From contig CADCIU010000048.1 in assembly GCA_902801585.1 (NCBI GenBank), positions 1 to 31,049 of the forward strand: 31,049 nt of DNA, in the 5' to 3' direction. The notes beneath the pieces were generated by a model that saw only the letters and a list, made by a program, of their open reading frames with translations, had not been told where the DNA came from and did no database searches. A program made the translations under genes and the position numbers. This DNA is from an uncultured Lachnospiraceae bacterium. GTDB taxonomy: Bacteria; Bacillota_A; Clostridia; Lachnospirales; Lachnospiraceae. Positions 1 through 31,049 of this stretch are shown here, one piece after another (the stretch's first letter is position 1; every line of letters starts with the position of its first letter).

Positions 1-1
1 T

Positions 2-94
2 GTAGTATCCGTCATGTACTCCCGTTTCATCACCAGCTGGATCCGCATCCTGCTCGCGATCGTGTTCAGCATCGGCCTTTACACGGCAGCATGA
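2..94 (+). CDS. C-terminal tail of a membrane protein, probably sorbitol PTS EIIBC (partial)
   Basis: An open frame enters from the left edge and stops with TGA at 92-94. Its last 30 residues are strongly hydrophobic (segment ILLAIVFSIGLY) and look like the final membrane helix of a transporter. It ends 70 bp before srlB. In known glucitol/sorbitol PTS operons the EIIA gene follows the EIIBC gene (srlE), so this is probably the EIIBC C terminus. The assignment rests on position and hydrophobicity only, because too little sequence is present to recognise the family. Confidence 0.4.
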   Translation, partial: VVSVMYSRFITSWIRILLAIVFSIGLYTAA

Positions 95-164
95 TCAGTA
101 TTTTGAAACAACTGTAAACAGCATAGCAAAAGAGAAATAATCCGTATTCAGGAGGGTAATAAAA

Positions 165-530
165 ATGAAAGTCATCTATGAGAACCAGGTCAAGGCAAGC
201 GGGATCGCGGTAGAAGAGTTTAAGGACGCGGGAATGTTCATCATCTTCGGAGAGAATGCACCGGAGGAGATCAGGGATTACTGCTACAGTGTAAGCGTTA
301 ACCCCATTAACGGCGAGATCGCCGCAGGCCAGTACGTCGAGATCGACGGCGAGGAATACAGGATCACATGTGTCGGCTACGAGGCGCCGATCACACTGAA
401 GGGACTCGGTCACTGCACCTTCAACTTCAGCGGAGCCACAGAGGCGGAGCTGCCCGGCACCATCTATGTCGAGGCGAAACCCATGCCCGACATCAAGATC
501 GGTTCTGTGATCAGGATCGTTGAGAAGTAA
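165..530 (+). CDS. srlB: PTS glucitol/sorbitol-specific EIIA component
   Basis: The 121-residue product matches the EIIA-Gut (SrlB/GutB) family along its whole length. It starts MKVIYENQV, has the central ITCVGYEAP segment, then LGHCTFNFSGATEAELPGTIYVE, closely resembling the E. coli LGH.TLRF.G..EAE.PGT stretch. EIIA takes the phosphoryl group from HPr and passes it to EIIB during uptake of sorbitol as sorbitol-6-phosphate, acting in the cytoplasm against the membrane EIIBC/EIIC. His-421-region residue (LGHC) is a plausible phosphorylation-site neighbour but I cannot prove it. The ATG at 165 is preceded by AGGAGG at 151-156. It is the last gene of its operon, since a large inverted repeat follows directly. 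Confidence 0.9.
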   Translation: MKVIYENQVKASGIAVEEFKDAGMFIIFGENAPEEIRDYCYSVSVNPINGEIAAGQYVEIDGEEYRITCVGYEAPITLKGLGHCTFNFSGATEAELPGTIYVEAKPMPDIKIGSVIRIVEK

Positions 531-541
531 AGGGCGACAAA

Positions 542-594
542 GGGACGGTTCTTCTGACAACTTTTGTCCGAAAAGTTGTCAGAAGAACCGTCCC
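542..594. repeat. Perfect 24-bp inverted repeat of the GGGACGGTTCTT family
   Basis: The arm at 542-565 (GGGACGGTTCTTCTGACAAC plus TTTT) is exactly complementary to 571-594, with a 5-nt loop GTCCG. Related half-elements recur at 9649-9696 and 16535-16569. It begins 12 bp after the srlB stop and could also act as a 3' RNA hairpin, but no T tract follows. Palindromic GGGACGGTTC elements are widespread in bacterial genomes and, from memory, are often linked to REP-associated IS200-like transposases. No such transposase is in this window. Confidence 0.9.
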
Positions 595-710
595 CATGAC
601 ACATTGCATACATATTTTGCCGCGGAGGCGGGCCTGAGGAAAGAAAATTTCCGAGGGCTCGTTTTCGTTTGCAGAAAGGACAGCTATTCTCAGATATTTT
701 AAGAGGAAAG

Positions 711-806
711 ATGTTGGAAATCACAGGCGTACAGATTATTATTGACATGCGGGCGAATCAGGCGATCCGCACAGAAAAACATAGAAAAGCAAGTATCACA
801 GAATAG
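711..806 (+). CDS. Doubtful 31-residue ORF upstream of hypA
   Basis: ATG at 711 is preceded closely by a purine-rich AAGAGGAAAG (701-710) and opens a 31-codon frame, MLEITGVQIIIDM onward, ending TAG at 804-806, 17 bp before the hypA start. The product has a short hydrophobic N half and a basic C half. I recognise no family. It may be a leader peptide, a gene remnant, or chance. Apart from this ORF and the inverted repeat, the 531-823 interval shows nothing else that I can support. Confidence 0.25.
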   Translation: MLEITGVQIIIDMRANQAIRTEKHRKASITE

Positions 807-823
807 AAGCGGGATGGTTGATC

Positions 824-1180
824 ATGCACGAAATGGGAATAATTCTTCATATAGCGAAAATGCTGGACGAGACGGCACAGGAGCAGAAGATCACGAAGAT
901 CGGATCCGTGACTCTGGAGGTCGGAGAAGTATCCGGCATCATGACGGACCTCTTCGTGGACTGCTGGAATTATTTCAAGGTGAAGCACCCGGTCCTTGCG
1001 GAGTCGGAGCTGCGCCTTGTGACGATTCCTGCTGTGACGTTCTGCGGCAGCTGCGGCAGAACGTATGAGACCGTGAAGTATGGGAAGGAATGCCCATACT
1101 GTCACAGTGGAGAGACATGGCTGATCGATGGAAATCAATGTGTGATCAAGGAGATCGAGGCGGAGTGTGAGGAGGAGTGA
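824..1180 (+). CDS. hypA: HypA/HybF hydrogenase nickel-incorporation protein
   Basis: The 118-residue product has the family's nickel-binding N terminus MHE (His2) and a zinc finger of two CxxC pairs: CGSC at about residue 70 and CPYC about 20 residues later. HypA delivers nickel to the large subunit of [NiFe] hydrogenases with HypB, and in some species serves urease. I chose ATG 824 rather than the in-frame TTG at 818 because HypA needs Met-His-Glu at the extreme N terminus. The family length (about 113-120) fits. No other hyp, hydrogenase or urease gene is nearby, so it is an orphan here. It ends only 7 bp from the convergent thioesterase gene. Confidence 0.93.
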   Translation: MHEMGIILHIAKMLDETAQEQKITKIGSVTLEVGEVSGIMTDLFVDCWNYFKVKHPVLAESELRLVTIPAVTFCGSCGRTYETVKYGKECPYCHSGETWLIDGNQCVIKEIEAECEEE

Positions 1181-1187
1181 ACAGTAG

Positions 1188-1901
1188 TCAATTTTCAAAT
1201 TGAAATTTCATCCTGAATACAGGCTTGCCTTTCTCTCCGCAGATATAGAAGGAATGATCCGATGCAGCGCATCCTACGGACAGAACATCACCGAGCTGAG
1301 CTTCCCCGATATGCTCTGCGATCAGTTCGCGGATCCGGAGACGGCGCAGCTCTTCGGGCATAAGATCGAGTGCCAGGTCGTAGTACCTGGCATTATTCAT
1401 GTGCCCGTTGAGGTCGATGCAGCTGTAGGGAACGGTAAAGGAAGAATTCCGGGTCGTTTCTGCTTTCCTCAGTCTTCCGGGCAGGGCGAGTTCGTTTCCG
1501 GTGACGACCTCTCTGATATAGATGTCATGAGCTTCGGGGAAGACGATCCCGCGGGTCTTCTCATCGATCAGGACCCACAGCGAGGAAGCTTCAATGAGTA
1601 CTTTTCCCTTTGTGTCCACAAGGCGGAAATAGCGGGGAAAATACAGATGCATTGTCTTTCCGGGCCAGGACAGGAGCGAGACCATCTCATCATATTCCGG
1701 AAGACGGTGAAATCTCACATTGTACTGCGTCACCGCCCAGAGAAGTCCCAGATCCAGAGTCTTCTCTCTCGTCACACCCAGTTCGATGGTGTGCGCGATC
1801 GCAGCCTCCTGCAGGCGTGTGAAAAGAGTGGACAGGCGTATTGCACGCGACATGTCCACCTCAGAGGAGAGAAGCCGGAAATCCTGTCTGTAGATGCTCA
1901 T
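1188..1901 (-). CDS. Acyl-ACP thioesterase (double hot-dog, FatA/FatB type)
   Basis: The 237-residue product fits the acyl-ACP thioesterase family, which hydrolyses acyl-ACP to free fatty acid and ACP in the cytoplasm. The first hot-dog domain (residues about 1-140) begins FRLLSSEVDMSRAIRLSTLF and carries WAVTQYNVRFHRLPEYDE. The second (about 150-237) has the typical signature DLNGHMNNARYYDLALD at 163-179, which contains the Asn and His positions used in catalysis in the family. Start ATG at 1901 has AAGGAGA just upstream on the minus strand. It lies downstream of the ACP gene in the same direction (113 bp gap), so a substrate relationship with that ACP is a reasonable inference. Confidence 0.85.
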   Translation of the reverse strand: MSIYRQDFRLLSSEVDMSRAIRLSTLFTRLQEAAIAHTIELGVTREKTLDLGLLWAVTQYNVRFHRLPEYDEMVSLLSWPGKTMHLYFPRYFRLVDTKGKVLIEASSLWVLIDEKTRGIVFPEAHDIYIREVVTGNELALPGRLRKAETTRNSSFTVPYSCIDLNGHMNNARYYDLALDLMPEELRRLRIRELIAEHIGEAQLGDVLSVGCAASDHSFYICGEKGKPVFRMKFQFEN

Positions 1902-2014
1902 GAAATCTCCTTTTCGTTCATAGGCAGTTCACTCGATAAAAAACAGAATGATCAAAATATTGCTTAAAAAAACGAGCTCAATAATAACTTAAACAATGAT
2001 TCAAACGCGGGCGG

Positions 2015-2269
2015 TCAGAACTTTCGGTTGATCCTCTTCTCAAAGGCGTTGACGACATCCCCGAAGGTCGACATTTTGGACCACTGCCTCTGCGGGATCT
2101 TGACATCAAAGCGTGCCTCGAGGCGGCAGATGATCAGTGTAAAGCCCATGGAGTCTATAGCTGTATCGGTGTTGATGACGGTGTCCTCGTAGATCGGCGT
2201 GCCCTCCATGTCGGGCACACACTCATAGATCACTTCTTTGCAGGTCGCGGCAATCTGGTTTCTGTCCAT
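2015..2269 (-). CDS. Stand-alone acyl carrier protein
   Basis: This 84-residue acidic helical protein has the carrier-protein core IDSMGF, with Ser40 as the expected 4'-phosphopantetheine attachment site, followed by helix II (TLIICRLEARFDVKIP) and a C-terminal helix (TFGDVVNAFEKRI). It is divergent from the housekeeping AcpP consensus (DSLD.VEL), which suggests a specialised role rather than general fatty acid synthesis. Translation starts at 2269 behind an AAAGGATG purine tract. Its neighbours on the same strand are a thioesterase downstream and, beyond a CPBP gene, an AMP-forming acyl ligase. Ligase, ACP and thioesterase together would load, hold and release an acyl chain. The partner assignment is inference. 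Confidence 0.85.
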   Translation of the reverse strand: MDRNQIAATCKEVIYECVPDMEGTPIYEDTVINTDTAIDSMGFTLIICRLEARFDVKIPQRQWSKMSTFGDVVNAFEKRINRKF

Positions 2270-2581
2270 GGTGAAATCATCCTTTCAAAAATAGGTCTGC
2301 GGACTGCCCGCCTGCGGGAGACGGGAAACCGCGCTGCTGTTGCGGCATAGTGCAGGTCTTACGGGCTTGATCCGGCATAGAAAACCGGTTTTGTTAAGAA
2401 TATTATATCTGTAATTCGGCTTTCTGTCACCAAATGCTCACCGGAAGACAATAATGATAGAAAAAAAGGATAGAAAAAAGGTGCAAAAAGTGTATGGATT
2501 AGTTCAGCTTGGAGCGATATATTTATACAGAAATTATGGGAAAGAAAAAACGATCTGCCAAAAGGAAAGGAGATCTTGAAA
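2270..2581. promoter_or_regulatory. 312-bp divergent intergenic region with a 12-bp palindrome
   Basis: The region separates the minus-strand ACP gene from the plus-strand CPBP gene and holds no ORF that I believe. It contains the perfect palindrome AAAACCGGTTTT at 2381-2392, a short hairpin CCCGC-CT-GCGGG near 2307-2318 in the ACP leader, a repeated octamer CGGCATAG (2343, 2373), and a tandem GATAGAAAAAA motif near 2457-2482. Core promoters are not clear enough to place. Confidence 0.45.
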
Positions 2582-3535
2582 ATGAATGAGATTGACACAA
2601 ACACCACGGAAACAAAAGGAACAGGGATCGGACGCTACTTTGCCGGAAAGACAATTCCGCAGATCATATTCGGATCAGCGGCGTGGGCATGCATCCTGGG
2701 ATATGTATTGTTCAGCATCGGCCAGATTTTGATGTATGTGATCCTGCGGGTCATCGGAGGAGCCGCAGGCTTTTCTTCCGATGTCTGGAACACGGCGCTC
2801 ATCTATCTGGCATTCTTCGGAGTGTGGATCATGTTCTTCATCAATGCTTTGCTCAAGAAGAACAGGCCGCTCTTTAAGGCATACGGAACAGGACTGAGCG
2901 GAAACAGGATTCCTGAACTTGTGATCGGCCTTCTGGTCGGGTTCGGAATGAACGGGATCCTGATCCTGTTTGCGATCATGCACGGCGACATTCATCTGTA
3001 TTTTGACAGATTCAGCATTGGGGCATTCGTGCTTTTGTTTGTGGCAGTGTTCATCCAGTCCGCTGCTGAGGAGATCATGTGCCGCGGATTCATTTATCAC
3101 AGGATCCTCAGGACCTACAGAGGGCAGTATCTTGCGGCGGCGCTGATCAACGGCATATTCTTCGGCTTGATTCACATCACCAATAACGGGGCAACGCCGA
3201 TCGCGATCATAGACATTATGATCTGCGGAATTGAGTACAGCGCGCTGGTCTACTACTTTGACAGCGTGTGGATGGCCATGGGGATGCATGCCGGCTGGAA
3301 CTTCACGCAGAGTATCCTGGCGGGCCTTCCCAACAGCGGAAACGTGTTCCCTTACTCCATTTTCCGCTTGGATGCCGCGACAGCGACGAACAGTTTCTTC
3401 TACGACGTGGGATTCGGCGTCGAAGGCACGATCCCATCGATCATCATAGAACTTGTGGTGCTGGTCCTGATCATCGTGATCGGGCGGAAAATGAAGAAAA
3501 AGCATACGGACATTTGGGCCGAAGCCGGAATGTAA
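2582..3535 (+). CDS. CPBP-family intramembrane metalloprotease (CAAX protease/Abi type)
   Basis: The 317-residue multi-spanning protein carries the family motifs in order: EEIMCRGF (Glu163, Glu164, Arg168), FGLIH with His198, and HAGWN with His236 and Asn240. These residues form the membrane-embedded active site of Rce1-like proteases. Hydrophobic segments occur at about 27-60, 72-90, 110-133, 147-160, 185-200, 205-222 and 290-312. The C terminus is basic (GRKMKKKH). I chose ATG 2582 because AAGGAG at 2567-2572 sits 9 nt upstream; an in-frame TTG at 2576 is too close. In Gram-positives such proteins act in peptide maturation, bacteriocin self-immunity or signalling. The substrate here is unknown, and it sits alone between lipid genes. 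Confidence 0.9.
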   Translation: MNEIDTNTTETKGTGIGRYFAGKTIPQIIFGSAAWACILGYVLFSIGQILMYVILRVIGGAAGFSSDVWNTALIYLAFFGVWIMFFINALLKKNRPLFKAYGTGLSGNRIPELVIGLLVGFGMNGILILFAIMHGDIHLYFDRFSIGAFVLLFVAVFIQSAAEEIMCRGFIYHRILRTYRGQYLAAALINGIFFGLIHITNNGATPIAIIDIMICGIEYSALVYYFDSVWMAMGMHAGWNFTQSILAGLPNSGNVFPYSIFRLDAATATNSFFYDVGFGVEGTIPSIIIELVVLVLIIVIGRKMKKKHTDIWAEAGM

Positions 3536-3550
3536 TATATAGTGATCATG

Positions 3551-3582
3551 AGCGCGCATTTCAAAATGCGCGCTTTGTTTTT
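3551..3582 (+). terminator. Rho-independent terminator of the CPBP gene
   Basis: An 11-bp perfect stem (AGCGCGCATTT at 3551-3561 with 3564-3574) is followed by TTGTTTTT. It begins 15 bp after the CPBP stop and lies between convergent genes. The minus-strand side lacks a T tract. Confidence 0.85.
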
Positions 3583-3610
3583 GCCCTTCGGGAGGTTTCC
3601 CTGAAAGAGC

Positions 3611-5191
3611 TCAATACCTAAGTTCCCATCGCTTGATTTTGCCGGTAGCTGTGCGGGGCAGCGGCCTGTCCGTAAACAGGATCGCACTGAGCTGCTGTCC
3701 CCGGGGAAGTCCTGCCATCACATTTCGCAGTTTGCCTTGCAGGTCCGTTTGTGGCGCCTCTTTGGCCGGATTATTCGCCGGCAGTAAAGATATGTCGGGA
3801 TCGACCAGGAGAAGAGCCGGTCTCCCGCTCTGTGTGATAACTGCGAAATCTCTTCCGGGAAGCGCCGCGGCAATGCGGGCTTCGTACTCAGGCAGGAAAA
3901 TCTTGGTGCCGTCCTGAAGAACCAGGATTTCTTTCTTGCGGCCGATGATGTGAAGACGACCGCTGTCGTCCCATCTGCCGAGGTCTCCGGTGTAAAGGAT
4001 ACCGTCTCTGAGAACAGCCGCAGTATCTTCGGGATGTTTGTAGTAGCCCTCCATCATGCAGCTGTCCCCGGCAACAAGGATCTCGCCGTCCTCAGCCAAA
4101 GTGACCGTGTTCTCGGGACAGATCTCCAGGGCATAGGGGTCGAAGGAAGCTGCAGGACCGGAAGAAGGACCGTCGGGCTCATCCGGAGGGCCGTCAGGCT
4201 CATCCGGAGTGCCGGCGGAAGAGGCGCGGTAAGCCGGCGGCACACTGATCGCCACGCCGGAGCTGGTCTCCGTGAGACCGTAGCCGAAGCTGACCGAGAC
4301 TCCTTTATGGGCGGCTGCGGCAAGAAGTGCCTTGGGACAGTCGCCGGCGCCCACCAATACAAGTCGGAGCTCTTCGTTCATAAGGTCGTGCGCAAGCAGG
4401 AAGCCCAGCAGCATTGGAACGGCCGAAAGTGCGGTCGGTCTGTAAAAAGACAGGTCCTGCGTGTAGTATCTGGCGCCGCGCCCGAGAGCAACTGCAGAGC
4501 CGCACTGCATGCCCCACAGAAGTCCGCAGACAAAGCCGAAGACGTGGTTCAGGGGCAGCATGCAGAGAAGAGTGTCTTCCTCTGAGAGCGGCAGTTTGCA
4601 GCTTCCGTTGTAGGCGGCGGCCATCAGGCTCCTGTCCGTCAGGACAACGGCTTTGCTGCTGGAAGTCGTTCCGGAGGTAAAGAAGAGAATGCGGTGACTC
4701 CGGGGGAGGCGTTCGTCTTCGGTGAGTGATGAAGACTGATCTATTCCTTCCGTCAGATACGGCTGCAGCTCTTCGACAAGATCCTCATCACTTCCCCACA
4801 GGCAGTCGATGTCAGTCTGCCGGATCTGCTCGATCAGAAGATCTTCCGCGGCATTTTCGTCCAGGAGGACCGTCTGAAGTCCCGCAAGTGCCGAGGCAAA
4901 AATGGTCAGAACGCACGAGAGCGATCCGTCGCACAGAATACCGAGACAGGACGGCGTTCTGTTGTCTGCATTTACACAAAGCCCCGCTCCTTCAGGCCTG
5001 CCAAGAAGTTCCCCGGCGCGTGCCGCGGCGGCATGGGCAAACTCTGCCCGACTAAGAGAAGCCGGCTTGCCGCTCTTCTCATAGAGAATGGCTGTCCGCG
5101 AAGGATCTGCTTCTGTAAAAGTGCGAAGCAGGTCCTCAAAGCCGGTGTATTTGGTTTGATCCTTCTGTGTTTTGACACGCTGTATAGTCAT
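3611..5191 (-). CDS. AMP-forming acyl ligase (ANL superfamily, acyl-CoA/acyl-ACP synthetase-like)
   Basis: The 526-residue protein shows the adenylate-forming enzyme motifs in order: FFTSGTTSSSK (170-180, ATP loop), FGYGLTETSS (302-311), LYTGDLGRWDDSGRLHIIGR (399-418), and the C-terminal PRTATGKIKR with the expected adenylation lysine Lys518. It should activate a carboxylic acid as acyl-AMP and pass it to CoA or a carrier protein. An ACP gene in the same orientation nearby makes an acyl-ACP ligase attractive. Between motifs A5 and A7 there is a Pro/Asp/Gly-rich insert (328-346) made of a 7-residue duplication. The start at 5191 (MTIQRV) has a GAAGG tract upstream. It is transcribed divergently from the fatty-acid isomerase homologue at 5457. 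Exact chain-length preference cannot be read. Confidence 0.85.
   Translation of the reverse strand: MTIQRVKTQKDQTKYTGFEDLLRTFTEADPSRTAILYEKSGKPASLSRAEFAHAAAARAGELLGRPEGAGLCVNADNRTPSCLGILCDGSLSCVLTIFASALAGLQTVLLDENAAEDLLIEQIRQTDIDCLWGSDEDLVEELQPYLTEGIDQSSSLTEDERLPRSHRILFFTSGTTSSSKAVVLTDRSLMAAAYNGSCKLPLSEEDTLLCMLPLNHVFGFVCGLLWGMQCGSAVALGRGARYYTQDLSFYRPTALSAVPMLLGFLLAHDLMNEELRLVLVGAGDCPKALLAAAAHKGVSVSFGYGLTETSSGVAISVPPAYRASSAGTPDEPDGPPDEPDGPSSGPAASFDPYALEICPENTVTLAEDGEILVAGDSCMMEGYYKHPEDTAAVLRDGILYTGDLGRWDDSGRLHIIGRKKEILVLQDGTKIFLPEYEARIAAALPGRDFAVITQSGRPALLLVDPDISLLPANNPAKEAPQTDLQGKLRNVMAGLPRGQQLSAILFTDRPLPRTATGKIKRWELRY
4170..4211. repeat. Tandem 21-bp duplication inside the acyl ligase gene
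   Basis: Two adjacent 21-bp copies (4170-4190 and 4191-4211) differ at two positions and encode the duplicated heptad around PDEPDGP. The copies fall in a surface-type linker, and the reading frame is kept. Confidence 0.9.
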
Positions 5192-5456
5192 ACCTTCAGC
5201 TTACCTCGCCTTTCATTGTCCTAACGGAAACCTCTCTTTTATCTCGTGCTTTCACATGTCTCTTACTTTCATAAGTATAGCATCGAAAGGTCGGTTTAGG
5301 TTCAATTTCCGAAGGGATAGTTGTATACTGATTACAGATGATTTAGGCAAATTTTGTAGTAGTTCGATGTTTCGGCCTGCTGATCGCAATAGGGACCCGG
5401 AGCGCGAAACAGATACGAAATTGAACGAATAACTTAAACTACCAGGGGAGGTTACC
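5192..5456. promoter_or_regulatory. Divergent promoter region with two inverted copies of a 10-bp motif
   Basis: The interval separates the divergent ligase and isomerase genes. GTTCAATTTC lies at 5300-5309 and its exact complement GAAATTGAAC at 5417-5426. A plus-strand -10 candidate TATACT is at 5324-5329; the 5300 motif occupies its -35 position (17-bp spacer from TTCAAT). A minus-strand extended -10, TGCTATACT, is at 5282-5274. The first motif therefore sits between both promoters and the second just before the isomerase ribosome binding site (AGGGGAGG at 5443-5450). This arrangement is what a shared, possibly fatty-acid-responsive, repressor would need. The regulator is not encoded in view. 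Confidence 0.55.
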
Positions 5457-6851
5457 ATGGACAAGAACATTAAGATCTGTATCATCGGCGGAGGCCCGGC
5501 AGGCCTGTCCGCGGGCATGTATCTGGAGCAGAAAGGGTACGAGAACTACACCATTCTCGAGAAGAACGACCGCGTCGGCGGAAAGTGCTGGTCACCGCAT
5601 TACAACGGACGCCGCTATGAGATGGGCGCCATTATGGGCGTTCCCTCCTACTATGCCGTGCACGACGTCGAGGAGTTCTGCGGCATCACGCACGACGGCC
5701 CGCAGCTCAACCGCAACTACAAGAACAGGATGGGCCAGGTCATCGAGCCCTTTGAGCCCAAGAAGAATCTGACCAAGATCCCCCGCCTTCTCAAGATGAA
5801 GAGACAGCTCAAGAAATTCGGCGAGCTCCTGGAGACCAAGTACAAGGGCTACGACATCAACGGTCACCGCGGCGTCGCGGAGGGACGCTACGAGGGATTC
5901 TCGGCAGCCAGTGCCAAAAGAGAGCCTGTCAGCGGCGTGAACCCCAACCTCAAGGATCTGGCGCTTCCCTTCAAGAAATTCTGTGAGATCAACGGCGTTG
6001 AACTGGTGCAGGACATCTGGATCGGACCTTTCACTTCCTTCGGCTATGGCTATTTTGACGAGATCCCGGCAGCTTACGTTCTGAAGTATCTGGATTTCCA
6101 GACCTGCATGAACTTCGTCAAGATCAACCTCTGGACATGGAAGGAAGGCACGCAGTTTATCTGGGAGTCCCTGAACGGGAAGCTGAAGAACCCGGCCCGT
6201 CTGAACAGCAGGATCGACAAGGTCGAGAGAAAAGACGGCAAGGTCTATGTGACCGTAAACGGCGAAGTGGAAGAATACGATAAGATCATCGTGACTTCCC
6301 CTCTGTATGTGCCGATGAAAGAGAACCGGAGCGACGGGCTGGTCGGCATGGTGGACTATTTTGACGCGCGCGAGGATGAGAAGAAGCTCTTCTGCCAGAT
6401 CGAGTACGAGCGCTACGATGTGCTCGCAGTGGAGACCAAGCCCGAGGACCATCCCGAGATCTCCTATTATGTCTTCGACAACATGATCCCCAAGAGACTG
6501 GGCCATCTGATGGTCTACTATCGCCGCTGGAGAGATACCGTGGATCAGGTCATCACGACCTATGCGCTCAGAAAACACAAGAGAATGGAGGAAGTCCCTT
6601 ACGAGAAGTGCAGAGCGAGAGTACTCAGGGACCTCGAGACCATGGGCAACCCCGCTTCCAACGTCGTCAACGAGTGGAGCGTCTATTACTTCCCGCACGT
6701 ATTCACGAACGCCTACAAGGACGGCTGGTATGACAAGGTCGAGGCCATGCAGGGCAAGTATGACACCTACTATGCAGGTGAGATCATGAGCTTCGGCGAC
6801 ATGGATGAGACTTGCGAGTACTCCCGCGAGCTGGTGGAGAGATTCTTCTGA
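5457..6851 (+). CDS. FAD-dependent fatty acid isomerase, homologue of C. acnes polyunsaturated fatty acid isomerase (PAI)
   Basis: The 464-residue flavoprotein begins with a dinucleotide-binding fold (IIGGGPAGLSAGMYLEQ, 9-25) and the flavin-site segment GGKCWSPHYNGRRYEMGAIMG (41-61). From memory, it resembles the Cutibacterium acnes linoleate isomerase PAI throughout: YKGYDINGH, PAAYVLKYLDF, LWTWKEGTQ, DNMIPKRLGHLMVYY, YYFPHV and the C-terminal YYAGEIMSFG all have near-identical counterparts. PAI converts linoleate to the conjugated trans-10,cis-12 isomer by flavin-mediated hydride transfer. Arg86 aligns with the substrate-recognition Arg88 of PAI as I recall it. A stretch of about 23 extra residues (within 138-166) is absent from C. 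acnes PAI. It is the first gene of an operon with two more redox genes. Regiospecificity, and whether free or carrier-bound acids are used, cannot be read from sequence. Confidence 0.83.
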   Translation: MDKNIKICIIGGGPAGLSAGMYLEQKGYENYTILEKNDRVGGKCWSPHYNGRRYEMGAIMGVPSYYAVHDVEEFCGITHDGPQLNRNYKNRMGQVIEPFEPKKNLTKIPRLLKMKRQLKKFGELLETKYKGYDINGHRGVAEGRYEGFSAASAKREPVSGVNPNLKDLALPFKKFCEINGVELVQDIWIGPFTSFGYGYFDEIPAAYVLKYLDFQTCMNFVKINLWTWKEGTQFIWESLNGKLKNPARLNSRIDKVERKDGKVYVTVNGEVEEYDKIIVTSPLYVPMKENRSDGLVGMVDYFDAREDEKKLFCQIEYERYDVLAVETKPEDHPEISYYVFDNMIPKRLGHLMVYYRRWRDTVDQVITTYALRKHKRMEEVPYEKCRARVLRDLETMGNPASNVVNEWSVYYFPHVFTNAYKDGWYDKVEAMQGKYDTYYAGEIMSFGDMDETCEYSRELVERFF

Positions 6852-6912
6852 TCCCGCCCCAACGGATTCGTTTCAGGTCCTTACACTGTAAATGACTTCA
6901 CAGGAGACAACC

Positions 6913-8448
6913 ATGAAATTTTACAAAGATCATTATGACGTGATCGTGATCGGAGGGGCCCTGGCGGGCCTCTCCTCAGCGCTTATGCTGGCGGACAAGG
7001 GGCTGGATGTGCTGGTCCTTGAGCGCCACAACCTGCCCGGCGGCATTGCCACGAGCTTTGTGCGCGGGGGCATTGAGATCGAAGCGGCGCTGCACGAGAT
7101 GATGTCTATAGGCCCCGGCGACAATCGCCTCAAAGTGGGCAAGTTTTTCGATGACATGGGCCTCGATATAGAGTGGCTTCAGGTTCCGGAGTGCTACCAC
7201 GCGAGTCTCCCCGGCCTGGAAGTGACGCTTCACCCGGGTCTGGAGCGCTTCTCCCGCGAGATCGACGAGCAGGTACCGGGCACTTATGACAAAGTACTCA
7301 GGCTCTTGAAGCTCTGCGATACCGTTTTCAACAGCGTCAACGAGCTGTCCATCCACCCGATGAGCAAACCGCAGATGCTCCTTAAGCATGAGGCTTTCGT
7401 CAAGACAGCGGGCTATTCCACCAAGGAAGTACTCGATACCTTTGACCTCCCTCAAAAGGCATTGGATCTGCTGGCTCCCTACTGGATCTACGTGGGAAGC
7501 GGCTTTTCAGATCTGCCTTTTACGATCTATTCCGTGCTGATGGCGGACTATGTGGGCTACGGTTCCATGATCCCCAAAAAGTTAAGTCATGAGATGAGTC
7601 TGAAGATGGCGGAGCGCGCCGAGGAGATGGGCGTGCAGATCGAGTACCGCCAGCATGTGGACAAGATCCTGGTGAAGAACGGCAGGGCTTACGGCGTGCG
7701 CACAGCGCGCGGCGACGAGATCCACGCGGACTACGTGATCTCTTCCGCTTACCCCAACGCGGTCTACACACACATGATCGAGCCCCTCAGCGAAGTGCCC
7801 GCAGGTGCCACTAAGATGGTCAACGGGCGGCGTCTTTCGCTGACTGCGTTCTCGGTGATCCTGATCCTGGACAAGCCGGCGGAAGAACTGAATATTAAGG
7901 ACTACAGTATTTTCCGCGGCGACACGATGGACACGGACCTTCTGTATGAAAACCTGGCGGGCCTTGGCCCTTACAGATACCTGACCTGCATCTGCCACAA
8001 CTACGGCAATCCCGGTGTGACACCGGAGGGCACCTGCTCCTTCAGCGTGACGGTGCTGCCCCGTGTGGACGGGTGGAAGACGGTTAAGGCGGAGGATTAT
8101 GACCGGGTCAAACACGAAGTGGCAAAGCAGCTGATCGACGACATGTCTGAGTATTTCGGCGTGAACCTCCTCGACCATGTGCTGGAGTGTGTCATAGAGA
8201 CGCCGATGACCATCGCGCACTACACAGGCGCGTGGAACGGCTGCATATACGGCTATGCGCACACTATGGAGGACCACATCGTCGCGAGGCTGCAGACTGC
8301 AGAGGAAGAGAAGTTCATCGACAGATTGGAGTTCGCGGGCGCCCACGCCATCTCCGGAGACGGCATGGGACCGGCGGTGACCAACGGACGGAAAGCTGCC
8401 AAGAACGTGTTGGATGACATTGCAGCGAGAAAGGAGGCAGCGCGATGA
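6913..8448 (+). CDS. CrtI/retinol-saturase-type FAD-dependent oxidoreductase, candidate conjugated fatty acid reductase
   Basis: This 511-residue flavoprotein belongs to the phytoene desaturase / retinol saturase / carotenoid isomerase superfamily. It has an N-terminal FAD fold (VIVIGGALAGLSSALML, then LERHNLPGG) and the C-terminal flavin motif GDGMGPAVTNGRKAAKNV. The usual GxGxxG reads GGALAG, with Ala16 replacing the second glycine. ATG 6913 is preferred to the ATG at 6892 because AGGAG (6902-6906) sits 6 nt upstream. Members of this family add or remove hydrogen at conjugated polyene bonds; retinol saturase reduces one conjugated double bond. Lying between a conjugating fatty-acid isomerase (61 bp upstream) and an electron-transfer reductase (4-bp overlap downstream), its best inferred role is reduction of the conjugated diene. 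Carotenoid or other polyene substrates remain possible. Confidence 0.78.
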   Translation: MKFYKDHYDVIVIGGALAGLSSALMLADKGLDVLVLERHNLPGGIATSFVRGGIEIEAALHEMMSIGPGDNRLKVGKFFDDMGLDIEWLQVPECYHASLPGLEVTLHPGLERFSREIDEQVPGTYDKVLRLLKLCDTVFNSVNELSIHPMSKPQMLLKHEAFVKTAGYSTKEVLDTFDLPQKALDLLAPYWIYVGSGFSDLPFTIYSVLMADYVGYGSMIPKKLSHEMSLKMAERAEEMGVQIEYRQHVDKILVKNGRAYGVRTARGDEIHADYVISSAYPNAVYTHMIEPLSEVPAGATKMVNGRRLSLTAFSVILILDKPAEELNIKDYSIFRGDTMDTDLLYENLAGLGPYRYLTCICHNYGNPGVTPEGTCSFSVTVLPRVDGWKTVKAEDYDRVKHEVAKQLIDDMSEYFGVNLLDHVLECVIETPMTIAHYTGAWNGCIYGYAHTMEDHIVARLQTAEEEKFIDRLEFAGAHAISGDGMGPAVTNGRKAAKNVLDDIAARKEAAR

Positions 8449-9635
8449 AAGTTAAGAATTTCCTGGCTGATGTCGGCGGAGCTTCCCGTGTCACGAAAGC
8501 GCGCCTGAACGCGTTCGCCTCTGCATCCCCTGCGCTTGCGGACGTGGATCCGATCGGCGATGTTTCACGCGAGTGGCATCCCGGTCCGATCGAACTTGTC
8601 GTCACAAAGATCACGCCTGCCTGCAAGACAGCCAAGACCATCCGTTTCGAGCGGACAGACGGCAAAAAACTGCCCTTCTTCTATGCGGGGCAGTACATTG
8701 TACTGGATTTCAAGATCGGTGAGAGCCTGATCTCCAGACCGTATTCCATTTCTTCCGCGCCCTATCAAGCGAGAGCGGAAAAGCCATTCGTGGAGATCAC
8801 GGTCAGAAAGTCCAAGGGCGACGGTTTTATCTGTGATTATGTCAATGATGAACTGAAGGTCGGCGATATTTTGACAGGGAACATGGGGCTGGGACAGTTC
8901 TACTACGAGCCGCTCCGCGATGCGAAGCATGTAGTGGCGCTGGCCGGCGGCGTAGGTATTACGCCCTTCGCTTCCATGGCCAAAGAAGTGGCAAACGGGA
9001 CGCTGGATATCGACCTGACGATCCTTTACGGATCAGCTTCCTCGGACGATATCGTCTTGAAGGAGGAACTGGACGCGCTGGAAGGGGCGTGCGGCAATCT
9101 GCACATCGTGCATGTGCTCAGCGGCGACGAGCCCGGCTGGACCGGCGAAAAGGGGTTCCTGACGGCAGAACTTATTAAGAAGTATTCTGCGGCGGACACC
9201 ACGTACTTTATCTGCGGGCCGCAGGTTATGTACACTTTCCTTCGGAAAGAAGTGGCAAAGCTGGACGTTCCGGCAAGGCGCGTGCGCTTCGAGGTCTTCG
9301 GCCAGGCCAAAGACATTGCCATGTACGAGGGATTCCCGACGGAGCTCAGACATGAGACCTTCACGATCACCGTGGTGCGCGGCATCAGTGAGGTGGAGAT
9401 TCCCGCCAAGGCGACGGAGAGCATTGTCGTTGCGCTCGAGCGCGCCGGGATCCGGATCGAGACCGGGTGCCGCAGCGGCGAGTGCGGATTCTGCAGGACC
9501 AAAGTCCTGTCCGGAAACTATTTCGTCTGCCCGGAGGGAGACGGAAGAAGAGCGGCAGATAAGGATTTCGATTACGTTCATGCATGCGCGGCGTATCCGC
9601 TGTCGGACATGAAGGTGAAGATACCGATTTTGTAG
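8445..9635 (+). CDS. FAD/NAD(P)H oxidoreductase with C-terminal [2Fe-2S] ferredoxin domain
   Basis: The 396-residue protein has a ferredoxin-reductase FAD domain with RPYSIS (98-103), a nucleotide domain with GGVGITP (168-174) and ICGPQVM (257-263), and a plant-type ferredoxin domain ligating [2Fe-2S] through Cys342, Cys347, Cys350 and Cys381. The domain order matches electron-supplying reductases such as Hcr or the phenol hydroxylase reductases, which move electrons from NAD(P)H via FAD and [2Fe-2S] to a partner enzyme. Residues 1-45 form an extra N-terminal region not needed for the reductase fold. The start ATG overlaps the preceding stop (ATGA at 8445-8448), implying translational coupling, so the flavoprotein encoded just upstream is the natural electron acceptor. 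A repeat element follows 5 bp after its stop. Confidence 0.9.
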   Translation: MKVKNFLADVGGASRVTKARLNAFASASPALADVDPIGDVSREWHPGPIELVVTKITPACKTAKTIRFERTDGKKLPFFYAGQYIVLDFKIGESLISRPYSISSAPYQARAEKPFVEITVRKSKGDGFICDYVNDELKVGDILTGNMGLGQFYYEPLRDAKHVVALAGGVGITPFASMAKEVANGTLDIDLTILYGSASSDDIVLKEELDALEGACGNLHIVHVLSGDEPGWTGEKGFLTAELIKKYSAADTTYFICGPQVMYTFLRKEVAKLDVPARRVRFEVFGQAKDIAMYEGFPTELRHETFTITVVRGISEVEIPAKATESIVVALERAGIRIETGCRSGECGFCRTKVLSGNYFVCPEGDGRRAADKDFDYVHACAAYPLSDMKVKIPIL

Positions 9636-9640
9636 AATAA

Positions 9641-9696
9641 GGGAGACAGGGGACGGTTCTCTGTCTCCCGCAAAAGTTGTCAGAAGAACCGTCCCC
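9641..9696. repeat. Composite palindromic repeat of the GGGACGGTTCT family
   Basis: GGGAGACAG (9641-9649) and CTGTCTCCC (9661-9669) form a hairpin around the core GGGACGGTTCT (9650-9660). A second inverted core, AGAACCGTCCCC, lies at 9685-9696 in the context AAAAGTTGTCAGAAGAACCG, the same sequence as the right arm of the 542-594 element. The first half is the exact reverse complement of the element at 16538-16566. Confidence 0.9.
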
Positions 9697-9744
9697 TTGA
9701 CACCCTTTTTTTGCCCAAAGCTTCCGCCTGACCGCAATATTTAG

Positions 9745-9772
9745 TGGACTCTCCAATAGTGCGCAGTATAAT
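9745..9772 (+). promoter_or_regulatory. Candidate promoter for the short secreted-peptide ORF
   Basis: TGGACT (9745-9750) and a consensus TATAAT (9767-9772) are separated by 16 bp. The promoter would start transcription about 90 bp before the ribosome binding site at 9862. The -35 matches only four of six consensus bases. Confidence 0.4.
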
Positions 9773-9871
9773 TAACATTGCGTTATAGTTTTGCAATAAT
9801 ATTTTACATCAACGCCATATGTTCTCTTGTATGACGGAAAAGAAATAGACAACATTTGGACGGGAGAAGAT

Positions 9872-10041
9872 ATGAAAAAAAGAAGTGGGGGCTTATTTTG
9901 TCCGCTCTGATCGGGAGCATTGCAGCATGTCTGCTCATGTCTCCGGTCAAAGCGGCATCCTCCACGATGAAGATCGCGGCGATCCGGTACATCAATGACT
10001 GGTCTGCAGCTATTATGTTTGTGGGATCTTCGAAACAGTAG
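9872..10041 (+). pseudogene. Short secreted-peptide gene, start and body in different frames at an A7 run
   Basis: ATG 9872 has a good GGGAG Shine-Dalgarno 5 nt upstream, but its own frame stops after 12 codons (TGA 9908-9910). The overlapping frame encodes a clear signal peptide: KKKWGLILSALIGSIAACLL followed by MSPVKA-AS, then about 28 residues to TAG at 10039-10041. One extra A in the run of seven at 9875-9881 would join them as MKKKKWGLIL onward, a textbook secretion signal. Without it, the only in-frame start is TTG 9856, which lacks a ribosome binding site. A strong terminator follows at once, so this looks like a real monocistronic unit. Explanations are polymerase slippage or phase variation at the A run, a recent inactivation, or a base-calling error. 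I recognise no family for the mature peptide. Confidence 0.5.
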
Positions 10042-10043
10042 AC

Positions 10044-10094
10044 AGAGAGCGCTGCTCTTGCTGAATCATCGGCAAGGGCAGCGCTCTCTTTTTG
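10044..10094 (+). terminator. Strong rho-independent terminator
   Basis: An 18-bp stem (10044-10061 with 10072-10089, one G-U pair) closes a 10-nt loop and runs into TTTTTT. It begins 2 bp after the stop of the short secreted-peptide ORF. Confidence 0.92.
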
Positions 10095-10106
10095 TGCGAT
10101 AAGCTT

Positions 10107-10157
10107 CGAGCCCGAGGCTCGGGAGCACAGAACAATCCCCGAGCCCGAGGCTCGGGG
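10107..10157. repeat. Two copies of a 17-bp palindrome CGAGCCCGAGGCTCGGG
   Basis: Identical copies lie at 10107-10123 and 10140-10156, 33 bp apart. Each can fold by itself, and the second extends to CCCCGAGC / GCTCGGGG (10137-10144 with 10150-10157). A T-rich stretch (10170-10190) follows, so the second copy could also terminate transcription. Confidence 0.85.
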
Positions 10158-10271
10158 CTCTACATTTAAGGTTTATTTTATTTTTTTTATCCAAAATAGA
10201 ACCGGCACGCAATCTGCGTCGTCTGTATAGACGTAAAGGAAATCCACTTAAGTAAAAAACGGAGGAAAGTG

Positions 10272-11114
10272 ATGAAAAAGACAACGGCAAAAAACATCTT
10301 GGCAAAGACAACAGCAGCCGCAGTGGTGATCGCATTGATCGCAGGGGCAGATGCGTGGCTTATGAATGATCGAATGACTGCACTGCATGCCAGTGCGGCA
10401 GCGACAGAGGCAGCCAGTGAGGAAGAGCCAGCCGCTGCGGCAGCGGCAGAGGCAGCCGGTGAGGAAGAGCCATTGCCTGCCGATAAGAATGAGCTCATGA
10501 AAAAGGCCGCATCAGACCTTGCTGCAAAATACGGAACATATCTGGAAAGCGCTTCACAGATTGCTAAAGAGATGCGGGAAGAAGCACTCAAAGCGGTCAA
10601 AGAAGAGGACGCTTCATTGGCACAGGAATGGCTGGACACACTCGTGGAACAATTTGATGAGAACGATATTCAGGGCTCTGCAGCTTCCTGCTTCACGGAA
10701 GAAACTTCAGAGGAAGAGATGCTTGCAGCATTGCAGCTGCTGTCAGCGGTTTACCAGGGAGAGATCAGCACAGAGATCCTGTCCTTTGACAAAGACGGAT
10801 TTGTGGCAAGGCTGACGGGCGATAACGCCAGCGGTGTGTTCCCCTTTACTTTCCGTGATGGAACAGCTGTTTTGTCCGGAAGCTTGTTTACCTCTATGGT
10901 CTGCGGGTCCTGCGGCGGCACCGGACAGATTCCGTCTTATACGACCTGCGCGACCTGCGGCGGCACCGGCCAGCAATATTTTGACAACGTATACTATGAC
11001 CTGGTCATGGGATGGCAGGGAATGTGGCAGGCCTGCAGCGGCTGCGGCGGAGCAGGTCAATTTGTATACTACAATATCTGCCCCGAATGCGGCGGCGCGG
11101 GTGTGCACCAGTAA
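10272..11114 (+). CDS. Exported or membrane-anchored protein with four DnaJ-type CxxCxGxG motifs
   Basis: The 280-residue product starts with a basic N terminus and one hydrophobic segment (about 13-32, AAAVVIALIAGADAWLM) that could be a signal anchor. An Ala/Glu-rich low-complexity linker with a 42-bp duplication follows (27 of its bases nearly identical at 10404-10430 and 10446-10472), then a helical middle region. The C-terminal 65 residues hold four motifs, CGSCGGTG, CATCGGTG, CSGCGGAG and CPECGGAG. This is the number found in the zinc-binding cysteine-rich domain of DnaJ, where two zinc ions are held by motifs 1+4 and 2+3. No J domain is present. ATG 10272 has GGAGG 6 nt upstream. Topology suggests an extracytoplasmic zinc domain, which is unusual. 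Function is unknown. Confidence 0.75.
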   Translation: MKKTTAKNILAKTTAAAVVIALIAGADAWLMNDRMTALHASAAATEAASEEEPAAAAAAEAAGEEEPLPADKNELMKKAASDLAAKYGTYLESASQIAKEMREEALKAVKEEDASLAQEWLDTLVEQFDENDIQGSAASCFTEETSEEEMLAALQLLSAVYQGEISTEILSFDKDGFVARLTGDNASGVFPFTFRDGTAVLSGSLFTSMVCGSCGGTGQIPSYTTCATCGGTGQQYFDNVYYDLVMGWQGMWQACSGCGGAGQFVYYNICPECGGAGVHQ

Positions 11115-11137
11115 ACAGAGAGGGCGGGTGAGAGACC

Positions 11138-11368
11138 GTGGGCTTCGAGACAAGGAATCAGCGGGCAGTGCACAGAGGACGAGCGAAGCTGTCCGGGAAA
11201 CTGTCCGGGAAATGCGAGAATGATCCCATTGAGAGAGATCCTATAGAGAGAAATTCTATAGAAAGAGAAATTCAGAGAGAACTGATTCTGCTCTCTGTCA
11301 AAAAGGAGCTCCGGGAAGCCGGAATCATTGAAAAAACAGACAATGAAATATCGGATGAAAAGGATTGA
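11138..11368 (+). CDS. Small charged ORF, SHOCT-like C terminus (tentative)
   Basis: A GTG-initiated 76-codon frame lies 23 bp after the preceding gene. It contains a 12-bp tandem repeat (11189-11212, LSGKLSGK) and a degenerate 15-bp repeat in four copies (11222-11281; DPIER, DPIER, NSIER, EIQRE). The C-terminal 30 residues (LLSVKKELREAGIIEKTD) resemble short SHOCT-type helical tails that occur in many Firmicute proteins. There is no strong ribosome binding site, and the frame may be a degenerated gene. Its stop overlaps the TTG that could start the next ORF, which hints at coupling. Confidence 0.42.
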   Translation: MGFETRNQRAVHRGRAKLSGKLSGKCENDPIERDPIERNSIEREIQRELILLSVKKELREAGIIEKTDNEISDEKD

Positions 11369-11391
11369 ACGGAAAGGAAAACGTAACAGAT

Positions 11392-11691
11392 ATGTTCAGG
11401 ACAATCGGCAGAGTGTTCTATGTTATAGCGGTGATATTAATCCTATTGTTTTTTCTGGTTTTTAGTACAGATGAGACAGCAGCAAGGGAATATATGGCAC
11501 TGGCGGTGCTCTCGCTGCTGACAGGGGTCTTTTGCCTGCTGTTGGAAGATATTCACCTTCGATTTTCAAGAGGCGGGGGAAACCTTAGGAAAAACAATAG
11601 CACGGCAATTTGTCCGCACTGCGGGAAATTTATCAATCGGCATGATAACTGCTGCAAACATTGCGGGTTGAAGATCAATACCGGCGCGTGA
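11392..11691 (+). CDS. Two-helix membrane protein with C-terminal zinc ribbon
   Basis: From ATG 11392 the product (99 residues) has two transmembrane helices, RVFYVIAVILILLFFLVF and ALAVLSLLTGVFCLLLE, then a cytoplasmic-type zinc ribbon with CPHC and CKHC pairs about 15 residues apart (CPHCGKF...CCKHCG). An alternative TTG at 11365 overlaps the previous stop (TTGA) and would add 9 residues; neither start has an ideal ribosome binding site. Zinc-ribbon membrane proteins of this build are common in Clostridia without known function. It sits in a run of same-strand accessory genes. Confidence 0.62.
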   Translation: MFRTIGRVFYVIAVILILLFFLVFSTDETAAREYMALAVLSLLTGVFCLLLEDIHLRFSRGGGNLRKNNSTAICPHCGKFINRHDNCCKHCGLKINTGA

Positions 11692-11745
11692 AACAGCAAT
11701 AGAACAGTATAGAGAAGGAAAACGCAAAAAAGGAGATAAGGAAAG

Positions 11746-12471
11746 ATGTTTTCAAGATTTCAAGAGGCTAATTTGGGCTTATTTCTTAAAGAAATCGGTC
11801 AAGACAAAGCAAGGGAACTCGTCGAGCTTTCGCAGGATTATATGGATGCATTGGTAAGCGGAGATCAGGATGGAATCCTGGACAACTATGACACTATTCT
11901 GTCGAAAATCGAGGAAGCTACAATAGAGACAGGAATTCGTATTATGATCTCTTATAGTGAGAATGAGAGTTACTTTGTGGCGGTAACTGCCTTTTGCGCG
12001 AGAATTACGAAAGCGCTGATGGATGCAGCGGAATTCAAGATTGAAGAGACAAGACCGAAATTTGGGCAGAAGGTATTCAGTACAGTGACAGAAGCCGACC
12101 GATGGCTCTCGGAGAATTCGCTTATTGAGGTCACTGAGATGAAAGTTCCGACAAGAACTGCTTTCGGAATACTGGGGAGCCATTCGGTAGCAGAGAGTAT
12201 CACGCTGGAATACATAGAGCATAATCAGCCTACCGGATACCAATATGGAATGGTCGAATTTGAAAAAGCGAAATACATAACAAAAGCAGATCCCTCGCAA
12301 TACATCAGGGAGTGGAAAAACAGAAACAACGTGGAAGTAGTCCTCTGGAGATCAAGCTCTGTTGTGACAAGGCAGCACGGCATACACTTTTTTGACGCAG
12401 GGCTGGACCGCGCTGAGCATGTCAAATTGTTCGTTGTTTACAGAAATAATGTGGAAGTGCTGCAGAAGTAA
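11746..12471 (+). CDS. Uncharacterised 241-residue protein
   Basis: I do not recognise a family. AGGAG at 11731-11735 precedes ATG 11746 by about 10 nt. There is no signal peptide or membrane segment. The N-terminal half is helical and acidic (KARELVELSQDYMDALVSG), and the C-terminal half looks strand-rich (ITLEYIEHNQPTGYQYGMVEFEKAKYIT; VEVVLWRSSSVV; HVKLFVVYRNNVEV). It lies between a zinc-ribbon membrane protein and the sigma-factor fusion on the same strand with gaps of about 54 bp, so it may share their transcription unit. Low GC and many ATA/AAA codons mark it as part of the accessory block. Confidence 0.75.
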   Translation: MFSRFQEANLGLFLKEIGQDKARELVELSQDYMDALVSGDQDGILDNYDTILSKIEEATIETGIRIMISYSENESYFVAVTAFCARITKALMDAAEFKIEETRPKFGQKVFSTVTEADRWLSENSLIEVTEMKVPTRTAFGILGSHSVAESITLEYIEHNQPTGYQYGMVEFEKAKYITKADPSQYIREWKNRNNVEVVLWRSSSVVTRQHGIHFFDAGLDRAEHVKLFVVYRNNVEVLQK

Positions 12472-12524
12472 ATTCTGTAGGTACTGTATCCGTTAAATGA
12501 GTATTCAGAAAAGAGGGAGCAGGA

Positions 12525-14228
12525 GTGAAAAACAAGCTGACAAATCAGGAGTGGGCAGAACTTGTGCAGAGAGCACAGAACGGAGAAGAAGAGGCTTTTG
12601 AAGAACTGTATCGTTCATCTTACGATTACTTGTATGCAGTATGCTTTAAGGGGAGTGTTCCGGAAGAGGATATACCGGATGTGCTGCAGGAATCCTATAT
12701 CAAAATATTTAAGAATCTGGACACACTGGATCAGCCGGAGAAATTTCTCGCCTGGGCAGCCGTTGTCGTCAAGAACACAGGGCGTGACAAAGGGCGTCAA
12801 AGAAAGACCTATTATGAGCGGAATGAGCTGATGGAAGATACTTCCAGTGAAGAGAACATGGGGATCGATGCGCTTGCTGTCGATGAGATGGATCCGGACT
12901 ACAATCCGGGTGCAGCACTCGACAAAGCTGCCACAGTTCGAATCGTGAGAGATATGATCGCGGAGCTCCCGGAAACGCAGAGAGATTGTATCGTTCTCTG
13001 GTGTGAAGGAAAAAGCATGAGTGATATCTCCGAAGAAGTCGGGATACCGGTCGGATCAGTAAAGAGCAGCATCAGCTACGCGAAACAGAAGATCAAGAAA
13101 ATGACTCTGAAGATTGAACAGGAGCAGGGCATTCGCCTGCACACCGTCGCACCTATGTCGTTCTTTATCTGGGCGATCGGCAATATTGAGGAGCTGCTGG
13201 ATGTGGCTGTTCCCTCATTTTCTGCAATCTACGATATTTTGGCCCTATCGGGACAGGTCGTATCGGGGAACGCAATGAAACTGGCGGAAGGTCTGGCCTC
13301 TGATACATCGGCAGCACAAACCGCGGGTCAGACGGCTGTGGAGGTCGGGAAGAAAGGGGCAGAACAAGCGGTGTCTGCCGCCGGGAAGAAGGCCACAGAA
13401 CATGCGGCGCTTACGGCGGGAGAAAAGGCAGCTGCCGGCTTCCTGACAACGATGGGCGGCAAAGCGGCTGTGACGGCTATGGTCCTGATTATCGGCGGAG
13501 CCGGAGTTTATTATGCATCGGGAGCCGGCAGGCAGAAACCGCAGGAAGCGCCGACTGCCGTGACGCAGGAAGAAACGACCGAAGAAAACGAACCGGTCCA
13601 GAGTGCAGAGACAGAGACGGAATCGGCTGCGGCAGCGCCCACTGCGGAAGTACCGAGTGAAGAAATTCAGGAAGAAGAGGACCTGCTGGCACAGATCCCG
13701 GAGTTAGATCAAGCGGTAGCGGATATGGTGCCGGCTATGACTTGCTATATAGATACAAAAGAAGGTATCGGGAGTATTCCGGAGCCGGAAGAATTCTCGG
13801 TGAATAATACCGAGCTTTTCTGGAAATTTGCGCATTCCTATTGTATCAGATTTCCCGAACACCTAAGTGAAGATAACTATTCGGGAGCGGTGAGGGTAAG
13901 CGAAATGGAGGAAGTGGCCAGAACCGCGTTTGCAGACTGCACCGGGCTGCCGGATACACTGGATGAGTATGCTAATTCATATATTGGATATGGCATATAC
14001 GGAGAATGGCTTGAAATGCCGCTCGGGAACGCATTGTTCCGTTATGAGATGGCCGGGTGGGAGACCACGGAAGACGGAAAAGGGATCGACGTCACGCTCG
14101 ATGAGATCAATGTCGGAGCAGAAATGTACAATACGTCCTATGTGGTTCATCTGGTGCCCGTCGAGGAGGCGGTCAAGGGTGATGCCAGATTGAAGTTCTT
14201 TATCACCGGAGCGGAAGAGGTGGAGTAA
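12525..14228 (+). CDS. ECF-like sigma factor fused to a transmembrane segment and extracytoplasmic domain
   Basis: The 567-residue protein begins with sigma-70 region 2 (residues 10-95; AFEELYRSSYDYLY, IPDVLQESYIKIFKNLD) and region 4 (140-195; LPETQRDCIVLWCEGKSMSDISEEVGIPVGSVKSSISYAKQKI). It continues with an Ala/Lys-rich linker with heptad-like GxKxAExA repeats (about 255-305), a transmembrane helix (313-331, AAVTAMVLIIGGAGVYY), an acidic Pro/Glu/Thr stalk (340-390), and a folded outer domain of about 180 residues. The GTG at 12525 is supported by GAGGGAG 6 nt upstream. Sigma activity with an outer sensing domain on one chain would bypass a separate anti-sigma factor, perhaps being released by proteolysis. 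That mechanism is inference. The Sel1 lipoprotein gene follows after 68 bp and could be a target or partner. Confidence 0.85.
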   Translation: MKNKLTNQEWAELVQRAQNGEEEAFEELYRSSYDYLYAVCFKGSVPEEDIPDVLQESYIKIFKNLDTLDQPEKFLAWAAVVVKNTGRDKGRQRKTYYERNELMEDTSSEENMGIDALAVDEMDPDYNPGAALDKAATVRIVRDMIAELPETQRDCIVLWCEGKSMSDISEEVGIPVGSVKSSISYAKQKIKKMTLKIEQEQGIRLHTVAPMSFFIWAIGNIEELLDVAVPSFSAIYDILALSGQVVSGNAMKLAEGLASDTSAAQTAGQTAVEVGKKGAEQAVSAAGKKATEHAALTAGEKAAAGFLTTMGGKAAVTAMVLIIGGAGVYYASGAGRQKPQEAPTAVTQEETTEENEPVQSAETETESAAAAPTAEVPSEEIQEEEDLLAQIPELDQAVADMVPAMTCYIDTKEGIGSIPEPEEFSVNNTELFWKFAHSYCIRFPEHLSEDNYSGAVRVSEMEEVARTAFADCTGLPDTLDEYANSYIGYGIYGEWLEMPLGNALFRYEMAGWETTEDGKGIDVTLDEINVGAEMYNTSYVVHLVPVEEAVKGDARLKFFITGAEEVE

Positions 14229-14296
14229 TGCTCTGAAGGAATCATTGCTGTTGGATTAATAATGACAGGGTAAAGTGACAGGAAAAGAGGGACATA

Positions 14297-16522
14297 ATGA
14301 AAAGAATTGCAACGATTATTGGAGCCGTTTTGTTGGCCGGCGTATTGTTTGGCTGCGGAGACGCACAAAAAGAAGATGAACTGCAGAAAGGACTTAATGC
14401 TTTTTATGGATTAAATGAAACGGAGGTGAACTATGAAGAGGCATTCCGACTTTTCTCAGAAGCTGCAGAAGCGGGAAATGCAAGGGCAATGTATTATCAA
14501 GGATTGTATTACCAAAGACAGTACAAAATCTCAGAGGAAGTCGATGCATATGAGAAAGCAATAGAGAATAATGACGATTTGGCGCGGCTTGGTTTGGGTA
14601 TGCGGTATATATACGGAAATGGAGCAGACTTTAATTTTGAGAAAGCCCGCAGTCTTTTTGAAACGGCATTGGAGAACGGATGTGTTGAAGCTAATTTCGG
14701 AATGGGCATTCTATATGAGGATGACAGCTATGGTGTAAAAAGAGATACCCAACAGGCCCTGCAATACTTTGACAAAGCAACGAAGGGGGAGGATCCTTAT
14801 TGGGTTTCGCAGGCGTACAACGAATTGGCGTATATTTACTGGTACGGAAAAGGCGTTGAAGTTGATCTGAACAAGGCGCTTGAATATGAAATAAAAGCGA
14901 ACGAAGTCGCACAAAAATGGGAGACAATATATTTAATTCGGGAAGCTCATTTGTGTAACGAAATGGAAGACACTGAAAAAGCCGGCGAGTATGCAAACAA
15001 GGCGATTGAAGAAAATGAGAAGCTTGGAAACTCCGAAAACGGTAATGCCTTTAATATGACAGGAGTACTTTATGAGAACGGAAAACTTGTCGATGAAAAT
15101 CCCGAAAAAGCGATGGAGTACTATCAAAAGGCCGCTGAAAAAGGGAATCCTGTCGGGTTCTTTAATATAGGATTGTTATACAATTCAGGGAAAGGCGTCG
15201 CTCAGAATCGAGAAAAAGCATTGGAATATTTTCAAAAAGCAGCGGATTTAGGATATGCCGGAGCGTACGGTGGAATAGCCAATGTCTATTATTATGGCTG
15301 TGGTCAGGAACCGGATTATCAGAAAACGATGGAATATAGTCAAAAAGCAGCGGATCTGGGAGTGGACGAAGGAATTCATAATATAGGAATACTCTATTAC
15401 AGTGGACAAGGTGTCGATCAAGACTACAAAAAGGCAAAGGAATACTTTGAAGAAGCTGCAAATGCAGGATGCGGTATAAGCCTTGAGTATATAGGCTTAA
15501 TGTATTTAGATGGCAAGGGCGTAGAGCCTGATTATGAATTAGCAAGGAGCTATTTTCAGGCAGCAATTGAGCAAGGTTACAGAGAGGCAAACGCTGATCT
15601 GGGGAGAATGTATGATCAAGGATATGGTGTAGAGCAAGATTACGGGAAGGCTATGGAGTATTATGAAAAAGGCGCAGAGAACGGAAGCTCCATGGCACTG
15701 AATAATATCGGGTGGCTGTATGAAAGCGGTTATGGGGTAGAGCAGGATTACGATAAGGCGATGGAGTATTATCAGAAGGCGGCAGAGAAAGATAATGTGT
15801 CGGCTTATTATAATATCGCGTCACTGTACGAAAATGGTTATGGAGTAGAACAAAACTATGAAAAAGCGTTGGAGTACTATCAAAAGGCGGCGGATCGTAA
15901 TCACGGGACTGCATGTAACCAGATTGGCTGGTTCTACTGTAACGGATATGGCGTAGAAAAAGATTACGAAAAGGCTATGGAGTACTTTGAAAAAGGTGCG
16001 GAAAACGGGAATTCCATGGCACTGAATAATATCGGGTGGTTGTATGAAAACGGTTATGGGGTAGAGCAGGATTACGATAAGGCAAGGGAGTATTATCAGA
16101 AGGCGGCAGAGAAAGATAATGCGGATGCTTATTATAGCATTGGCAGATTGTACGAAAATGGATATGGAGTAGAACAAAACTATGAAGAGGCGTTGGAGTA
16201 CTATCAAAAGGCGGCGGATCATAATCTTGGTGCTGCACTTAACCAAATCGGCTGGTACTACAACAATGGATATGGCGTAGAAAAAGATTACGAAAAGGCT
16301 ATGGAGTATTATGAAAAAGGTGCGGAAAACGGGAGTTCCATGGCATTGAATAATATCGGGTGGCTGTACGAAAACGGTTATGGGGTAGAGCAGGATTATC
16401 AACGGGCATTTGAGTATTACGAGATGTCGGCGCGGCAAGGAAACAGGATAGCTGTTCAGAATATCCGTCATCTGTATTATGAAGGATATATAGGATCTGA
16501 TGAAGCTTCGGAATGGCTGTAA
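14297..16522 (+). CDS. Sel1-repeat lipoprotein
   Basis: The 741-residue protein has a lipoprotein signal peptide (MKRIATIIGAVLLAGVLFGC, lipid on Cys20) and then about 18 Sel1-like repeats of 36 residues with the typical A..LG.mY..G.GVe.dy.kA.eyy.kAA pattern. Sel1 repeats are TPR-like helical scaffolds for protein interaction. Its place outside the membrane suggests assembly or signalling at the cell surface. The last third is a higher-order repeat with a 324-bp period. GAGGGAC lies just before ATG 14297. It is the last gene before the inverted repeat copy at 16535. It directly follows the membrane-anchored sigma factor, and the two may cooperate. There is no catalytic motif. Confidence 0.92.
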   Translation: MKRIATIIGAVLLAGVLFGCGDAQKEDELQKGLNAFYGLNETEVNYEEAFRLFSEAAEAGNARAMYYQGLYYQRQYKISEEVDAYEKAIENNDDLARLGLGMRYIYGNGADFNFEKARSLFETALENGCVEANFGMGILYEDDSYGVKRDTQQALQYFDKATKGEDPYWVSQAYNELAYIYWYGKGVEVDLNKALEYEIKANEVAQKWETIYLIREAHLCNEMEDTEKAGEYANKAIEENEKLGNSENGNAFNMTGVLYENGKLVDENPEKAMEYYQKAAEKGNPVGFFNIGLLYNSGKGVAQNREKALEYFQKAADLGYAGAYGGIANVYYYGCGQEPDYQKTMEYSQKAADLGVDEGIHNIGILYYSGQGVDQDYKKAKEYFEEAANAGCGISLEYIGLMYLDGKGVEPDYELARSYFQAAIEQGYREANADLGRMYDQGYGVEQDYGKAMEYYEKGAENGSSMALNNIGWLYESGYGVEQDYDKAMEYYQKAAEKDNVSAYYNIASLYENGYGVEQNYEKALEYYQKAADRNHGTACNQIGWFYCNGYGVEKDYEKAMEYFEKGAENGNSMALNNIGWLYENGYGVEQDYDKAREYYQKAAEKDNADAYYSIGRLYENGYGVEQNYEEALEYYQKAADHNLGAALNQIGWYYNNGYGVEKDYEKAMEYYEKGAENGSSMALNNIGWLYENGYGVEQDYQRAFEYYEMSARQGNRIAVQNIRHLYYEGYIGSDEASEWL
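15620..16420. repeat. Higher-order 324-bp repeat within the Sel1 gene
   Basis: Three consecutive Sel1 repeats (3 x 108 bp) form a larger unit, seen twice fully and once partly. Matching points are 15665, 15989 and 16313, exactly 324 bp apart. Each unit contains NNIGWLYE, then EKDN..AYY, then NQIGW. Long near-identical runs indicate recent duplication. Confidence 0.9.
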
Positions 16523-16534
16523 CCATCAGAAGAA

Positions 16535-16569
16535 AAAGGGAGACAGAGAACCGTCCCCTGTCTCCCTTT
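16535..16569. repeat. Palindromic repeat, reverse-complement copy of the 9641 element
   Basis: AAAGGGAGACAG (16535-16546) and CTGTCTCCCTTT (16558-16569) flank the core AGAACCGTCCC (16547-16557). The 29 bp from 16538 to 16566 are the exact reverse complement of 9641-9669. The element lies between convergent genes and has T-rich ends on both strands, so it may double as a bidirectional terminator. Confidence 0.9.
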
Positions 16570-16576
16570 CATGGCT

Positions 16577-17545
16577 TTACGCCGCCTGATCTACATAACC
16601 GGACTCCCGTGCACTCTTCATAATGAGCATCGGGATCAATGTGAGCGCGATAAAGTGCATGACGAAGCGGGAAACGAGATTGCCCCAGTGTCCGCCCAGA
16701 AGGGGGATGACCATGGCCTTTTCAAAGTACGTCTTCCAAACGAAGAGCAGTGCGACGGAGACGCCGGACTGGATCGGGAGATTGACATAGCCCCTGGGAA
16801 TCTCGTAGTGAATGTAATGCCGTTCCACATAACTTCCGAGGACTAGGCCCAGGAAAGCGCCGCACGCTTTAAAGCAGTCATTCATCATACTCTTGGGATC
16901 TACGAGAAGCTTACCGTCTACATAATCCATCGGATAGGGTTTGACCTGAATATAGATCAAAACAGCGACCACGGCCAAGACACCGACCACCGTGAGAATA
17001 TCATAGGTCTTCTCGTTGTCGCCGATCACCCGGCTCACCTTCCTGACGATCAGGATCATTACAATACCTTCCGTCAGACCGACGATGACGTCCTGGGGCG
17101 TGTGAACGCCGAGGAAATTTCTTGAAAAACCGGTCAGCAGGATACAGATCGTGCAAAAGATCGCAAGCCATCTTCGCTTACTCCATTGGTTTTCAACGAC
17201 GCTTCCATATAGGGAAGATGCCGATACGCTGTGGCCGCTCGGGAAGGAATATCCGGTGGCGGCAACTTTGGAGTCTCCGGCGGGCTCGATCAGATTCGAG
17301 CGTATCCATGGACGATATGCACAGACAGTGAGCTTCACAGCTCCGTTTAAGAGATTTGCTCCCAGATAGGAATAGAGAAAGCGATAGCCCCATTTCTTAT
17401 TTACACACAGAAAGATAAGGAAAGGCAGAAACGGAAGGACATCGACGGCCACTTTGCTCATTCCGTTGAAAAACTCGTCAAAGATGCCGCCTGTTGCAAG
17501 CCGCAGGTTCTGCAAAAACAACAAATACTGTAAATCAATTCCCAT
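16577..17545 (-). CDS. PAP2-family membrane phosphatase
   Basis: The 322-residue multi-spanning protein carries the three PAP2 phosphatase signatures: KLTVCAYRP (Lys71, Arg78), PSGH (102-105) and SRNFLGVHTPQD (Arg142, His148, Asp152). Such enzymes dephosphorylate lipid phosphates such as phosphatidic acid or undecaprenyl pyrophosphate on the outer face of the membrane. About eight hydrophobic segments are visible. The C-terminal half beyond residue 165 adds further helices not required for the catalytic core, including the ERHYIHYEIPRGYV loop. ATG 17545 has AAGGAGAA upstream on the minus strand. It lies 111 bp downstream of the 969-codon gene, with a perfect inverted repeat in between. Confidence 0.92.
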   Translation of the reverse strand: MGIDLQYLLFLQNLRLATGGIFDEFFNGMSKVAVDVLPFLPFLIFLCVNKKWGYRFLYSYLGANLLNGAVKLTVCAYRPWIRSNLIEPAGDSKVAATGYSFPSGHSVSASSLYGSVVENQWSKRRWLAIFCTICILLTGFSRNFLGVHTPQDVIVGLTEGIVMILIVRKVSRVIGDNEKTYDILTVVGVLAVVAVLIYIQVKPYPMDYVDGKLLVDPKSMMNDCFKACGAFLGLVLGSYVERHYIHYEIPRGYVNLPIQSGVSVALLFVWKTYFEKAMVIPLLGGHWGNLVSRFVMHFIALTLIPMLIMKSARESGYVDQAA

Positions 17546-17586
17546 AATTCAGTTCTCCTTTAAAGCTTAATAGTATCTATGACCAA

Positions 17587-17627
17587 CTCATGGGAGAAGA
17601 CGCGCACGGCGCGTCTTCTCCCATGAG
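17587..17627. terminator. Perfect 19-bp inverted repeat between two minus-strand genes
   Basis: The arms at 17587-17605 and 17609-17627 (CTCATGGGAGAAGACGCGC and complement) are identical with a 3-nt loop ACG. The repeat starts 29 bp after the stop of the upstream minus-strand flavoenzyme gene. No T tract follows on either strand, so it is a weak candidate for an intrinsic terminator and may instead stabilise the 3' end of the mRNA. Confidence 0.55.
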
Positions 17628-17656
17628 AATGGTTTCGCTTAACGGGCTTAACGCAC

Positions 17657-20566
17657 TTAATTCGTCTGCTCCGTCGGGTAATCCGACTTGCCTGTGACTT
17701 TTCTCTTGATGATCTTAAAGCCCCTTTGAAGCGCATACGGGCCGACGCATTTCATCATTTCTTCCGCAGTGTGCATGTCCGCCGCGTGCGGAATGTCGCG
17801 GGAGAGGTGGATCGCATCGAATTCGCAGCGCGTAGTACACAGGCCGCAGCCGATACACTGGTTGAGATCGACGACCGTGGCGCCGCACTTCAGGCACCGG
17901 TTTGCTTCCGCCTTCACCTGCTCTTCGGTGAAGGGCAGGCGGGGATCACGGAACGTCTCAGAGGACGCAGCGGATCTCAGTCCCGGCGTCTGCCGGCTTG
18001 CGTTGTCGTAGGACTCGATGCGCACGTCGCTGCGGTCCAGCTCAATGAACTCGCGCAGGTCGCGCCCGATCGTCAGCGACTGGCCGGGATGGACGAAACG
18101 GTTGATCGAGACCATGCCCTCTTTGCCGTCTGCTATGGCGTCGATCGCGAAGCGCGCTCCGTGGAAAATATCGCCGCCCACGAAGATATCCGGCTCGCCG
18201 GTCTGGCAGGTGATGGGATTTGCGATCGCCGTTCCGTTTCCGCGCAGCTGTACGTTTGTGCCATCCAGCAGGCCTCCCCACTCGGCGGACTGCCCGATCG
18301 CCATCAGAACATGGCTGCAGGGAATCGTGATCGTCTCGTTCTCATCGTATACAGGAGCGAATTGATGCTTTTTGTCGAAGACGGAGACACACTTCTTGAA
18401 GACGATCGCAGTGACGCGGCCGTTTTCGGCGACAATCTCTTTGGGACCCCAGCCGTTCATGATCGAGATGCCTTCTTCTTCCACTTCCGCCACTTCGTCT
18501 TTGGCAGCAGGCATTTCCTCTTTGGACTCCAGGCAGAGCATACTGACTTTTCCATCCGTGACGCGCAGAGCAGTGCGGGCCACGTCAGCGGCCACATTTC
18601 CGCCGCCGACCACGACCACGTCGCCGTGGAGCATAACACCGCTGCCGCCGTCAGAGTTCTGACTGCCATTCTCAAGATTAATACTCTCAAGATTAATATT
18701 TCGCAGGAAACGGATACCGGACTCGACACCCTCAGCGTCCTCGCCGGGAATGCCGGCGAGACGGCCGCCCTGCAGGCCGATCGCAACATAGAATGCCTTG
18801 AAGCCGCGCGCGCGAAGTTCATCGAGCGTGACGTCTTTGCCGACTTCCACGCCGCACTCTATTTTGACACCCATCCGCCTGATGATCTCGATCTCTGCCT
18901 CCACGATGTCTTTCTCCAGGCGGAAGGAGGGAATGCCGTTCATCAGCATACCGCCGGGGCGCGCTTCACGCTCGAAAACAGTGACGGGATATCCTTCCGC
19001 GCGCAGATAGTAAGCAGCACTCAGGCCCGCGGGGCCGGAGCCGATGACAGCGATGGGGTAGTCATCCCACTGCTTTCCTTCGCCGTTCTCACAGATGGGA
19101 AGATAGGCCGCAAGCGCATCGGAAACGCCCTGCGCCGGATCAGAGGCCTCCGCCGCCCTGACCATTTCCAGTTCACGGAGCGCCAGGAATTTCTTGATCT
19201 CGTCGATCGCTACAGGAGCGTCGACCAGTCCGCGGGTACAGCGGTCTTCACAGCGGCGGTTGCAGATGGCACCGCATACAGCTGGGAAGGGGTTGTCCTG
19301 GCGGATGAGCCTGAGGGCATCCTCATAGCGGCCTTCCGCAGCCATCCGGATGTAGCCCTGCACGGCGAGATGTGCCGGACATGCCGCCTTACAAGGCGAG
19401 GTGCCGGTGTCATAGCAGTTGATCTTGTTGTGGTCCCGATAGTCCGGATCCCACTTGTCAGGTCCCCAGATGTGGTCATCGGGGAGCTCATGCATGGGAT
19501 ATTTGACCTTGCTGCCATCGGAGCGGCAAAGTTTCTGGCCCAGTTTCGCGGCACCGGCAGGACATACCTCCACGCACTTACCGCAGGCGACGCACTTGGC
19601 CGGGTCCACGTGTGCGCGATAAGCGCTGCGGGACATATTGGGCGTGTTGAAGAGCTGGGACGTGCGCAGGCCGTAGCAGCTGCCCGGGGAGCAGTTGCAG
19701 ATGCCGACGATCCGGTTCGGACCGTCCAGATTGGTGATCTGATGGACATAGCCCTTGCGCTCGGCGCGCTCTAGGATCTCCATGACTTCCTCTTTGGATA
19801 CATATTTGGCATCTTTGCCGCTCGTGACGAGGAACTCGGCGATATCGCCGACGCCGATGCACATATGTCCCTCAATGTCGCCGACGCCCTCTCCGCGGAT
19901 GCGCTGTGCCTTGCGGCAGGCGCAGACCATGGTGCAGAAGGTGTCATATTTGTCGAGCCAGTGGGAGAGATGTTCCACACTGACGGAAGTCGAAGAGGTA
20001 TCAATGGCCTTTTCTACGGGGATGACGTGCATGCCGATCCCGGCGCCTCCGGGAGGAACGAGCTTCGCGGCCAGTTCCAGAGGTTCCTGAGGAGCCAGAT
20101 TGAACATGGTGGCAACTTCAGGATACTTGTCGGGCAGCGTCTTGTGCTCGACCATATACTCGCCGGACCCCACGACCCATTTGGGCACCAGATACTGAAT
20201 GTGGTGGTCCTCATTGTCGCGGTTCTGTTCCAAAATACCGATCCACAGAAGGCGGTCGATGATCTTCTGCGCTTTTTTCTCACTGATGCGGTTGCGCGCA
20301 GCCAGCTCCGCGGTGGTGAGACCTACACGGCGCTTCTTGAAACTGAGAAGGAACACGATCTCACGCTTAGTCAGAAGGCGGTCCAGGATCCAGAAATCCA
20401 TGTGGTTTTCGTGCATGCCGCCGGGGAGTTTGCGCGGGATGTTGTCGGTGATCATCCGGGCCAGCTTCATGACCAGCTTTTTCTTGACGGGATCATCACA
20501 GTGATGATCTTTGAGGGGATAGTCTCGTTCGTTGACATGTATTCGGGGGTGAACTTCTTTGGGCAT
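17657..20566 (-). CDS. Large iron-sulfur flavoenzyme: ferredoxin domains fused to a GltD/NfnB-like NAD(P)H oxidoreductase
   Basis: The 969-residue protein has several parts. Residues about 60-125 look like a winged helix (TTAELAARNRISEKKAQKIIDRLLWIGIL). Residues 205-300 hold extra cysteines (CTMVCAC, CNCSPGSC). A [4Fe-4S] motif CVACGKCVEVCP lies at 325-336. The GltD-type cysteine region spans 392-443 (CKAAC, CGAICNRRCEDRC). The FAD site is VIGSGPAGLSAAYYL (507-521), the NAD(P) site is VVVGGGNVAADVART (651-665), the FAD motif IFVGGDIFHG follows, and a second ferredoxin motif CIGCGLCTTRCE sits near the C terminus. The core resembles glutamate synthase small subunit and NfnB, which pass electrons between NADPH and ferredoxin. 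The electron partner is not nearby, so the reaction is unknown. A 15-bp tandem duplication (around 18671-18700) encodes INLES/INLEN. GGGAGG precedes the start. Confidence 0.85.
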   Translation of the reverse strand: MPKEVHPRIHVNERDYPLKDHHCDDPVKKKLVMKLARMITDNIPRKLPGGMHENHMDFWILDRLLTKREIVFLLSFKKRRVGLTTAELAARNRISEKKAQKIIDRLLWIGILEQNRDNEDHHIQYLVPKWVVGSGEYMVEHKTLPDKYPEVATMFNLAPQEPLELAAKLVPPGGAGIGMHVIPVEKAIDTSSTSVSVEHLSHWLDKYDTFCTMVCACRKAQRIRGEGVGDIEGHMCIGVGDIAEFLVTSGKDAKYVSKEEVMEILERAERKGYVHQITNLDGPNRIVGICNCSPGSCYGLRTSQLFNTPNMSRSAYRAHVDPAKCVACGKCVEVCPAGAAKLGQKLCRSDGSKVKYPMHELPDDHIWGPDKWDPDYRDHNKINCYDTGTSPCKAACPAHLAVQGYIRMAAEGRYEDALRLIRQDNPFPAVCGAICNRRCEDRCTRGLVDAPVAIDEIKKFLALRELEMVRAAEASDPAQGVSDALAAYLPICENGEGKQWDDYPIAVIGSGPAGLSAAYYLRAEGYPVTVFEREARPGGMLMNGIPSFRLEKDIVEAEIEIIRRMGVKIECGVEVGKDVTLDELRARGFKAFYVAIGLQGGRLAGIPGEDAEGVESGIRFLRNINLESINLENGSQNSDGGSGVMLHGDVVVVGGGNVAADVARTALRVTDGKVSMLCLESKEEMPAAKDEVAEVEEEGISIMNGWGPKEIVAENGRVTAIVFKKCVSVFDKKHQFAPVYDENETITIPCSHVLMAIGQSAEWGGLLDGTNVQLRGNGTAIANPITCQTGEPDIFVGGDIFHGARFAIDAIADGKEGMVSINRFVHPGQSLTIGRDLREFIELDRSDVRIESYDNASRQTPGLRSAASSETFRDPRLPFTEEQVKAEANRCLKCGATVVDLNQCIGCGLCTTRCEFDAIHLSRDIPHAADMHTAEEMMKCVGPYALQRGFKIIKRKVTGKSDYPTEQTN

Positions 20567-20610
20567 ATCCTTACCTCCCTTACAGGGTTTACAGATTCAT
20601 AAATTGAGCT

Positions 20611-20646
20611 GACCGTATTATAACGGTCCGTATTTTGATTATACCA
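20611..20646 (-). promoter_or_regulatory. Promoter and operator-like palindrome of the iron-sulfur flavoenzyme gene
   Basis: On the minus strand TGGTATAAT (extended -10) occupies 20646-20638. A second TATAAT (20622-20617) lies inside the inverted repeat GACCGT-N6-ACGGTC (20611-20628). The palindrome is centred 45-55 bp before the start codon, just downstream of the first -10, a place where a repressor would block transcription. Confidence 0.55.
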
Positions 20647-20691
20647 TATCGCAGTGTTCCTTCGCCTTAAATCACAGGAGGTCACGCGCGA

Positions 20692-21813
20692 TCACAGGTA
20701 GTCCCGCACGACGGGGATCATGCGCAGAAGGAATGTGATCACGAAGCATATGAGCATTGTCAGCGCGCAGAAGAGAAGACTCACCACAAGAGAAGGAAGC
20801 CCCCCGGCGGCCAGAGAGTCCATAGCCTGTATACAGCGAGGATGCCTTATGAACATCAGGTGCAGTAAATAGATGCCAAAAGAGCACCGGCCCAGAGTGA
20901 TGAATATATGGCTCAGTCTCTTTCCCGGCGGCCTTATACCCGTCAGATATTTGATCAGCATGTAGACACTCACCGCGTTGATCAGGACATAGCAGTTGTG
21001 AAAGGTCTGAGACTGTGAGCTGCTGACCACGCCCTCAAGAGACTGCTTGTAGTATGTGACAGCGCAGGTGAGCGCGAGCAGAAGGAGGTTGAGAGCCCAG
21101 ACGCCGGCAACTGCGCGGCCGGTGATCTTTATGTGATGCTCCAGATAATAACCGATACAGGGAAAGAGCACGATGTTGGCCAGAAGCCAGGACGGCCTGA
21201 AGCCGCTGTTGCAGGTCAGGTTTCCCTTAAAGAGCAGATAATCGGTGATCGTGACCGTGTTAAAGACCAGACAGATCAGAACCATATAGTTGTAATAGTG
21301 CACTTTCAGGCCGGAAGCGATCCCCTGCAGGAAGGGCAGGGAGATCAGGAAGGCAATATAAAAGTAGATAAACCACAGATGGAAGCCGGTTCCCGAGCTG
21401 TAAGTGCGTTTCAGGTATTCTTTCACGCTGAACACAATGCCCGGATCCTGATGTACACGGATCAGCTCATAGATCAGAGAGATCACGAGCAGGACGACGA
21501 CCTGCCGCTTGATCCTCTTGCCGAAGAGCACGGGGAGAGGATCGGGCTCCCTTGGAAGGAGGAGGGCACCGGAGATCATAAAGTACAGAGGTACGGAAAA
21601 CTTGCAGAAAACAGACAGAAAAAGACTGATCCAATACAAGGGGCTTGCCGGCGGGGTCTTAGTGAACAGCAGAAAGCCTTGATCGCCCGTGTGATTGAAT
21701 ATGACAAAAAAGACAGCGGCAAAACGCATGATCTCCAAATAGACCCGCTTTTTGGGCGGGCCCTTTATTGAACTTTTTTCGAAGCTGTTTCCGGAAGCAT
21801 TCCTTTTATCCAT
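20692..21813 (-). CDS. Acyltransferase family 3 membrane protein
   Basis: The 373-residue protein has about ten transmembrane helices and the family's N-terminal signature with an Arg and His spaced 10-11 residues apart: RFAAVFFVIFNH (29-40). An aromatic HLWFIYFYIAFLI helix follows in the middle. Acyltransferase-3 proteins (OafA/WecH type) acetylate or acylate surface sugars, peptidoglycan or lipid carriers. The start MDKRNA lies 16 bp after the stop of the rlmI-like gene on the same strand, so the two are probably co-transcribed. The acceptor cannot be deduced. Confidence 0.9.
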   Translation of the reverse strand: MDKRNASGNSFEKSSIKGPPKKRVYLEIMRFAAVFFVIFNHTGDQGFLLFTKTPPASPLYWISLFLSVFCKFSVPLYFMISGALLLPREPDPLPVLFGKRIKRQVVVLLVISLIYELIRVHQDPGIVFSVKEYLKRTYSSGTGFHLWFIYFYIAFLISLPFLQGIASGLKVHYYNYMVLICLVFNTVTITDYLLFKGNLTCNSGFRPSWLLANIVLFPCIGYYLEHHIKITGRAVAGVWALNLLLLALTCAVTYYKQSLEGVVSSSQSQTFHNCYVLINAVSVYMLIKYLTGIRPPGKRLSHIFITLGRCSFGIYLLHLMFIRHPRCIQAMDSLAAGGLPSLVVSLLFCALTMLICFVITFLLRMIPVVRDYL

Positions 21814-21829
21814 TTCTTATTCTTCTTTC

Positions 21830-23002
21830 TTATTCTTCCTCAATGACCTGGAAAATATAGAATCGGTGCGCATCCCTTGCGGCCTCTCCTATGGTCTTTC
21901 TGAACAGCTCCGGATCCATGAAGTGTGAGCAGGAACAGGTGACGAGATAACCGCCGTTTCTGACCAGTTTCATGCCGCGAAGATTGATCTCCCGATAGCC
22001 TCTGGCCGCCGCCTTGACGGAACTGCGCGACTTGGTGAAGGCGGGGGGATCCAGAATGACGACGTCATATAGTTCTCCCTGTTCGATCAGTTCAGGCAGC
22101 AGCGCGAATACATCGCGGCACAGGAAAGAGACTCTGTCCTGAAAACCGTTCAGGCGCGCATTTTCCTGTGCCTGTTCGACAGCCAGGTCGGAGGCGTCCA
22201 CCGCGGTGACCTCCGCAGCGCCCGCAGCTGCGGCGTTGAGCGCAAAGGAGCCGGTGTGAGTGAAGCAGTCCAGGACCCTGGAACCTCCGCAGAGGCGGTG
22301 GATGGCCCGGCGGTTGTCTTTCTGGTCCAGGAAAAAGCCGGTCTTTTGACCGTTTTCCACATCCACAATATAGCGGACGCCGTTCTCGACGATCTGCACC
22401 TTGGTGTCGAAGGGTTCTGTGAGAAAGCCCTTCTCACGGGGCATTCCCTCGAGCTCGCGCACTTTGGCATCACTGCGCTCATAGATTCCCCGCACCGGGA
22501 CGCCGTCTTCGCGCAGCGCGGCGACCAGAGCTGCCAGCAGATATCCCTTGAGGCGGTCGATGCCGAGCGCAAGGGATTCCACGACAAGGATATCCTCATA
22601 CTTGTCGACCGTAAGACCCGGCAGGAAATCCGCCTCGCCGAAGATCAGCCGGCAGCTGGATGTGTCGATGACTTTCCTGCGGTAATCCCATGCGCGGCGC
22701 ACGCGCTCCGCGAGAAAGGCCGGCGTGATCCTCGATTCTTTTCTGCGGGAGAGGAGACGGACCGTGATCCTGGACTTTCGGTTGATGAAGCCGTAACCCA
22801 TGAAGTAGCCGTCAAAATCTTCCACGGAGATGATGTCTCCGTCCTCGAAAGAGCCTCTAAGCGACGCGATCTCATTGTCATAGACCCAGAGACCGCCCGC
22901 TTTTATGGTGCGGCCTTCTCTTTTTTTCAGGACCGCGGCCGCGTTTACCGACAGGTCCTCCTGGCTTGTGATGTCGTAGTCATCTAAATTCAGTGGTCTC
23001 AT
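21830..23002 (-). CDS. rlmI: Class I rRNA large-subunit methyltransferase, RlmI-like
   Basis: The 390-residue protein fits the RlmI (23S rRNA m5C methyltransferase) family. An N-terminal PUA-like domain (LKKREGRTIKAGGLWVYDNEI, then FINRKSRITVRLLS) leads into a middle EEHUD-type linker with GFLTEP, and a Rossmann methyltransferase follows with VLDCFTHTGSFAL (SAM-binding motif I), AVDASDLAVEQAQ and the catalytic-loop VILDPPAFTKSR. A Cys in VTCSCSHFM matches the position of the nucleophile in this family. I chose the second ATG (23002) since AGGAAGG sits 8 nt upstream. The earlier ATG (23020) overlaps that site. The assignment is at family level, because RlmI and related paralogues are hard to tell apart by eye. 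Confidence 0.82.
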   Translation of the reverse strand: MRPLNLDDYDITSQEDLSVNAAAVLKKREGRTIKAGGLWVYDNEIASLRGSFEDGDIISVEDFDGYFMGYGFINRKSRITVRLLSRRKESRITPAFLAERVRRAWDYRRKVIDTSSCRLIFGEADFLPGLTVDKYEDILVVESLALGIDRLKGYLLAALVAALREDGVPVRGIYERSDAKVRELEGMPREKGFLTEPFDTKVQIVENGVRYIVDVENGQKTGFFLDQKDNRRAIHRLCGGSRVLDCFTHTGSFALNAAAAGAAEVTAVDASDLAVEQAQENARLNGFQDRVSFLCRDVFALLPELIEQGELYDVVILDPPAFTKSRSSVKAAARGYREINLRGMKLVRNGGYLVTCSCSHFMDPELFRKTIGEAARDAHRFYIFQVIEEE

Positions 23003-23060
23003 TACAGATTCCTTCCTCATTCCGGATTAATTACTAATTTGTGACCGTGTCTATGTCTGA

Positions 23061-25115
23061 TCATCGGATGTGTGAATCCAGCTGCTCCTTAAGAAGGGCG
23101 GCCTTCTCCTCGTATTGGGGATCATTGGCCTTCTCTCCCATCGAGTTGTAGAGAGAGATCAGGCTCTCGACACTCTTTACCGAAGGGTGATCGGCGGAGG
23201 CGCCCTCGGGAATGAGTGACAGCGAGTCCTCCGTCATGGAGAATACAAGGGAGAGGAGCTGCCTGGAGACGTCCCGGTCACTGTCCATGCCGATGGAGAG
23301 GATCTGGGGCACGAAGCCCAGCGTAGAGGCCGTGTACCAGCTGCCTCTGAAATTGTTGGGATCTGCCTGATTGTCGGTCAGAGGTGTATTGAGCTTGTTG
23401 GTGAGGTAAGCGATCACGAGGTCCCTGGACGGGTCGACCATGATCAGTGTTCCGGTCCAGCCTTGGTGGCCGATGGCTCCGGAGCAGGCCTGGGTGCCAA
23501 AATACCAATCCCGCTGGTCATCTCCTTCGCGCCACCAGCCAAGTCCCCAGTTCGCGGCGTCTTCCTTCTTGGGCGCAGTGAACATATCGATGACATTTCG
23601 GGAGAAGAAGCGGTGCTCACCGTAACCGCCCGTCAGCATGACGGAAGCCAGTCTGGCCAGGTCAGACGCGTTGGAGAACAGGCCGGCGTGGCCTGAGACG
23701 CCGCCCATGCTGTAATAGGCTTTCTCGTCGTGCACCGTGCCCTGAAGCGTCTCTTTACGGATCCCGGGGAAGTCCACGACGCCGTCCCTTGTGTTGCCGC
23801 AAAGTTCTGTGGCGGCACAATCCTGCGAGGTGAAGCCGTGATCGAGCGGTGTATAGGTCATGCGCGTCAGTCCCATGGGATCAAGGAAGGTCTCTTTGAG
23901 AAGTGTGTCCAGGTCCTTTCCGGTGACCTGTTCGATCACGATCCCCAGGACCATGTAGTCGACGTCGGAGTATACAGTCTTCGTGCCGGGCTCGTACATC
24001 AGCGGTGTGCGCCCGATCGCTTCGATCGTCGCCTCACGCGTCTCATCATCTCCCCCGCTTCCGGCAAAGAGCTTATTGGTGCCCGTGGGGTCGAATTCCT
24101 GCTTCTCTGTGTTGAGATGAGGGTTAAAATAGCGGGGATCCGCAGGGAATCCGCCCTGATGCCGCAGAAGATCGCGGATCGTGAGAGAACGCTTCCATTC
24201 TTTCTGTACATCGAGGGAAGGATTTTCGCCGTCCGTATATTCGATCTCGATGACATTTTCATAGAAGGAGGGACCGAGATAATCCGAGACTTTGGCGTCG
24301 AGGTTCAGCTCACCGTCGGTGACCAGTTTCTGCAGTGCATAGTTTGTGCCGAACATCTTGGTGATGGAGGCAATATCGTACATTGTATCTGTTGTGACGG
24401 CCGTGCGCTGATCCTGCGGGATGGGCGTTCCATCCGGATTATAGGAGTTCAGGCTGCCCCACGCATTTTGATAGACAAGCCTGCCGTGACGGATCACAGC
24501 GAGCTGTGCGCTGGTAAAACCGTTCTCGATATCGGATTCGATCAGATCGGAGATCAGATCCACGGACTGCTGTGAGATGCCTGCTTCTTCCAGTGTCCCG
24601 TCCAGAACAGTCGGATAGGTGATATAGATGCCGACCTTCTGCCCGGAGGCGGCGGGGAGAATATCTGTGACCTGGATTGTGTTGAGGCCGTCAACAGCCG
24701 CGCCGGAAAAGTCGATCTCATAGACCTTGCCGGCTTCCATAGCAGTGGTATCCACAGGAATATTGTTGATGTACATACTAAAGGATGTGATACCGGCATC
24801 GGGCGCCGCATAGAGGGTTCCCTGCCCGTGTCTTCCCTCGAAGCTGACCATGCTGTTCATGGCGAGACTGTTGTCCGGTTTGCCTTTCCAGTCGGGAAAA
24901 GAGACGGAGAACTGCCAGCCGCAGTCAGGAAGAGCCTGGATCTGGGCAGCGCTGATCAGCCCGTCCGAAGCTGAGAAGCCGCCGTCTGCTGCCGAAGAGG
25001 CGGAGCTGCCTGCCGCCGGCGAAGCGGCCGATGAGGTACAGCCGCTCAGGAGGAGAGATACGACTGCCGGAACGAAGATCATGCAGCGGAAAATGACACG
25101 CATCGAGTGTTTCAT
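23061..25115 (-). CDS. Serine hydrolase lipoprotein (class C beta-lactamase / penicillin-binding-like)
   Basis: The 684-residue lipoprotein has a signal peptide ending LLLSGC (lipid on Cys26). A beta-rich N-terminal domain (60-170) precedes the beta-lactamase-fold domain, which carries ASITK (Ser250, Lys253) as the nucleophile motif, YSD at 382-384 where class C enzymes normally have YxN, and GHQGWTG (549-555) as the third motif. GHAGLFS (475-481) is a usual landmark of this subfamily. A short helical tail (620-684) ends the protein. Such proteins are usually D-Ala-D-Ala peptidases, esterases or peptidoglycan amide hydrolases rather than true beta-lactamases. It is divergently transcribed from degV across a 272-bp gap. 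Confidence 0.85.
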   Translation of the reverse strand: MKHSMRVIFRCMIFVPAVVSLLLSGCTSSAASPAAGSSASSAADGGFSASDGLISAAQIQALPDCGWQFSVSFPDWKGKPDNSLAMNSMVSFEGRHGQGTLYAAPDAGITSFSMYINNIPVDTTAMEAGKVYEIDFSGAAVDGLNTIQVTDILPAASGQKVGIYITYPTVLDGTLEEAGISQQSVDLISDLIESDIENGFTSAQLAVIRHGRLVYQNAWGSLNSYNPDGTPIPQDQRTAVTTDTMYDIASITKMFGTNYALQKLVTDGELNLDAKVSDYLGPSFYENVIEIEYTDGENPSLDVQKEWKRSLTIRDLLRHQGGFPADPRYFNPHLNTEKQEFDPTGTNKLFAGSGGDDETREATIEAIGRTPLMYEPGTKTVYSDVDYMVLGIVIEQVTGKDLDTLLKETFLDPMGLTRMTYTPLDHGFTSQDCAATELCGNTRDGVVDFPGIRKETLQGTVHDEKAYYSMGGVSGHAGLFSNASDLARLASVMLTGGYGEHRFFSRNVIDMFTAPKKEDAANWGLGWWREGDDQRDWYFGTQACSGAIGHQGWTGTLIMVDPSRDLVIAYLTNKLNTPLTDNQADPNNFRGSWYTASTLGFVPQILSIGMDSDRDVSRQLLSLVFSMTEDSLSLIPEGASADHPSVKSVESLISLYNSMGEKANDPQYEEKAALLKEQLDSHIR

Positions 25116-25201
25116 TTTACAGTCCTTTCTTAATAACTGTCCGTGGGTATCGCAGCGCCCGCCGGTGTGGTATTTTGGCAGAACGCCACAGCATACATTA
25201 C

Positions 25202-25231
25202 ATTATAGAATAAATATAGAAAAATAGGTAA
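25202..25231 (-). promoter_or_regulatory. Candidate promoter for the serine hydrolase gene
   Basis: On the minus strand a consensus TATAAT occupies 25207-25202 with TTACCT 18 bp upstream (25231-25226). The start codon lies about 90 bp downstream, and the surroundings are AT-rich. Confidence 0.4.
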
Positions 25232-25271
25232 AAAAAGCGCAAGGCTAAGAGGTGCACTGCAGGGGGAATTC

Positions 25272-25300
25272 TTGACTGTAAACGATAAAAAGACTATCCT
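25272..25300 (+). promoter_or_regulatory. Sigma-A-type promoter of degV
   Basis: TTGACT (25272-25277) and TATCCT (25295-25300) are spaced by exactly 17 bp. A GAGTGCA sequence is repeated in the leader (25348 and 25361 regions) before the AGGGAG ribosome site at 25377. Confidence 0.75.
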
Positions 25301-25387
25301 ATGTATCAGGATTCAGTAATCGCGATATCACGTAAGGCGAAAAAAGAGTGCACCGCATAGAGTGCATCTGAGCCGCAGGGAGTATTT

Positions 25388-26242
25388 ATGAATAAGGATA
25401 AAGTTGCGGTGCTCACCGATTCGGGATGTGACGTTCCTCAGAATTTCAGAGAAAAATACGGGATCTGGATGCTGCCTCTCCGCGTCATGTACCCGGAGAA
25501 AGACTATGACGACGGTGTAAATATCGATCCGATGATGGTATACCGCCGTTTTCCGGATGAATATCCCAGTACTTCGACGCCTTCACTGGCGGAGGTGCAG
25601 GACAAATTCGACGAGATCAGGGCGGCCGGATTTGAAAAGATCATTGCCATTGCGATCTCCAGCGGGCTGAGCGGGACATTCAATACGATCCGGCTGGCTG
25701 CGGAGCAGCAGGACGAGCTGGAGGTCTTCGTGTTCGACACGAAGAATATTTCCGTTGCCTCCGGGATCTGGGCGATCTGGGCGGCGACCAAGCTGGAAAA
25801 CGGATGGTCTTTTGAGGAAGTCAAGACGGGCCTTCAGAACAAGATCTATGATTCCAAGGTCATGTTCTACATGGACACGCTCAAATATCTCAAAAAGGGC
25901 GGCCGCATCGGCAAGGTGACGTCCGTTGTCGGAGAAGTCCTCAGTCTCAAGCCCATCATTTCCTGTAATGAGGACGGGATCTACTATACGGTGGGACTGA
26001 TCCGCGGAGCGAAGCAGGGCAAGAAGAAGCTGCTGAACGAAATGCTGCAGTTCTGCAGGGGACACCACTGCTGGATCATCATCGGACACGGCGATGCCAA
26101 CGAGGAAGCCGGAAGGATGCTGGAGATGGTGGAGACGCAGCTGACCAGCAAGGAAATTCTCTTTGTGAAGCAGATCAATGCCACGCTCGCCATCAATACA
26201 GGACCCGGTCTGGTAGGTATTTGTGCGCTGCGCGATCCGTAA
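25388..26242 (+). CDS. DegV-family fatty-acid-binding protein (FakB-like)
   Basis: The 284-residue product has the DegV hallmarks: VAVLTDSGCDVP at the start, the STPSLAEVQDKFDE segment, SSGLSGTFNTIRLA (the conserved ligand-site motif), YLKKGGRIGK and the final TGPGLVG. DegV/FakB proteins bind a fatty acid and hand it to the kinase FakA, making acyl phosphate for phospholipid synthesis from external fatty acids. No fakA is nearby, and many DegV paralogues have uncertain partners. It has its own promoter at 25272-25300. Its presence adds a further fatty-acid gene to the window, but 16 kb from the isomerase cluster. Confidence 0.9.
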   Translation: MNKDKVAVLTDSGCDVPQNFREKYGIWMLPLRVMYPEKDYDDGVNIDPMMVYRRFPDEYPSTSTPSLAEVQDKFDEIRAAGFEKIIAIAISSGLSGTFNTIRLAAEQQDELEVFVFDTKNISVASGIWAIWAATKLENGWSFEEVKTGLQNKIYDSKVMFYMDTLKYLKKGGRIGKVTSVVGEVLSLKPIISCNEDGIYYTVGLIRGAKQGKKKLLNEMLQFCRGHHCWIIIGHGDANEEAGRMLEMVETQLTSKEILFVKQINATLAINTGPGLVGICALRDP

Positions 26243-26389
26243 TATGAAAAGATTTCAACAGCAGTATTAAGAAAAATTCATATTTGTACTGGAAAAATCG
26301 TCAGTATAGTAATATAATTGTTCGGGAAATGCACCACGTTAAAGTGATGAATTATATAAAATCATTGAAAGAAGCAGGAGGACACAGGA

Positions 26390-27424
26390 ATGGTTGCTAA
26401 GAAAGACATTGATTGGGCAAACCTCGGATTCAGCTATCATGTGACAGATAAGAGATACGTATCCATGTATCAGGATGGCAAGTGGGATGACGGCGCATTG
26501 ATTTCGGATGACAAGATCGTCATGAGTGAGGACGCGGGCGTTCTTCAGTATTCCCAGTCAGTTTTCGAGGGACTCAAAGCCTATGAGACGGAAGACGGAC
26601 ACATCGTATGTTTCCGCCCCGATCTCAACGCACAGAGAATGTACGACTCGGCGCTTCGTCTTGAGATGCCTCCTTTCCCGGTTGACAGATTTGTGGAGGC
26701 CGTCAAGGCCACCGTCAGGGCGAACGAGGCATGGGTGCCTCCGTACGGCACGGGTGCTACTCTCTATATACGTCCCTATATGTTCGGAATCAGCCCCGTC
26801 ATCGGCGTTAAGCCTGCGGATGACTATATGTTCCGCATTTTCACGACACCTGTCGGCCCTTACTTCAAGGGCGGCGCAAAGCCGATCGTAGTCCGTGTCA
26901 GTGACTTTGACCGCGCGGCTCCCAGAGGAACCGGCCACATCAAGGCGGGCCTCAACTATGCGATGAGCCTGCATGCGATCGTAGATGCCCATAAGGAAGG
27001 CTTTGCGGAGAATATTTATCTGGATCCCGCGACCAGGACCAAACTGGAGGAGACCGGCGGCGCCAATATCCTTCTGGTGGATCAGGACGATACACTGGTC
27101 ATTCCCGCTTCTGACAGTATTCTTCCTTCCATCACCCGCCGCTCGATCCACTACGTTGCAGAGCATTATCTGGGCATGAAGGTGGTCGAGAGAGAAGTTC
27201 TCCTCGCTGATGTGGAGAAGGGCGAATTCAAGGAGTGCGGCCTGTGCGGAACGGCAGCGGTCATCTCCCCGATCGGCAAGATCAATGACCACGGCAAGGA
27301 GATCGAATTCTCGAACGGCATGGAGAAGATGGGCCCTGTCATGCAGAAGCTGTATGATACGCTGACCGGTATCCAGATGGGCAGGATCGAGGCTCCGGAA
27401 GGCTGGATCGTAAGAATCGATTGA
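26390..27424 (+). CDS. ilvE: Branched-chain amino acid aminotransferase
   Basis: This 344-residue PLP enzyme of fold type IV has the family blocks QYSQSVFEGLKAY, LRLEMPPFP, YIRPYMFG, GHIKAGLNYAMSL (containing the PLP lysine), EETGGANILLVD, and ECGLCGTAAVISPI near the end. It transfers the amino group between glutamate and 2-ketoisocaproate, 2-ketoisovalerate or 3-methyl-2-oxovalerate, in synthesis or breakdown of Leu, Val and Ile. AGGAGG at 26377-26382 precedes ATG 26390. It is monocistronic, bounded by a terminator at 27486-27519. With the downstream ferredoxin oxidoreductase it could feed amino-acid fermentation, but it is not in the same transcript. Confidence 0.93.
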   Translation: MVAKKDIDWANLGFSYHVTDKRYVSMYQDGKWDDGALISDDKIVMSEDAGVLQYSQSVFEGLKAYETEDGHIVCFRPDLNAQRMYDSALRLEMPPFPVDRFVEAVKATVRANEAWVPPYGTGATLYIRPYMFGISPVIGVKPADDYMFRIFTTPVGPYFKGGAKPIVVRVSDFDRAAPRGTGHIKAGLNYAMSLHAIVDAHKEGFAENIYLDPATRTKLEETGGANILLVDQDDTLVIPASDSILPSITRRSIHYVAEHYLGMKVVEREVLLADVEKGEFKECGLCGTAAVISPIGKINDHGKEIEFSNGMEKMGPVMQKLYDTLTGIQMGRIEAPEGWIVRID

Positions 27425-27485
27425 TAAAGAGCTCTTATGTGATGTTTTTTGCCGGAACTAGCTGACAGCAGCAGGAAAGATGTTT

Positions 27486-27519
27486 CCTCCCCGGATCCGA
27501 AGCGGTTTGGGGAGGTTTT
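27486..27519 (+). terminator. Terminator of the aminotransferase gene
   Basis: CCTCCCC (27486-27492) pairs with GGGGAGG (27509-27515), followed by TTTT. A partial inner stem adds stability. It lies 62 bp after the ilvE stop. Confidence 0.7.
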
Positions 27520-27610
27520 GATTTAAGGAAAGTTTTGAGTTAAGAAAAGTTTGGGTTACGAAAAGTTTTGATTAAGGAGGCTTGAGTATAAAAGCTTGAT
27601 TAAGGAGGTT
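27516..27610 (+). repeat. Degenerate 14-17 bp tandem repeat in the leader of the nucleotidyltransferase gene
   Basis: About six imperfect copies of TTTTGATTAAGGAAAG follow one another: the series reads TTTTGATTTAAGG, TTTTGAGTTAAG, TTTGGGTTACG, TTTTGATTAAGGAGG, CTTGAGTATAAAAG, CTTGATTAAGGAGG. Two copies contain a full AAGGAGG Shine-Dalgarno (ending near 27581 and 27608). Only the last is correctly spaced from ATG 27617. Confidence 0.75.
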
Positions 27611-27616
27611 TTACAG

Positions 27617-28354
27617 ATGAAAGCGTTAATTCTGGCAGCGGGGTTTGGAAAGAGACTTCAGCCGATCACAAACAGGATCCCCAAATCCATGGTGGAAGTG
27701 AACGGCACGCCGCTTCTGTGCAACGCGCTGAACAACGTAACGGCGCTGGGAATCTCAGAGATCGGAATCGTGGTCGGCCATATGGCGGATTATATTAAAG
27801 AGCATATCGGAAATGAATGGAACGGCGTTCCCGTCCGCTATTTTGAAAACGAGAGATATCTGGAAACAAACAACGTGGTCTCCCTGTACAAAGCGGCGGA
27901 GTTCTGCGATGATGACATGCTGATGCTGGAATGTGATATCTACTATCACAAGGAGATGCTCGAGGCGCTGATGAAGGGAGAAGGGGACTGCTCTATTTTG
28001 GTCAGCCCGTTCAATCCGATCACCATGGACGGCACCGTGATCCGCGTCGACGGAAACAAGGCAATGGAATTGATCCTGGGGAAATGGCAGGGAGATAACT
28101 TCAACTATAAGCCGACCCGCAAGACGGTCAACATGTACAAGTTCACGAAGGATTTCGTGAAGAACAAGTACATGCCCCTGATCCGCTGGTATGTGGAATG
28201 CATGGGCGAGAACAGCTATTATGAGAAGGTCCTGGGCAGCCTGATCTATTACCGTGAGTGCGACTTCAGGGTCGTGGAGGTCCCCGAGGAGATGTGGTGC
28301 GAGATCGATGACGAATATGATCTCCAGAGAGCCAGGGCAAGATTCGGCGAATAA
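27617..28354 (+). CDS. LicC-like nucleotidyltransferase (NTP-transferase family)
   Basis: The 245-residue protein begins with the nucleotidyltransferase signature MKALILAAGFGKRLQPITN and has PKSMVEVNGTPLL and a metal-site-like LECDIYY. The end reads EMWCEIDDEYDLQRA, which resembles the EIDSVQDY ending of phosphocholine cytidylyltransferase LicC. Enzymes of this group make CDP-choline or related CDP-alcohols, or NDP-sugars, for cell-surface decoration. No licABD gene is nearby. ATG 27617 is preferred, with AAGGAGG 8 nt upstream. An upstream in-frame TTG (27596) is unlikely. The next gene starts 33 bp downstream. The substrate cannot be fixed by eye. Confidence 0.8.
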   Translation: MKALILAAGFGKRLQPITNRIPKSMVEVNGTPLLCNALNNVTALGISEIGIVVGHMADYIKEHIGNEWNGVPVRYFENERYLETNNVVSLYKAAEFCDDDMLMLECDIYYHKEMLEALMKGEGDCSILVSPFNPITMDGTVIRVDGNKAMELILGKWQGDNFNYKPTRKTVNMYKFTKDFVKNKYMPLIRWYVECMGENSYYEKVLGSLIYYRECDFRVVEVPEEMWCEIDDEYDLQRARARFGE

Positions 28355-28387
28355 TTAAAGTTGAAGAATATATATGAGGAGTTTGAA

Positions 28388-30142
28388 ATGAGTGAGAAGA
28401 AAATGATGCTCGGCAATGCGGCAATTGCCAGAGGCGTGTGGGAGGCCGGCGTCAAGGTCTCGTCCGCTTATCCCGGCACGCCCAGCACGGAGATCAGCGA
28501 GGAACTGGTGAAATATCCCGGTGTCTACGCGGAGTGGGCTCCCAACGAGAAGGTTGCGGCGGAAGTCGCGATCGGCGCTTCCATCAGCGGTGTGAGATCC
28601 TTCTGCACCATGAAAATGGTGGGACTGAATGTGGCGGCAGATCCGCTGTATTCTTTCTCCTATATCGGATGCAACGGCGGACTGGTGGCAGTCGTCGCGG
28701 ACGATCCGGGACTTTACAGCTCCCAGAACGAGCAGGACACCAGAATGGTGTGCCGCGCAGCGGCGATCCCCTGCATGGAGCCGGCGGACTCCCAGGAGGC
28801 CAAGGACTATATCAAATATGCCTACGAGATCAGTGAGAAATTCGATACGCCTGTCATTGTCAGGACGACGACCCGTCTCGCGCACTCCCAGTGCGAAGTG
28901 GAGCTGTGCGACAGGGAAGAGATCGCGGACAAGCCTTATGAGAGAAATATCCAGAAAAATGTCATGATGCCCGCCATGGCCAAGAAGCGCCATGTAGTCG
29001 TAGAGCAGCGCATGAAGGATCTGGCTGAATATGCCAATACGGCGCCCTTCAATACGGTCGAGATGGGTGACATGGAGATCGACGGCAAAAAGATCGGATT
29101 TATCACCGAAGGCATTGCATATCAGTATGTCAAAGAAGTGTGCCCGAACGCCTCGATCCTCAAGCTGGGCATGTGCCATCCCCTTCCGGAAAAGCTCATT
29201 AAAGACTTCGCGTCCAAGGTGGATGTGCTCTATATTTTCGAAGAGCTGGAGCCGGTCGTGGAAGAGCAGGTCAAGGCATGGGGCATCCCCTGCATCGGCA
29301 AAGAGAGATTCACGATCCAGGGCGAGTACAGCGCCAACATGATCAGAGAGAAGGTTCTGGGCATGGACCTCGGCATCAAGGCGGCCCCTCAGATCCCGCC
29401 CAGACCGCCGATTCTCTGTCCCGGCTGCCCGCACCGCGCGACATTCTCTGTGCTCAATAAGCTGAAGATCCATGCGGCAGGCGACATCGGATGCTATACG
29501 CTCGGAGCGCTGGCACCGCTTTCCGTCGTCGATACAACGGTCTGCATGGGATCCAGTATTTCCTCTCTGCACGGCATGGAGAAGGCCAAAGGTCACGACT
29601 ATATCAAGAACTGGGTAGCCGTCATCGGCGATTCCACCTTCATGCACACGGGCATCAATTCGCTGATCAATATGTATTATAACCAGTCCCACGGGACAGT
29701 CATCATACTGGACAACCGAACCACGGGAATGACCGGTCACCAGGATCACCCCGCAACGGGCAAGACACTCTCCGGAGAGATCGTCCCTGCAGTGGATTTC
29801 AAGAACCTGTGCAATGGCATCGGTATCACAAACGTCCATGTGGTCAATCCCTTCGACCTCGACGCGCTCACGAAAGTGATCAAAGAAGAGGTGAAAAAAG
29901 AGGAACTCTCCGTGATCGTCGCAAAGGCTCCGTGCGCTCTGCTCAAGGACCAGAAGCATCCATACAAGGTGGAGCCCATCCCGGATAAGTGCGTGCACTG
30001 CGGCGCCTGCCTGCGCCCCGGCTGCCCGGCTCTGACAAAGAATGAGGACGGAACGATCTCGATCGACAGGACGATGTGCAACGGCTGCGGTCTCTGCATG
30101 AGCCTATGCAAAGTGGGCGCTCTGCAGCAGGTAAAGGCCTGA
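28388..30142 (+). CDS. iorA: Indolepyruvate ferredoxin oxidoreductase, alpha subunit
   Basis: The 584-residue product matches IorA. An N-terminal pyrimidine-binding domain (GNAAIARGVWEAGV, YPGTPSTEI, EWAPNEKVAAEVAIGAS) and a middle domain lead to the ThDP-binding core: CPGCPHRATF, GDIGCYTLG, and GDSTFMHTGINSLINMYYNQS (the GDS...N motif). Two [4Fe-4S] motifs close the protein: CVHCGACLRPGCP and CNGCGLCMSLCK. With IorB it converts aryl pyruvates (indolepyruvate, phenylpyruvate) to aryl-acetyl-CoA, reducing ferredoxin, in amino acid fermentation. I chose ATG 28388 because GAGGAG lies 6 nt upstream. An alternative in-frame TTG at 28361 is less likely. Confidence 0.95.
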   Translation: MSEKKMMLGNAAIARGVWEAGVKVSSAYPGTPSTEISEELVKYPGVYAEWAPNEKVAAEVAIGASISGVRSFCTMKMVGLNVAADPLYSFSYIGCNGGLVAVVADDPGLYSSQNEQDTRMVCRAAAIPCMEPADSQEAKDYIKYAYEISEKFDTPVIVRTTTRLAHSQCEVELCDREEIADKPYERNIQKNVMMPAMAKKRHVVVEQRMKDLAEYANTAPFNTVEMGDMEIDGKKIGFITEGIAYQYVKEVCPNASILKLGMCHPLPEKLIKDFASKVDVLYIFEELEPVVEEQVKAWGIPCIGKERFTIQGEYSANMIREKVLGMDLGIKAAPQIPPRPPILCPGCPHRATFSVLNKLKIHAAGDIGCYTLGALAPLSVVDTTVCMGSSISSLHGMEKAKGHDYIKNWVAVIGDSTFMHTGINSLINMYYNQSHGTVIILDNRTTGMTGHQDHPATGKTLSGEIVPAVDFKNLCNGIGITNVHVVNPFDLDALTKVIKEEVKKEELSVIVAKAPCALLKDQKHPYKVEPIPDKCVHCGACLRPGCPALTKNEDGTISIDRTMCNGCGLCMSLCKVGALQQVKA

Positions 30143-30174
30143 GACGGCACTGCGACAGGGAGGTACAAATTACG

Positions 30175-30744
30175 ATGGAAACAAAGAATATTATGATCGT
30201 AGGCGTCGGCGGACAGGGAACCCTGCTCACCAGCCGCATTCTTGGCGGTGTCATGGAAAACGCCGGATATAAGGTAAAGGTCTCTGAAGTACACGGTATG
30301 GCGCAGCGCGGAGGCAGTGTCGTCACGTTTGTGCGCTACGGAACCAGTGTCGCGGAGCCGATCGTGGAAGAGGGACAGGCGGACGTCCTGATCGCTTTTG
30401 AGAGGCTCGAGGCGCTTCGCTACGCGAACTTCCTCAAAAAGGACGGCGTCCTGATCGTCAATGACTGGCGGATCGATCCGATCAGCGTTGTCATGGGAGC
30501 GGCCAAGTATCCCGACAATATCATTGAGGACCTGGAGAAGGAGTACACCGTCTACAGGATCAACGCGATGGAGGAGGCGCTGCGTCTGGGCAACTCCAGA
30601 GTGTTCAACAATGTCGTGCTGGGAATGGCGGCGCGCCATATGGATTTCACAAGAGAGGAATGGCTTAAAGTCATTGAGGAGAAGGTTCCCCCCAAGACCG
30701 TGGAGATCAACACGAAAGCTTTCCTTGCGGGATACGAGAAATAA
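30175..30744 (+). CDS. iorB: Indolepyruvate ferredoxin oxidoreductase, beta subunit
   Basis: The 189-residue product is the small (gamma-domain type) subunit. It starts METKNIMIVGVGGQGTLLTSRIL and has the conserved SEVHGMAQRGGSVVTFVRYG block that contacts the CoA and alpha subunit. It forms the functional enzyme with iorA, which ends 32 bp upstream. ATG 30175 has GGGAGG at 30158-30163 (11 nt spacing). In-frame codons upstream extend to 30076 but overlap iorA and have no ribosome binding site. Two hairpins follow. Confidence 0.95.
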   Translation: METKNIMIVGVGGQGTLLTSRILGGVMENAGYKVKVSEVHGMAQRGGSVVTFVRYGTSVAEPIVEEGQADVLIAFERLEALRYANFLKKDGVLIVNDWRIDPISVVMGAAKYPDNIIEDLEKEYTVYRINAMEEALRLGNSRVFNNVVLGMAARHMDFTREEWLKVIEEKVPPKTVEINTKAFLAGYEK

Positions 30745-30746
30745 TT

Positions 30747-30782
30747 GCCGCCTGTAAGGCCGGCCTTGTGCCGGCCGGCGGA
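30747..30782. terminator. Hairpin downstream of iorB (no T tract)
   Basis: CCGCC...GGCGG arms surround the inner perfect stem GGCCGGC-CTTGT-GCCGGCC (30758-30776). It starts 2 bp after the iorB stop and may stabilise the transcript end or pair with the next terminator. Confidence 0.5.
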
Positions 30783-30792
30783 TCATATTCTG

Positions 30793-30819
30793 AAAAGCGC
30801 TCCCCTGGGGCGCTTTTTT
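30793..30819 (+). terminator. Rho-independent terminator of the iorAB operon
   Basis: AAAAGCGC (30793-30800) pairs with GCGCTTTT (30810-30817), with extra G-C pairs at the loop base, followed by T's. It separates iorB from the rpsF promoter. Confidence 0.85.
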
Positions 30820-30877
30820 GACATGATTTCGGCGCCGGAGGGGAATAAACATTTGCGCCAAATTTTGAAAATAAATC

Positions 30878-30906
30878 TTGCATTGAGATGGGGCGCATGT
30901 TAAAAT
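30878..30906 (+). promoter_or_regulatory. Sigma-A-type promoter of rpsF
   Basis: TTGCAT (30878-30883) and TAAAAT (30901-30906) are spaced by 17 bp and would start transcription near 30913. Confidence 0.8.
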
Positions 30907-30910
30907 ATAG

Positions 30911-30962
30911 CTCCGTGGGATTTGTCCCGCTATTTTTCCTTGCTCTCACCGCGAGTGAGGGC
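30911..30962 (+). promoter_or_regulatory. Structured 5' leader of rpsF, possible S6:S18 binding motif
   Basis: Two hairpins are visible. The first, AGC-TCCG-TGGGA-TTTG-TCCC-GCT near 30909-30931, has a CCG in an internal loop and is followed by TATTTTT. The second is GCTCTCAC-CGCGA-GTGAGGGC (30942-30962). Many rpsF mRNAs carry an autoregulatory structure with a conserved CCG bulge bound by S6 and S18. The first hairpin fits in outline. I cannot fold or compare it here. Confidence 0.4.
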
Positions 30963-30989
30963 CAGAGACCAGAAGGAGGTAAAGAACAC

Positions 30990-31049
30990 ATGAGCAAATA
31001 CGAGTTAGCCGTTGTTGTCAATGCGCAGATTGACGATGAAGCAAGGACA
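30990..31049 (+). CDS. rpsF: Ribosomal protein S6, N-terminal fragment (partial at window end)
   Basis: ATG 30990, after AAGGAGG at 30973-30979, encodes MSKYELAVVVNAQIDDEA and runs off the window. This matches the first strand and turn of ribosomal protein S6 from Firmicutes. Upstream promoter, leader and terminator arrangements fit the start of the usual rpsF-ssb-rpsR operon, but the continuation is not visible. Confidence 0.85.
   Translation, partial: MSKYELAVVVNAQIDDEART

Follow-up and report, generated by a model that had tools for sequence, protein, structure and literature searches.

Biohydrogenation in the rumen influences which trans and saturated fats end up in milk and meat, and its genes are poorly known. 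One of the closest described systems is that of Butyrivibrio fibrisolvens, for which excerpts of two papers record a linoleate isomerase and a conjugated linoleate (CLA) reductase (Kepler; Hughes 1982; Fukuda 2007; via PMC2654759 and PMC4478896). Conjugated 18:2 is reduced in this organism in an NADH-linked reaction by a membrane-associated enzyme, just a portion of which has been purified (excerpt of PMC4478896), and the CLA reductase, a separate enzyme, acts on several conjugated acids (excerpt of PMC2654759). As described in these excerpts, the system isomerizes and then reduces at the expense of NADH, as we propose for the cassette described here, but it follows the trans-11 route. An excerpt of PMC6249431 reports that no linoleate isomerase gene is found in B. 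fibrisolvens INBov1 or other Butyrivibrio, and according to an excerpt of PMC4478896 the reductase is in no family database, so that genomes could not be searched for a CLA reductase. The CLA-HY/DH/DC/ER system of Lactiplantibacillus plantarum, as outlined in excerpts, likewise saturates linoleate with several enzymes, but it proceeds via hydroxy and oxo acids, and no genes for a hydratase, dehydrogenase, decarboxylase or enone reductase of the L. plantarum type were present among the 15 proteins (11 from the stretch of DNA analysed here) that were scanned with Pfam. The third relevant enzyme, the fatty acid isomerase PAI of C. acnes, is given in excerpted sources as converting linoleate to trans-10,cis-12 CLA. 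With regard to organisms, the excerpts state that bacteria forming trans-10 intermediates have not been unambiguously identified (PMC7339423), that no rumen strain forming trans-10,cis-12 CLA could be had before the C. acnes isolate of that study (PMC11770317), and that PAI-type genes occur in seven rumen MAGs, of which two belong to Lachnospiraceae, one to Oscillospiraceae and four are unclassified (PMC10019597).

We have analysed a stretch of 31,049 nucleotides from an uncultured Lachnospiraceae bacterium, referred to below as the window, in which a PAI-like gene is followed by genes for a flavoprotein (SAT) and a reductase (RED). The relevant features are as follows.

1188..1901, minus strand: acyl-ACP thioesterase, cassette accessory (Pfam)
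3611..5191, minus strand: AMP-binding acyl ligase, divergent from the PAI gene, cassette accessory (Pfam)
5192..5456, unstranded: intergenic region from which the ligase and PAI genes diverge, likely holding two promoters (TATAAT-like words)
5457..6851, plus strand: PAI-like fatty acid double-bond isomerase, 464 aa (open reading frame and family homology)
6892..8448, plus strand: SAT, CrtI/CRTISO-type flavoprotein, candidate saturase of a conjugated acid, 518 aa
8445..8448, plus strand: ATGA overlap of 4 bases, SAT stop and RED start
8445..9635, plus strand: RED, reductase of 396 aa of the FAD-NAD(P)H-[2Fe-2S] type, candidate electron donor to SAT
17657..20566, minus strand: probable accessory protein of 969 aa, a GltD-like Fe-S flavoprotein encoded some 8 kb away from RED

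The three core reading frames are intact and lie at the coordinates of the initial annotation, and the last two share the ATGA overlap described there. We found no report of an operon of PAI, SAT and RED in openly licensed PMC papers, though it may have been published elsewhere. As a kind, the biohydrogenation chemistry is old; the gene set, the two-component saturase and the horizontal spread look new. Within the stretch of about 8 kb that separates RED from the GltD-like gene (9636-17656) lie genes for a protein with a sigma-70 region (12525-14228) and for a long, presumably Sel1-like, repeat protein (14297-16522). At two other loci (L002 and L008) GltD lies within about 1.1 kb of RED, and the stretch in the window looks like an insertion between the two genes.

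The PAI gene product is homologous over its full length to the C. acnes fatty acid isomerase structure 2b9w (E 1.7e-133), with 219 of 416 aligned residues (52.6%) identical; it had been called a close homologue, and while the homology is clear the closeness is only moderate. R88, F168 and F193, reportedly important substrate-site residues of the C. acnes enzyme, correspond to R86, F195 and F220 in the window protein, and these letters are kept in 91, 91 and 90, respectively, of 91 PAI rows (some of them repeats of one locus), the single exception being a gap. The two proteins therefore have the family and these three residues in common, and the window gene differs in standing in an operon with SAT and RED.

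SAT is an Amino_oxidase-type flavoprotein (PF01593, above cut-off) with a CrtI-like fold, for which the closest solved structure is a desaturase, 4rep. Its two best NCBIfam matches, to the carotenoid isomerase TIGR02730 (101.6 bits against a cut-off of 586.9) and to crtI_fam TIGR02734 (97.2 bits against 238.1), both lie far below the curated cut-offs, so that the designation of SAT as a CrtI-type flavoprotein holds for flavoprotein family and fold but not for membership of the curated CrtI/CRTISO models. Animal retinol saturase (RetSat) is a member of the CrtI/CrtD/CRTISO family. The label 'retinol-saturase-type' given to SAT expresses resemblance only, and the fact that RetSat was not among the 50 matches listed in the fold search is evidence neither for nor against it. 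SAT is 17% identical to the CrtI/CrtD/CRTISO family and, unlike its members, is coupled to a gene for a [2Fe-2S] reductase. The structure alignment of SAT comprised 52 rows, with L009, L010, L080 and L094 excluded because the extracted frame had a stop or was too long.

RED contains FAD_binding_6, NAD_binding_1 and Fer2 domains, all above the Pfam cut-offs, and its cluster cysteines C342, C347, C350 and C381 are invariant in 20 of 20 sequences, bearing out its identification as an FAD-NAD(P)H-[2Fe-2S] reductase. It has the three domains and the C-terminal plant-type cluster motif in common with PaaE-, Hcr- and BenC-type reductases, but it scores below the cut-offs of those models, carries about 50 residues ahead of its FAD domain and, judging from its linkage, has a flavoprotein as its partner instead of an oxygenase or a hybrid cluster protein. 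The linkage was examined in a scan for SAT alone across one genome each of 84,980 species, which returned 193 relatives, the best 80 of which are designated L001-L080. RED directly follows SAT in all of these best 80; the two genes overlap by 4 bases at 64 loci, and at 79 the distance between them falls between -4 and +1 bases. At the remaining locus (L080) the frame extracted for SAT was too long for this distance to be read.

Within the same best 80 of 193 relatives, a PAI gene was directly upstream of SAT (same strand, less than 800 bases away) in 76. Contigs end within about 100 bases of SAT at two of the four exceptions (L024 and L034), and the other two (L064 and L075) truly lack PAI at that position. 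Since these loci were picked with patterns taken from the window's own SAT, they are biased towards its close kin. A second, less biased sample consisted of 397 genomes from the family of L001's genome, scored at thresholds of at least 50% identity for SAT and E of 1e-40 or less for PAI, with at most three SAT and four PAI candidates per genome. SAT was present in nine of these genomes, PAI in 14 and both in eight, a co-occurrence far above chance (Fisher p 1.9e-12), and the two genes were adjacent in all eight, even though SAT is just 51-60% identical in five. The ninth genome with SAT (G091) has no PAI and two SAT copies, one accompanied by RED (L098) and one, 55% identical (L097:9529-14375), that has HypA and a GltD-like gene for neighbours and lacks RED. 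Six of the 14 PAI genomes have no SAT at 50% identity or more; in one (L123) PAI is cut by the contig end, and in G250 a distant SAT-RED pair is present on another contig. It is in part against these counts that we weighed the idea that the genes encode unrelated flavoproteins that are neighbours by chance: accessory genes do vary in place and orientation, but the order of the core genes persists from family to family and into a second phylum despite hosts that are distant by RecA (see below), and with the co-occurrence statistics contradicting it as well, this idea can be dismissed.

The pairing of SAT with RED extends beyond the association with PAI. Among SAT relatives at 27-34% identity, RED adjoins SAT in eight of eight loci (L094-L096 and L104-L108, from seven genomes), none of these eight loci has a PAI match, and the neighbours of the pairs are varied. 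A more distant relative (L109), the one inspected among the family-sample SAT matches below about 27% identity, has no RED. The retention of RED and absence of PAI at 27-34% identity indicate that SAT and RED are the older pair, to which PAI was added. In a SAT tree of 47 chosen rows, built with a quick model and carrying a long-branch warning, such that the order among L095-L096 and L104-L109 is not interpreted, all 35 PAI-linked rows fall inside one set of 39 rows (support 99), and the PAI-link label requires four changes, a number as low as which was reached in none of 500 shuffles. The simplest history is that PAI was attached once to a SAT-RED pair already in existence and was later lost a few times. 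The expectation that SAT and RED are linked to PAI in related genomes is thus borne out for the SAT subfamily (76 of 80 loci; eight of nine genomes) but fails for the relatives at 27-34% identity. The proposal that RED supplies electrons to SAT in particular has good support, because RED stays with SAT where PAI is absent and the pairing thus reaches further than the association with PAI. The existence of pairs without PAI also warns against tying SAT-RED in itself to conjugated linoleate; stand-alone SAT-RED pairs probably represent a wider class of two-component reductases.

The core is usually accompanied by further genes, so that the three-gene operon initially described is right in its conserved order and too small in its extent. 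In the best 80 of the 193 relatives an AMP-binding ligase was found in 62 loci, in 59 of them divergent beside PAI; at 14 of the 18 loci without it the contig ends within about 330 bases, and the ligase is thus present in most loci with room for one. The same 80 loci include 57 with a thioesterase on the ligase's strand, counted with no distance limit, and at 51 a gene for a GltD-like Fe-S flavoprotein is at most 1.5 kb away from RED. A search for a fatty-acid operator in 58 intergenic stretches between ligase and PAI yielded mainly TATAAT-like words and no operator, a result that counts against the cassette reading proposed below. Three of the five family-sample genomes that have an uncut PAI and no SAT at 50% identity or more (loci L117, L119 and L121; PAI 50-53% identical) show a GltD-like match within some 1.2 kb of PAI and no SAT in the stretch retrieved, and GltD may be part of the PAI chemistry itself.

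The distribution of the cassette does not follow that of its hosts. RecA was used as a yardstick in 17 chosen genomes, 16 of which were compared with the genome of L071 as reference. Nine hosts, among them a Sphaerochaetaceae MAG (L077) and hence a spirochaete, have RecA proteins only 63.8-69.1% identical to the reference, with identities of 78.3-87.5% for SAT, 83.8-87.4% for PAI and 67.3-77.6% for RED, whereas four hosts with closer RecA (74.2-81.8%) have SAT only 51.7-59.2% identical; in the remaining three, RecA is 82.7-96.9% and SAT 83.9-95.7% identical. SAT and PAI identities far above those of RecA in nine hosts argue for horizontal spread. Some of this discordance, but hardly all of it, could arise from MAG contigs assigned to the wrong bin. 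A branched-chain aminotransferase-like gene (26390-27424) was tried as a yardstick and dropped in favour of RecA, as its matches, found in ten of 13 genomes and only 34-41% identical in seven, were possibly paralogous. The occurrence of SAT is patchy: it was found in 18 of 61 genomes from the genus to which L001's genome belongs, in 17 of them at 59% identity or more, in four of 300 from the family of L014's genome (three at 85% or more) and in one of eight from the genus of a Pseudobutyrivibrio MAG, being absent (E of 0.001 or less) from the other seven. In this MAG (L064:6373-15450), SAT, RED and GltD, without PAI, are flanked by a pair of similar, co-oriented transposase genes of the IS66/IS240 type, an arrangement that resembles a composite transposon. 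No SAT or PAI match was found in the plasmid database PLSDB at 1e-30. The record titles name a ruminant gut for 29 of the 80 loci; 29 more bear a RUG label, which we take to denote rumen genomes, and for 22 the host is unreadable.

We conclude, with a probability of about 0.7, that the locus is a laterally spread fatty-acid biohydrogenation cassette, for which isomerization followed by saturation is the best reading of the chemistry. The sequences themselves show the gene families, the coupling of SAT to RED, the conserved linkage to PAI and the discordance with RecA; the substrate, the order of the steps, the saturation and the products are what we infer. Free linoleate or alpha-linolenate would enter the cell, and the PAI-like flavoenzyme, judged by its homology, would form a conjugated diene by moving one of the double bonds. 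RED, its FAD reduced by NAD(P)H, would hand electrons through its [2Fe-2S] cluster on to FAD in SAT. With two hydrogens then added by SAT, the conjugated system would be left with an isolated double bond, probably in the trans configuration. The cell may benefit from removal of toxic polyunsaturated acids and from an electron sink. More speculatively, the thioesterase and ligase might provide PAI with free acids and later reactivate the products, and the GltD-like protein might balance NAD(P)H. The scheme fits the NADH-linked reduction of conjugated 18:2 recorded for B. fibrisolvens in the excerpts cited above. Thus, of the original proposal of a whole isomerize-then-saturate route with its own electron supply, the linkage and the pairing of RED with SAT are borne out by the genomes, and the substrate and the saturation keep the standing of a prediction.

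Four other readings bear on this conclusion, the last of which, chance proximity, was dealt with above. The first is a variant of the cassette reading rather than its competitor, namely that the regiospecificity of PAI has changed so that trans-11 products are formed, as in Butyrivibrio. An identity of only 52.6% to C. acnes PAI leaves room for such a change, and excerpted sources give trans-11 as the usual major rumen route, but the characterized relative makes, according to the excerpts, trans-10,cis-12 CLA, and we regard the variant as possible, if on the unlikely side. According to a second reading, SAT-RED or PAI acts on another unsaturated lipid, such as an isoprenoid, a hydroxy acid or a plant polyene, and not on C18 polyunsaturated acids. 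The distance of PAI from the characterized enzyme would permit this, as would the older SAT-RED pairs with their varied neighbours and no PAI. We nevertheless consider it improbable, given that the three important PAI residues are kept in all 91 rows, one gap aside, that an AMP-binding ligase and an acyl-ACP thioesterase accompany the cassette and that many of the records come from ruminant guts, in which C18 polyunsaturated acids are abundant.

A third reading, to which we also assign a low probability, takes SAT to be a redox-primed second isomerase, in which RED would keep the FAD reduced and the diene would be rearranged with no net hydrogenation. Plant CRTISO is a redox-primed isomerase, and the best NCBIfam match of SAT is to the carotenoid isomerase TIGR02730; more generally, it counts against saturation that the curated models closest to SAT describe an isomerase and desaturases and that its fold, among solved structures, is most like that of a desaturase. 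However, the match to TIGR02730 is far under the cut-off, and a reductase at every one of the best 80 of 193 loci would suit stoichiometric rather than catalytic use of electrons. A dedicated NAD(P)H reductase points instead to a reductive reaction of SAT, as the biohydrogenation cassette would require.

Pseudobutyrivibrio is said in an excerpt to form trans-11 intermediates, and the absence of SAT from seven of the eight genomes of this genus implies that SAT is not the sole reductase of its kind; its patchy occurrence there speaks against SAT as a general CLA reductase. A bolder reading, which we put forward tentatively and hold to be somewhat less than an even bet, is that a mobile cassette in uncultured Lachnospiraceae, Oscillospiraceae and at least one spirochaete does much of the trans-10 branch of rumen biohydrogenation, from linoleate through trans-10,cis-12 CLA to trans-10 18:1. 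If true, it would identify both the genes and the bacteria responsible for milk fat depression caused by diet, and it would establish two-component, NAD(P)H-driven flavoprotein saturases of conjugated fatty acids as a new class; as the remaining double bond may lie at trans-10 or at trans-11, we keep this link apart from our base claim. The wider SAT-RED pair may likewise represent a class of anaerobic saturases. The cassette supplies genes, hosts and a marker, in that the PAI-SAT junction can be counted in metagenomes and the genes can be tested in E. coli, and it is therefore a concrete gene candidate for the rumen conversion of polyunsaturated plant fat to more saturated fat.
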